A stretch of 64,000 nt of DNA. Source: Theristus sp. LFF4_11 (taxonomy: Eukaryota > Nematoda > Chromadorea > Monhysterida > Xyalidae). The DNA is taken from contig JASANC010002569.1 in the NCBI GenBank assembly GCA_030248135.1, positions 62,001 through 126,000 on the forward strand, written 5' to 3'. Made by a program: the position numbers and the translations under genes. Under the pieces are notes generated by a model. The model ran no database searches, had not been told where the DNA came from, and was given only the letters and a program-made list of their open reading frames with translations. Positions 1-64,000 of this stretch are shown piece by piece. The stretch's first letter is position 1. Every line of letters starts with the position of its first letter.

Positions 1-218
1 TTTACAGTGAAAATTCGAATACCAAAACACTACAAACTAGATACGTGTGTGTTGTAGGTGTGATTGTACCTCACGCATTACTGCTGATCGTCAGGAAAAG
101 ATCGTCCTTTGAATACGTTTGAACCGCTCTGTTCAATAAGCTTGCTTCTCTTCTCACTGAACCATTGTCTCCCTTTTCAATAAAAACAACACACCACCTA
201 CGTGAACAACTGAGCCCC

Positions 219-226
219 TATATAAA
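219..226 (+). promoter_or_regulatory. possible TATA box upstream of the 612-731 ORF
   Basis: A TATATAAA match lies about 390 bases upstream of the small membrane ORF at 612. Around it is a run of imperfect GGCATTC repeats (about 247-283). Whether this is the promoter of that ORF is inference; the spacing would need a 5' UTR of roughly 350 bases or an unseen first intron. Confidence 0.25.
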
Positions 227-611
227 GCGATGAATGTTGACTCTTACATGGCATTCGGCATTCATTCGTACGGCATTCGCTGTAGTTTCGGTGGCAGTCT
301 TGGTTTAGTTGTTTGACAATCAGTCGTGTGGTGGCCCACATGTGACAATCAGTTGCGAGGTGTTCGGATATGTAGATCGTTAGGTTCGTGAGTTTAGTTT
401 GAAATTTTGTCTTATACCGGTGAATTCAGTCGTATATAAGTGAACTCGATTTTTTACTATTGAACTTGGCCTTAGTGACGTGTAGAAGCCGTACACCCAG
501 AACAGGCATAGATGCAGTGCACCGTAACCCCGAACCTCACAAATAATAGTTTAGCTTCAGGAGCGCCTGAATCGAAGCGTCTCGTCGTCGCACGCCGACA
601 AATCACTGCTG

Positions 612-731
612 ATGACGGGCGGTGCGCAAATGTCGGCACACGGCGCCGGCGGCATACACATGTGGCAGTTGCTGGTGGCCGCGCTGATCGCACTCGTGCT
701 CGGCGTCCTCGTCGGCAAAATGCTCATTTGA
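612..731 (+). CDS. 39-aa single-pass membrane micropeptide (predicted)
   Basis: Unrecognised small ORF of 39 codons ending in TGA at 729-731. Residues 1-17 are Gly/Ala/Met-rich and polar (MTGGAQMSAHGAGG start). Residues 18-34 are a continuous Leu/Val/Ala membrane segment, followed by a five-residue GKMLI end, so the layout is that of a tail-anchored or type III micropeptide. Third positions are mostly G or C, unlike the AT-rich DNA around it, which is the main reason to take it as coding. It has no visible intron. It could instead be the last exon of a longer gene, since an earlier ATG lies in another frame. Function unknown. Confidence 0.45.
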   Translation: MTGGAQMSAHGAGGIHMWQLLVAALIALVLGVLVGKMLI

Positions 732-1261
732 AATTATCATCAGCACTATTTTTTTCTCGTTTCCTAGCGGACTTTTCGTGGAATCGTGTGTGTGTGTTTT
801 TTCGGTCTGTTTTCACCTTGTAGTGTTGGTTCGCTCCGGAATTCTATGGAACAGTTTTTTGTTGTTCGTTTTCTTCATTTTACCACGCAAACCTGACACG
901 TGTGTGTTTTTGCTTCTTTCTGCTGCTGTATCCGTGTTCTGTACTTTGGAGACTTTTGGTGCGTGGCCGCCCTCTATTTCGTCTCGCTACAGCACAGCCC
1001 CTTTATTTTTGACACCGTAAAGTCAACTGTTTTATATGACGCCTCACCCTTGTGTTTTTTGCGACACGAAATTAGTTTCATGCTTGATGCGGCAATTCAA
1101 AATTTTTCCATGTACGTGATTCGGACGGATCTCAGGGACTTTCGGACAACTTCATAAGTTTTGAATTACCGCGTCAAGCTGAAACTAATCACCTTATATC
1201 TATTCGTGGATTGAGTCGTACGTATGATTTAAAAAAACATTATATTATCAATTTTTTAAAT

Positions 1262-1462
1262 TCCGCGACTAAATGCGCGCGCAGACGTAAAAAGGAAACT
1301 AGGTTCAGTCTTCATGTGGCAGTTCAAAATCGCCTAAGTGACTCGGCCCTGTTTAGGGGACTCCGGTCACTTTTCCAATTTTGAATTCCCGCGCCATGCA
1401 GAAACTGTTTACCTATTTATGCGCGCATTGAGTCTCGGGGCCAAAATAAAAGATAAGAGAGG
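1262..1462 (+). repeat. dispersed repeat, copy 1 (inverted copy at 55795-55985)
   Basis: This segment matches the reverse complement of about 55795-55985. Shared blocks include GGAAACTAG, GACTCGGCCCT and TGAGTCTCGGGGCCAAAATA. The two copies are clearly diverged. No ORF and no clear terminal repeats were seen, so the class is unknown. Confidence 0.6.
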
Positions 1463-1670
1463 TGGGAGGCAGTCTGACATGCTTTGGCATACGCTTGTTT
1501 GAGTGCAGCAAGCTGATTTGTCGACTGTTACACGACAGAAACCAATCAGTAGCTGTCATTCAAGTTCGAGCAATCGTTTTATTGCAGGTTGCAGTCAATT
1601 TTTTAAAAACACATTTTTTTGTCAACAACACAAATCCCACTCCTCCATATTTCATTGATTTGAAATTATG

Positions 1671-1815
1671 CAGGGTGGTCCACTTTTAAAATTTTTAATT
1701 GTGGATAACTTTAACTTTTTTTTAAAATAATTGGTTAAAGTTTCAATTAAAGTACTTGCATGGTTGGCGAGTTACAACGCTTCAAAGTTGGTATCACTAC
1801 TTATGGACCACCCTG
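1671..1815. mobile_element. short inverted-repeat element, CAGGGTGGTCC termini
   Basis: The left end CAGGGTGGTCCA and right end TGGACCACCCTG are inverted repeats about 145 bp apart, with TA on the right flank. This is the organisation of a non-autonomous mariner-type MITE. Its ends resemble those of the larger CAGGGTGGGCC elements at 25310-26230 and 34593-35505, so they may share a transposase source (inference). Its interior is AT-rich with no coding capacity. Confidence 0.55.
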
Positions 1816-3098
1816 TATAATTTTGGTATTCACAAAATATCTAGATATATCTACACGGTTTTGTTCTTCCTGAATGAGGTAGTTTCAGTGAAATTTCAGA
1901 TTTGGTACACTTTGGTAGTAAAATGATTGTCGATTATTATGAAAAGTCCCCAAAATTTTAGCCAATACCTTTGTGTCGATTTTTTGCTTGTATAGTGTGT
2001 TTGTTAGCGCCTGTCACACAAAAAACATTCTCAAATGCAATCCGTGACCCATGGACCGCCGGCCTAACAAACGGACAATGATGGGACGATTTTTGAGCGA
2101 AAACATCCGTGTTTTGCTGCTCTGCCAATGAAAACTATTGCTTTGAACACGCGTTTTGAATATTTAGAAGGGATAAAATGCAGAGAATATTTCTTGTGGC
2201 TTTTGTCCGATGAATTTCTTTTTTTTGCACACGTCTATTTTCAGTCTGGTCTGTCTATTGTATTGCACAGAAAAATTGCTGGAAAGATGGTTCAAAATTT
2301 TCAAGCAATTCGCTGGCTGGTAGGCGTGAATTTGATTGTTGTCTTGCTTTGTTGCGTTTGCTTTTTTATATTGACACTGCATATGATTCGAACAAAACAC
2401 ATTTTTTGTTTGTCGCAACAAAATGGAACACATGAGTTGTTGCTTGTTGCCGCTTGGCTAATTTATGCAGTTTGCTGACTGGTTTGATGGTGTGGCTCTA
2501 CAACCAAGCAACTGGTTGGATTAAAATACAATTGTTTGATTTTCTTGCAGTTATTTTTATCGAATTAAATTTTCAGTGATAAGTGGTTGTTTTGTTGCCC
2601 TGGTAGCCAACTTTCATGTGACCGTTTGTTTGGCAAGTGTTTTGTGATGTCGGTTTGTTTGTTTTTTTTTGTATTAATGGATTTTATCGAAATTGCAAAT
2701 GGAAACAAATAGTTTCATTCAACATACTAAGACACTATTGACGTTGCATTGATTGATTGGTTGATTGTTGTTCTCCGTTTCTCAAGAAGCACACAGTACA
2801 TGTGGCACATTGGGCTCCTGTAGCTAATGCGACATCAAGTGATGATACTTTCTGTGTTTTTTATCGCTGATTGGCTGAATCATATGCGTTGAATTTGAAT
2901 CGATTAGCAAAAACGTTGAAAGTAATATGTTATGGAACATTATGGAACATTCGATTGGTTTTCTGTCTCTGTGTAGTAGAGAAACACTGTTATGAATTTT
3001 CACTGCTCTTTTAAAGTTGTTTTAGCTCAACGGTAAAAGTGTGTTCTGACTCATACAACATGTTCTTATTATAGTTTGTTACCTGTGGTGACTCATAA

Positions 3099-3187
3099 GG
3101 CGCATTCTTGTTGCAGTATTTAGTGCCCGCGCAGCCATGTTTTAACATAGCTGTGTGGTCACTAAATACTGCAACATGAATGCGCCC
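3099..3187. mobile_element. palindromic mini-MITE family A, copy 1
   Basis: The two arms, GGCGCATTC..GCAGTATTTAGTG and CACTAAATACTGC..GAATGCGCC, are near-perfect inverted repeats around a short loop containing GTTTTAACATAGCT. Two more copies lie at 27949-28040 and 41303-41378. The whole unit is about 90 bp and would fold into one hairpin. Confidence 0.7.
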
Positions 3188-4010
3188 ATAGCTGTTGCGA
3201 TAATCGTCTATCCCGTGTTCTTTTGCCGAAGACAAAGATGATTTTCATGCTGTGTTTTGCCGGTTTTTTTTCGTGAAATTTAATGTTTTGTTCTGATTGT
3301 CGTTTTTTGTATTGATCCATTTACGACTGAGTATCAACAATTTTTTTCCAATTTCATTTTATTATTTTTATTTGCATTGTTACTTGTTGTATTCATTTTT
3401 AATAATGGTGTGCGGTACGTGGTAGTGTTTACATAATAAGTGAAGCATGTCTTGCATTGTAAAACCAGTAAATTTGAACACTTTGGTTCTCGCGTGTGGA
3501 AGGAAACATGAGAAACAAACTCGTAATAACTTGATTCTCTCTTATAAAGTAATCTGATGTGCTCAGCTGATGCTAATTGGCTGCATTGCCGCATCAGCGT
3601 TTGAAATGCAGCCAACTAACGCGGTCTGTTGTTTTTTTCCCAAACAAAATCACCGTTTCACAGATTGCCATCATTCAACTGTTTCAAAACGGATTCAAAG
3701 TTTTTGAAAATAAGAGACAGTTTTCATGAGTGAATCCGGATCGAATGGTACAAATCCCAGTATGCGCTTGACGGACTCCACGTTGGCATGCCGCCATACG
3801 TCATTTGCGATGGTGACTGCGAAGACTGGCGACGGGGGGCGTGGTCGGGCTTTTGCATTACAACAGCCTGCGCTCCACAGTTTTTGAAGAAGCGTTTCCA
3901 AAAAAATGTTGCGAAAAAAATACGCACGCTTCTTTCTGTTCCTAAAACTTCAGAAAACTATTGCTTGACCGACCGCACGAGCCAACGCGTCCAATTACCG
4001 CGCCTTTTTC

Positions 4011-4143
4011 TGCAGTCTATCCAACTAGCCTGATTGGTTGATGCGCGACTTCGGCGTTCGTCGGAGTTTTGGCTTGCAAAGAATGCATGGATCACGTGAC
4101 CACCAAACCAACCAATCAGCTAGTTGGATATGTTAGACTGTAG
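4011..4143. mobile_element. CCAAT-bearing MITE family B, copy 1
   Basis: Inverted-repeat unit bounded by TGCAGTCTATCCAACTAG and CTAGTTGGATATGTTAGACTG. Each arm carries the motif TGATTGGTTG or its complement CAACCAATCA, an inverted CCAAT box pair. Related units are at 24457-24639, 28480-28640, 39321-39499, 41618-41762 and 63708-63857. Confidence 0.6.
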
Positions 4144-4263
4144 AACCAATAGTGCGTCAATGATAGAAGTTTCTCGCAAAAGCCCGCGCCGCGTCCGGAG
4201 CTGACAGTGCTGATCGATGACCGTCGATACGGGATCACGTGCACTTGCGGCGGCGGTAAACCG
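4120..4263 (-). other. possible minus-strand exon (Pro/Ser-rich cytoplasmic tail)
   Basis: On the minus strand a good acceptor (ctctgctctgcag) at 4264 precedes GC-rich sequence that reads GLPPPQVHVIPYRRSSIST in one frame. It lies about 550 bases downstream of the minus-strand membrane ORF at 4814-4972, so it could be a later exon of that gene. I found no matching donor in the ORF, so the link is only a suggestion. The 3' part overlaps the repeat at 4011-4143. Confidence 0.25.
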
Positions 4264-4813
4264 CTGCAGAGCAGAGCAAAACAATGGACATTCGGCAGAA
4301 TATTGACGAATGCGAAGTCTTCTCAAGTGATTGAAAGACACAAACATGCTGAAGCAACAGTTATTTCGCTGAAAACGTCATCAAAACTGTCAGCTCAGCG
4401 TCAATGGTGCTAGAAGCTACATCGGCTACCATCCGGTAGGTGTTGGGGGTTTGGAGTTGGGCTACATGCTAAAAGGCTACGGGTTGAAAGTACGCCGAAA
4501 TCTCTACCATGGCCTGTCTTTTGTGCAAACGCAAGAGACGTCTCTTGCAAGCGTAAGAGGCATCTCTTTAACTGAAGCGTGTTTTACCTTCGTAAGAGCC
4601 AAAAGTACTAAAAGTAAAAGCTCGCGGCTAGTAACCGGAACGCACAGGCTAGAGGGTAGAGGCTTTGGGCTAGATGCTTAGAGACTGCAGGCAAAAGTCT
4701 GCCAAACACCCCATTTGTGGCCGGAATGTATCGGCTCCCCTCCGATCACCCTTCTTTCGCGAGCTCTGTGTTCTACGAACAAAAGTGACAGGCTTTAAGA
4801 AACATACTGTGCA

Positions 4814-4972
4814 CTAAAAAAAATCTCCTGTAATCAGTTCTTCTCGCCTGTCCAAAACGTCCCTGTCGCTGAACATCAGGCAAAGTTTGTAGCATCCAGC
4901 GCACAGACCGGTGCAGACGACCAGAAAGGCGAACACGATCGCAGTAATGATGAAGCCTTGCATCAGCATCAT
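4814..4972 (-). CDS. 52-aa single-pass membrane protein with Cys-rich juxtamembrane region
   Basis: Unrecognised ORF beginning ATG ATG CTG ATG (MMLMQGF) and ending with TAG at 4816-4814. Residues 6-25 form a strong membrane helix (FIITAIVFAFLVVCTG). It is followed at once by a Cys cluster (CTGLCAGCYKLC), a typical palmitoylation-type juxtamembrane segment. A charged tail (DRDVLDRREELITGD) follows. The lack of a signal peptide and the charge balance suggest a short outside N-terminus and an inside tail (inference). The same design recurs in the gene at 5594-6621: short N-terminus, helix, Cys run, then cytoplasmic tail. It may be a complete micropeptide or the first exon of a longer gene. Confidence 0.5.
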   Translation of the reverse strand: MMLMQGFIITAIVFAFLVVCTGLCAGCYKLCLMFSDRDVLDRREELITGDFF

Positions 4973-5593
4973 TTTTGCGAGATTACGGTTTGAAATTTTG
5001 CTTGATTTTTAGATCCATTGCAGTTGTTTCACTTTGAACAGGCGATTTCTTTGTCAGATCTGCCAGTCCGAGGAGTTAACGTGTGGAAAAAGCTGGAAAT
5101 ACGGTTGGCTACCTACTGTATACGGCTTGTTTAGTTTTCATTATTCCAGGCTAATTTTTGCTGGTATATGCGCATTGCAGTTTGCTATCTTGACGAAGAA
5201 CAGGCAAACGCAACACTGGTTCTCACGTGACTCATGTTTCAAGCAGCAAACACTGCTGCAGTTCTTCTGGTGGTTCTTCGAGGAGTGCACCACCACGTGT
5301 GATTCGGCTCATGGGCAGAAGAAATAAATTGACGCTCACTTTTATAATTGGCCGTTTCGTTCACACGCGCTGACTGTCGAGTCTAGCCTTACATTAGCCT
5401 TGATTTTCTTTTCATATTTTGCTGCAGTTTTCAATCATATTCCATACATATTGCTCTGCGTTTTTCTTTCAAACGATTTGATAACATCAATAGAGCAGAT
5501 CGATAAATTCAACAGAATAAGCGGAAAACCGCCAAATCGCGATATTAAACGCACAAAAATCTGCTATTTGCCGAAAACACAACAACAGCAAAC

Positions 5594-6621
5594 ATGCTGT
5601 TCATGGTTTCAAGCGACGGATTCGTGATCACGTTGGCCGTGTTTGCGTGTTTCCTCTGCTGCTGTTGCATCGGCGTCGGACTGTACACGGCACGCGAAGT
5701 TTATGACCGACATCATGCGGACGGGTCTGTCGAGTGAATGCCATTCAACATTTCTGACATTTTATTCTCCGCGCTTAGGCGGGTGTGTGTGTCAACTATT
5801 CTGTTTGCTTTGCTTGCTTTTCATTCAACTTTCGCAATTTTATCTCCATACATCTCGTTTGTACGGCGTTTGAAAACGCAAGATGTTTTTTTGTTGTTTT
5901 TGTGGGTGTGTGTGTGGCTTTGTGTTTTTTGTTTTTGAAATATTGTTGTTGCGCAAATTGTGTGTAAGGAATTAAAAGAAGGTCCCCTCTTTTTTTCAAA
6001 AACCATCCTTTAAACTGCACCGTGAAAAGGTGCCCGACCTTTGTTCATCTGGTCATTCCACGTGAAACTGGAAATACAAAAGTCCAAACAGCATACTGGG
6101 CGTTTCGGGTGACTTTTCTTTCCGAGTGACACGTACACGACGCGGGACGACCAGGTGGACAGGCACAGGACAGGACACACCGGACTACTCCACTTTTTCA
6201 GCGTGTATACATGTACGTTTCCGTTTTCGCTTTTTTATTCAGCCTACCGCAAATGCGGTTCGCTCGTCGTCGCCATCCGACGGTCAGCACCATCGAAGCG
6301 GGCACGATCACGAATCGCACCGCGATCAGTCGCACGTATCACGTGACGCCCGCGGTGAACCAGCCCGCCGGGCGGCACCGGTCGATTCTGCCGCTCGAGA
6401 CGTTCAGTCCGGTGAACAACAACAACAACAGCAACAACAACAACAGAAACAGCAACAACAACAACAGTATCAGCAATGTGCCCGGCTCGCCGAGTCCGGG
6501 TGAACCGCGGATTCTGTCGATGAAGTCAAACCGACCCGCCGAGTCGACGCGCCCGCCGCCCGCCTACTCGACGTTGCGGTATTGCGATGAGGTCGACGGT
6601 GATAATTGGAAGATGTACTGA
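5594..6621 (+). CDS. 172-aa single-pass membrane adaptor with PPxY motif
   Basis: Two exons, 5594-5733 and 6243-6621, joined in phase 2 (GTCGA|gtgaat ... tttattcag|CCTACC). The 172-aa product has a 10-residue N-terminus, a membrane segment at about residues 11-30 (FVITLAVFACFLCCCC), and a Cys-rich boundary. A cytoplasmic tail follows with a basic patch (RFARRRH), an Asn-rich tract encoded by AAC/CAA repeats, and the end RPPPAYSTLRY. PPAY is a PPxY motif, known to bind WW domains such as those of Nedd4-type ubiquitin ligases, and YSTL fits a YxxPhi endocytic signal. Small PPxY membrane proteins of WBP1/VOPP1/Shisa type share this plan, but the Cys-rich ectodomain of Shisa proteins is missing, so I assign no family. 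The low-complexity Asn tract probably varies in length between individuals. Confidence 0.72.
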
Positions 6622-7761
6622 GCGAGCAAGTGTTTCAGTTTTTTGGGTATTGTCTTCTGTATGTACATTATGTGCATTTAAAATTACTCTGCAGATACAA
6701 CTGGAACGTGCTTGTGGTCGTTGATTTTATATGATTATTTTGTGTGTTACTCAGCTATTTTGTTCATGCATGTACATTCATATGAATTCAGTCGAAAGTT
6801 AAAGCGGTGACAATCACACATTGATCACAAAACACACATTGTGCGATTAGAAACAAGAAAAAAGAAACATTACCCAATATTGCATTTGTTTCTCACGCCA
6901 CAGATAAAACAAAGTCATGTAGATAAGGTCATTCAATCACAATGATAGAGAAAACTTCAAAACAAACCGCATAAAAACTGAAACAACGAACGCACTACTA
7001 ACCATACAAAACAATGGAAAATAAGCGTAAAGATAAAAATCTCACAACATGTGCAACAGATAAGTTCAGTCACAAAAGATTTTGATTCTTTTTTTAGAAG
7101 ATATTGTACTGTGTGCGTGCACATAAAAAACCACAGATTCAACTTCAACATGACAAAATGCCCATCAACAATTAGTATGTTTGTTACGGACATGATAAAC
7201 AGTGTAGTACAAGGTGTTTTAAAAATTATGATCACAAAACCGAGGTTCAACTCGGAGCGCTTAAGATGATAAATTATAACGAGTACGTGAACCGTACAAA
7301 TTCAACAGAGACAGTATGTTGGAGCATTGTTCTTTCAACAAAAAAACACTGTATTTAACGACCATTTTGCACTCGGTATGTTATTAATCGTCACCTAGTA
7401 CTCGATACAACTAGATAACCGTCAACCTGCAATCCGTTTCGTGAATGACGCAAATAAAACAACAGGCGTTCATAAAATGTCAACATGCACATTAAAAATA
7501 CAAAACTTTACGCATACGTTCATGGACTATTTGCCGAGAAATAAAAACAAAAAAACAAACAAAAAGAACTTCAACGCGATTGCACTGTCATTTCAGTAAG
7601 TCTGATATGCACATTCCAAAGATCACAAAACAAGTGCATTAAACAGCGTGAGGTTGTTTTTGATCGTTAATATTGGCAAAACAACTGTTGTTGTAAATTT
7701 ATTCATCAAAAAGCAACTGAAATTGAAAGCTTGCTCTTAGCAAGCCTGGGCCTGGTCAGTC
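6622..7761. other. intergenic, A/T-rich, nothing recognised
   Basis: About 1.1 kb between the PPxY gene and the start of the proline-rich gene. It is A-rich on the plus strand with many ACAAAAC words. I see no ORF of coding character, no terminal repeats and no clear promoter element. It must hold the 3' UTR of the upstream gene and probably the promoter of the downstream one. Confidence 0.5.
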
Positions 7762-10700
7762 ATGAAGCCCACTCAACAGACGCCTTTTTTCGTCATCTTT
7801 ATTTTACAATGTCTTCTGGCAGGTACTGGTTATTGTTTTTGGATTTTGAAAAAAACAATTAAATCACTTCACTGTTACAATTATGCGCGTCACATTTACA
7901 CCAACATACCTGTAACACAACATAGCATAACGTATCTAGATATTACATGTATTGCATTTTTTAGCCTGTCACTTTCTGCCTCCATCTTCGCCTCAAGGAT
8001 ATGGACCACCTCCAGGTGACAAAAGGAGAAAAAGAGTACTGAAAAATACAAATATTATTGTCGCGAAATAAATTTTACTTTCTGTTGATAGAAACAACCA
8101 TTTCTTATGTGTCAAGTCCAAGTTATTCATACGTATTGTTTATTTTGTTTTTAGTAAAGCAACTAGCACAATTCCACAGGGTGGCACAGAAGTAGTGACC
8201 AGTGGCCACGACTTTGAATTGCTCTCTGCTAGTGCTATCTAGATACTTCTGCCACTCCTACCACTACTTTTGCCACTGCTACCACTACTTTTGCCACTGC
8301 TACCACTACTTCTGCCACTTCTGAACCACTCTGTAACTTTTCGCTTTTAGTTTTGCCACCAAAATCGCCACCTCAATCTCCCCCAGTTCATTAAAATGGC
8401 CCACGTTAGTCCGTGTCCGTTTTAAGACCTTTTTGACCTTTCAATAAAATAACATAAATAACTGGCCTTTTTCATCACCAACATATCCATGTATGTGCCA
8501 TTTTGCACTTAAAAACAAACGGAAATTTTTCATATTTCAATGTATGTATTATGTTTAATGCATCAATTCTTTTCACAGTTGCAGCGCGGGCATACCCACA
8601 GCCCAAGCCGCCTCCTCCGCCACCACGTGAGTAGTTTTCGTAAGCAAAATTTTTACCATTTTTATCACTGTTGCAATTGCAATTCTAGCACCGGCGTACC
8701 CACAACCGAAGCCGCGTCCTCCGCCACCGCCAGCTTATCCTAGTCCACCACGTATGTAGTTTTGAAATAGGTTGTTTCTGAGTTTTTGATTTATTTTTTC
8801 AATTACAATTGCAGCACGTGCGTATCCACAACCTAATCCGCCGCCTCCGCCACCTCCGGCTTATCCCAGTCCGCCACGTAAGTTGTTTTGGAAAAGGATT
8901 TTTTTATCATTTTTTGATCACCGTTGCAATTGCAATTTCAGCACCGGCGTATCCACAACCAAAGCCGCCTCCTCCGCCACAACCAACTTATCCTACTCCA
9001 CCACGTAAGTTTTTGGAAAGCGATTTTTTTCAAAGTTTATTTGCCTTTACTGTTTCAATTGCAATTTCAGCACCGGCGTACCCGCAACCCAAACCGCCTC
9101 CTCCGCCACCGCCAGCTTATCCCAGCCCACCACGTTGGTTGTTCTGTTAAGCGTTTTTACAATAAGGTTTTTTTACTGTTTCAATTGCATTTCCAGCAGC
9201 GGCGTACCCACAACCGAAGCCGCCTCCTCCGCCCCCGCAAGCTTATCCTTCTCCACCACGTTAGTTGTTTTGTCAAGCGTTTTTATAATAAGGTTTTGTT
9301 TTATTGTTTCTCTTGCAATTTCAGCACCGGCGTACCCACAACCGAAGCCGCCTCCTCCGCCACCGCCTCCTCCTCCACCGCCTCCTCCGCCCCCGCAAGC
9401 TTATCCTTCTCCACCACGTTTGTTGTTCTGTCAAGCGTTTTTACAATAAGGTTTTGTTTTATTGTTTCTCTTGAAATTTCAGCACCGGCGTACCCACAAC
9501 CCAAGCCGCCTCCTCCGCCACCGCCAGCTTATCCTACTCCACCACGTTAGTTGTCTGTCAAGTGTTTTTACAACAAGGTTTTGTTTTACTGTTTCAGTTG
9601 CAATTTCAGCAGCGGCGTACCCACAACCCAAGCCGCCTCCTCCGCCCCCGCAAGCTTATCCTTCTCCACCACGTTAGTTGTTCTGTCAAGCGTTTTTACA
9701 TTGAGGTTTTGTTTTATTGTTTCACTAACAATTTCAGCACCGGCGTACCCACAACCCAAGCCGCCTCCTCCGCCCCCGCAAGCTTATCCTTTTCCACCAC
9801 GTTAGTTGTTCTGTCAAGCGTTTTTACAAAAAGGTTTTGTTTTATTGTTTCTCTTGCAATTTCAGCACTGGCGTACCCACAACCGAAGCCGCCTCCTCCG
9901 CCACCGCCTCCTCCTCCACCGCCTCCTCCGCCCCCGCAAGCTTATCCTTCTCCACCACGTTAGTTGTTCTCTCAAGCGTTTTTACAATAAGGTTCTGTTT
10001 TACTGTTTCAATTGCAATTTCAGCACCGGCGTACCCACAACCCAAGCCGCCTCCTCCGCCACCGCCAGCTTATCCTACTCCACCACGTTAGTTGTCTGTC
10101 AAGTGTTTTTACAACAAGGTTTTGTTTTACTGTTTCAGTTGCATTTCCAGCAGCGGCGTACCCACAACCCAAGCCGCCTCCTCCGCCCCCGCAAGCTTAT
10201 CCTTCTCCACCACGTTAGTTGTTCTGTCAAGCGTTTTTACAATAAGGTTTTGTTTTATTGTTTCTCTTGCAATTTCAGCACCGGCGTACCCACAACCGAA
10301 GCCGCCTCCTCCGCCCCCGCAAGCTTATCCTTCTCCACCACGTTAGTTGTTCTGTCAAGCGTTTTTACAATAAGGTTTTGTTTTATTGTTTCTCTTGCAA
10401 TTTCAGCACCGGCGTACCCACAACCGAAGCCGCCTCCTCCGCCACCGCCTCCTCCTCCACCGCCTCCTCCGCCCCCGCAAGCTTATCCTTCTCCACCACG
10501 TTAGTTGTTCTGTCAAGCGTTTTTACTATAAGGTTTTGTTTTACTGTTTCAATTGCATTTCCAGCAGCGGCGTACCCACAACCCAAGCCGCCTCCTCCGC
10601 CCCCGCAAGCTTATCCTTCTCCACCACGTTAGTTGTTCTGTCAAGCGTTTTTACAATAAGGTTTTGTTTTATTGTTTCTCTTGCAATTTCAGCACCGGCG

Positions 10701-13700
10701 TACCCACAACCCAAGCCGCCTCCTCCGCCCCCGCAAGCTTATCCTTCTCCACCACGTTAGTTGTTCTGTCAAGCGTCTTTACAATAAGGTTTTGTTTTAT
10801 TGTTTCTCTTGCAATTTCAGCACCGGCGTACCCACAGCCAAAGCCGCCTCCTCCGCCACCGCCTCCTCCGCCCCCGCAAGCTTATCCTTCTCCACCACGT
10901 TAGTTGTTCTGTCAAGCGTTTTTACAATAAGGTTTTGTTTTATTGTTTCTCTTGCAATTTCAGCACCGGCGTACCCGCAACCCAAGCAGCCCCCTCCGCC
11001 ACCGCCAGCTTATCCTACTCCACCACGTTAGTTGTTCTGCCACCGTTTTTACAACAAGTTTTTTTGTTTAACGGTTTCAATTGCAATTTCAGCACCGGCG
11101 TACCCACAACCCAAGCCACCTCCTCCGCCAAAGCCAGCTTATCCTACTCCACCACGTTAGTTGTCTGTCAAGTGTTTTTTACAGCAAGGTTTTGTTTTTC
11201 TGTTTCAATTGCAATTTCAGCACCAGCATACCCACAACCCAAGCCGCCTCCTCCGCCACCGCCAGCTTATCCTACTCCACCACGTTAGTTGTCTGTCAAG
11301 TGTTTTTACAACAAGGTTTGGTTTTATTGTTTCACTAACAATTTCAGCACCAGCGTACCCACAACCCAAGCCACCTCCTCCACCACCACCTGCTTATCCT
11401 GATCCACCACGTATGTAATTTTTTGAAATTAAAATTTTCCAAGTTATTCGTTTATTGTTTTAGTTTTAATTACAGCACGTGCGTACCCACAACCTGTTCC
11501 GCCCCTCTGCCTCCTCCGGCTTATCCCAGTCCACCACGTGAATTGTTTTAAAAAGCAAATTTTTTTCCAAGTTTTTTTGTTTTACTGCTTCAAATGAAAT
11601 TTCAGCACCGGCATACCCGCAACCCAAGCCGCCCCCTCCGCCACCGCCAGCTTATCCTGCTCCACCACGTTAGTTGTTCTGTCAAGCGTTTTTACAGTAA
11701 GCTTTTGTTTTATTCTTTCACTTGGAATTACAGCACCGGCGTACCAACAACCGAAGCCGCCTCCTCCGCCACCGCCTCCTCCGCCACCGCCTCCTCCGCC
11801 ACCGCCTCCTCTACAACCGCCAGCTTATCCTGATCCACCACGTGAGTTGTTTCGAAAAACGCTTTTTTTTGTTTTACTGTTTCAATTGCATTTCCAGCAG
11901 CGGCGTACCCACAACCTGATCCGCCTCCTCCGCCACCTCCAGCTTATCCCAGTCCACCAAGTGAGTTGTTTTGGAAAGCGAATTTTTTACCATTGTTTGG
12001 TTCACTGTTGCAATTGCAATTCCAGCACCGGCGTACCCACAACCCAAGACCTCCGCCATCCCAGCTTATCCTAATCCATCACGTTCATATGTAATTTGGA
12101 ACTGAATTTTTTTCCAAGTTTCTATTATATTGTTTCAATGGCAATTTCAGCACCCGCGTACCCTCAACCCAAACCGCCTCCTCCGCCGGAGCCAGGTTAT
12201 CCCAGTCCATCACGCAAGTTGTTCTATTTAGACATTTTTTTCACATCACTTCTGTTTTAATGATAGAATTGCAATGTCAGCACCGACGTACCCATGATCA
12301 AAAGCGATCCATGCCAAAATCAAACCACACCCTGAACGTTTCCACAGGTGTTATATTGTTCCACGACCGCTACGAAAGTCGCTTTCGACTTTTGTTGATT
12401 TTTTTGTCATTATTTTTAGCTTCATCACCGCCAGCACAACGTCCACAGCCTCCACAGGCTTCACCTCCGGCACAATCTCCACCTCCAGGTTTGCCACACT
12501 TCACCACAAAGTTTGTTATGTGCACTTGCTTAGATTAGGGGTGCATCTAATGCGCACATTTTCTACACTATATTCTGATGAAAATTAATTTATTAGTTCT
12601 TGTCTTAGCGTTGGGCTACGGGCAATCACCGTCACCTCCGGCACACGTTCTACGGGCTCCTGCGTCGCCTTCACCTCCGGCACAAGTTCCACAACCTCCA
12701 GCTTTGCCATCTCCAACACAAAGTTTATAATAATTAATTTGTTTTGATTAAGGTCCATCCAATGTGTGCGTTTGTTCACCCTTTATCCTGATGTAAATTT
12801 ACTTTTGTCTTAGCGCTGGTCTATGAACAATCACCATCATCTCCAGCACACGTTCCACGGGCTCGTGCGTCGCCGTCACCTCCGGCACAAGTTCCACAAC
12901 CTCCAGCTTTGCCATCTCCACCACAAAGTTTGTAATAATTAATTTGTTTAGATTAAGGTCCATCCAATGTGTGCGTTTGTTTACCCTTTATCCTGATGCA
13001 AATTTACTTTTGTCTTAGCGCTGGGCTACGGGCAATCACCATCACCTCCGTCACACGTTCCACGGCCTCCAGCCGACTCAGGGCCACCACCTCAAGGTTA
13101 TGCTCCCCCAGGTAAAACTGTTTCTTCATAATAACGCTAGAAATAGCGACTTTTTTACGAAAATACAGTGATTGCAAAATATATATTTTCACAGGCGTCT
13201 TAGATTATCGCTTTTTGACACAAAATTTTGATGAATGACGTTAGATTCGCGCTCACGGTGTATCTCTTTGGATACACTATTTCATTTCTGTTTCAGAGCG
13301 CGATGATTTTCAGTCTGTAGAAATACTTTTGTTCCGTTCCATAACATCTTATATCTGTCCTGTATATGTGCCTCGGTGCAAACTATTGTTTTATTAAGCT
13401 CCATCACATCCCGAATCAGGACCACCTGCTCCACGTCCAGAACCTCCTGCTGTACCTCCACGGCCTGGTTAGTCCTGTCCACTGTGTTATCAGTTGGTGT
13501 CGTGCTCGTTTTCTTGTGCCATTTGTTCGAGTGTTCCAGCTTCTTCTTCTTGTAGCACCGTCTGCCTATCCAAACCCCGGTCCACCAGCACAAGAACCGC
13601 AGCCACCAGCCAAACCTCCACAATATCCATCTTCAGGCATTGATTGTTTTTTGCTAATTTTTCTTGACGTTTTTTGGTGGCTTCGTTGCACTTTCGGGGT

Positions 13701-15917
13701 TAAAAAATATCAAATTGGTTGTCTTCAAACCAGATTATCCTCCGCAACAGTTCGAGTCAGAGTACGGTGAAACGCCACGTGCACCTGCACCAAGTAAAAT
13801 GGGAGCATTTATCATTTGTCAACATCCTGGTTTGCAAAATTTTTGATTTGGACCAATGATTAAAACATCTTGCCAGGACCAATGCCGCCGGCAGCGCCGC
13901 CACCGTTTGCCGACCGCTACGGCTCACCGCCACCACGTGTGTTTTGCAATTATTATGGTTGAATCTAACACCCTCTCTGCAGGACATCTTCTAGTGTTAC
14001 TCTGGCTTCAAGAGTATGTTGAAGTTGTTTTCATAGCCGGACTGCCTACATTTAGCTCCTCCATATGAACGGCCATTGTTAGTCCTGCCACCACCACCGT
14101 CCGTCTCTCCAATGCCGCCTGCTGCTGGTAAAAAAAACGTTGCTGTTTTTGTAGTTTCTGCAGGTTTGTTCATTAATGACTTCACCTTTTGTTTTTTGCT
14201 GTTTAAGCCCCAAAATACATGGAAGAAACTGGCTACGACCCACCACCACCACCACCGCCACCTCCACCACCGCCAACACCCCGTTAGTTTCTATTATTTC
14301 TATTTGCTTTTTCTCTCTTACTACACGGGGTACCGTAACGCTTTTGTAACAATGCTTTTTTCAGCACCATCCAACGGATACGGAGCTCCCCGGCAAGGTT
14401 TGCAATTTTTTTAGTTTAATAGATTGAATAAGATCGTAAAAAACCAATTTCATCTTGGGGAAAATGTTGTTTTTTGTTTAATTTTACCAGCTTATACCTA
14501 ACGCAGGTCCCCCTGCACAAGAACCGCGGCCTCCAGCACCCCCACCACCTGTAGCAGTACCAAATTATCCACCGCCAGGTTTGGCTTGTTTTATGGGTTG
14601 ATTGATGCTTGGTTGGTCTTTTGTTTTCGTATCTTTTGTTCAATGTGTTTTTCAAGTCACAATTATTTTTAAGCACCGGAATACGAACAGTTGCAACCAA
14701 TCGTAATACCGGCTGCACCGTCAATGCGTCCACAGGCGCCCGGCTCAGGTTAACCAAAAAGCATTGTTCCCATTGTTGCGTCTACACACTGAAAAAATGC
14801 ACATGTAGATGCACATTTTCATGCACTTATTGATGCAAGTAAAAAAACCCGGTTCACATTCACTTAATTTTTCAGAAGCAAAATGGTTACATCTACGTTG
14901 TTTTCAAAAGAAAACATTATTTTGCTTCAAAGTGCCTCGGTTTGCGTTCATGAATTGACAAGTGCACGAACATGTGCTGCTGATTGATTGATGTGAACCA
15001 ACTTTGCTTTCAAAGGAATCGAATAAGATTCGGGTACAATTATTTACGCGTTAATTTTTCTGTTCCAGAACCGAATGGCTACGAGCAACCGTCGCCACGT
15101 AATCGCTTTTTAGCTTATTTCCTTTTGTGTGTTCTTTTCAAAAAAGTCTTTCGTTGCGGCAACAGCCCTTTCATTATTTGTATTTTATATGAACCATCTT
15201 TTTTTAAATCTATTAAATTGAGTTTCAGCACAAAATTATGATCAGCCATCGTCGGTAATGCAACAAGGGCCACCAGCCGCTGTTCCCATGCCTCCTGCAA
15301 CGGGTACATGATTACAATGATTTTTCACTGTTCATAACAATCATAGGCGCAAACGATAAATGTAGTGTCTTGTTTTGTAGAAGAAATAACTGAATGGAAA
15401 TACTGCATTACTTTGTTATTTTTACCCCTTTTCTTCAGTTGCGAATCACAAACACACAACAGTTTTTTATTTCTTATGTTCTTGCATTCGTTTTTCAGCA
15501 CCCCCGTCATCTGGATACGGTCCACCGCAAGGTTTGCAATGTTTTGCATTTTTTTCACGTAAATTGTAAATTTATTCTTTGTCTATTCGTTGCATTTTTA
15601 TTAGTTTTATATATTTTTTGAGTTTTTCAGAGCCAATTCAACGAATAGCTCGGTCGTTTCCAGCTCGACCACAACCTGGTATGGATTGTTTTTTCTTTGT
15701 TTTTTCTCAACTCTGTGTTTTAGGTATGGTAGGCTGGTTTTGACTTTCTGGCAGCTTATTGCTTATTTCAGTGTTTGACAAACCGTCCTTCCCGTTTCGA
15801 CGTAGTTTCGCACGCTCCTCACTGCTGTCGACTGCGAAAACACGAATGGGCAGTTTACATCTTGTCTACGCCGCACACCCCTTGCCTTCTGCAATTTTCA
15901 ATAGTCGACGGATGTAG
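7762..15917 (+). CDS. secreted Pro/Tyr-rich repeat protein, about 48 phase-1 exons
   Basis: Exon 1 (7762-7822) encodes a signal peptide (MKPTQQTPFFVIFILQCLLA) and ends in phase 1. Exon 2 is 7965-8015. Exons of the tandem array run 8585-12213 (described separately). Unique exons follow: 12420-12488, 12609-12722, 12814-12927, 13019-13111, 13399-13467, 13556-13636, 13734-13793, 13877-13936, 14056-14127, 14208-14282, 14365-14397, 14507-14578, 14674-14748, 15069-15098, 15229-15303, 15499-15531, 15631-15678. The terminal exon is 15772-15917 (TAG at 15915). Every intron is phase 1 and every internal exon is a multiple of three, apart from one broken copy. The predicted product is about 1,084 aa, mostly PAYPQPKPPPPPP-like repeats, then degenerate Pro/Gln/Tyr units, then a basic non-repetitive C-terminus (RRSFARSSLLSTAKTRMGS). 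A secreted, extended structural protein (cuticle, egg-shell, adhesive or mucin-like) is likely by composition only; I recognise no named family. Exons 12609 and 12814 are a second, independent tandem duplication (114 nt each). Confidence 0.8.
8243..8394 (+). other. possible alternative terminal exon with a 21-bp minisatellite
   Basis: Inside the second intron of the proline-rich gene, after an AG at 8241-8242, the phase-1 reading frame stays open. It runs through three copies of a 21-bp unit (GCCACTGCTACCACTACTTTT, giving TTTFATA) and then a Pro-rich stretch (LPPKSPPQSPPVH) to TAA at 8392-8394. Used as a last exon it would yield a short secreted isoform of about 88 aa. Used internally, it could stop at a phase-1 donor at 8332/8333 (CTCT|gtaact), giving a 90-nt exon. 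Either use is inference; it may simply be a decayed exon. Confidence 0.3.
11476..11537 (+). pseudogene. frameshifted 62-nt copy of the repeated exon
   Basis: Acceptor (ttaattacag) and donor (CCAC|gtgaat) are intact, but the exon has 62 nt instead of 63: one base is missing within the Pro block after AACCTGTTCCG. Inclusion would shift the frame of everything downstream. Because both neighbours are phase 1, skipping restores the frame. It therefore must be skipped, must be tolerated in a minority of transcripts, or reflects a sequencing error in a repeat. Confidence 0.65.
12281..12340 (+). pseudogene. degenerate last copy of the repeated exon, in-frame stop
   Basis: After an acceptor-like gcaatgtcag the copy starts CACCGACGTACCCATGA. 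In the array's frame this gives a TGA stop after five codons, and the rest no longer resembles the repeat. It marks the decaying 3' edge of the array. Splicing from 12213 straight to 12420 keeps the frame open. Confidence 0.6.
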
Positions 15918-16494
15918 AACAGTTTTGCTGCTAATGCGTTTAGTTTTGATCGTTTCAAAGCAAGAAAAGAAATTTTTTGCTGATTAGGATTCTTTGTTTT
16001 TTAGGTTTCTGTGTTTTGTTTTTGTTTTTTACGATTTTTTGTTGTTGTGTTTCAAGTTTATTAACTGTTGTATTCAATTAACTTGCCATATTGCGTTGGT
16101 GCTTTTATTATTTTTTGAGTTCACATGCCAAAGACAATTCGCATGCCATGCAAGTGTGCAACAGAACCAAAGTAATGTTTTTCTTTCACAAACTCTTGTT
16201 GTTTTTTCATTGTTTATTCTGTTTTCACAGAAGACATTTGTTGACCTGATAAAAAAATTTGACGTTTTACCCGAAAAATTATTTCATAAACAACAAGGAA
16301 AGCAAACAACTACATTGTATTGCGTTTTTTTATCGTGATGATACACACGGACGCAACACCTGATCATTATCAGCCTCTGTCTGGTTCCTGCGTTGTTTCT
16401 TGCTTCTGAAGTCAACTTCGGAAATTACACATGTAGAGGTAAATTTTATCAAATTTTATTTCAAATTTCAAAGAATTCAAGACAGAACACCACC

Positions 16495-19400
16495 ATGCGA
16501 GTCAACGGCTGTCTTATTCTCATCGTTAAGTTGCTCGCTTTTAATCAAAATCGTGTTTTCGGCGCCACGGACACGTCGGCCACTGCGCCGGTGTGCGGCA
16601 AACCGGCGATTTCACCGAACGAACAGCGAATCGTCGGCGGCACCAACGCACGCCCGTACTCGTGGCCGTGGCAGGGCGTGCTTTGTTTTATCGGTAAAGT
16701 CATGGAGCAGCCAAGCGCGCTGTCTCTGGAAAATCCAAACATCAAGAAATGCGAATGTGAAAACGATCACAATGAAACGGATCAAACACCGTAAAGTCTT
16801 GCATATACAGCTCTCCATCTGAAAATTTGAAAATCAAAACATTTTGAAAAAAGTGGAATTTTGTGTGACCACGACAAGTGGGAGGAGGATGTCTCCAACG
16901 ACTGTTGGTCGTGAAAATTCAACTAAAAACTTCTCTGTTCACCATAAAAAAGCACAAACTTCTTTCTGCCCGCTCAGACTTTCCAGGCTACCCAAAGTTG
17001 TGCAGTCTCAACTGTGGGACGTCGCTGATCGCCTCGAGATGGGCGCTCACAGCGGCGCACTGCGTGTCCGTTTGAAAGCTTTTGGTTTTCTTTAATTTGT
17101 TCGATACATAAAAGCATTTTTTTGTCATCACTGCTGAGTAATTCTATTCGCTTCTCAAGTTTCGGCATGGAAAGTCGGCCGGAGATTTTTGCGGTCCGCT
17201 TCGGAGTCTACAACCACAGCAGCGATTCGGAGATGGAGCCAGGCTCAGTGATGATTCGTCTCGCGAAAATTCACCGCCATCCAAACTTTAGTCACCCGAT
17301 GCATGACGCCAGTGATTTAGCGTTGCTTGAGGTGTGTGTGTGTGTGAAGAAATTTACAATTTATTAGAAATATTATGCAGGATGAACAAAACTTATTAGA
17401 AATATTCAAAATGATTTGTTCTGTGGTTAACAGATTCGGTGACTAAATCAACATAAACAGAAAAAAAATGTCATATTTCTCCAGCTGGCTACAAACGTCT
17501 CTTACTCTGAGCATATTCTGCCAGTTTGCTTGCCGCGAAGTGACACGGAAGCGCTGCAACCGGGAAGAACGGCCTATGTGACTGGATGGGGCAAGATGAC
17601 TGGTAAAGCGGTGATTGGTTGGGTTGGTTGTGGTCGTGGTGTTTCATAATAGAGACCCTCAGTGGTTAGTTCAGTTGCATCAAAGCAGAAAAACGTGAAG
17701 GTTAGTAAAGGCACAGATAACGACTATCAGCCGCATTCTGCTGATTGCTTGATTCGAATCGAGAGCAGCAATTAGCTGCATATTATTGACTTGAAGGAAA
17801 ATAGTTGACCAGTTTGAAATTATAAATTATGATACTGAAAATTGCAAAAAGCAACACAAAGCGCGTGCACTGCAGCTGACGGCGGCACTATCAGTGAGCA
17901 GCTGCGCCAGGTTGCGGTGCCGATCGTTGATCAGCTCGCCTGTGACGCTGACTACGACCAACATGTCGACGACGCAACGATGTTCTGTGCGGGAAGAGCT
18001 GGCAAAGACAGCTGTCAGGTGCGATGTGATACCGTATTAGGTATGGCCTATTTTTTAAACGTGTCCCACTGAAATGACGTCATGTGCCACAAAACATGCG
18101 CTTGTCGTTCACAGCAAACCAGACTATCCGTTTAGCTGATTTCTTCCCGTAAACAAATGGTGAATGTCGAATCAGTCACACCAAACTGAAATTTTAGTGC
18201 CTGTACTTTGACAAACGGGCGTTTTTAAATAAAATGACGTCACGTTAGTCCGGACACGTTTGAATAAATCCACAATACCTCTATTAACCCCCCCCCCAAA
18301 TTAACCCCCCAAAAATAAACCCCCACCCCCTCGACAAGTTTCCAAATAATCCCCCCCCCAAAAAAAAATCCCCCATGGGGGATTTTTGGAAACCTGTTTG
18401 AAACACATACCCAGCGAATTCAGTGGCTGGTTGCAGTGCTACCAAAGGCCCCAAATGGATGAGTTAATGGTAATTTCATTGCAAAAGGCTGTTGTAAAAG
18501 GAAATTTCTATGTAGAGTAGAAGTTTCTGCGACTTCCTTCCTGCCATGGAAGGTATTTTTGCCATTTTGCCCACCCCTAAAAATGGTTTCCAAATAACCC
18601 CCCCCCCAAAATAAACCCCCACCCCCAGAAGTCGCTGAAGAAATAAACCCCCATGGGGGTTTATTAGAGGTAATACGGTATGCAGTGGGTTGCCATAGAC
18701 CGTGCACAAGGGCCGGTTGCAATTGATGTTGATTTGAAAAAGTCTCGCAACCACCGACACATGCTGTCGAAATATACAGGGTGAGCCAAAAAAAGTTCCA
18801 ATTCTAAAATGCTCTCACTGGCTTGTGCTGAGGTGTTTCGAGCTGAAAATTGGAACACTATTAGAAAACATTTGGTGGTTTTTCTGAACAAATTTTTGTC
18901 ACTGTATGTTGCCCCTGTCACTCACTACAGCAAAATATCTGGAAAATATAAAAAGTCGACAAAGGTTATAAAATGCAGAGGGTTGATTTAGCTGTAAAAA
19001 AGATTCAAATGAATGAACGTGGGTGACAACCCGAGTGTTCACAACACAAAAAACATGAAAAAAACAATACGCACATGCAGTAGCTTGGAAATGCCGAATG
19101 CTGAATTGCATTTGAACAGTCTTTGATCACCCTGATGTTTCACTTCGAGTCTGAGCGTGCGTGAGCGGTTATGCTCAGAACAGATGCGAATTTATCTTTC
19201 CAGAGGCAAATTGTTTTTTCCTTTTTTTCACATTCACACAATTTCAGACTATAGTTGTTTTCTGCAGTGCGCGCGATGCAGTTCCATTTTCATTCTTTTG
19301 CTGCCATCATGGTTAAGTAGACGGCAGAACAGCTAGTCTCGTCTGCCAATTGGTGGGAACATGCGAATAACTTTTCCACAAGTTGTTCGACAATTTCTTA

Positions 19401-20465
19401 CAAAATTCAATTTGACTCCGCGTGACGACACATGAGTTCGGAAGTCCGTTTATGAGCAATGATAAACAGTGAGATCATGGATGAACAGTGTTTTCGTCAA
19501 AAATTGCTATTTTTGAAAACTACACTGTAAAAATAAACTTACGTGCAAGACAAAAAAATTAAAAAAAACTTCCCAAAGTGTTCTAACAGTGTTCCAAACT
19601 TTAAAACACGAGGTCCCTGTGTTACAGCTAATTCAACCCTCTGCATTTCACAACATGTGTCGATTTTTCATATTTCCAGTTATTCTGCTGTAGTGAGTGA
19701 TAGGAGCAACATACCATGACAAAAATTTGGTCAGAAAAACCTCCAAATGTTTTCTAGTGGTGTTCCAATTTTCAGCTCGAAACACCTTAGCACAAGCGAG
19801 TGAGAGCATTTTAGAAATATTATGCCTGCATCCGCTGTCCGCTCGCTCGCGAATGGGCATGATTGAAACCTTTTTTGGCTCATCCTATACATATTGGCGT
19901 CAGTTTTTTCAAGAATATACTGGGATAAACGTTCAGCTGCTAGAGCTGACCTTTTTTGACAAGGTGATAATCAGCGTTTCACAGAGCAGATACTGTAGCA
20001 GGAATTAAAAAGGCAAGAAACTTCTTGTAGGGAGACAGCGGAGGCCCACTGGTGGTGAAATCAAAATCAGACATTTGGTACCAACATGGAATAGTTTCGT
20101 GGGGAAAAGGTTGCGCGCAGTACGGACACCCCGGTAGGGCTTTAAAAGTGGAAGAGATTTTTTCGCGTTTGCTCTTTCCTGATTTGACTGACACTGAATC
20201 ATTTCTTTTGTTTCAGGCGTTTACTCGCGTGTTAGCGCATATTGCGATTACATTGAGGCTATTATTGGTGAGACAATATGCCACAGTCGAGATGCGTAGT
20301 ACTCCGCCCACTTTGTGGAGGTCTTATAAACGGGGAGGTCTTATAATGCAAGACTTCACGGTATTTTCTTGTTATTTTTCAACAAAAGTATCTTAATTGT
20401 TCGCAGGTGATTATGTGTGTGTGAGAAAGACTGTTTTTTTTGAACGTGGTGTTCTTTGCAAGTGA
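16495..20465 (+). CDS. trypsin-like serine protease (S1 family), secreted zymogen
   Basis: Eight exons with matching phases: 16495-16693, 16978-17065, 17160-17331, 17485-17602, 17876-18018, 20031-20133, 20217-20267, 20407-20465; 310 aa. A weakly hydrophobic signal region precedes a propeptide with a single Cys (APVCGKP) and the activation site EQR|IVGG. Catalytic His is in LTAAHC, Asp in DASDLALLE, Ser in GDSGGP. The residue six before the catalytic Ser is Asp (KDSCQGDSGGP), which in chymotrypsin-fold enzymes gives trypsin-like Arg/Lys specificity. VTGWGKMTG and [23 protein letters not shown] are further family landmarks. The start chosen has CACC before ATG. The last exon (20407) is short and rests only on phase and an acceptor. 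Intron 5 (2 kb) holds several transposons. No extra domains are present, so this is a simple digestive or extracellular-processing type protease. Confidence 0.9.
18043..18277. mobile_element. CRE-bearing MITE family C, copy 1
   Basis: An element of about 235 bp whose ends are inverted: TTTTTTAAACGTGTCC..TGACGTCA on the left and TGACGTCA..GTCCGGACACGTTTGAA on the right. A close copy is at 56661-56900 and a truncated reversed piece at 28999-29057. Each full copy carries a TGACGTC near both ends. It sits in intron 5 of the serine protease, shortly after a donor site. Confidence 0.7.
18272..18680 (-). mobile_element. C/G-rich inverted-repeat element family D, copy 1
   Basis: Bounded by ATACCTCTATTAACCCCC and its mirror GGGGGTTTATTAGAGGTAAT. 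Inside are long C-runs, CCCCCATGGGGG palindromes and an AAAATGGCAAAAATACC-type core (here in reverse). Copies in the other orientation are at 20847-21285 and 29355-29745. No ORF. The class is unknown; palindromic ends suggest a fold-back DNA element. Confidence 0.6.
18777..19887 (+). mobile_element. degenerate mariner-type element with transposase 5' remnant
   Basis: Terminal inverted repeats: CAGGGTGAGCCAAAAAAAGTTCCAATT at the left and the imperfect complement AATTGG...AACCTTTTTTGGCTCATCCTA at the right, with TA flanking the left end. At 19309 the plus strand reads ATG GTT AAG TAG ACG GCA GAA CAG, which matches the start MVKWTAEQ of a remnant helix-turn-helix ORF in the related element at 25310-26230, with Trp changed to a stop. 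It is therefore a dead relative of that family, inserted in intron 5 of the protease gene. Confidence 0.65.
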
Positions 20466-20846
20466 CCTGACGATTTTTGGTTTTGCTTTATTTTTTTTGT
20501 ACAGTTGATTACCGATATAAACAGTGCACGTTTGCCCGTGCGACGTTTGGTGTAACGTGGCGCTGCTGCTGAAGTTTTAGCCAAACAGTCCATTCAAACC
20601 GTTCAACCATAAAAAAAGATCGAAAACCGGTCGTTCATTACTAATTGCGGGAGACCAAAAAGAAATCTAAAATTGCGGGAGACGCACAAAAAAAGTGGAA
20701 TATGGGCTTGTGTAAGCCAGGGTATTTCCACGGCAGATTCGCCCAAAGTCGTCACAATTCAATACCTGCTAGAATTGCTCACATAAGAAAGCTGACCCAT
20801 AAAGCCGTGATCAGCGCAATGAGAAACCCTGGACGACACAATTTAT

Positions 20847-21285
20847 GTACCGATGAACCCCCATGGGGGATTAATACGTCAGCGACTTTTAGAGGTGGGG
20901 GTTTATTGGTGGGGGGGGGGGCTTTATTTACAAACAAATTCTAGGGGTGGGGGTTTGCTGAAAAATGGCAAAAATACCTTGCATGGCAGGTAAGAAAGTC
21001 GCAGAAACTTCTACGTTTCACAGAGATTTCCTTTTGTAACAGCCTTTTGTAATGAAATTACCATTAACTCATCCCTTTGGAGCTTTTGGTAGCACAATTT
21101 TACCAATGTCACTGCATTCAGCCACTGAATTCGCTGGGTATGTGTTTCAAACAAGTTTCCAATTAACCCCCATGGGGGATTATTTGTGGGGAAGATGGGA
21201 TTATTCGGAAACTTGTCGTGGGGGTGGGGGTTTATTGGTGGGTGGGATTAATGGTGGGGGGGGGGTTAATTGGGGTATTACGGTA
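20847..21285 (+). mobile_element. C/G-rich inverted-repeat element family D, copy 2
   Basis: Starts GATGAACCCCCATGGGGGAT and ends GGTTAATTGGGGTATTACGG. It shares the internal GGCAAAAATACCTTGCATGG and CAGCCTTTTGTAATGAAATT blocks with the copies at 18272-18680 (reversed) and 29355-29745. No coding capacity. Confidence 0.65.
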
Positions 21286-21448
21286 CTTTTTTTTGTTTTT
21301 GGACCGATTTAGCCAATTTTCAATGTCAATTTGGTCTAAATAGACACGCTTCAATATATAGAGTTGCTCACATAAAAAACTAACCTAAAATCCGTGATCA
21401 GCGCATTGATTTACCACGTACTAGAACAGTTTCATATTTTTTGTATTT

Positions 21449-22105
21449 TTTGGACCGATTTCGCAAATTTTCATGGCCGATTCGCCGTAAATCGTCGCGA
21501 TTTTGGCTATTTAGCTGTTATTCCTTTAATTTTTTTAAAAATAAAAATCAAATTGAATGTCTCCGCAATAAGGTTACCCCTAGAAACTTTTTGATTTGTC
21601 AAATAACGGTTTGTTTCATGCACAGAAAGCGCAAACACACTTCAAAATAAGCATTTTCCGTAATGTTGTGCAAAAAAGCTAAATTTGAGCTTTGGGAAGC
21701 ATTAGAAAAAAAATGAATTGAAAATTCCGGAAATTTTTCCTAAAGCTTCATCACTGAAACGCACGCGCACGGGCATCGGCATGCTCATGCTCATGATCCA
21801 CTAGCGCGCGTGCACACGCTCCGGCCCCAACAAGAACTTGTTCAAAACGCAATTGTTCTGACATCTTCCTTCTTCAAAAGGCTTGGCTTAGGTTAGGATT
21901 GGGTCAGGATAATGTTTATCTTTGAATTAGACTTTAGGATTAGGTTTTGATTTAGGCCAGTTTAGGCAACGTCTGCCAACATCAGTGGTTTGATTTAGTA
22001 CGAACGGCCAACCAAATTTTTACCCCAGCAAATGTTTTTATCTTAACAGTCAAAATTTTTTTATATCACTGAAACTGCGTACACATTTTATGACATATAG
22101 TCGAA
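21449..22105 (+). repeat. dispersed repeat family E, copy 1
   Basis: Matches 26751-27125 over long stretches (TGGACCGATTTCGC, GTTACCCCTAGAAACT, GATTTGTCAAATAACGG, TTCATGCACAGAAAGCGCAA). Relative to that copy it carries about 280 extra bases (roughly 21735-22015) that include TTAGG-type motifs. Class unknown; no ORF. Confidence 0.65.
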
Positions 22106-22664
22106 AAAAGGAGATTGGTAGAAGAACAATTAACAGCATATTCAGAATATATGTAACAAAATATAATACAACCAAAAATATAATGGCGAAAACCGAGCCA
22201 TGGTCGTTAAAACTGCAAGCAACCTAGTCCTCGAAAGCGACTAGCATAGCGCTCGTATAAAACGTTTCCCTTCTCAGCTATCTCCACACACTGAGTTACA
22301 AGGAGTAGGTCAAAATATGGCAAGGTAGGTCATTCCATGGCAGCGACAAGTTGCCATAGAATGATTGGGGGGTGAAAATATGGCGGGGGTCAAAATATGG
22401 CATGACACCGGCATCCGTTTGCCGCTTCGCTCGCGTATTGGCATGATAATTCAAGTCTCAGATCGTATCAAAAGACCACTGATGAAACTATTTGGGCGCC
22501 GTTGTAATTAAGAAAACACGTGTCTCAACAGTCTTTGTGTGGTCAATATCGGTTGGTTAAAACCATACCAAAAAACGCGCGAAACTGTGCAGTTCGATTA
22601 TTGTTTTTTTTCGAAAAATTTTGCGTCCCTCTCCAAAGCGATCCTCCTTCGAAACAAGGTCACC

Positions 22665-23977
22665 ATGCAGCTACTGTCCGTGCTCCAGTTGTCGTCCGTC
22701 ATCATGATGCCCCACGCAGCACAGGCGCTGAAGTGCTACGCCTGCGAGGACTGTGCAACACCGAAGAACCTGGTGGACTGCGAGGCTGTGGCGAAACAAG
22801 CGAAAGAGCAACTGGAAGCGGCGGCTAACTTTGGTTTTTCGGTACCTGCCGATGCCAATTCATTAATCGGCACCGATGCGTGCATTAAAGTAAGGACGCA
22901 ACACTTTTGTGCATGTGTAACATTCTAGCTTGAAAACAGAGTGCATTCGGTTGTAGAGCACACAGTGCTGTTGCACAGTCGCAGACAAACATACGCGCGC
23001 ACAGATATTGCACACCATGTGCTGTTGTTGTGGTGCGTGTACGGAATGGCCGAGGCATTTTTTCAGCGGGCTAGAAGCGCGCGCGCGAAGTTTGAATGAA
23101 AGAAAAAAGACGTTCAGAAAACCAATGTTTATGTATCAAATTTGAATGGATTTTTTTGAAACGTGTTTTTTGACTGCATTGTTTCCTTTAAATATCATGT
23201 TTTTAGCAACTTAGCAAAAGACAAAGAGTATTCTTCGCCACAAATAAGGTGCTTGATTTCCCGACCATATCCGATTCCGGTACATTATTCCCCAATTCAA
23301 AGTTTCGCGAGCTCTATGTTCTGCTAAAAATGACAGGTTTAAAGAAATGAACTGTGATTGATTTGTCGTTCTGTTCATTGTTTCTCTATTGCACACACGA
23401 TCGGGAAATAACTTGGCATTCTTGAAACTCCTAGTCTAGTCTACATTCACCATTCCGTAATTTTTAGTTTGTTAAAGACGGCAAGACTGGACGTTCCTGC
23501 GTTTCTAAGAAAACGTGCGGTGACTTAGCGGGTGGGTTGAATAGCTGCAAGGGCGACAGCTGTTGTTGCACGACAGACGGGTGCAACGGCAATGGCAAGA
23601 CCAAGAGCGACAACAACAACGAAGACAAGAACAACAACAACAACAACCAAGACAAGAACAACAACAACAACAACCAAGACAAGAACAACAACAACAACAA
23701 CAACCAAGACAAGAACAACAACAACAACAACCAAGACAAGAACAAGAACAACAACACCAAGAACAACAACACCAACAAGAACAACAGCAACAACAAGAAC
23801 AACAAGAACACCAACAACACCAACACCAACAACAACAACAACGACGACGACGACGACGAAAACGGCGAAAATGACGACAACAACAAAAACAGAAACCACA
23901 CGGCGAGCAAGCTGCAGCCTCCATTGGTCGCTCTGTTACTGACGGCCGTGCTGAGCTTCATTGGGCAGTTCTACTGA
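22665..23977 (+). CDS. Ly6/three-finger-type GPI-anchored surface protein with Asn-rich linker
   Basis: Two exons, 22665-22889 and 23468-23977, phase 0; 244 aa. Signal peptide MQLLSVLQLSSVIMMPHAAQA, then mature LKCYACEDC, the usual LxCYxC opening of Ly6/uPAR domains. The Cys-rich domain closes with CCCTTDGCNG, the conserved CC-x(3-4)-D-x-CN end of the fold. It is followed by about 100 residues built almost only of Asn, Gln, Lys, Asp and Thr (AAC/AAG/CAA/GAC repeats). The end, LQPPLVALLLTAVLSFIGQFY, is a hydrophobic tail typical of a GPI-attachment signal. Family members are extracellular, lipid-anchored ligands or modulators; the target cannot be read here. The long Asn-rich stalk is unusual and probably length-variable. 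The intron contains a transposon-like unit (23039-23460) ending eight bases before exon 2. Confidence 0.85.
23039..23460. mobile_element. TACGGAATGGCCGA inverted-repeat element, copy 1
   Basis: Left end GTACGGAATGGCCGA and right end ATTCCGTA are short inverted repeats. The interior block AGAAAAAAGACGTTCAGAAA is shared with the element at 49338-49600. It lies in the intron of the Ly6-like gene, with its right end only eight bases from the splice acceptor's exon, so it may supply part of the acceptor region (inference). Confidence 0.45.
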
Positions 23978-24456
23978 TTTTGTGATTCTGTTCAGAAAAA
24001 AAACAGACACATCCACGCACGTTTTATTGCGTAACACAGCAAATCAGGCGTTCAATCTGGTCTCACGCAAAAAAGAATGTCAAAGCGCGCACCAAAACAT
24101 GTGCCAATACATTGTATCTTAGTTCATACCATGCCCATTTTCATGCAAAATTTCGTGCCATTCGTGAGCACATTTTCAAATTGGAACCTTTTTTTGGTTC
24201 ACCCTTTTTTTGTGGAACACATATTTCTATGAAAATGGGCATGGCATAAACAGTAGCACACGTTTTGAGCGTGTTTATGGATAAAAATTTTAAAATCAAT
24301 GAGTACACAGTGGTCGATTGTCACCAAATCCAGCGGTTTCCCCAAACAGCCGTGTGTCTGATTTGTTTCTCCGTGATCGATTAACTTACTGGTATCAGTG
24401 CCAAACTTTCTGGACTTCGTTGCGTTGCGCAAACGCAAATCATTGAACATGTGAAC
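23978..24456. other. 3' flank of the Ly6-like gene, no gene seen
   Basis: AT-rich. A pair of inverted words (ACCATGCCCATTTTCAT near 24127 and ATGAAAATGGGCATGGCAT near 24229) could form a hairpin with a loop of roughly 80 bases. TTGGAACCTTTTTTTGGTTCACCC at about 24182 resembles a mariner-type terminal repeat fragment. Confidence 0.4.
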
Positions 24457-24639
24457 TACAGTCGAACTCTAATTTATAGGGAATGAGCTGATTCGTTGGT
24501 GAACACAGTATACATACATAGTACATGCTTTATGTGCAAACCAAACTCCACCCCCACAGCAACGCCTGCACAGAAAGTAATGCATACCGTAATGACCAAC
24601 TAATCAGCTGATTCCCTATAATTTTGAGTTCGACTATAG
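24457..24639. mobile_element. CCAAT-bearing MITE family B, copy 2
   Basis: Ends CTACAGTCGAACTCTAATTT and AATTTTGAGTTCGACTATAG are inverted repeats. Interior arms carry ATAGGGAATGAGCTGATTCG and ATCAGCTGATTCCCTAT. The best-matching sibling is at 39321-39499. Confidence 0.65.
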
Positions 24640-24687
24640 TATTCTGATTTCACTGCGTTTGTGTTCACTGGTCTTTTATGAAATCTA

Positions 24688-25305
24688 CAGTGGCGGCCAA
24701 AAGTGTTGGAACGCTGCGCGCATGTTTGCGCGTGTGTTGCGCGTGTGTTGCATCAGCCGTACAAACGCTATAAAAGAATCCCATGCTAATTTTTTTTGTT
24801 TTTTAGACCACTGAGTGTATCTAGTACACTATTCGCAGGTTTTTTTTCACTGAAGCATACATTTATTTGACAAATACCGAACATTACAACACACCTCCAT
24901 TTGGCAGTAAAACTGTTTCAAAATTATTTGGCAAGAAAATATAGCGGAATAAACTACACAACCCGACTGGAACCCGAAACATGAACGCAATACCCGTCTG
25001 TTAGATAATTCAAACACAATCAAACGCTAATACTTCGTAGAATAGTTTTCTTGCCAATGATTTTGAATCAGTTTTACTGCCAGTCATATGCAATGGATGT
25101 GTGTTCTAATGTTCGGTATTTGACAAATAAATGTATGCTTCAGTGAAAAAAACCTGCGAATAGTGTACTAGATACACTCAGTGGTCTAAAAAACAAAAAA
25201 AATTAGCATGGGATTCTTTTATAGCGTTTGTACGGCTGATGCAACACACGCGCAATACACGGCTCACGCACGCGCGCAGCGTTCCAACACTTTTGGCCGC
25301 CACTG
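24688..25305. mobile_element. Tc1/mariner-type fold-back element (long inverted repeat)
   Basis: Ends CAGTGGCGGCCAAAAGTGTT and its complement AACACTTTTGGCCGCCACTG, flanked by TA on both sides. The arms match over about 280 bases each (shared TGCATCAGCCGTACAAACGC, GAATCCCATGCTAATTTTTT, GTATCTAGTACACTATTCGC), so nearly the whole element is one palindrome with a small centre near 24990. No transposase. The termini are of the Tc1/mariner kind. Confidence 0.78.
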
Positions 25306-25309
25306 TATA

Positions 25310-26230
25310 CAGGGTGGGCCAAAAAAAGGTTCCATTTTCAAACTGCTGTCACTGGCTGGTGTTTCAATATTATGAGCTGAAATTTTCAGCATTGATAAAA
25401 CATGTGATGCCATTTTTCTGACAAAATTTTTATCCAGTTTGGTCAAGTAGATTCAGTTTTACAGCGCAATGTTTAAAAATTCCCAAATTTTCAAAAAAAA
25501 ACGGATTTTTAACCAAGAATTTCACAACGAATCATTGCTCATAGACATCCAAATTATTATCAAGGTTTGTCGTCCGGCAGCGGCTGGATTGAATTTTACG
25601 CGAAACTGGCGAGTCACTGCAGAAAAACTTTCAGATTGCTCCCACCAGATAGCACACCAGACCCGTTGTTCTGCTGTCCACTTAACCATGACGAAACTGC
25701 AGAAAACTGAAACTAAAACACTGTTTTTATTCAAACCGCAGAAAATTTTTTTAAAAGAAACAAATTAACAGACAGAGCAACACAGAAAACAAAAAATCAA
25801 CTGAACAATTCTTTCTGTCGCAGTCGCATGGCTGCTGACTCGAGTCCGTTGTGAAACATCCGAATTTCGCTCGAGGTGCTCAAATGCAATTTAAGTGTGA
25901 AAGAGTGAAACCTTTCCACCCTGAGCGCATGATTTGAACTATCACGGGTATCCAAAAAGACCCATTTGTCACCTTTGCAACAGTTTCAAAATTGAATCAC
26001 GCATCTTGATACTATTTTTTTCTTGCACTCATTACAGTCAATTTGTTGATTTTTCGAGCTTTTTAGAAAATTTGCCACAGTGAGCGCTAGGAATTGTATA
26101 TCGGAAAAACATTTTTGTCAGTAAAATGGCAACACATGTTTTATCAGTGCTGAAAATTTCAGCTCATAATATTGAAACACTAGCCAGTGACAGCAGTTTG
26201 AAAATGGAACCTTTTTTTTGGCCCACCCTG
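25310..26230 (-). mobile_element. mariner-type element with N-terminal transposase remnant, copy 1
   Basis: Perfect-looking inverted ends CAGGGTGGGCCAAAAAAAGG / CCTTTTTTTTGGCCCACCCTG, flanked by TA; 921 bp. The inverted arms extend about 100 bases. On the minus strand an ORF from 25689 to 25522 begins MVKWTAEQRVWCAIWWEQ and continues SFSAVTRQF, resembling the helix-turn-helix start of mariner-like transposases, then ends. No catalytic domain is present, so it is a deletion derivative. It sits directly against the 24688-25305 element, separated only by TATA. A second copy is at 34593-35505. Confidence 0.78.
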
Positions 26231-26750
26231 TATATAAATTGTGTCAATAAATTGTGTGGAACAAGTGAAGAAAACTAAGGCACATATCTTTACTAACCTT
26301 TTTTGACCAAGGAAAATAGACAAAAAAATACTTTTTTTCCTGTCGATTCTGCAGAACAGAAAAAAATGTTGCATCAAATGTCGAATGAAAAAGTGCATAA
26401 ACAAAACCGTGAACTCTGAGTTTTTTGGCATCTCGCTCTTGTGCTAAGAAACCGGAGGTTGCCACGGCAGGCCTTTTTTGGCCACGGTACGGTTACGGTT
26501 TTGAGACTCGAGTTTTTTCATGGTTTCGGTACAATACAATGGAAAGTTTGAAAATTTCAACGGTATGGTTTCGGTAAGGTTTGGTCACTTTTCGGGTGGT
26601 TACGGTACGGTAAACAAATTGCCGTACCGCCCGCGGTTTACGGTAATTTGCGGTAACCGTGTCAGCTGTACACTAGAACTCATTCCGCCAGTCAGTTTCA
26701 AAGCACCCAGTGTACAGGCCGGACTACACGAGTTTCTCTTTTTTTGTTTT
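26231..26750. other. spacer with CGGTTACGGT-type repeats
   Basis: From about 26465 to 26665 the sequence is built of loosely repeated GGTTTCGGT, GGTTACGGTACGG and complementary words, with internal inverted symmetry (GGTTACGGTACGGTAAAC ... TTTACGGTAATTTGCGGT). Similar ACCGAAAC-rich sequence in the other orientation lies at 36040-36210. No gene seen. Confidence 0.45.
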
Positions 26751-27125
26751 TGGACCGATTTCGCCAATTTCCACGACCGATTCGCCCTAAATCGTCACGA
26801 TTTTAGTTATTTAACTGCTATTCCTTTAATTTTTTTTAAATAAAGGTTAAATTCAAATTCTCCGTTGTTGGTTACCCCTAGAAACTGTTTGATTTGTCAA
26901 ATAACGGTTTGTTTCATGCACAGAAAGCGCAAACACTTCAAAATAAGCATTTTCCGTAATGTTGTGCAAAAAAGCTAAATTTGAGCCTTGGGAAGCATCA
27001 GAAAAAAATGAATATGAAATTTAAAAATCCCGAAGATTTTTACCTTAGGAAGCGTTTTTATCATGACAGTCAGAATTTTCTTTATATCACTAAAACTGCG
27101 TTCAAATTTGATGACATAGCCAATA
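26751..27125 (+). repeat. dispersed repeat family E, copy 2
   Basis: Matches 21449-22105 but lacks its central 280 bases, so one copy has an insertion or the other a deletion. Shared blocks include GTTACCCCTAGAAACTG and TAAGCATTTTCCGTAATG. Confidence 0.65.
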
Positions 27126-27631
27126 AAAGGGTAAACAAGAATAATTTTTTTCACTTTCAGAATCGATAAATGTAATATTATCTTTCATTTTGGTCCCGGT
27201 TCTCTATGCCTTTGCACACAGGGACAGGAAAAACGTTTCAAGAATCCGCGGGAATTCAAAATTGGGTTACGGTAGCTGACGAAAGACGTCGGATGACGTC
27301 ATGCGTCTGGTTTGGTGTCCGGCTTTTCCCCAACGCGTGAAACTTTTGTGCACGCGGTCTTCCTGTAACGATAATACGCACACAGCATGTGTGTAGAACA
27401 TCACGAAAAAATTTCTCGTGCACACAGCGTATCGTATTGTCTACCTTTGTGCCGCAGAAAAAATTCTCAGCTCTCTTCATGCTCACAGAGCGAGGCAAAA
27501 CTATTTTGAAATTTTGCGCTGATATTTCATCAAAAGCAACATATCCTCTCGCCCGCTTTTTTTTCACTTTGTCTTTTTTCATTCAAAACAAAACGCGTTC
27601 CTTTGAATAAGAGATTTCACAGAGTTTCATC

Positions 27632-28990
27632 ATGACGACAAACTCAGTTACTAGCTCTCTGAAACTCCAATCAGCCTCCACGTTACTGCTGATGCGAGTC
27701 ACCGTTGCTGCTGATGGATGCCGTCAGCCTGCCAACTGCACACAATGGTGCGAGCAGCAAGCGGTCTGTTTGAAGGGGTTGTACTCGAAATTTTAGATTC
27801 AAAAATGCCAAAATAAAACCGAATAACTCTTTAGTGAAAATACATCGGTGAAAATGTGGAAAAAAACGGTGAAAAAACGCAATTTGCGAACGCTCTCAAA
27901 GATTGATTCTCTTCATTATTATCGGTTCGCACGCAACGCTGATGAAAGCGGCATTCATCAAGCAGTATTTAGTGACGCGTAGGTGTGTAAAACATAGCTA
28001 CATTGTACGCGGTCACTAAATACTACTTCATGAATGCCCCTGAAGTATGGAAACGCTCTGAGTGGGCCCCGTTGCTCAAGTTCGCGTGCATCGATCGCTG
28101 TGACTGGTCGCATCATGTTGGCCGAATAAATCGAAAATTCAGAAATACTGAGTGGTGTAACCGACATTCGTTGATGAAAACAATTCCAAAAATGCCAACC
28201 ATAAAACCGGAGCTGTGTTGCGCTGCAGAGCTGCGCGGACGACTTACAGCTGTGGCTAACTGCAGTGTGCGTTCAGCTGGCTGCCAACCTACTGCTGGCT
28301 GCGGTGCTCGGTGCGATGCGCTTGCACGCGCGCAAACGTGACGCGCGACCGAAACTGCAGCTGCAACAGCTGCAGAACACCGTTCGTGAATGCACGCAAC
28401 GCGTGTTATTCCAATCGTACGGATATCAGATAGCAGACTATCGATCGAGTTTATTTTCGAGTTTCAAAGAAATTCCTTCAGACCGATCTTTGAATTATGG
28501 GGAATCAATCATACCTTATTGGTTTGGTGATCGAGTGATGAATATGCTTTCTGTGCATGACAGACTCCGCCCCAACAGAAATCATGCATCACGTGATCAC
28601 CAACCAATCAGCTGATCGCCTATAAAATGGTTTGACTGTATTTTAAAATTTGTTTGAACGCTCTGGATTTCCAAGAAGTTACAAACAAACTGTATCATAA
28701 AAACAGAACAAGAATCACACTTTCTTGCATAGATTCGTCGCTATATTCAAGAGGAGATGAAACACGATGCGGACAGGTTGCACGTGAACATCACTGATCG
28801 ACTTCCAACCGACACACAAAAACGCGAGAAAATCTTCGACTGTCGCGAGGTGCGGCGTGTGTGCGTACTGCGGTTGTTGCTTCTCGTAAACAAAGCCAGC
28901 AATTATTGGTTGCAATTTTTCCGGTGTTCGCTGATTGGTCAAGTGTGGTCCGTGGGCAAAAAGTTGTATTGTTTCGGTCCGACACACTGA
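27632..28990 (+). CDS. small Cys-rich type I membrane protein (unrecognised)
   Basis: Three coding pieces fit together. Exon 1 from ATG at 27632 encodes MTTNSVTSSLKLQSASTLLL, then a Cys-rich stretch (DGCRQPANCTQWCEQQAVCLKG). If not spliced at GGG|gttgta, it stops at 27796. Exon 2 (28229-28402) reads SCADDLQLWLTAVCVQLAA and continues as a membrane helix ending MRLHARKRDARPK, a positive inside flank. Exon 3 (28733-28849) reads IRRYIQEEMKHDADRLHVN ... REKIFDCRE and either splices on at GAG|gtgcgg or stops at 28990. Exons 2 and 3 join in phase 0. GC-rich third positions support coding. The first join could also be phase 2 (GGGTT|gtactc to cagag|C), so its exact residues are uncertain. Intron 1 contains a mini-MITE. 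No family recognised. Confidence 0.5.
27949..28040. mobile_element. palindromic mini-MITE family A, copy 2
   Basis: Arms GGCATTCATCAAGCAGTATTT and AAATACTACTTCATGAATGCC flank a loop with AAAACATAGCTACA. It lies inside intron 1 of the gene at 27632-28990. Confidence 0.7.
28480..28640. mobile_element. CCAAT-bearing MITE family B, copy 3 (diverged)
   Basis: Shares CACGTGATCACCAACCAATC and CAGCTGATCGCCTATAA, and GCTTTCTGTGCATG in the middle, with the copy at 39321-39499. The left end is eroded. It lies in intron 2 of the small membrane gene, just before its third exon. Confidence 0.5.
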
Positions 28991-29354
28991 ACGACAAGCG
29001 CATGTTTTGCGGCACATGACGTCATTTCAGTGGGACACGTGTGAAAAAATATGTCATACGCACGTGCACAATGTTTATATGCATGTTAAAACTACACTTG
29101 ACAACTGAAAAAATGGCAGTAAAGCAGAGAAATAAACAGATCCTTTTTCTCTTTTTACCCTGAGACTTTTCCAGGACCACGCACGGCAAACGGTGCATTC
29201 GAAAAATGGCTAAAAATGGCAAATTTGCCACCACTCGCCCTGAGCTTTATGCAGACTACAGTGATTTCGTGGGTTGAAAAATTGTGATTCCAGATTCCTT
29301 TTGTCCAATATATACCAGTCATACTCGATTTTGATTAGTTTTTTGTTTCTAGAA
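28991..29354. other. spacer, truncated family C MITE and no gene
   Basis: 28999-29057 is a reversed fragment of the TGACGTCA-bearing MITE (CATGACGTCATTTCAGTGGGACACGT). The rest is AT-rich without coding features. Confidence 0.45.
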
Positions 29355-29745
29355 TACCGTATTACCCCCAATAAACCCCCATGGGGGATTAATACGTCAG
29401 CGACTTTTAGGGGTGGGGGTTTATTGGTGGGGGGGGGGGGGGATTATTGGTGGGGGGGGGGTTTATTTACAAAAAAATTCTAGGGGTGGGGGTTTGTTGA
29501 AAAATGGCAAAAATACATTGCATGGCAGGCAAGAAAGTCGCAGAAACTTCTACTCTACATAGAAATTTCCTTTTATAACAGCCTTTTGTAATGAAATTAC
29601 TATTAACTCACCCATTTGGTGCCTTTGGTAGCACAATTTCATCATTTTCACTGCAACCAGCCACTGAATTCGCTGGGTATGTGTTTCAAACAGGTCTCCA
29701 ATAATCCTCCATGGGGGATTATTTGTGGGGGGTGGGGGGGGATGG
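29355..29745 (+). mobile_element. C/G-rich inverted-repeat element family D, copy 3
   Basis: Begins TACCGTATTACCCCCAATAA, continues CCCCATGGGGGATTAATACG, and carries the same internal blocks as the copy at 20847-21285. Its right end runs into a long G-rich tract, so its true terminus cannot be seen. Confidence 0.6.
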
Positions 29746-30300
29746 GGGGAGGGGGGGGGGGGGGGGTGTGGGGGGGGGGGGGGGGGGGGGGGGGGGAGGT
29801 TGTTTTTTTTTTTTTTGCGGAAAAAAGTTTTTGTTGGGGGAGGGGGCAAACGACTAAAGTTAGTTTTGCGGGTGTGGTGTTGGGTGGTGTGTTTTTTGTT
29901 GTGTGGGGGGTGGGTGAATTTTTTTTTTTCGTGCTTTTTTTTTGGTCCCCCTGTTGGGTCTTGTTGGTTTTGTCAAAACCTGGGGCGGGAGTTTTTTCCT
30001 TTTACCCAACGATTGTTTGTTTTCCCGCGTATTTTTTATTTTTGGGGAGGTGTTGGGAGCGGGCGCTGTGTGTGGCGCGAGTGGGGGGGGGAGTTGGGGT
30101 TTTTTTTTTTTTTTTTCTTTTGTTTTCTTTTTTTTTTTTTTTTTTGTGTTTTGTTGTTGTTGTTTTTGTTTTTTTTTTTTTGTTTGTTTTTTTTTGTTGT
30201 TTTTTTTTTTTTGTTCGATTTAATGGTTTTTTGGTTGTGGGAATGTTGTTGAATTTTTTTGTCTTTCTTTGTTTTTGTTTTTTTTTCTTGGTTTAAATTT
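29720..30300. other. extreme G/T homopolymer tract (possible assembly artefact)
   Basis: About 580 bases consist almost only of G and T on this strand, with G-runs up to about 30 and T-runs up to about 19, and very few A or C. ORFs through it (Gly or Phe/Val runs) are meaningless. It begins exactly where the G-rich end of the family D element should close. It may be true simple sequence, but the irregular mixture also resembles unpolished or low-quality reads. Confidence 0.75.
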
Positions 30301-31986
30301 CTTTTTGTTTTCGGGATAATATAATAATTGTGGAAAATTGAAAATGAAAAAAAACTGAAATCTCTGGAACAAGTGAAGGCAAAAAGCGAAAATAATCGCG
30401 TGACATTCACCTGCAGGCGGTCATTTATTTACACCCGCTGGCTGGACGCTCGGTCGAGATGCAGTTTGTGTTTTTTTTTCGTTGCGTGAACTTTGAAGTA
30501 AAGTGCTTGACCACACACATGTATCACGACACAAAAACTGCTTTCAAAACGTTTTTTCGGCTTGCACAGAAAATTTTCAGCTTTTTCTGAGGCGAAAGCT
30601 TAGAAAACATGAACATGAACCGATTTGAGATTCATAAGTTTCCAGAGATTTTTCAGAGGTAAGCAGTTACTGTAGGTTATGTTCGAAATCAACAACATAC
30701 ATTGTAAATCAACATATGCGCTCTGCATAGTGGAAACTCATTCCTGAAACTGCCATATTCATGCCTTCATTTCTCATGTCTTTTCATTGCGTCAAAACAA
30801 AACGAAATCCCACTTTTGTATGCATTACATTTCTTAGCCTGTTGAGTGTTACCTCGCTGATTTTAGCTTCCATTCCACGTGCTAAGAAAGCCAAAAATAT
30901 TGGTATCCTTGGAAACATTGAAACTTTAACGTTTGTAGATGCACGATGTTCGTCGTTCTCGCATTTTTTTCTTGAGCTTCTTTTCTTTTCCGGCTTGTGA
31001 GATTGCGTTTTCTTCACACATTGTTGATTTTAGTGACAAATTTCTTTGAAACCTAAAAATACGAACATTTTTTGGTTGATAATGTGATGAGCAGTCCCTC
31101 TGCGTAGTTGCCAACTCTCGTATCTCCCGTCCACTTGCCATAAATTGCCATAAAACATGTTTTTTTTTGTTTTCAAGTCTTTCTACAAAAACGCGCACTG
31201 GTTAGGTAAGCTCAGTGTTGAAGCGAGGAAACAAAAGAAACAACATACACCATAATTAGTTCCCGTTTTATTCTTTAAAAGTAATAGATTTTTTTAGTGC
31301 CGCCAACACGCAAAAATGTAAAAATAGAACGTCACTTCTCCCGCAGAAAAAAAAAGTTTTTTTACGTTAAAAATTGCAACTTGTTTTGTGTTAAAGCAAT
31401 TGGAACCTTGGAAGTTCGTCAGTGCCTGGGTCTCTTGTCCAACCAATTATGTCAATTAGTTCTCTTCACATAGCTAGTATGTTTTTCCGGTTTCACCAGC
31501 CACACACTGAATTACATGTACATGTGCAATATGTAGCAGCATCCGTCTATTCACTGCTTCCTATCGGACAAAAATCATTCAATGCAGTTGTTTCAGCGTT
31601 ATGTTCACAAATGTATCTGGCTCATGCTATTGATAAAAAGTAGTCACTTTGGTATGAAAACTCGCCCCGTACTCCCCCAACGAAATGCAGACGCCTATAC
31701 AGGTTCCATATTATAGCGTTAAAATGCCGAGTTTCTGAAAAATACACATGAACTAATGCGCATTTTTGAATTCTCAATTATGCTTATACAATAGACATTG
31801 GTTCCAAATGGACAAAAAATATCGATTATTGTCAAACAATGCCTCGGTTAATATCGTTTCCAGAATACTATGCCAAAAAAAACAGACTAACTAACATCGG
31901 AAACTGGAACAAAAACTTACTTCGTTACCAATAATTAAAGGATAAACATCGTTAAAAAATTTGCAAACTAACAATCTCCATGTGTA
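30301..31986. other. AT-rich spacer, nothing recognised
   Basis: No ORF with coding composition, no terminal repeats and no RNA gene were found in these 1.7 kb. Confidence 0.45.
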
Positions 31987-33277
31987 ATGATGTCCGACAG
32001 CGCCGAGCAGTATGACACGGACAGTTTTCTTGGGAAATATAAAAATTACTTGATTGTCTGCGCTGGGATTTGTTTGAGCGTATCGAGTTTATTGATTTTA
32101 CTTTATCGATTCTGTCGGAGTAACGACGTGACGTTGGGTGAGTCCAGGTGTTTCGTGCTAACACGATTCATTGGTTGAGATTTCTTGTCCTCAAAAACTA
32201 TTTACTAATGTCGGACCAAAGTTAGTTTGGTACTAAATAGAGGAAACTCAAAGACGTACGTTTGTTGTTGGTTCTTAAGAGACGTTTGTTGAATACTTAA
32301 GAGACTTTCGTTTGGTACTAGACATTCGTTGGGCACTAAGAAGCTTCTGCTGTGCTGGGTAGTTGGGTACTAATACTACATATTATCAAGCTGATATGCG
32401 TTAATTTTGCTTTCACTTTTTCAGATTCGAACGACCAGTCAGAGCGTGAAAGTGTAGCTAAACTGCTCATGGTCGTCAACCAACACAAAGAACAGAAGGC
32501 GTCATCGCCCAAACGTTGCATACGAATTCAGAGACCGAAGTTCAATCTGTCTGCTTCGCTAAGTGCGGCAGCACTCCAAAATCACCACCACAACAACATC
32601 AACTATTGCAACAGCAATACTACGCCCGGAAAAAGTATCAGCTCTAATGACATGATGTTGTGCATGTATCAGCAGTAATGACTGTTTTCGTTGTTTGATG
32701 ATGTTTTTTTGATAGAAAACCGGTTTTTTGGTTGTAAATCTCAAAATCAAAACTTTCCTTGCGTTTCAATTATTATAATAGTGATCGAAGCAGCTGTCCT
32801 TTTAGGACATCAGCTCAGCTTCTGTAAGATTTTTGGTTGTTTTACTGTAGATCACATACACTGTATATTTCCACTTCTTGTCTTTCAAAAGCTTTTGAAT
32901 TGCATTGCATGCGTCGCGCACACACTGACGTTTACTCTGGCCATTTCATATGAGAAGGGTTTCAGATGATTTAGCAAGTCTTTACCACAAATATTCTATT
33001 TTTTGTAATCTTTTTTTTTGGAATTCATTTTTCATCCGAGTATACCACTGCAATTCTGTTCTTCTCCACCGAATATCGCTTAACGCCGCTCATTTTCTAA
33101 AAGCCCGCCTGCTTCAGATCTTTAGCTTTATTTTTATCAGTGTACTTTCGACAGTTACAATACAAAAAAAAGATTCAGCATTTTTTTCATAAACTTACAG
33201 CATCAGACACGGCGTCACCATTCGTGCTGGTGAACCGGCCTCTGGTTGACTTCGAACAGGAGGGCATCGTGCTATGA
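31987..33277 (+). CDS. single-pass membrane protein with alternative C-terminal exons
   Basis: Exon 1 (31987-32137) starts MMSDSAEQYDTDSFLGKYK and has a membrane helix at about residues 21-42 (LIVCAGICLSVSSLLILLY), followed by RFCR. There is no signal peptide, and the acidic N-terminus and basic flank suggest outside-in topology. Exon 2 starts at 32425 (phase 1). Read through, it stops at 32678, giving 134 aa with a His/Asn-rich stretch. Alternatively it splices at 32634 (GGAAAAA|gtatca, phase 1) to exon 3 at 33201-33277, encoding SDTASPFVLVNRPLVDFEQE and a stop. Both versions keep the frame. The third exon has a clean acceptor (aacttacag) and coding-like composition. Family not recognised. 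Confidence 0.62.
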
Positions 33278-34321
33278 CGAAAAGGGCAAATCTCCATCGA
33301 CGCAGTTGATAAGTTTGATTGCAACATGTATATTTCTGCATTTTCACGCCTCGTATTTCAATTCTCAGAAAAAGCTCGATCTTCCTGGCATGGATGAAAA
33401 TAGGCGATGCTGCTAAAAAGCTCAAACCGCAGTTCTTTTACATAGGGTTGCGGTATAACCAGAAAATGAACTGGTGAAATACGAGCGCCTACGCTGCTGT
33501 CTGTACTCTTGAGAACTTTGCTTCGTGTGTTATTTGGAGTCGCTATTATTTTACCGCTGCTATCGCCTCAAGAAACGGGTTTCTTCTTTCAGTATTCCAT
33601 GTCATCTTTTTGCTTTTTTTTATTTTCAAAAACTACGAAATTTGATTTGATTTTCATCAAAACAAGAAAATAAAAGCATGAACTGTGGAAGCTGAATAAA
33701 TGCACTCTATTACAAAACAACTGAAAAATACGGTATTATTAAATAGAACAGTAAAAACGTTCAAAAGTTTTCAGCAAATGCGTTTCATATTTATGATTCA
33801 ACAGATCAGTCTATTCTGTCAAAAAAAATGTAAAAGAGCAAGCTCATGTGAGTAGTTAAAAGTGCATGGTTACAAACACAAAAAACAAAGAAAACAGCAA
33901 ACTCAACTAATATGACTCAAAAAAATACGTATTTAATCAAAAACACATCAACACGGATGAAAATAGCGGTGTCTTTTGCAGTCAGCATATCGATCAATAC
34001 AGAACTCTGTTCGAAAATAGGACTCGTATTGAGTTTTGGCCTCGATTTTGCAAAAACCGTTTCGACAATTGCAACCGGTTCGACTGAAAAAAAGAGTTTT
34101 TTTTAATTTTTTGTGATTGATTGTTTTTGTTGGTCAAACAAAATTATCTAAATCAAACACATCACCCTAACTTTATCAAAAAACACAAAAAAGTGCAACT
34201 AACCTCCAAGTGACGGGACAACAGTAGAAGACCGACGGTGCATGTGACCGCCCACAGTCGCGGTGCGTGTGACATTGAACTGTGGCGCCTCAAAAGATTT
34301 TTTCAAGATTCAAGCAGAATT
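33278..34321. other. spacer, nothing recognised
   Basis: AT-rich; likely contains the 3' UTR of the membrane protein gene. No ORF, repeat family or RNA gene recognised. Confidence 0.45.
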
Positions 34322-34518
34322 TAAGCCTAAGTCTAAGCCTAAACCTAAACCTAAACCTAAGCCTGAGCCTAAACCTAAGCCTAAGCCTAAACCTAACCAA
34401 AGGCTAAGCCTTCGCCTATACCTAAGCCTAAGCCTAAACCTAAACCTAAACCTATTCCTAAACCTATACCTAAACCTAAGCCTAAACCTAAGCCTAAGCC
34501 TAAGCCTAAGCCTAAGCC
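34322..34518 (+). repeat. telomere-like (GCCTAA/ACCTAA)n interstitial tract
   Basis: About 33 hexamers in tandem, GCCTAA and ACCTAA intermixed, with a few TATTCC or TATACC-type variants. The complement is TTAGGC/TTAGGT. TTAGGC is the known telomere repeat of nematodes such as Ascaris and Caenorhabditis. The mixed, degenerate units argue against a functional chromosome end; an old interstitial telomeric insertion or a simple minisatellite are both possible. Confidence 0.8.
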
Positions 34519-34592
34519 GGAATTCCATGCCGTTTCAAAAAAAATAACCACTAAAACGCGTCAAGTATGGGCGGGCCGCGCACGCACATATA

Positions 34593-35505
34593 CAGGGTGG
34601 GCCAAAAAAAGGTTCCATTTTCAAACTGCTGTCACTGGCTGGTGTTTCAATATTATGAGCTGAAATTTTCAGCATTGATAAAACATGTGATGCCATTTTT
34701 CTGACACAACTTTTATCCAATTTGGTCAGGTAGATTCAGTTTTACAGCACATTGTTTAAAAATTCCCAAATTTTCAAAAAAAACGGATTTTTAACAAAGA
34801 ATTTCACAACGAATCATTGCTCATAGACATCCAAAACATCATCAAGGTTCTCGTCCGGCAGCGGCTGGATTGCATTTTACGCGAAACCGGCGAGTCACTG
34901 CAGAAAAACTTTCAGATTGCTCCCACCAGATAGCACACCAGACCCGTTGTTCTGCTGTCCACTTAACCATGACGAAACTGCAGAAAACTGAAACTGAAAC
35001 ACTGTTTTTATTCAAACCGCAGGAAAACTTTTCAAAAGAAACAAATTAACAGACAGAGCAACACACAAAACAAAAAGTCAACTGAACAATTTTTTCTGTC
35101 GCAGTCGCATGGCTGCTGACTCGAGTCCGTTGTGAAACATCAGAATTTTGCTCGAGCTGCTCAAATGCAATTCAAGTGTGAGACCTTTCCACTCTGAGCG
35201 CATGATTTGAACTATCAATACCCCGGGTATCCAAAAAGACCCATTTGTCACCTTCGCAACAGTTTCAAAATTGAATCACGCATCTTGATACTAATTTTTT
35301 CGTGCACTCATTTCAGTCAATTTGTTGATTTTCGAGCTTTTTAGAAAATCTGCCGCAGTGAGCGCTAGGAATTATATATCGGGAAAAAAATTTTGTCAGT
35401 AAAATGGCATCACATGTTTTCAGTGCTGACAATTTCAGCTCATAATATTGAAACACCAGCCAGTGACAGCAGTTTGAAAATGGAACCTTTTTTTGGCCCA
35501 CCCTG
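34593..35505 (-). mobile_element. mariner-type element with N-terminal transposase remnant, copy 2
   Basis: Same ends and interior as 25310-26230 (CAGGGTGGGCCAAAAAAAGG, 913 bp, TA on both sides), including the minus-strand MVKWTAEQ start at 34970. Small deletions distinguish the copies. Its right end lies ten bases from the 3' end of a Pro-rich exon of the minus-strand gene at 35515-36475. Confidence 0.78.
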
Positions 35506-35514
35506 TACGTGTAC

Positions 35515-36475
35515 CTCCAAGTTGCTGCTGTGCAGCTCGATACGGCGACGCAACGAACGGGTTGCGCGGTGTGGCGCCCGTCTGCTGCTGGTGCGGTACA
35601 AACTGCGGCGGGCTCGGCACGTGATGTGCCCGCCGATGATCGTGGTAGAAGGCGGCTGTGGTGGTGGGTGCGGGCGCGATGTAGACCGTCGGACGAGAGG
35701 GCGGAGGCGGCGGTACGTACGGCCGGGTGGGCGGCGGGTAGTGCGGGTCTGGTGTGTCGACCGCGTGCGAATGCGCGTGACCGTGCTGCACCGCGGGGAT
35801 CCTGAATGCTTCGAACGAAGGATATGACGCTGATTTGAATTCCCGCCTGATCATGAAAAGCGAATAGCTTGAAATCGAGTGATTCAACTTGACAAACTTT
35901 GACTGAAAACTGTCTGAAGTTTGTGTTTTGCTCAGGCGCACACACACCTGCTTTTTCGCGAAATAAAATGGAATGGAATGGAATGGAACACACACTATCG
36001 ATTCCGCTTCATTTGGCACCGAAATAATGATCGGTCAACCTATCCGCATTGCCATATGCGGTCAGCGGTAACCGAAAATGACCGTTAGCGAACCAATTTG
36101 AGCAGACCGTATCGAAAGCAAAATGACAAATTTGAACCGCACCGAAACCGCACCGAAATGTATTGCGACTTTTTTAATCAAACCGAAACCAAACCGTGGC
36201 TCGCCAGGAAAACCGGTATCCCAAAACCTTTCCCCTTTTCAATCGAAACTGCGCTCGACCCAAAAAAACGTGAACCTCGGCAATTCTAGTCAAATTTATG
36301 TTTTTCAATGAAGAACCTGTAATGTTCAATATAAGTATCCTCGGCTATAAAAATTTTCATCAGGAAAATTAGCCCGAAACTTGCTGAAAGTCATGTTGAT
36401 GGTCGAAATGCGTTGGCACTTGCTGCGGCGCAGGAGGCGGATCGAGCGACTGGAACGGTACACCAATGATTCCAG
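35515..36475 (-). CDS. partial Pro/His/Tyr-rich protein, two exons seen
   Basis: Minus-strand exons 36475 to about 36374 (GIIGVPFQSLDPPPAPQQVP...DFQQ) and 35829-35515 (SYPSFEAFRIPAVQHGHAHS ... PYVPPPPPSRPTVYIAPAP ... PPQFVPHQQQTG). Both acceptors are good and enter in phase 1. The donor of the first exon is unclear: the phase-1 choice needs an unusual GC donor (TCGG|gctaat). The second ends at GGAG|gtacac. I found neither a start nor a terminal exon, so the gene is incomplete as read. The mariner-type element begins ten bases past the second donor and may have separated or destroyed the 3' part. The composition suggests a disordered, extracellular or cytoplasmic tail; function unknown. Confidence 0.5.
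35964..35988. repeat. (TGGAA)n short tandem repeat
   Basis: Four consecutive TGGAA units in the intron of the minus-strand Pro-rich gene. Confidence 0.8.
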
Positions 36476-38292
36476 CTGTAAATAAGACAACATTACTTTT
36501 CTTACACTCACTAAATGAGAAAACGAGAAAAAAGTTTGTGAAATGTTGAGATAACAATTTCAATGTTGCCCCAAAAACGACATTTTCTCATGATACTGCA
36601 CGCTCGCTCGATTCAAGCCTTAAATTTCGTATTCTCTCACCACAAATAAAACTGGTTTTCGATATAAGAGTTTGGAGGCTCTAAAGGGTAAATTTGCCGT
36701 TTGCGAACATCTGCAGAAATAAGTCACCGGAGAGGCTAGTTACTAAAAGTGACACAGTTGTATCTGCAGAAAAATTTAAGCAAAAAACTAACTATGAGAA
36801 TTCAGTGGCACCGAAATGAACGAGCGTTGGGCTTTGGCCGAAAAAAGTATGGAACAAAAAACAATGATGTTCAGCCAGCATAACGAGACAAGTTCAGTTG
36901 TTCTTCCAATTGACATTGATTGCATTATTATTGTACGCTGTGTGTTAAGTGTTTATGTTTTGAATTCCAATAAATAATCATTACATTGAACGCTTTTTCC
37001 AAACAAGAAAAACAAACAAACAGAAGAACACTGCGAAAAACGGAGCGCTATGAAATTTATTTAAATTTTCACCATGTGCTTACTGTTTCAAAAAGTCTAA
37101 AATTTTAAGAATATCGATTGGACATACATTACCATGGTCATAATTTATTTCACACCTGTTTCGTTAAAACAAGCGCAATGAATGTCTGATTATTCTGGGC
37201 TATAAATGTTTTTTTTTGGTTTCTTGCTTTTTTACTGTCAAGTGTCAATCTTTCAAATCAGCGGATTTGGTCTTCACTTAAATTGAAATACTGTATTTCG
37301 TCTTGACACGATCTTATGTAAATGTATTTGCTACACTCTACCAGGCAAGATGAAAGATTGTTAAAAGAAACAAGAATTCCGGGCTCAGCGGTAAAAAACA
37401 TCGACTGTAAACGTCATAAACTAATGGTCACATCTTCTTATTTCATTGGTCACCGCACCACCACACAATATTCGTGGGCATTATGTTTTTGAAAACGTGA
37501 ATATTTCAAACCATCCTACTTTTCTTATTAAAGTCCAGTTTCTATTTTGCTTATTCTGATTTTTGATTATTACTTTTGGTCATTTGTTGATGTGTGTCTG
37601 CAGCCATTTTTGCTCGCTTTCACTGCGGATGCTACATATGTGAAAATTGTGTCTGCTTTCAATGATAAAAAAACTATTTTTAGTGTGGACTGTTGATTTT
37701 AAAAGGAGAAATTTCAACATCAGCATTATTATTTGCGTTTTAGCCTTTTATACATGCGCATCTCTGATTTGCACGTCAACGCAATGTCACACTGCTATCT
37801 GAGAAATTTTGAGAAAAATTAGAAAAAATTGTCTGGAAATTGACAAAGTCAGTTCGTAAAACCCATCATTGTTGCAAGCACTGTTTAACAGAAGGTTTGT
37901 AAATCGATTTTGAAATATAATTCACCTGCTTCCTCATCTAATTTTTGTGATTAAAACACAATTTGACATGCATTGTGTTTTTTAAATTTTTGTCAAATGC
38001 CGGATTTCTATTTTTCTAACCCGCATGATTTGTCGTGATGTAACTTTAGCGAAAAAGTCGATTTTTAAATCAGAATTCAAATATCGAAAAACCGGAGTTG
38101 ATTTATTTAATTTTTGATTTGACTCACCGCCACGGAATTTTTGAAAAAGAAAATTTGAATATGGCATTGATTTCATCAGAAAATGCGATGAATCACCGAA
38201 ACTGGTTTGACATCAAATCAAAAGCATCCACACAAGTGCACAACAATAAATAAGCACTCCTCTTTCTTCAAAAAATAAAACTCCAAATAATT
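36476..38292. other. spacer between Pro-rich exons and receptor gene
   Basis: AT-rich. 5' exons of the Pro-rich gene and the receptor's 3' UTR should lie here, but I could not identify further exons, RNA genes or repeats. Confidence 0.4.
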
Positions 38293-41200
38293 TCACAGAT
38301 GCACCGAGTTCGTCTCGGCGTGCAAGCGAAAACTGACGATCGCTGATTGGCTGATGAAGGGTGACACCGAAGGAGCAACAGTAGACGGACAACTGCGGCG
38401 CGAACCCTTTCGCCGAAAGTTCTCCGACGCGGTGAACTTGAGGGCGTTATCGTCCGAAAAGCCGGCTTTCTCAGTCGGGCCGTTCTCCAGAATCACCGGT
38501 GTTTCAGTGATCGACGGTGGTTGGTGGAGTGGTGTCGATGACGGTTGCTGTACGCTGATTGGTCGCATTATCATCGTTCGCGGTTCCCTGTTTGTCGTCG
38601 TCGTCGTCGATTTCCGAGTATTGTGCACGTGCGCCGTCGTTGTCCCGATCGCCTGCAGCGACTCGAGCATCGTACGATGCGTCGTCAGTCCGGCCGAGCT
38701 CGACAGCTTGCACAGTTGCAATCGTCCGGGCCCCGAGTGACACTGCGGCGAGGCGCCGTCGTTGTTCAGGGCGTCCTCGTCGTCGTCGTCGACGTACTCG
38801 ACGGCGTTCTGCAGCTGATGGTTGAGATCTGCACATTGGAAATGATGGCATTGGAGGAAAGGGAACAGTTAATATGTTCCTTTGAACGGTGTTTTGGTGA
38901 AGTGCAAAAAGGGTCGCTACTAAGATTGTGTTTACATGTGTAAAAGGATCAGAGTGAAGTTCGTTTCAGTCGCTCGCAAAAAAAGTTGCCAATGTACGTC
39001 AGCAAGTGCGAAAGACTATTTCTGCAATCATGTCAGCCACTCTATAGTTCTGCTTTTCCTAAAAAAACCTCCCGTTTTCTGTATCCACTGAGTCGCAATT
39101 CCACAGCTGCACACCCTAAACCATATGCCCATGCCAAACGTGAACCAACCACACTCCAACGGTCGATTGTTGTTGCTCCGAGTGAAGGCACGTCTGCGAT
39201 TCATCAGTGGATTCCCATCACCGTGTTTTCCACCGGCGAATCGTTGCGGACAGACGAGCTGCTGCGCCTGCGATCGCATGGCGCTGTTGAACACCAGGTA
39301 AACCTGAAACGTAGATCGTGGTACAGTTGAACTCTGAATTGTAGGGAATCAGCTGATTGGTTGATTGGTGGTCACGTGCATGCATGCTTTCTGTGCGGGC
39401 ATTGCTGTGTAGCGTCGTCTGTCGTTCTGCATTGAAAGCATGCATCTCGTGATCAGCAACCAATCCGCTGATTCCCTATGATTTAGAGTTCGACTGTAGA
39501 AAGCTGTATTCGGAACGCAGATTGAGGCGGCCCAGTCCGGTGCCGATTGTTTCGTGTTCTTTTTTTGTTGGACTGTATTTGCGCTGTGGACTTTATCATT
39601 TTTTTGTATTTTACATCTTTTTCAAAAAAAGGAGACAGGGAAAATCGCGTCGCGGGAACGTTACTTGGGCAACAGAAAAGTCCATCTCAGATCCACTGAC
39701 CGTTGGATTGATGGAATTGTTCACGAGAAACAGCGACGTCACGCCAAAGCCGTACCACCGAGAGGAACCCTCCAAACGGGCCAACCACTGCCACATGACA
39801 ACAGTGACCAGGAACACCTCGAAACGCAAATATTGCAATATGCTCTAGTTATTTTTTCTAGCGAGTTGTGAAGAAATTATTGAACTTGATGAACATTCAA
39901 TTGCACTGACTGAGAACAACAATACGCGGGAAAAACATTTAAGAGGGAATATCAAATAAAACGTCGCTATGCTCACGGAAAATGTTGATATTCCACACGA
40001 AAACGCGACTGTTCTTTTGGTTTTTCAGCACATACCGCTTGAAAGACGGCTCCAGATCCAGAATAAATCAAGCAATTAAACAAGCAAAGAACCAGACAAA
40101 CAATTGACACGGCAGCGAACTGCACGAAAAGTCTGAGCTCCCTTTTCGACACGAACGGTAGGCTGTTTGGGTCGCGTTTCAACGTCAGTGTTCGGCGGAT
40201 CTAAAACAAACGTTTTTTTAATTTTTTACATCAACAAAAGTTATGGGACTTCAAACGAATCAAAATCAAGGGAAAAAAACTTGAATTCAATTTCCAACAA
40301 AAAACACAACCGTCCTCCAGCGCTCTTCGAATTGTTTGATTGAGTCTCGTCTCGTGTCCTTAGATCTCGGATCCATCAGCCGTTTGAATGCGCGATCACG
40401 ATTCTTGTACATCTGTCGGTACCTGAAACAAAATATCTTAGTAAAAACCAGTCGCTGAGAAGATCAGAGCATGCTTTTGTAGGTACACAAGCCTTGCTTG
40501 CACAGTCCCGCTTTGCATTGCAAGCACAATACATGCAATGCTTTTACCCAGCAGGATAACAATAATCACTATCCGCAACACCAATCTGCAGTAAAAACAC
40601 TGAAATGTTTTAACTTCACTTCTACGCTGATGTTCTACTCGGTAAACAAATTCTCAACTAAACTAAAGGCCCATCAGTTAGCAATGCTGACACTCGTCGT
40701 GTGCTGAATTATTCTTTTTTGACGGCCATTGAGAAAAGCAATGGTCCTTTAGCCTGAAAGTCTTCTCTCTAAATACCCCCAATGCTTCACTAGCCATACG
40801 AAAATTGTAAACTGATATTCATTTATAAACTACCGTATATGAAAAGATTACGAATAAATCAGCTTTCCATCTTGACACAACACCCACTTTTGCATCAGTA
40901 TTCTGCTGCGTCTAACGTACCAGACGATTCTACTGTAGCAGACGCACATCACTAGCAAACTGCTGCCGTTGATCATGACGTCCATGTAACTGGAAAACAG
41001 CGTGCGAAACATATCGCTAACAAGGTCGTGGGAAAATCGTATTTGCGTGTAAAAATGTAAAAAAATTGCAATTAAAGTCGTGGGAAAATCGTATTTGCGT
41101 GTAAAAATGTAAAAAAATTGCAATTAAACGTGCGCAGGAATTGTTGTGTCAGAAAGTTTAGTTGATGACATCTGGTCTGGCGTTTCAAAACGCCAACTGG

Positions 41201-42745
41201 TCGACACTAATGCAAACTATTGCAAGGTCAAATGTCTTAATTTTTCAGCAATTAGACTACAACACTGATTTGGCAACATACAATCGAACGCTCCGTTAAA
41301 GAGCATTCATGAAGCAGTATTTAGTGACCTATGTTTTAACACAGCTACGCGTCACTAAATACTGCTTCATGAATGCCGCTTTACGCACTCACGTGAATGC
41401 AACGTGCGCATACGCGTATCGCGCTGCATAGATTCGCCAGTCCCAGATCATGTGACAGCACGGGAACAGGCCGGGCGCGGCGACGACGACGCCCAACAAG
41501 TAGGTCACGAAAATCATCACGGCCGACTGTCGTTTGCCGAACCAATCAGCGTAGCTGGGCAAGATCGTGAGCAAGAGGCGTCCGAATAGTGCACAACGTA
41601 CACGTGCGATTGTATATACAGTCTATCTCGCTAATATATGCAACTAGCTGATTGGTTAGTCATGAGCAATTCTCAGAGCTGGTTGGTGGGTCATGAGCAA
41701 TTATCAGCGCTGATTGGTTGGTCATCACGTCATGTTGCACATATTTTCCAGATGGACTGTGCAGATGGAAAACTCATAACTAGAGGAAAATTGCAACATG
41801 GGCATTTGCCATTGCACGACTGACTTTGAGCGAAGATTTCGCATTGACCTTGTGAAAATTTTCAATGCAAAACTTCCTCCATAGAGAATTAATTCACTGT
41901 CGCTAACTTGAACTCACAGCTTTGGATAACAGATGTTCACATATCGATTCAAAGCCATCAACTGCAGATGTAACACTCCGGTGTACCAGAACGCATTGTA
42001 CACGCTCAGTATCACCGCCGACGCAAAGCCATCATGAGCGAAATAGGTGTCCTGCGTTGAATTGGCGAACCGGAGCATTCGACATTGTAAATCGAAAAAT
42101 GAACTTTTAATTTTTATTTTAGTTTTTATTTTAGTTTTTCACTGAACAGATCCGAAATTGGGCGCGAAATCGGAATTGAATTCGACTCGAAACTTTACAG
42201 TTGGACCCGGATATCAAAATCTGAATTCGAATCTGCATCATTATCATAAGTCAATGAATTCATTGATTTATCTGGTTGAATTGACTTTAAACCTGGATAG
42301 AACGCACTTTCAACTTCAACGACGGAAACAGAAACGCGAACGAGAGCGTCAGCATCGCGGTGTCACAGCCGGACAGCGACAGTATCAGCCAGTAGGTGAC
42401 GGCGAGACGCATCCGCTGGCTGCAAACGATCGTCAATTGAACGAGCAGGTTGCTCACCAGACCGTACAACGCCAAACCACTCCACACAGACAGCACAATC
42501 AACAGTTGATCTTGTTGACTGTTGTACGCGCGAACTGACTGCACGGAACTGACGTTGTTGCTTGCGGTGACGTTCGTACTGATGACTCTGACGACTTCCA
42601 ACAGACGCGGGCGAATGTGCGGCGTTTTCAACGGCCTTGAATATGCTGGAATAATATTCGGTGGAACGCCGTTTGTTATTGTGAAATTCGCGATATTTAG
42701 GCTCGTTGCGATTGCGGAATTCGCGAGTAACCACTGCCATGACAT
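38293..42745 (-). CDS. class A (rhodopsin-like) G-protein-coupled receptor, 632 aa
   Basis: Nine minus-strand exons with agreeing phases: 42745-42308, 42051-41918, 41554-41393, 41016-40921, 40422-40311, 40200-40036, 39844-39701, 39303-39192, 38828-38293. The extracellular N-terminus has NFT, NVT and NVS glycosylation sites. TM1-2 lie in exon 1; TM3 ends LMALNRYVNICYP, so the usual DRY is NRY. TM4 is VMIFVTYLLGVVVAAPGLF; TM5 DVMINGSSLLVMCVCYSRI; a basic third loop (YKNRDRAFKRLMDPRSKDTR) is followed by TM6. TM7 ends NNSINPTVY, an intact NPxxY. The C-terminal tail (about 210 aa) is long and rich in Asp, Ser and Thr. The NRY and overall pattern recall nematode Srx-type chemoreceptors, but ligand and coupling cannot be read. 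A MITE and a 52-bp duplication lie in its introns. Confidence 0.87.
39321..39499. mobile_element. CCAAT-bearing MITE family B, copy 4
   Basis: Ends GTACAGTTGAACTCTGAATT and ATTTAGAGTTCGACTGTAG. Arms contain GGGAATCAGCTGATTGGTTG and CAACCAATCCGCTGATTCCC around a core with GCATGCATGC and TCACGTG. It sits in intron 7 of the receptor, about 18 bases upstream of the last transmembrane exon's start. Confidence 0.7.
41025..41128. repeat. two 52-bp direct tandem copies
   Basis: The unit GTCGTGGGAAAATCGTATTT..AATTGCAATTAAA occurs twice without a visible mismatch at 41025 and 41077. It lies directly before (on the minus strand) the acceptor of receptor exon 4, so the duplication enlarges the branch-point region. 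Confidence 0.85.
41303..41378. mobile_element. palindromic mini-MITE family A, copy 3
   Basis: Arms GCATTCATGAAGCAGTATTT and AAATACTGCTTCATGAATGC are perfect inverted repeats around ATGTTTTAACACAGCTAC. It lies in intron 3 of the receptor gene, immediately after the exon at 41554-41393. The cleanest copy of the family. Confidence 0.8.
41618..41762. mobile_element. CCAAT-bearing MITE family B2, copy 1
   Basis: Starts ACAGTCTATCTCGCTAATAT and ends TTTTCCAGATGGACTGT. Contains three TGATTGGTTAGTCAT / GCTGATTGGTTGGTCAT type units in tandem. A close copy is at 63708-63857. Lies in intron 2 of the receptor. Confidence 0.7.
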
Positions 42746-44247
42746 TTCGTGCGCAGAATTTGCGGTGGCGATCACCTATATGGGACATCATTCAATACAA
42801 AGTGCACAATTGTGATGCTTTGTTGACTGAAATTGCCATATTAGGTCATCTGGACCGTGGTATGGAAAACTGTGTGTGGTGTCACAAAAACTATGTTCAT
42901 AAACCAAAGCAAATGCGGTGTGATATCTACTTGTTTTTAGGTGGATATACTGAACTAAGCTAAATAAACTACAAAGTATAACGTCACATAGTCGAGCGGA
43001 TATCAACGTTTTTCAGGCCATGTAAATTTTCGTTTTTTTTATTCTTGAATAAAGGAACTAAACACGTCGCTGGAAAATGTTTGTGTGTATTTTCATGCTT
43101 ATTAGTGCGATATTCTTCTACATATTTTGCGAACATAGTAATGTACCGTAAAATATTGCTTCTCCAAAACAACTTTTTCTGTTCCAATCTTTTGTTTAAG
43201 AAACGATTGTGTTTCTGTGGTCGTTATGGTTGTTTCGATATAACATCAGCATAGGTTTTTCGAAGTTCAACTCAAGTTTTCTGGACTCAAAACTGGATCC
43301 TTAAAAAAAAATAGGTGCGTTTCGAAGAATTTTACTGGGGGGGGGGGTTATAGCGTTTCTTCGTTCAAAAACCGTAGCGCATCAGTGAGGGTCCCAACAT
43401 GAAAGCGGGTTTACGGTATCAGGTTTTCCATTCGTGGTTTGAAAATACGAGACGGGCGCAAACAGTTTTATATGATGTGGCATATTTCCGGCTAAATTTC
43501 CAGTCCGCATCTTTTCTTTTTGTCCGGATCATCTATCGTCGTCCTTCATTTTTGTTTATTTTTAGAAGAAGAATATTTCTGCATGTCGTGTGTTGTGTGT
43601 GCCTTTTAGATTAGCATATGTACAACGTATACAACCTTTTTTCTTTCTGGAAAACTAAAGAAAGTCATTTTTAGCGCATTTCTGCAAAATTAAATTAGCA
43701 CCGGTGCAGCGAGAGAAAAGTAAACAGTTGTCCTGCCAGGCTTGGGATGTGTCTGTATAATTCAAGTTGAAAGTTACTTTCTACAAAATCATGTACGGCA
43801 CAAGCTGGTTGGTTTGCAAGTCAAGCTTTGCATTTCACATCGTCGACAACTGGACAACTGGAAGGCTTGTAATCAAATTCTTGGTTAATTGCGGTTTTTT
43901 GTTGGGCGCAGTGTTTGAACTTTGGTTGTTATCACTAATGACTGCGAGCACAACTTGTTGGTACATGTAGCTCGTATGGTGGTTCTTCAACGCACAAACA
44001 TGTCCGGTAAATCAGATTTGAATTGATGTTTTGGGTTTCTCGCAAAAAGGGACAAAAATTCTGGGTCGATGGGTGGGCGGTTTGCGCAACACAAACGCAA
44101 TCATTCGGGATGAGACTTTGAATGCAAAGATATGAAAACTCAGAATTGACAAACAGAGAATCAGAAAAGTAGGAAGAAACGTGTTTCACAAGCTCAAACA
44201 GAATTCAGTTGTTGCAAAAACCAAACGAAATATTGAGACCAAAAACA
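42746..44247. promoter_or_regulatory. divergent spacer between receptor (-) and unknown-domain gene (+)
   Basis: The two neighbouring genes are transcribed away from this 1.5-kb spacer, so it should contain both promoters. I see no clear TATA or initiator, no repeat family and no ORF of coding character. A run of nine G lies at about 43338. Confidence 0.4.
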
Positions 44248-45194
44248 ATGGGCAACACGCCAAGCATGCCGGACATTGCCAGTCTGCAGAAGGTGCCCAG
44301 TCCCGCGGCAGATTCCACCGTTTTCTCGATGTCCTTTCGCGAGCACAGTCAGATCTTTCTGATCGCCTGCCCCGGTGAGCTGATACGAAAACTGGAGCAC
44401 ACCATGTTGCAGTACTATCCAGGTTGGTTTGAGGAGGAGTATTGTGTCGCGAAAGAAACGTACGTTTGTGCTTTTTGGAGGAAACGTGTGCTTTTGAAAT
44501 CACACCGTGTGACAGTAGATCAGGAATTTGAGCTAAATGTTGATACAACTGGTAAACGCTGAGAACGCTTGCTCAACAAAACTAGCATTCATCACGACGA
44601 TTTCTCAAAACAGCAAGCTATTCTCACTTCCCGGTGTCCATACGCATAATACCATTGTACCTAAACGGTTAAAAACTGCCAGACTGACCATATTAGAAAG
44701 AAAAATGCACCCACACACCCACCATTGTCTTTGCACCACAAAATAAGAGACAAAAAAACCACAAAAAATTGAACATCAGCTGGTGTCCGCACGACGTGCG
44801 CGTGGGCGGGTGCGCACGCGTTCGCACTGGTCGGTCGACCGTTCGGCGACAAACTGACAAAGACCGAGGCGAGGCAGTGCCTGCGTCTGTTGACGGCGGT
44901 GGTGGCCGTGATCAAGGTGTGTGAACAGCACAACAACGCTGATTGGTTGAAGTAAATTTGGACTTCAGGAATGAAAGGAAGAGACAAAACGTTTGTCACT
45001 TTTTTCCACTTCACTTTCAGTTCGGTTTTCCACTTTCAGTTCGATTTTCCACTCCATTCACTCATTCTCAGGCGGACGGCTGGGAGTTCGTAACAAACGT
45101 TGACCTCTGCTATTGGCGGGCGCAGCGGACGATGCTCTTTCGACGGGCAAAGTATTCGCGGCAGAATGTTAGAAATTCGTCCGAGTTTTTTTAA
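44248..45194 (+). CDS. 144-aa protein with one copy of an unrecognised repeat domain; N-myristoylation-type start
   Basis: Exons 44248-44422, 44780-44916 and 45072-45194, phases 1 and 0. Begins MGNTPSMPD: Gly2 with a small residue at position 6 fits the N-myristoylation signal. The remainder is one module: STVFSMSFREHSQIFLIACP..LIRKLEHTM, then FALVGRPFGDKLTKTEARQC.., then ADGWEFVTNVDLC....TMLFRRA. The same plan recurs in the two units downstream, with a conserved GxP[WF] after a beta-like start, E..R.L....L near the middle, a GW, and a [LF]F[RQ]+A end. I do not recognise the family by name. Possible alternative splicing at GGGCAAA|gtattc would replace the last 14 residues and run on into the next unit. 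Likely membrane-associated at the cytosolic face if myristoylated. Confidence 0.65.
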
Positions 45195-45351
45195 TATTTG
45201 ATCAATTGCTTCAACCGGTGTCAACAAAGTTCTGAAAAAAAAAACAGATGTATTTTTTAATAAATGATTTGCTGCCTCAACAACGACGTTAAAATAAGGC
45301 GCAACTATTTCCAGCCAGTCAGCGCTGCCCCTATGCGCTTCTGATTTTCAG

Positions 45352-45912
45352 GCGGAGTCAACGTTTGATCGAACAATCTGCGTGAACATTCGCTGCAGCA
45401 AAGGTCACAAGTGCAAGTTGGACCTGATCAACGGCACCACCGACCTGGCGCAGCTGGTCAAAGAATCAATCGGTGAAAGGGACATCGCAAAGACGTCCCT
45501 GATTGGTGACTCGTCAACGGATTTCACGTTAAACATCGATGGAAAAGTTTGGCTGGCTGAGGAGACGCATCTGTTCGGATACAAAGCGGTTAGTGATTGT
45601 GAATCCATTACAGTAGAATCAGTCACTTAAAATCTAAGATTACCGTTGACTTGAAGACTTCAGCCAAAAAGCTCGTTTCACGTGGCAGACATGAGCAATT
45701 AGTGTTTTCGTCTGGCTAATTTTTCAGTTTTTTTTTGCTGGAAACAGGCAATGCGTGGCCGTGTCATTCTAGTGGAGCTCTTCAGACGTCTGGACGCCGT
45801 TGGCTACGACTTTCTTGCTTCGGCCACTGCCACCGGTTGTGGCGACACACTGTTCTTCCAGAAGGCACTGTTTTTTGTCATTAACAGTTTTGAAGAGCAT
45901 ATTGATGTGTAA
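45352..45912 (+). CDS. second copy of the unrecognised domain, start not found
   Basis: Exons 45352-45588 and 45748-45912, phase 0, stop TAA. Reads STFDRTICVNIRCSKGHKCK.., DFTLNIDGKVWLAEETHLFG, then RVILVELFRRLDAVGYDFL and DTLFFQKA. It lines up with the module in the gene upstream, although GxPW is replaced by DGKVW and GW by GY. No in-frame ATG precedes it. It could be read from exon 44780-44916 (phase 0 donor) or from an altered third exon of that gene, making one multi-domain protein, or from an unseen first exon. Confidence 0.55.
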
Positions 45913-46518
45913 CCGCCAATTTGGAACTTATTTGCTTTTTTGTATTTGCTTTATCATTGCCTTCGTTTACCCGTCAATCAGTTACGCAAAGCACGACTAA
46001 ACCCGACAATAGGCAGGGTTGAACCGGGTGCAGTTAAATCCAACCAATAACACTCGCGTTTAGAATGGTTTATAGTGGCTAAACTATTTATTCTATTCCG
46101 GTAAACACACGATTCATTTCTAGGTAAATGTCTTACAATGCAAATTTCTTGCACCAGTCGTTTTAACATGTCGGCCAACCTAAAAATTGTCATTAGAAAA
46201 CGATTCGAAATCGTTATTGCCGCTTTTTCCAAACCTGTTTCTGTCTCGTCCACCGAACTGTTTATTACACAACGACAGTGTTCTGATATATGTATTATAT
46301 TATCTTTCTTATTAAACGTGACCCAATATGCGTTTGCACGCACAGATAGAGAAAATGTTTCATGGCTGCGCGGCAATTTCAAATCAGCAAAACTTAACGT
46401 ATTCTGACGGCAGATTTGTGCAAGAAATTGAGAAAAAACAATTGGATTTTTTTTCTCACTAAATAAATTTATTTTATTTCATATTCGAATTACGTTCAGG
46501 CGCGAAACATTTTTTCAG

Positions 46519-48453
46519 CTGTGCGGCTTTTCCACACATCATTCAACATTACTCGGCCTCCTTCGCACGAAAAGATAATACCTGCCTCTCAGGCATCGCA
46601 AGTTCCACCGCCGCTGCCGATCGGCACGCATCAATACGGCGCCTTGGGCATGAACAAGAGCGACCGCATGCGGCTGATTGGACTGCCGGTGGAAATCGGC
46701 CAGGCCGCGCACGACGCCGTCAAGGCGAACTGGCCACGGGGCATACAGAGCGAACGGCCGAAACACGACGCCGATGTGCGTGTTTAGCTTCCGCGCAGAT
46801 TTTTTTTTGCGTTATTTTTTGCAGTGACTGACAACAACTACTAGGATTCATTTCGGGTTTTCAACTGCAATCAATTAAGAAATTCAACTGTTGAACCAGC
46901 GTTTTTGGTTTTGTAAATGTTTTTGTTTTGTAAATTCAGTTCAACTGCGACGAACTGAAACTCGACGGGACGCCGTGGGAGTGTCGCGAGGATGCTGAAA
47001 CGAAGCAAGCACGCTTCCTGCTGCTGAAAGTGCTGGAAGAGCTCAGTGCTCGCGGTTGGATGGTCGAGTGTGGCATCAATGTGACACCTTGGAACACCGA
47101 CGATTCCAGTCAGTTCAATGGGCATTTTGCAACGAAATAATTTTGTGAAACATTTGTCGCCTCCGTGGCCCGGTGGTTAGCACGTTCGCCTTCAACTCAG
47201 AAGGTGACGGGTTCGATCCCCCACGGAGGATGACAAACTGCCGCCAGTGTAGCTCTCTACTCTAATAACTACACTCGTTTTCAACTAAAGCTTTCGGATT
47301 CGCTGCCCTGCGGGGATATAGCGACCGCAGGCCACCGAAACCGAAATCGGGCTAAGATCACTGGTGCCCCCAGGACAGAGCGGGGCTTAGAGGCTGTCCC
47401 CCTCACGTGGCGAGGGTATTGGTTCCACGGGATGGTGAGCCGTCCGTTCCCCAATCCCACCGGAGTTTGGTACCTTCGGGTTTCCGGAATCGGTGGGGGG
47501 CGTGCTTCAAATATTAAAAAAAAATTTCAAAACTATCGAATCAGAGCAGTGTTCACGAAATACAAAGAAGTACACAAAAATCTGCAACATTTGCTTGTGC
47601 AGCTGTGGCGTTAGCGTTCATTATGATCGGGAAATGCCGAAAAACGCAGTTTTCAAACGATGAATGGATAGCCATTAAAAATCTATATTTCACTTTCATG
47701 AATGAAACGATCATGAACACGTTTCTTGTCCTTGCAGCTGTGCTGATGCTGAAACGCGCCGACCAACATCGACGTGCGCATTTCTGCGTGCACGCGATGT
47801 CTACGGATCAACTCTGGGTGATTGGTGCGCAACGCGAGGTCGTTGAGTGCGTTCGCCATGTCGTCAAACTGTGGACCGACAATACACCAACGGCAGACGA
47901 TGCGAAGGAAGGCGTGTGCAGTTGAAAATGAGAAAGCCATATATGATGCAGTTTCACAAGCTGATTCGGCAACGTTTTCTAGCCGTAAAACGCCATGGAA
48001 CAACACGCTGATTTTAGATAACGTTGCGTGAATATCATGGTACACTTGCTTGTTGCTAAGAAAATCAGCCCCCCTCTGGAATATCACCAGAAAAAATAGA
48101 ATCAACCAAGCTAAGCCTGTTTTGCACGTTATTCGTGTCGGCAATCTTGCAATATCCCTCATGAATCACAATATATTCCAATCCAACCAATAATCTCACT
48201 ATCATCGCATTATTTCGCAGAGGACGACCTGACCAATCACACGGTTGCGTTCAAATTCACGAACAGCGAGCCGTGGACGCTCGACTACTGGAGTGAATCG
48301 CGTCAACTGGTCAACCAGCTGGTCGCTTCGCTCGACCGCCACGGATGGAAACTGGCGTTTTCGGCCGACTGCTCGGTGGTGACACGCCGCGATCACCACG
48401 GCGCCTTGGAGCACAAACAGGAAATGGACTCGATGTTCTTCGTGAAGGCGTGA
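46519..48453 (+). CDS. protein with two copies of the unrecognised domain
   Basis: Exons 46519-46775, 46940-47108, 47738-47913 and 48223-48453 with matching phases (0, 1, 0), stop TGA at 48451. Module 1: DRMRLIGLPVEIGQAAHDAV..NWPRGIQSE / CDELKLDGTPWECREDAETK..ARFLLLKVLEELSARGWMV / NTDDSTVLMLKRA. Module 2: DQLWVIGAQREVVECVRHVV / VAFKFTNSEPWTLDYWSESR..LVNQLVASLDRHGWKLAFSAD / MDSMFFVKA. The Gln/Pro-rich stretch ahead of module 1 is in frame from an acceptor at 46518, so a 5' exon is missing, or translation starts at ATG 46650. Each module is about 90-100 aa with a central [GE]xPW and a later GW. Intron 2 contains a tRNA-derived SINE. Confidence 0.68.
47150..47520 (+). mobile_element. tRNA-derived SINE
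   Basis: Positions 47160-47229 look like a tRNA: 7-bp acceptor stem CCTCCGT/ACGGAGG, A-box-like TGGCCCGGTGG, B box GGGTTCGATCCC. The anticodon arm is irregular (8-nt loop CAACTCAG on a CCTT/AAGG stem), so a working tRNA is unlikely. A GC-rich unrelated body of about 260 bp follows and ends in an A-rich tail (AAATATTAAAAAAAAATTTC). Head, body and tail are the layout of a tRNA SINE. It lies in intron 2 of the domain-repeat gene, same strand. Target-site duplications are not obvious. Confidence 0.7.
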
Positions 48454-49337
48454 CACGCTTCATCATTGCTTGTTTGCTCGTTTCTTCTCACGGCAAGTGT
48501 ACGTACTCGTTCTGATATTGATTGACACCACTATACTGTATGTTTCTTGCCATATACACGCGGCATGATTGTGTGTCGTGTGACGACTATAGCGCCACTC
48601 GCAATTGCAATTACTCGCAAACTCAAGTTAGGATTTTTCAGCATTATTCTAGTCGTTTTATTTTGTTTTTTAACGTGTCAAGAAAACGTTTGTTGTGCTT
48701 GAACTTGCCTGTTTTGCTGTACACATCGCCCGTATTGGCATGCGTTTCTCAGATTTCAGCGCCGTGTAGACTGTAAAAATTGTGTTTTTATTGAAACTTT
48801 TTGTTAGCACCCGCAATAATTGTTATTTGTAACATGATGACCAGCTTGTTTTGTAGCCCTTATTCGTTTAATGGTTTGTTCTGATTTTTTTAATGAAAGA
48901 CTGAATATCAAAAAACATTATGTGAAAAAACTGTACTGTGACTAGAGCTATATGAACTTTAAAAAATACATGTAACGTGACATGTGATTTTTGTGGTTCA
49001 ACAGCGAAGTTGAGACGGGAATTGGGATACTGGAAGACGGCTTATTGCTCGCTAGCAATGTGTGCAACCACTGCATCATGCAACCAATCAGTAGACTGGT
49101 TGATTCATAGAACGTTGCCAATATATGTGTCACAAGTCGCAACAACATACATATGTGAGTTCACTCATCGCAGCACATGAAGTTCGCTGTTTGCGGTTTC
49201 GCCTAGACGCAACGCATACCGCGGTGCACTCTGGCTCGTCAGTGCGATTGGCACCAGGCCGAACTGTCCAGGTGTATATCGTGTGGAACAATTTTAGTAA
49301 GTTTTAGTTTTTCTCCGAACTCCAAATTTTTTTTTAT

Positions 49338-49600
49338 GTACGGTATGGCCGATTAAACATGGCTGCTTTTTTCAGGGTTCAAGGAGCGCGCGAATTTTGA
49401 ATGGCAGAAAAAAGACGTTCAGAAACCAAATTATGTGCCACATTTGACGCGTTTTTTTCAAACTAACAGATTATCCGCACTATTCTGTTTATTCTTTTTC
49501 CGGATTTGGAATTATGTTTGCATTTTTGAAAAATACAGCTCCTAGTCTGCGACTGATCCCGCCTTGATGGACTGCCTCATTTATTCGGCCATACTGTACG
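49338..49600. mobile_element. TACGGTATGGCCGA inverted-repeat element, copy 2
   Basis: Ends GTACGGTATGGCCGATTAAA and TTATTCGGCCATACTGTAC are inverted repeats; 263 bp. Interior AGAAAAAAGACGTTCAGAAA matches the element in the Ly6-like gene intron (23039-23460). Confidence 0.65.
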
Positions 49601-50234
49601 TATTTTCTGTTCGTTCGCATAAACACTTCAAGATTTTTGCTATAAAGTTTTCTACTAGTTATAAAAAGAGGTTTTTCTCTAAAACTTTTATGATTATTTC
49701 AAACAGATAACGAAACGTGTTCTTGTTCCGTTCGAGTTATAAGAATAATGTGTTTTTGACTTTTTGAGACTTCTGTACATGTATGTGCACCAACAAGTAT
49801 ATGAGAGACAGCAGCTGTTTTGTGACATACACGCGGGTGTTAGTGTAATTATTTCGTTTGCAATAAACTTTTTTGATACACTGTTCCTATCGACTTTAGG
49901 CGCTTAGTTCGATTTTCGGCAAACGTGTATTAACATAAGGGGAAACATAAAATCGGCACAAAATTTATAGCCGTTCGTTCTTGTGACAAAAGGCGCGTGA
50001 CGCCTCTGTTCGTGTGTGTTTCAGTTTACAAAAAAAGCAGAAATAATGAGCAAAAAACAAAACTTTACAATTCTTAATTTATGGTGTTTTTGAAAACGCT
50101 GCAAAAACGGACCCGCAGGCCGCTAGCTGTTGGTGGCCATTGCTGAACAGAACATTGTGGTTTGAGACTTTAGCTCTCTCGAACAAGCACAGGTTAGTGT
50201 ACATAGTAATTTCTATTCAGTATTTCAGTTACAT

Positions 50235-50606
50235 TTGCCAGTTACGCAACCAGTCAATAGAGCCAATCATCTAAAAACGTCTTATTACTCAGCTCAACAT
50301 CTTCAAAAAAAGTCTTTCAAATCATTAGCGTCAAAAAAATCAACACCAGACAGACTGTCGCAAACAGAAAACCCATATCCAGACGTTGCAAATCATAAAT
50401 TCAGCATACCTATCTGGCTTACATCAGTACATATATTCAATAAAAAAGCTACAATGGCACACACATTGTATATTGAATTATGCAGAATAGCTGGATATAC
50501 AAAAATAAGGTACGCTGGAACAAACTTCTGGGTGGCCAAAGAAATGTCGAAAAGTCGCTTTAAAGACAGGGGTACCCAGAGTCGCCCGGGCAAAGGACTT
50601 CAGTGA
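50235..50606 (+). CDS. orphan 123-codon ORF, Ser/Lys/Thr-rich
   Basis: An open frame of 123 codons starting MPVTQPVNRANHLKT and ending in TGA, with A-rich third positions. It differs from both the GC3-rich genes of this window and the Phe/Leu noise ORFs: its composition is protein-like (SIPIWLTSVHIFNKKATMAH, GYTKIRYAGTNFWVAKEMSK). There are no introns, no signal peptide and no family that I recognise. It may be a fragment of a foreign or retroelement-type gene, or chance. Confidence 0.25.
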   Translation: MPVTQPVNRANHLKTSYYSAQHLQKKSFKSLASKKSTPDRLSQTENPYPDVANHKFSIPIWLTSVHIFNKKATMAHTLYIELCRIAGYTKIRYAGTNFWVAKEMSKSRFKDRGTQSRPGKGLQ

Positions 50607-52137
50607 AATTAGTGTCTCTTCATGAAATTTTCAACTGATTGGCTGAATTTTTTCAAATAAGCAGACATGTTTTGTGCACTGTAGATTTTGGCTGCAGCAT
50701 CTGTAGATTTGATGCTTTTTCGGGTGGAGAAAAAAAGAATTCCAGCGCAACAATAGCCTAGACGGTCGAACTAGAAAACGGAAAACATTTCCATTTTCAT
50801 AATTTCCCTGTGTTTCCTCACAAACATATCACACGCACGCGGGATGAAAGCGTTCGGCCGCGATGTCCCAAGAACGAACACCAACGCATAAATCACGCTG
50901 CGTGCCGAAAAAAACGCGCGCCGTGCACGGTGCGTTTGTCGGTTTTTTTCAGCGTTTTTCCGTTTTTTTTGTGCAAAATTCCCATTCTTTCTCTCTCTCT
51001 CTCTCTCTCGCCGGTTTTCAATAATGCAAAACATATAGAGGCGCATACAATATGATGATGTGGCTTTTGTGTCATATTGTTTCGCTTGTCGCTACATGTG
51101 AACCTTGGTGTTTGATACATTTCAAAATTGCACAAAAACATATATTGTATCATATTGCTTCTGTGTGTTGTCCAACTCGCGACCGCCGCCTCTTGGTCTG
51201 ATCGGTGACACTGGCTGGACATTTGTGCTTTTTTTCGGTGTGCTTTGTGATTTTGTTGTGAAACAGTACTGAAATTCTTTGTTGTTTCTTGACAATGCCT
51301 TCTTTTTGCTGCTCTGATTGGGTCCATTTCCAGCTCGGGAGGCAATCAAGCGACCTGCGAGAATAAAGGACTTCCGCAATTTCACGAAAATCGTAGTGAG
51401 ATTTCGTGGCTGTCGCTGATGTTTTTTTATCAATTAAAAAAGCACATGTATGTTGCAGTTGCACCCCCACTGTATGTCAAAGTCGTCAATTTGTTGATGC
51501 TTTTGTCCTCAGCGTAGCGTACACGAAATGTAAAACCTGCTGTCACGTTTTTTGGTAACAAAAAGTGTATTCTGTACAATCATGAAACAGCTTGATTTGC
51601 TTTTTCAAATCAAAACAGATTACTTTTCTGTTTTTTCTAGGAAGAACTTTTTGTCAAAAACATGCAAAATGTCAAAATTTGTCGAAATGTTTGCTCCCTC
51701 TGAAACGCTATCACTTTTTTATCACGTTCTCAAGGGTTTAAAACAAGAAACAAATAAAAAGCGCGCAGATGTTTTCAGTTTTCTCATTTTTTTCGGCAGA
51801 ACTGAAAACTGTCATAAATTTACATTTTACAACATTTTCTTTTTGTGTATGTATGTCTGTTTCTGATCACCATGATAATTTGAAACAGGTCTCTAGTCTC
51901 CGACGATAAAAAACAACAACCAGAACAACAAAAATACAGTCTGAGCTGAGCTTCTTTATTCTGTCCGTACAATGTACAGCTATTGTATAATGTATACATA
52001 CGATTTAATGATGGGTTGAGCGCTTTTTGTTGTACAAAGCGAAAATAAGATTGAAACTAGTGCTTTACGCTCAACGTGGACAGAGGCACATGCAACATGC
52101 CACGATACATGCATGTATACATACATTGTATATGTAC

Positions 52138-52551
52138 AGGGTGTTGCAAAAAGTACAGGACAAAGCTGAAATATACACACACGTTGTCCCACTGCTGGAA
52201 ATGGTGGTGTGTACATACATGCAGATGCAGATGCCATCAGAAACATTTCGCTAACAAAAATCATCGAAAGCTCGGCTCTATCATGCTGTTGATATGAGGC
52301 AACTGTCCATTTCCGTTTCGGTTTCCATTTTCGTTTACGTTTCCGAAATTTTTATCGAAAATCTAAAAATGAGAATCTGACCATTTCTGAACACCAGACT
52401 CACCGAAATGATCGGAAAGCAAATTTCGGAAACGGAAACCGAAATGCACTTTCTAACGCATGTAGATTTAGAAAATAGTCGAGTTGCAGACACATTTTTG
52501 ACGAATGTTTGCCAAATTTTATTCATGGAATCATACTTTTCATCCACCCTG
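52138..52551. mobile_element. possible CAGGGTG-ended element with inverted interior
   Basis: Starts CAGGGTGTTGCAAAAAGTAC and ends GTATGATTCC-type sequence complement ...CATCCACCCTG; the ends share only CAGGGTG. Inside, CATTTCCGTTTCGGTTTCC (about 52308) and GGAAACGGAAACCGAAATG (about 52428) are strong inverted repeats. Tentative. Confidence 0.35.
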
Positions 52552-55500
52552 TCTCAGATCAAAGCATTACAATGATAGACACACCGCAACCTTGCTTGTG
52601 AAAGTGAAAACGATTCTTTCTCTTATAAAAATTGTGTCTGTCTGCAACACCGCAAAAAACGCACCTAAACGGCAAAAAACACACATCTCTTGGCGGTCGC
52701 AAAACATGTAAATCGTTCAAATTTATTGGTTCCGTGTCAGACATTGAATTTCTTTTTGCTTAACAACAATTCGCATCGCTGAAAACAGCTCAGAATCGGC
52801 TATTTCATATCTTTTCAATCTGGGAGGGCGTTTTATTTATATGTTGCAAACACAAAAAACGCAGCACCTTGTTTTTTGTTGCGCGTTTTATGGTGCTACA
52901 CATTTTTGCAACGAGCTTGATATCGTTAAGTGGCGGCTGTATTGAAGGTTCGCGGTTTCAAAAATTCGCTGTTTCTTCCCCGCGATTGCATAAATTGCCG
53001 ACATTTTCTCCTGTATCCTATCTTTACATAAAATGTCGCTTTTTTCTTGCTTTTCTGCTGTTCTGTACCATTTTATTTTATCTTGAATTGGCTTTTCGGT
53101 GTGCTAAAAAACGGCTGGCAAAAATCGTTGAAGGCCTTCGGCGTTTTTTAACGAGCGCACACTTTGTATTTTTACATTTTTCATCATTTAAAGCTGCTGC
53201 GCGTATGAAAACGTGTGTGTGTCATTCTGAAATCATATATCGATCTTGGTGGTTTATCGGTGTCCATATACCTCATGGATTTTATTACGGGTTTCTCCGT
53301 GATTTTGCCAGCCGTTTTTTGTTTCTTTCTGTATTTCTTATTTTTTAGTGCCTTTTGTACCTTCTGACTTGCACCGCTGTTTGGCCGTATCTTTTTTCAG
53401 TTTCTGTTTTTATGTGTTGCTTTTGGCACGGGATTTTTAGTCAACCAGGGACGTGGGTTCGAATCCCGCTCAAAACTTTTCCGGTGATGCCTGCATCTCT
53501 TTCGAAAAATAGAAGTTTCTGGTTGTCTTTGTGTTTATGTTTGTCGAAAAATTATGTTTACACTTTTATGAGTTATAATAGCTTTATTCTTGATTGTAAA
53601 AACGAAACTTTTGTTATTTAATTTTGTGCCACCTATTGGAATCACTTTCACTTTTTTTGTTGTCACAGATCACTGACGTTATCTCTGTCTGCCCAATCAG
53701 TCAAAAAATACCACGACTTTGTCAGAGCCGCCACTCTTTAAAACACCAAAAGTCACAAAATGCCGCAAAGTTGAAAAGCAAAAGACAACACGCAAACTGC
53801 CATAAAATAAAGTCAACCTTTAAAAAAAAAAAACGACCCATTGAGATTTCGCAAAGCCTCCATCTATGAAACAGAAATGCACATACATAAATTTTCTCTT
53901 GAGCACGAACGCGAACGCGCGGTAATTTTCAAAAAAAAAACAAAAACAAAATAACGTGCCCAGGAAAGTGTGATTGCAAAAATATTGTTCATTTTTTGGC
54001 GGTTCGCTTCTTCTTCGTTTCATTTGTTTTGCTGTCGTTTCTCAAAAAAAACATCCAACACTGCATATGCGCTTATTTTCAGATCTTTTTTTCAAACAGC
54101 AAAAGTAAGTCAAGCCTGCCTATGAGATATCTATGTATTTATGTTAATAGGTGTTCATTTTTATGCTCTGCAATATTTTGTATCTCTCTGCAATGTTTGC
54201 TCAAAGCAAAAAATAGAGATATTTTTGCAAATTGGTCGCCATTTTTTTCGACTTTCAATAGACAAACCAACAAACCAGCAACCCATTTTTGACCTAACCT
54301 GCCAATTTGTTCTTCAGGCAGTTTAGTTTTTAAAAACAAGCTTTGAGGTTCCCATAGTCATGCATAACACCCCAGTAACCAATCAACGTGTTGAAATCAT
54401 TTTGGAAGTTCTTTCTCTGCGTGGACTTAACACGCAAATTGTGTTTTTTCTAATAATACGCATTGATTGGCTGTCTAAAATTTTGTAACCATTCAGTAGT
54501 AAAAAAAACTTTCGACATAACCATCAGTTGTGTTGGTGCGGAGCGGATCAGTGAGGAGCAAGAAAATAAATCAGCTGACCTATACTTTTACCGTTCCGAG
54601 CATACATATGAAGTGCGCTACCGTAATTGGTCTCGACACGCTCCTTTGCAGAAAGTTCCACTGGATAATGAAAAAAGAAGTCCTGAGAAATAAAAGAAGT
54701 ACAAGAATAAGAACAAATCGTTTTCTGTCAAAAAAAATTCACTGACATCCAGAAAATCGTGTTGAGAGATACTATAGTAGCACCCCTAGTATATTTTGTT
54801 CCAGACCATACCACACTTTTTCACATTTCGTCACATGCACATATTGCCACAATAAAAAATTCGATTACAATGTAATTTACCGTAAGTTATTGCACTCGCT
54901 TTCACATAAATAAAAGGTTTTTATTACCATCTGATACCTGAACATGTAACACTAGATTGTGGTTACTAAATAAAAAGCTGCGTTCCACTGCGCAAATATT
55001 ATTTTTTTGGCGATACGCTAAACTTTTTTTATGACAAAAGTCATGCTCATGACATATGATGCCACATTCATGCATCACTGTTTGCCTGGTTGATCAGGTT
55101 CAAACCAAATTCTTTGTGGTATTGGTGTATTGTTGCATTGTTGCGACCAGCCAGTGCACTAAGTGTAGCACGCTCGTTGGTTGCCACCTGCGCTGAGTCA
55201 GTCAATCAGCAAAACAAATTTTACGTTCTGGCTTACAAGAAATTGTTCGCTTTTTCAGAAAAAAACTTCTAAAATCTGGGATCAGTTTTGTTACTGGACT
55301 TACTGTTACTGTTCTGTTACTTTTACTTATCAAAATGACAGCGTTCATTACTTTCCCACGTTTCCGATCTCTCCTTGTTCTGTTTTCTTGTGTTTTGCAC
55401 AATAAGAGGATTTTTTCTGAGTTGAAAACCCGCGATTGCAAAAGATTAGAACGATGTGACAGCCTGAGAAAATGGCGAAATGGTTTTTTTTCGAAAACGA

Positions 55501-55794
55501 CATTCGACTGTGTTATTCTGAATCATGATTTTTGATAGTTTTTGCAATTCAAATTTCTCTTTATCTATCGCGTCTTGAATTAGAAATCTGATGGCGGAAT
55601 TCTATTGCTACAAAGACGCGAAACTCACGTTTTGACGCAAAAAATACAAAAACTCACAAAAAGCGAACATTTTACCGTACTACTGCGCTTGTTTGTGCCT
55701 CGTTTTTAGTCACAAAATGGTTCAAGCGATAATTTCTCTGGCAGATGCTTGTAGAAAGTTACTAAAATTTGTAACATTTTGAAAACAATTTCTT

Positions 55795-55985
55795 TTTGCT
55801 GCATGATCTTTTATTTTGGCCCCGAGACTCAAGATAGTTTTTGATAGTTTCATGCATGAGATTTTGGCAACATGAACCGAGTTTCCTAAATAGGGCCGAG
55901 TCACTCAGACGACTTTGAATTGCCAAATGAAGATTGAAACTAGTTTCCTTTATAAGTCTGCGCACGCATTATGAGTTGCAGAATC
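55795..55985 (-). repeat. dispersed repeat, copy 2 (inverted relative to 1262-1462)
   Basis: Contains TATTTTGGCCCCGAGACTCA and TAGGGCCGAGTCACTCAG, which match the complement of 1262-1462. Moderately diverged. Confidence 0.6.
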
Positions 55986-56306
55986 TAAAAAAAACTGATA
56001 TAGCTGGTAAAAGCATTTTGTAACCAAAGATCGAACGGAGCTTGAACCGCTCAAATTTTAAATTGTCACTGTGCATCCAATCAGCGTTTGCATGATGAAT
56101 ACGAAATTCATGTTCGAATTCGCACATGTGTTTCACTTTTTTGCAAAATTTTGCCACTTTCCACCATAAACCGCTCGCTTTGTTAGTAGGTTGGTTGTTT
56201 TTTATTGCTTTTGTGTTCGCATTGAAAGCTTTTCCCGTGGTCCGCACAACCATATACACTGAAATGTATAGGCGCGCTAATCACACTGAAATGCACACTA
56301 AAACTA

Positions 56307-57011
56307 CAGGGTGTTTATGAAGAAGTGGTATATACTGCATGGTCATTCACCGTGTTGCAAACAATCGTGTTCTTGTGGTAGAGTTTCGATGTTTTTAGTC
56401 GGAAAATCCATTTCATTCGAGGCATTTGACAGACACGGTCACCCTCATCCATCCCCTTGTTTGGTATAGCCGCTCAAAACTGTCACCACAACACGCTGAA
56501 AAAAAATCCCTTTCGCGCGTCCATTTTACACCCCATTTTTCGTGCCAAAATTGGCCGTAGTTAGAAACAAATACGCCCGACGGGTCACTGTAAAAATCTG
56601 GTCTGGCAGTCTGTTGGTGCCAGTCTGGCGAAGCTGCTGTTGGCGTAAACGCCAGCTGCTATGACCTATTTTTTTAAACGTGTCCCTCTGAATTGACGTC
56701 ATGTGCGGCAAAACATGCGTTTGCCGTTCACAGCAAACCAGACTTTCCGTTTAGCCGATTTCTTCCCGTGTAAACAAATGGTGAATGTCGAATCAGTCAC
56801 AACAAACTGACATTTTAGTGCCTGTACTTTGACAAACGGGCGTTTTTTAAAGCAAATGACGTCATTTTAGTCCGGGCACGTTTGAATAAATCCACAATAT
56901 TTGTAGTAAAACAGTTGAAGCGCACCTGATCTCATCTACTTACAACAAATTTCATACCGTCTAGCAAGCGCTAAAAATTATCCCTTTATCCACCATCATT
57001 AGGCTACCCTG
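56307..57011. mobile_element. CAGGGTG-ended element with nested MITE
   Basis: Ends CAGGGTGTTTATGAAG and TTAGGCTACCCTG flanked by TA; 705 bp. A complete family C (TGACGTCA) MITE occupies 56661-56900, so the outer unit is older. No transposase seen. Confidence 0.5.
56661..56900. mobile_element. CRE-bearing MITE family C, copy 2
   Basis: Close match to 18043-18277: TTTTTTAAACGTGTCCCTCT, TGACGTCATGTGCGGCAAAA, GTTTAGCCGATTTCTTCCCG, and the end TGACGTCATTTTAGTCCGGG. Both copies keep the two TGACGTCA-type sites. Confidence 0.75.
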
Positions 57012-60000
57012 TACGTTTTATATTCCATGTACCGTCATTAGCGTTGCATTTATGTTACATGAGCATTACAAATATGCTGAAAACAAGCGTGTTCGTTTGC
57101 GAATTTTCCTGCTGCTCTTCAGTAATTTACAGTTTGTCAGGGTTTAAAAAAATTCAAACTGTGCATATGCTTGTTACATCTCTGCATTGTATGGTAGTTT
57201 GTTTTATGTGTTTCATTCTTGCGTGTTTCTCTATAGGTTTGTTTTAGGGACACTCAGTTTCGTTTTGTCTCTGTTGTGGTAAAACGGCAATGGGAGGTGC
57301 GTAGACAGGGGTGAGTTGTCTTGTATTTTTAGTTATTCCGAGCTGGTTTTACAAGCGAAAGTGCAAAAGTAGCTTTAAACGGCTCAGCGACATTTGTAAA
57401 TCTCTTTGTGCATGTTAGCTGCGATGTTTCTCCTCTCTCGACAAAGTGGTTCTAAAAAGTCAAAAGATGATCGACTCTTTTTGTGCACTTGCTATTGTAG
57501 AGGCAAACTACAGTAACATCTGTCGCGCTCACTGTAATCATGTGATCACATTTACATGCTCTCTAAAAAATGCGAAACTTTAGTGCTGCGAAGCTTAGTT
57601 TCGTTCCAAACCTGGTTCCAAAACCATTGAGCGTTTCCGAACACCAGGCTCACCGCATTAGCGTTTTCCGGCCGAATGGCAACATCGCTGCCGAATTTTT
57701 GAAACTTCTCCGTGCTGCACGCTGATTGGTCAGGGGCACGTGGACGTATGTTGGCAGAGAACGCTTCCCAGGAGCTTCTGCGGTGAGTCTCAGACATAAA
57801 TTTTACGTACTGTAGCTTGGAACCTCATTTGGAACTGAACCTGGCGTGCACCAAATTTAGCACAAAGGATTGCATATATTTTTGCGTGTCTGTTAAAACA
57901 AGACTGCATTTCAAAAGAAAACAACCAAATGCTAGGAGAGGAAACTCAATTTTGTTTTCACAAATTGTGCTCAGAAAATACACAAAAACTCACAGACACA
58001 GACACGCGCACAAAAGTTGAAAAAGTTTTCAATAAAGGCAGTAAAACAAAAGCGCTACAACAACTCAAAGATTACTATAAAATGGTAATGAACAAGTAAT
58101 AAACACACACAACTTGAAAACAATAAAAAAACAAGATACAGACGCAAAATACCCGACAAACGAAAACTGGAACACAATGCATGCAACGGAACACACAAAA
58201 AGCGAAACCGGAGCTATTCATCAGGCAAAACTCTATTATAAAAGCCCGAGCGCCTTTTTTCGAATCAGCTACCTTCAACAATAAGTTTATCCCATCATTT
58301 TAAGTTATTATGTTGTGCGCACATACAATATCTTCGTTCTTTACTTTTTCTTTCAATTCTTCCCATTTTCATTAGGATCTTACTTTATGTTTTTTGTTCA
58401 GTTTTCTTGTCGGAAATTACATAGCATTTTGCTACCGTACTAATGATGAACAAAGAAGACATCGCAAGCGAACGGAGGCAAATTAAATAGAGTCTGAAAG
58501 TAGTTTTTGCTTGTCTTTTGTTTTGTTTCTAAACAAGTGAATTGCGGTCGCAATGCGCCGATGTTTGTTCCTTTTGTTTTCGTTTTTGAATCAACGAACA
58601 GTTTTCGTCTCCCTGCCGGGTGGTCATGTTTCTGATTGTTGTTCTGGTTGAAGCAAAAACTATTTGCGCTTTTTACCATGTCGTCTCACGCTACTACTTA
58701 TTGAAAATATCATTGTTATTTTTAATTAAGTTTTGTGACTAAAATCAAAACACAGCCATCTGCAAACACCTGTGCTTGCTGAAAAAAAATGTCTCTATCA
58801 CATAGACGAAACGTTTCTTGAAATCCTGCACACTTTCGAAAACATCAGAGAAGCACTCAAAGGACAGTGAACGTTGTTGGGAACACTAGAACGTTTCACA
58901 GGCACCTTTGGTATTTCCTTTTATTGTTTCCTGTTGCTAAAGTATTGTTTGCCACAATGTTACCCGTTTCAAAGTTTTTGTTTCCCTTCGATTTTCGTGT
59001 TCCTAAAACAGAGGTACCAAATATCCTTTGTCTTCTCACATTAAGGTGAGACCACTCCAGGCTAGGAGTTGTGCTAAATATAATAATATTTTAACCACAA
59101 ATTTGGTGTTTGACTGCATCAAACCCGATCACATTCGTTCTTCTTACTGTAATTCAAAGTTTCACATGCTCTGTGTTCTGGATAGCAACACCCTGTACCT
59201 TGGATTGCTTCTCAATGAACAACACAACCAATCACCACAAGTTCTTGTTTGTTTCATTCGTTTGTTTGACATTGATTGATTGAACCACACATTGCTTGTT
59301 TACATCTGAAAAAACATGTTTCTTTTATTTAAGCCACTGATGATATCTGCAAAGCTCACGAGTAGTGTTGAAAAAAGACGAAAAATACTTTGCATCTCGC
59401 CGCACCCCAAGTTCTTTTACGCTTATAATGTTGCTCATGTTACTTTGATTTGCGGAAAAAATAATGGCGCCATCAATCATAACTCGAGTACATGTACAGT
59501 GTTCAGTGAATGTGATCGGGAAAGCAAAAGTTTCCAGTTGTTTTAAAAAAACCTTTTAAGTATTGATGTTTTGAAACTTTTGTCCCACCGCAGCTTGCCT
59601 GATTTTGCTCTATTTATGTATTTTAAACCACACTTGCTTTTGTATGTGCATGTATCCGATGTTTTGCACACCGCACACACACGCGTGCAGTATTGAACGA
59701 AACCGTAATTCATTTTGACATATTTTCGTGAAATCAGCGATTATAATCAACGCTTTACTACGATTACCTGCGTTGATACAGTTCAGAACAGGGTTGTTGT
59801 GATTTCGATTGTGCGGGGGATGGAGAATAGGGATCTAAAGGCAGCTTTTGAACACTGTTTTTTTCTAGTGAAACTTGATAGCGTAAACGTTTTTAAGCGT
59901 TCAAAATCAATGCGTTTAGAAAATTCTAACCATCCTCAAATTTCTTCACACTTGTAGAAGAGCTGAAAATTTTCCAGGTGCCCTTGTATAGTGCTAATTT

Positions 60001-63000
60001 ATCTTCCTGCCATGTAACCCTTAAAATTCTCAATTTTAGCTCGACCATGCCAAACGCATTTGCACGCGCGCAGTTGCAAATCGGAGCAGTGGTAGCGCCT
60101 CCCGAAAAAATAACCGCATAAAAACTGCTGCAACCGATCGTAAATTCCTCAAATTTAATGTTAGACAGGGCCCTGTGTTTGCCACGTAATTTTCTACCAA
60201 CAAAACAGGTTGTTTCCCATCATCATGTAGCCGAATAAAGCGCGTTTTTTTACGTTCGGCAATTCTCGGTTTCGGTCTTGTTACAAACTGCCAGCGACGT
60301 GTGAGCGATTTATGCTCGACTACTGCTTTGTTCTGTCAGTTTCAAAGCGTATATATGCGTTTTTTGCAATATTTTATCAGACACCACCACAATGTTTTCA
60401 CATGATTAGTGCAGGTTTTTTTTGTTTTTGAAGACACTCATCGTACTGTTCCTGCGTGTGCGGCCTTTCGTACATTGTATCTCTCCTGTTTTGCTTATCT
60501 TGCATTTTTTTAATCGGTGTGCAAACTTGCGGAACGGCTAGCTTGCTAAATTGTTTCATATAAACTGTGGAGGCCCACGGTGCATTTTGTATATACAGTA
60601 TTATCAGTAGCGGCGGGTAATAAAAGTCAGTTGCAAAAAAGTTTCAACATCCAAACGGCATTCATGTGGAGTAATAATAACGTGTGCGCATTGTTTATAA
60701 AGCGGTTTTATTTCGGTGTTCCTGCGTTATCATATCGCTGTACACTGTCTGAAACTGTAACGCCGAAAAAACCGCACGTTATCATTTCAATCCAGCGTCT
60801 TCAGATGTTTTTATTTGTTTTTTTTTGTTTTTTTTTAATTTTTGCTTTGTTTTTTCAGCACTTTTTTCGTCTTCCAACCTTAAAAAGTAAAGAACCTCGC
60901 AGACCGTAGTCTAAAAAGATGTCCCCCCAGACGGTCTGGCGCATCTTTTCAAAAAAATCAGCAGAACAAAAAAAACAGTTTTCTGCGTGATTTCTCCACT
61001 AGTAATCTCAACAATCAAAATAAATGTTGCCCAGTTTTACATACAATACTCCCAGTCTTAAAACGTCATTTCTCAGCGTCATAAAATGTCGTATTTTATC
61101 GTTCATGTACATGTATCGAACACATAAGTCATAAAATGTTTGAAATATCCATACCTATATTGCTCTGGTACCATTTGCTACATGAGATGTATGTATTGCT
61201 CGCAGTGGTTTTTTAGACGCACGTGTAGAATTTTGCAAAAAATCGTGCACACACACAAAATCGTATCGAACTAAACGAAAAACAGAAGCAACAAAAAATT
61301 GGCAAAATTTATGCGTGCTTGTAAAAACCTTCGCCTGATGATGTACATGGTATTTTTAAACTGGACATGGATAAGTTCAAGAAGGTATGAATTTTTTCCA
61401 GCTTTGAAAAAAACATTCATTTTTCGTTTACTTATTTGCCACATACTGTACGTCAAACCAGCTGTGTCCAGTTATTCCAAGTAGGCCTTAAAAGTTAACA
61501 ACGGTGTTCTTGTTTTTCCTTAAAAAATAGGGTTGAAAAAATCGTACATAGAAAACATGTACCGTTGTGGTGACAAAGAAAATTCTGCGTTTCATAAAAA
61601 ACAGTTTTGGTTCCATGTAACTTGTTATGTCATTTTTAAGTTACCACTTGGTTACCGTATGTGATACGTTCTCAAAAGTAAAAAGTTCAAAACGTGAGTC
61701 ATTATTTAGGACACAAAAGTTTTTTAGTCCACAGTTATAACATTTTCTACTTTAAAAACCTACTAACAAGTGTCCTTTTTCGTTCGAACCCTAAAGAACC
61801 ATCCGTTTTCCAAACTGATTTGGAACATGTATGTAACCAATCAACAAAGCGGTACATTGGTCCTAGTCCTTTGGGTAACAGGTCACATGGCCTGATCACA
61901 TTTCTTTGTTCAGTAGGCTCGTCGATACAAAAGGTTATAAAATGGCTCGTGTCAATCTGCTTCATTCCCTCCTTATGCATCTTCTATTCCTACTGAAAAT
62001 TATGACGCCACAAAAAAGTCGCAAAAAAATTCAGCCAAGCTCACAAATTTCAGATTTGCTGATTTTCTGATGTGTTGCCGTATATTTTGCGTTTTATTTT
62101 CCGTCGTCGTTGTTGGTTTTTTCGGCTGAATTCCAAGCCACACTGAAAAACCAACAACAATAAAAATGAAATAATAAACGTCAAAAACAACCCCTTCGCC
62201 GAAAAAAACAACTGCATACATACGACGCCCCGGCTGATCTGTCTGTTTTTTATTTATTTTTGAACATTAGACCCAGTGGCGCCTATATTTATGCAAAATT
62301 ATATTTCTATGCACGGTTGTTTATGGTTGAATTCGAAATTTCAAAAAATTATGATTATTAGTTTGGGTACATTTCGTTATTTTACAAGCATGCATATATC
62401 AATTCACAATAAGCGAATCAAATAAAAACATTTTTATAGATTTTTGCACAGCCATCCACATCGCTCAAATATGGCCTGTAGCAGAATATGGCCCAAAAAT
62501 GTACAGTTTTCTGGGGTCTTTCTGTGAGCGTGTTCCATTTGCAAAGTTACACAACTGATTAGATGCTTTGAATATTTTAAAAATATTGAATACGTGTATA
62601 CGCTACCAAGCCAGCAACTCAAGTCCCAAACAGTATTGTAAAACATTCTGAGTGTCTCAAGGTGTATCAGTTTTTTTGCTACTGCTTTTTCAAACCTCCA
62701 ATTCTGCGTTTCTGTTTTTTTGAAAAAGTATCAAAAAACTGTATCAAGCATGTGCGTTGACGCCAAAACCATCAGAAACATGTCTTATTTTGTTTATGTT
62801 AACAATACCTGCGCATTTATGAGCGGTCATTTCTCCAGACAGCTGTTTTTCACTCTGTAGTTCCTTTAAAGAACCAAGATTGAAAAAAACAATAGCAACG
62901 ATTGAATGATGGAGTGTAAAGGACGCAATTTTTGAGCGCTTACTACCGAGAATTTTTTGGAAGAAATGCCTTTTTTTCTTTTTCGACCTTTTCCGTCAAA

Positions 63001-63707
63001 TTTGTTTCATTAAAAAAGCAATATTCTTTGTAATATTCTAGATCCTCTTGCGTGTGGTTTGTGAAAAATGGTTTCAGTGATTTTTGAAATTATATCTTGC
63101 GTGCGACCAGTTATTCAATCGCGTATACCTTATGGTCCACAAACACGAGATTCTTCTATGCAACACAAATTACTCCTATACCGAAAAGTTGTACTTCTAA
63201 GTTGCGCACAACTGCAAGCAAATGTATCTGTTGATGTACATCGTTTGGTGTTAATGAAAAAATATTCCTGCGACCGCCTCCAACACATCAGTCATCTATC
63301 GCATGATTTGATAAATTTTCACTGTTTTAAAACTTGGCACTATTGTTTAGCTGGCAAGATTTTCCCTTGTATTTGGAGTACCTTTGTTTCTCATGACACC
63401 TTTTTAAAACAACACACGCAAAAGAGAACATGAAACACCTGTACTGAGTAGCTTTTTCTGAGCGCTTAAGAAATGTTGAGTTTGAATTACTGCGCCCATT
63501 TCAGTAACAAGTTGGGATTACCCGAATCTCGTTATTTCTTTTGTCTGACTGCTTGAACCTTCGCCCGATTATCATGTATGCAATTGAATCGCCGGCATTT
63601 TGGTTTTTAAAACTGTCTGAAATGAAAGCGAACTTTTAGATTTCAAAAACAATTTTCTCAATAACCTGGAAAAATAAAGCTGGTGTTTTATTAAAATTCG
63701 TTTTTCC

Positions 63708-63857
63708 ACAGTCAATCTCGCTAATATATGCAACTAGCTGATTGGTTAGTCATAGCAACTCTCAGCGCTGATTGGTTAATCATGGGGTGTTTTCAGCGCT
63801 GATTGGTTGGTCATGACGTCATGTTCGCGTCATGTTGCATTTCCAGATGGACTGTAG
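63708..63857. mobile_element. CCAAT-bearing MITE family B2, copy 2
   Basis: Starts CACAGTCAATCTCGCTAATA, contains three TGATTGGTTAGTCAT-like units and ends TTTCCAGATGGACTGTAG; close to 41618-41762. Confidence 0.7.
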
Positions 63858-64000
63858 ATGTTCACTTTGTTGTTCGCATGAACAATCACGTTACAGTACC
63901 CGTACATGAAGAAACATCATCAAGTTTTAGTCTCAAGTTGGGCCTCCTCCTTGATTTCACGCAAATGCGCTGGAACGTGAAAAAAACTTGCGACAATGTT

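Follow-up and report, generated by a model that had tools for sequence, protein, structure and literature searches.

The 64,000-nucleotide stretch of genomic DNA analysed here (the window) contains a long series of short, closely similar exon-like units, which raises the question of how the series arose and whether it serves to generate many splice isoforms or mainly to build a long repetitive protein. Twenty-eight tandem exon-plus-intron-like units with splice-like borders (R1–R28, Table 1) occupy positions 8579–12213 of the plus strand. All 28 exons have an AG acceptor and 27 have a GT donor, R28 having GC; the array was scored 3012 by TRF, with 23.5 copies of a 128-bp unit, which is beyond chance. 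The initial annotation, which was partly confirmed, had described 28 tandem units with a 63-nt exon, a period of about 128 bp and uniform frame neutrality. The number of units was borne out, and 128 bp proved to be the commonest period (11 of 27; range 110–164 bp), but an exon of 63 nt was found in 20 of the 28 units only, the others measuring 93 nt (three) or 48, 57, 62, 78 and 108 nt (one each). Likewise, a length divisible by 3 and a symmetric 1-1 phase were found in 27 of the 28 exons, over a size span of 48–108 nt, but not in R23 (11476–11537, 62 nt). The start proposed at 8585 is one of two, R1 having candidate acceptors 6 nt apart that place its first nucleotide at 8579 or 8585. The 27 introns span 56–68 nt, with exactly 65 nt in 15 of them, and GC content is 0.66 in exons and 0.30 in introns. 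A length of 63 nt exceeds that usually termed a micro-exon, and the micro-exons of schistosome MEGs are smaller than the 48–108-nt exons of the array. From position 12281 a decayed 29th copy carries an in-frame TGA.

Table 1. Coordinates of the array units and of the candidate exons of the surrounding predicted gene (positions in the window).
Feature	Position	Strand	Remarks
E1	7762..7822	+	start codon, signal-peptide-like segment MKPTQQTPFFVIFILQCLLA, donor phase 1
E2	7965..8015	+	Pro-rich CHFLPPSSPQGYGPPP, 51 nt, phase 1-1
R1	8579..8626	+	48 nt; 42 nt with acceptor ending at 8584
R2	8689..8751	+	63 nt
R3	8815..8877	+	63 nt
R4	8942..9004	+	63 nt
R5	9071..9133	+	63 nt
R6	9197..9259	+	63 nt
R7	9325..9417	+	93 nt, longer Pro run; first unit of 541-bp block R7–R10
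R8	9483..9545	+	63 nt
R9	9610..9672	+	63 nt
R10	9738..9800	+	63 nt
R11	9866..9958	+	93 nt; first unit of block R11–R14
R12	10024..10086	+	63 nt
R13	10151..10213	+	63 nt; 75 nt with alternative earlier acceptor 10139
R14	10279..10341	+	63 nt
R15	10407..10499	+	93 nt
R16	10565..10627	+	63 nt
R17	10693..10755	+	63 nt
R18	10821..10898	+	78 nt
R19	10964..11026	+	63 nt
R20	11093..11155	+	63 nt
R21	11221..11283	+	63 nt
R22	11348..11410	+	63 nt
R23	11476..11537	+	62 nt; sole frame-shifting unit
R24	11606..11668	+	63 nt
R25	11734..11841	+	108 nt, the array's longest exon
R26	11898..11960	+	63 nt
R27	12026..12082	+	57 nt; weak donor GTTCAT
R28	12151..12213	+	63 nt; GC donor GCAAGT
Decayed 29th unit	12281..12310	+	in-frame TGA; 3' limit undefined
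Pro-rich candidate exon	12420..12488	+	69 nt
Second array, copy 1	12609..12722	+	exon 114 nt, unit 205 bp
Second array, copy 2	12814..12927	+	unit equals copy 1 at 189/205 positions
Second array, copy 3	13019..13111	+	93 nt, diverged
13 further Pro-rich candidate exons	13399..15678	+	lengths all divisible by 3
1	13399..13467	+	
2	13556..13636	+	GC donor
3	13734..13793	+	
4	13877..13936	+	
5	14056..14127	+	
6	14208..14282	+	
7	14365..14397	+	
8	14507..14578	+	
9	14674..14748	+	
10	15069..15098	+	
11	15229..15303	+	
12	15499..15531	+	
13	15631..15678	+	
Terminal coding exon	15772..15917	+	ends ...NSRRM-stop

Comparison of the units with one another showed a mean identity of 82.3% for introns (n = 27) and 88.8% for exons (n = 28), rising to 91.1% and 94.7%, respectively, in the core R6–R21, the outer units being less alike. 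The four-unit blocks R7–R10 and R11–R14 are 96.7% identical over 541 bp, free of gaps, and blocks R8–R11 and R12–R15 are 97.0% identical. Lag analysis singled out no higher-order period, values for lags 1–8 all falling between 0.904 and 0.927. Because introns are almost as alike as exons and blocks of about 541 bp recur, exon and intron spread as one unit, probably by unequal exchange; the joint duplication proposed in the initial annotation is thus well supported, its wider interpretation holding in part. Within the array, introns after R13, R14, R16 and R18 are identical to one another, and two of the 27 exon-plus-intron units are the same, leaving 26 distinct. Such identities are what would be expected if the copy number were partly an artefact of assembly, which is, however, very improbable: a difference of about 3% separates even the best four-unit blocks, so that one block was not pasted twice, and a 318-bp piece (R8–R10) found at least 15 matches in the genome, all at the array locus. 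A search with the 2387 bp downstream (12414–14800) gave matches elsewhere only through a CCA-rich stretch of about 40 bp; both searches pass over simple and very common words.

All 28 array exons can be read without a stop in two of the three frames, so an open frame was not taken as proof of coding. The distribution of variation was more informative. Among the twenty 63-nt exons, minority letters numbered 20, 21 and 48 at codon positions 1, 2 and 3, and the third-position excess was equalled or beaten in 409 of 20,000 column shuffles. For these exons pN was 0.078, pS 0.235 and pN/pS 0.33 (0.52 in the core), values to be read in the light of the units not being independent and of exchange between them. 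The third-position variation and the pN/pS of 0.33 support the array exons being coding. A decaying or non-coding repeat, either a GC-rich minisatellite or a gene losing its function, would account for the frameshift in R23, the stop in the 29th unit and the GC donor of R28, and the open frames alone speak little against it; this is nonetheless highly unlikely given the coding-type variation, the AG acceptors at all 28 units and the continuation of the array into a terminal exon by way of more Pro-rich ones. Chance or a simple satellite was rejected on account of this continuation, the coding-type variation and the splice borders. A continuous unspliced ORF was rejected, as retention would introduce an in-frame stop for 23 of the 27 array introns (the exceptions follow R3, R4, R25 and R26), and an antisense gene was rejected because 7301–13282 holds no minus-strand stop-to-stop frame of at least 85 aa.

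The host genome is that of a nematode, as seen from 84 matches to the cuticle-collagen N-domain (Col_cuticle_N) and from TTAGGC repeats. The exact SL1 leader is absent from the genome searched, which is only a hint that the animal stands outside the SL1-bearing groups; the SL1 RNA family was not found, in a search whose control likewise matched nowhere, and COX1 was not found in the assembly. Searches of the protein database with 7984 and 7982 best-sharing candidates yielded none that scored, nor did any of 61 candidates for a nematode collagen control piece, which may run into an intron; as this control was also unmatched, the missing relatives carry no information. Searching the genome itself with 41 aa of protein missed even the array, making that search uninformative. 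In the window, two minus-strand frames from each of the regions 30–45 kb and 45–60 kb gave no Pfam match, one frame from 30–45 kb gave none in PDB, and Rfam and tRNA scans of all 64,000 nt gave none.

Rather than ending at 12213, as had been annotated, the feature has two exons upstream and continues downstream through 17 more candidate exons rich in Pro to a terminal one, so that the array forms the central part of a longer predicted gene (7762–15917, 48 candidate exons). Downstream lies a second array of the same kind, but small. Exons outside the main array were selected partly by a phase-1 requirement, and borders in 13399–15678, picked partly by phase 1 and Pro content, are less certain. 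In E1 the best hydrophobic 11-mer is FFVIFILQCLL (Kyte-Doolittle 2.91); by eye, a candidate splice acceptor lies just 5' of this exon, at 7740/7741. With R23 omitted, the predicted protein comprises 1086 aa, of which 546 are Pro (50%), 73 Tyr and 23 Gly, with a pI of 9.6. Its repeats are about 21 residues long, one exon per repeat, and the AYP tyrosines of standard units stand 8 and 13 residues apart. Residues 1–158 and 647–1086 matched no Pfam family, and neither Gly/Ala silk repeats nor the conserved termini of spidroins were recognised; GYR and YGD do not occur in the 1086 aa.

We consider it rather probable that this nematode gene encodes a secreted, disordered Pro/Tyr-rich structural protein, that it grew by exon-plus-intron duplication and that its length depends mainly on copy number. 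A single 63-nt exon, symmetric in phase (1-1), would have been duplicated many times together with its intron of about 65 nt, the repeated exons and introns supplying homology for unequal crossing-over and conversion, and exchange would add, remove and homogenise units, singly or in blocks of about four. If expressed, most units would be spliced in constitutively, to give a polyproline-II-like rod whose AYP tyrosines could be cross-linked; the number of units in the genome would then be the chief determinant of protein length, to which exon skipping could add further, unproven variation. Cuticle, eggshell or a gland secretion may be guessed as the site of the product. The R23 frameshift, the odd donors, the placement of epicuticlin repeats within one exon and the failure to find a homologue, shared by the collagen control, count against this explanation.

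The apparent growth of this gene, through about 28 copies of a short exon with its intron, follows a mode known in other animals, here in compact form. The suggestion that such an array may not have been described goes too far for the kind, which has precedents in spider silk genes, schistosome MEGs, dumpy and the titin I-band and, as regards the protein, in nematode epicuticlins; no account of a nematode gene so built was among the papers listed by the literature searches. According to the sections used of a study of spider MaSp2 (Argiope) and flagelliform genes, these also consist of tandem, homogenised exon-intron units encoding a secreted structural repeat protein, with introns homogenised together with exons, higher-order units and a proposed role for unequal crossing-over (PMC9779670). 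The array shares both the homogenised introns and, in its 541-bp blocks (96–97%), the higher-order units; silk introns resemble one another more closely (97.6% on average within a gene, against 82.3% here and 91.1% in the core), and their repeats, rich in A, G, P and Q, are unrelated in content (PMC9779670). Drosophila dumpy, in the parts of its description used here, likewise encodes an extracellular matrix protein with many exons below 80 bp, a Pro-rich repeat region and internal exons divisible by 3, all but one; unlike the nematode gene, it has EGF, DPY and ZP modules, and a single large exon houses its concerted PIGSFEAST repeats (PMC2930355). Secreted, tyrosine-bearing, disordered tandem-repeat proteins are known from nematode cuticle, and the epicuticlins (Asu-EPIC-1), Ala/Pro-rich with conserved tyrosines and with a repeat number that varies independently of alternative splicing, resemble the predicted product in these respects; they differ in their 49–71-residue repeats with YGD/GYR motifs, their acidic pI and, in Asu-epic-1, the location of the repeats inside one exon, according to the portion of the report used (PMC9612446). 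Frog glue (PMC11237159) and a Trichinella metalloprotein (PMC2954182) were set aside as not close, judged on sections of those reports. Each repeat being one exon with its own intron, the array is a compact natural experiment on repeat-protein growth, in which copy-number change driven by recombination and length change driven by splicing are separable; should introns help to maintain similarity among units, as has been proposed for spider silk, the idea could be tested here in a small nematode genome.

The alternative that the array generates isoforms, different subsets of units being joined in each transcript as in schistosome MEGs or the titin I-band, is rather unlikely. It would fit the divisibility by 3 of 27 of 28 array exons and of all 18 modelled internal exons outside the array (partly chosen for this), the two acceptors of R1, and a frame that holds only with R23 skipped; R23 would break the frame if spliced in and is therefore skipped, misassembled or damaging. 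It would also fit array donors that are mostly GTTAGT (16 of 28) and GTAAGT in just two. However, GTAAGT occurs in none of the 19 non-array donors, so weak donors are not specific to the array; weak or unusual ones in the gene include GTTCAT, GCAAGT and GCATTG. The 1-1 phases exist because one symmetric exon was duplicated, and a tandem exon duplication needs symmetric phase to survive; they permit skipping without demonstrating it, and likewise do not demonstrate the very many splice isoforms that the initial annotation saw in the design. Moreover, with exons this similar, skipping would alter mostly protein length, as was also argued for spider MaSp2 in the part of that study used (PMC9779670). 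As described in the portions used, schistosome MEGs have a signal peptide followed by mostly small symmetric coding exons, to which the signal-peptide-like E1 and the array exons may correspond, but are alternatively spliced, have very small exons and are reported only from platyhelminths, whereas the host here is a nematode and the exons are mostly 63-nt near-copies (PMC4350168). Dumpy alternative splicing was seen by RT-PCR (PMC2930355, in part). The titin I-band, in the material drawn on, has a comparable series of symmetric exons (93% of its alternatively spliced exons) and a disordered, extensible PEVK segment, but belongs to an intracellular muscle protein with demonstrated alternative splicing (PMC12580133). 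An independently evolved MEG- or titin-like device in a nematode, with 28 interchangeable exons in a gene of just under 50 mostly symmetric exons, from which each tissue or stage would assemble Pro-Tyr rods in many lengths, together with rapid copy-number change between individuals, is unlikely; if skipping were common, the gene would represent a second lineage with MEG-like design. A possible short alternative end, which would also fit an isoform generator, was noticed by eye in the first long intron (8351–8394, with AATAAA at 8443).

The tandem array is real: it was found on the + strand by eye in window positions 5000–16000, by TRF and by a motif script, and an exon-chain script together with a hand-checked model gave 28 exon–intron units, R1–R28. 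By itself the script, which used nematode-like splice matrices and demanded phase 1 and Pro-rich content, returned 27 of the 28, omitting R23 since it breaks the frame and taking R13 longer; inclusion of R23 and the R13 boundary were set by motif. Twenty of the 28 exons have a length of 63 nt, the others being of 93 nt (three) or 48, 57, 62, 78 and 108 nt (one each). Introns (n = 27) measure 56–68 nt, 15 of them 65 nt. All 28 acceptors are AG and 27 of 28 donors GT. The typical unit peptide is PAYPQPKPPPPPPPAYPTPP plus one Pro encoded across the exon junction. A 29th copy at 12281 translates as PTYP-stop. The initial annotation had described 28 frame-neutral 63-nt exons with their introns; the units, their commonest period of 128 bp (11/27) and the splice-like borders stand, with exceptions it had overlooked: eight exons of other lengths, the GC donor of R28, and R23 (62 nt), whose inclusion shifts the frame, the shifted frame staying open long before a stop.

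Mean identity between units was 88.8% for exons (n = 28) and 82.3% for introns (n = 27; 81.5% when the 65 nt 3' of R28 are included as intron), rising to 94.7 and 91.1%, respectively, in the core, R6–R21. Exons exceeded introns in 291 of 351 unit pairs, and the introns following R13, R14, R16 and R18 are identical. Four-unit blocks also recur ungapped over 541 bp (R7–R10 versus R11–R14, 96.7% identity; R8–R11 versus R12–R15, 97.0%); identity averaged over lags across the array gave no single best higher-order period. The likeness of both introns and exons and the block repeats therefore indicate that exon and intron were duplicated together. Intron identity to the core is 0.70–0.81 for R1–R4, R22, R23 and R25–R27, and 0.88 for R5 and R24, a divergence of outer introns that would be expected from unequal exchange acting mainly mid-array. 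The 93-, 78- and 108-nt exons contain additional 15-bp CCGCCTCCTCCGCCA-type units (TRF), which represent slippage within exons. All 15 genome matches of a 318-bp array piece fall at the array locus (counts are lower bounds).

Two reading frames are open throughout all 28 array exons, so an open frame is no proof of coding. Better evidence comes from third positions and pN/pS: among the exons of 63 nt (n = 20), codon positions 1/2/3 carry 20/21/48 minority letters (409 of 20,000 column shuffles were as high), and all pairs taken together give a pN/pS of 0.33, those of the core 0.52, the pairs being non-independent and ratios of this kind being distorted by inter-unit exchange. GC content is 66% in array exons and 30% in introns, and retention of any one of 23 of the 27 introns would put an in-frame stop in the transcript.

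The frame survives tandem duplication of an internal exon only if that exon is symmetric, which makes the 1-1 phases a precondition of the array; their earlier interpretation as a design for alternative splicing was not borne out. That the array generates isoforms, its units being variably joined among transcripts, appears unlikely: symmetry would make skipping of array exons possible, and R23 would need to be skipped to keep the frame, but the phases are inherent to any surviving duplication of this kind and hence no sign of alternative splicing. Array donors read GTTAGT in 16/28 and GTAAGT in 2/28, against GTAAGT in 0/19 of the other donors of the predicted gene, counts from which regulated use is not concluded.

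The predicted gene comprises 48 candidate exons; without R23, 45/45 internal exons are multiples of three, and the chain yields a predicted protein of 1086 aa with 546 Pro and 73 Tyr (pI 9.6, first 20 residues left off). Its 47 donors are GT (45) or GC (2). The unanimous phase of the outer exons is not independent evidence because phase-1 fit partly decided their choice. In the second small array (205-bp unit), copies 1 and 2 are identical at 189/205 positions; partial copy 3 gives 79/98 aligned, with 38 gap positions. The exon-like stretch within the longest intron is a possible alternative short gene end.

Features of the predicted gene and of the remaining window
Feature	Position	Strand	Remarks
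Start segment	ATG at 7762	+	putative, signal-peptide-like; best hydrophobic 11-mer FFVIFILQCLL
Pro-rich exon, 51 nt	after start segment, upstream of array	+	exon model
21-bp tandem repeat, 3.6 copies	8244–8319		longest intron; consensus TACTTCTGCCACTGCTACCAC (TRF)
Pro-rich exon-like stretch	8351–8448		TTTTAG acceptor before; TAA 8392–8394; AATAAA 8443–8448 (by eye)
R1–R28	8579–12213	+	array units
17 Pro-rich candidate exons, including second small array	downstream of R1–R28	+	exon model
Terminal exon	to 15917	+	exon model
Pieces of probable trypsin-like serine protease	~16390–20200		CGKP... (open frames, by eye)
Ly6/uPAR-like small protein frames	~22580–23977		LKCYACEDCATPKN..., CCCTTDGCNGNG (by eye); then Asn/Lys-rich repeat and hydrophobic end
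Recurring segment	25164–25421, 34397–34663, 35313–36034		RVGQKKVPFSNCCHWLVFQYYELK in one frame, GWAKKRFHFQTAVTGWCFNIMS in another (by eye)
Interstitial (TAAGCC)n array	34322–34518		nematode telomere repeat (TRF)
2 × 52-bp tandem duplication	41025–41128		perfect (TRF)

By the tests made, the gene belongs to none of the protein families compared here, and it is best read, from its sequence, as a putative secreted structural protein gene growing by exon–intron duplication. Exon–intron units of spider MaSp2 and flagelliform genes are homogenised (PMC9779670), a mode of evolution similar to that of the array gene; nematode epicuticlins are disordered secreted tandem-repeat proteins with conserved tyrosines (PMC9612446), which its product would resemble in use. 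Also described are schistosome micro-exon genes, with a signal peptide followed by small symmetric exons and reportedly confined to platyhelminths (PMC4350168); dumpy, with Pro-rich and concerted repeats, many exons <80 bp and all but one internal exon divisible by three (PMC2930355); and the titin I-band, whose alternatively spliced exons are mainly symmetric (PMC12580133). Searches of an open-access collection without most subscription journals returned no nematode gene of this architecture.

In six-frame translation, the assembly (159.4 Mb, 3744 contigs) matched the nematode cuticle-collagen N domain 84 times, against none in 14 control genomes (eight named, all prokaryotes). Five TTAGGC repeats gave 3752 + 4220 matches, overlapping ones included, and the reversed pattern none; interstitial runs of this repeat are very common. 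The exact SL1 leader is absent from the assembly, and the SL1 RNA family had no match there or, by the same search, in any genome tried; the genome may be that of a nematode outside the SL1-bearing groups. Elsewhere in the window, the recurring segment is likely a dispersed mobile element.
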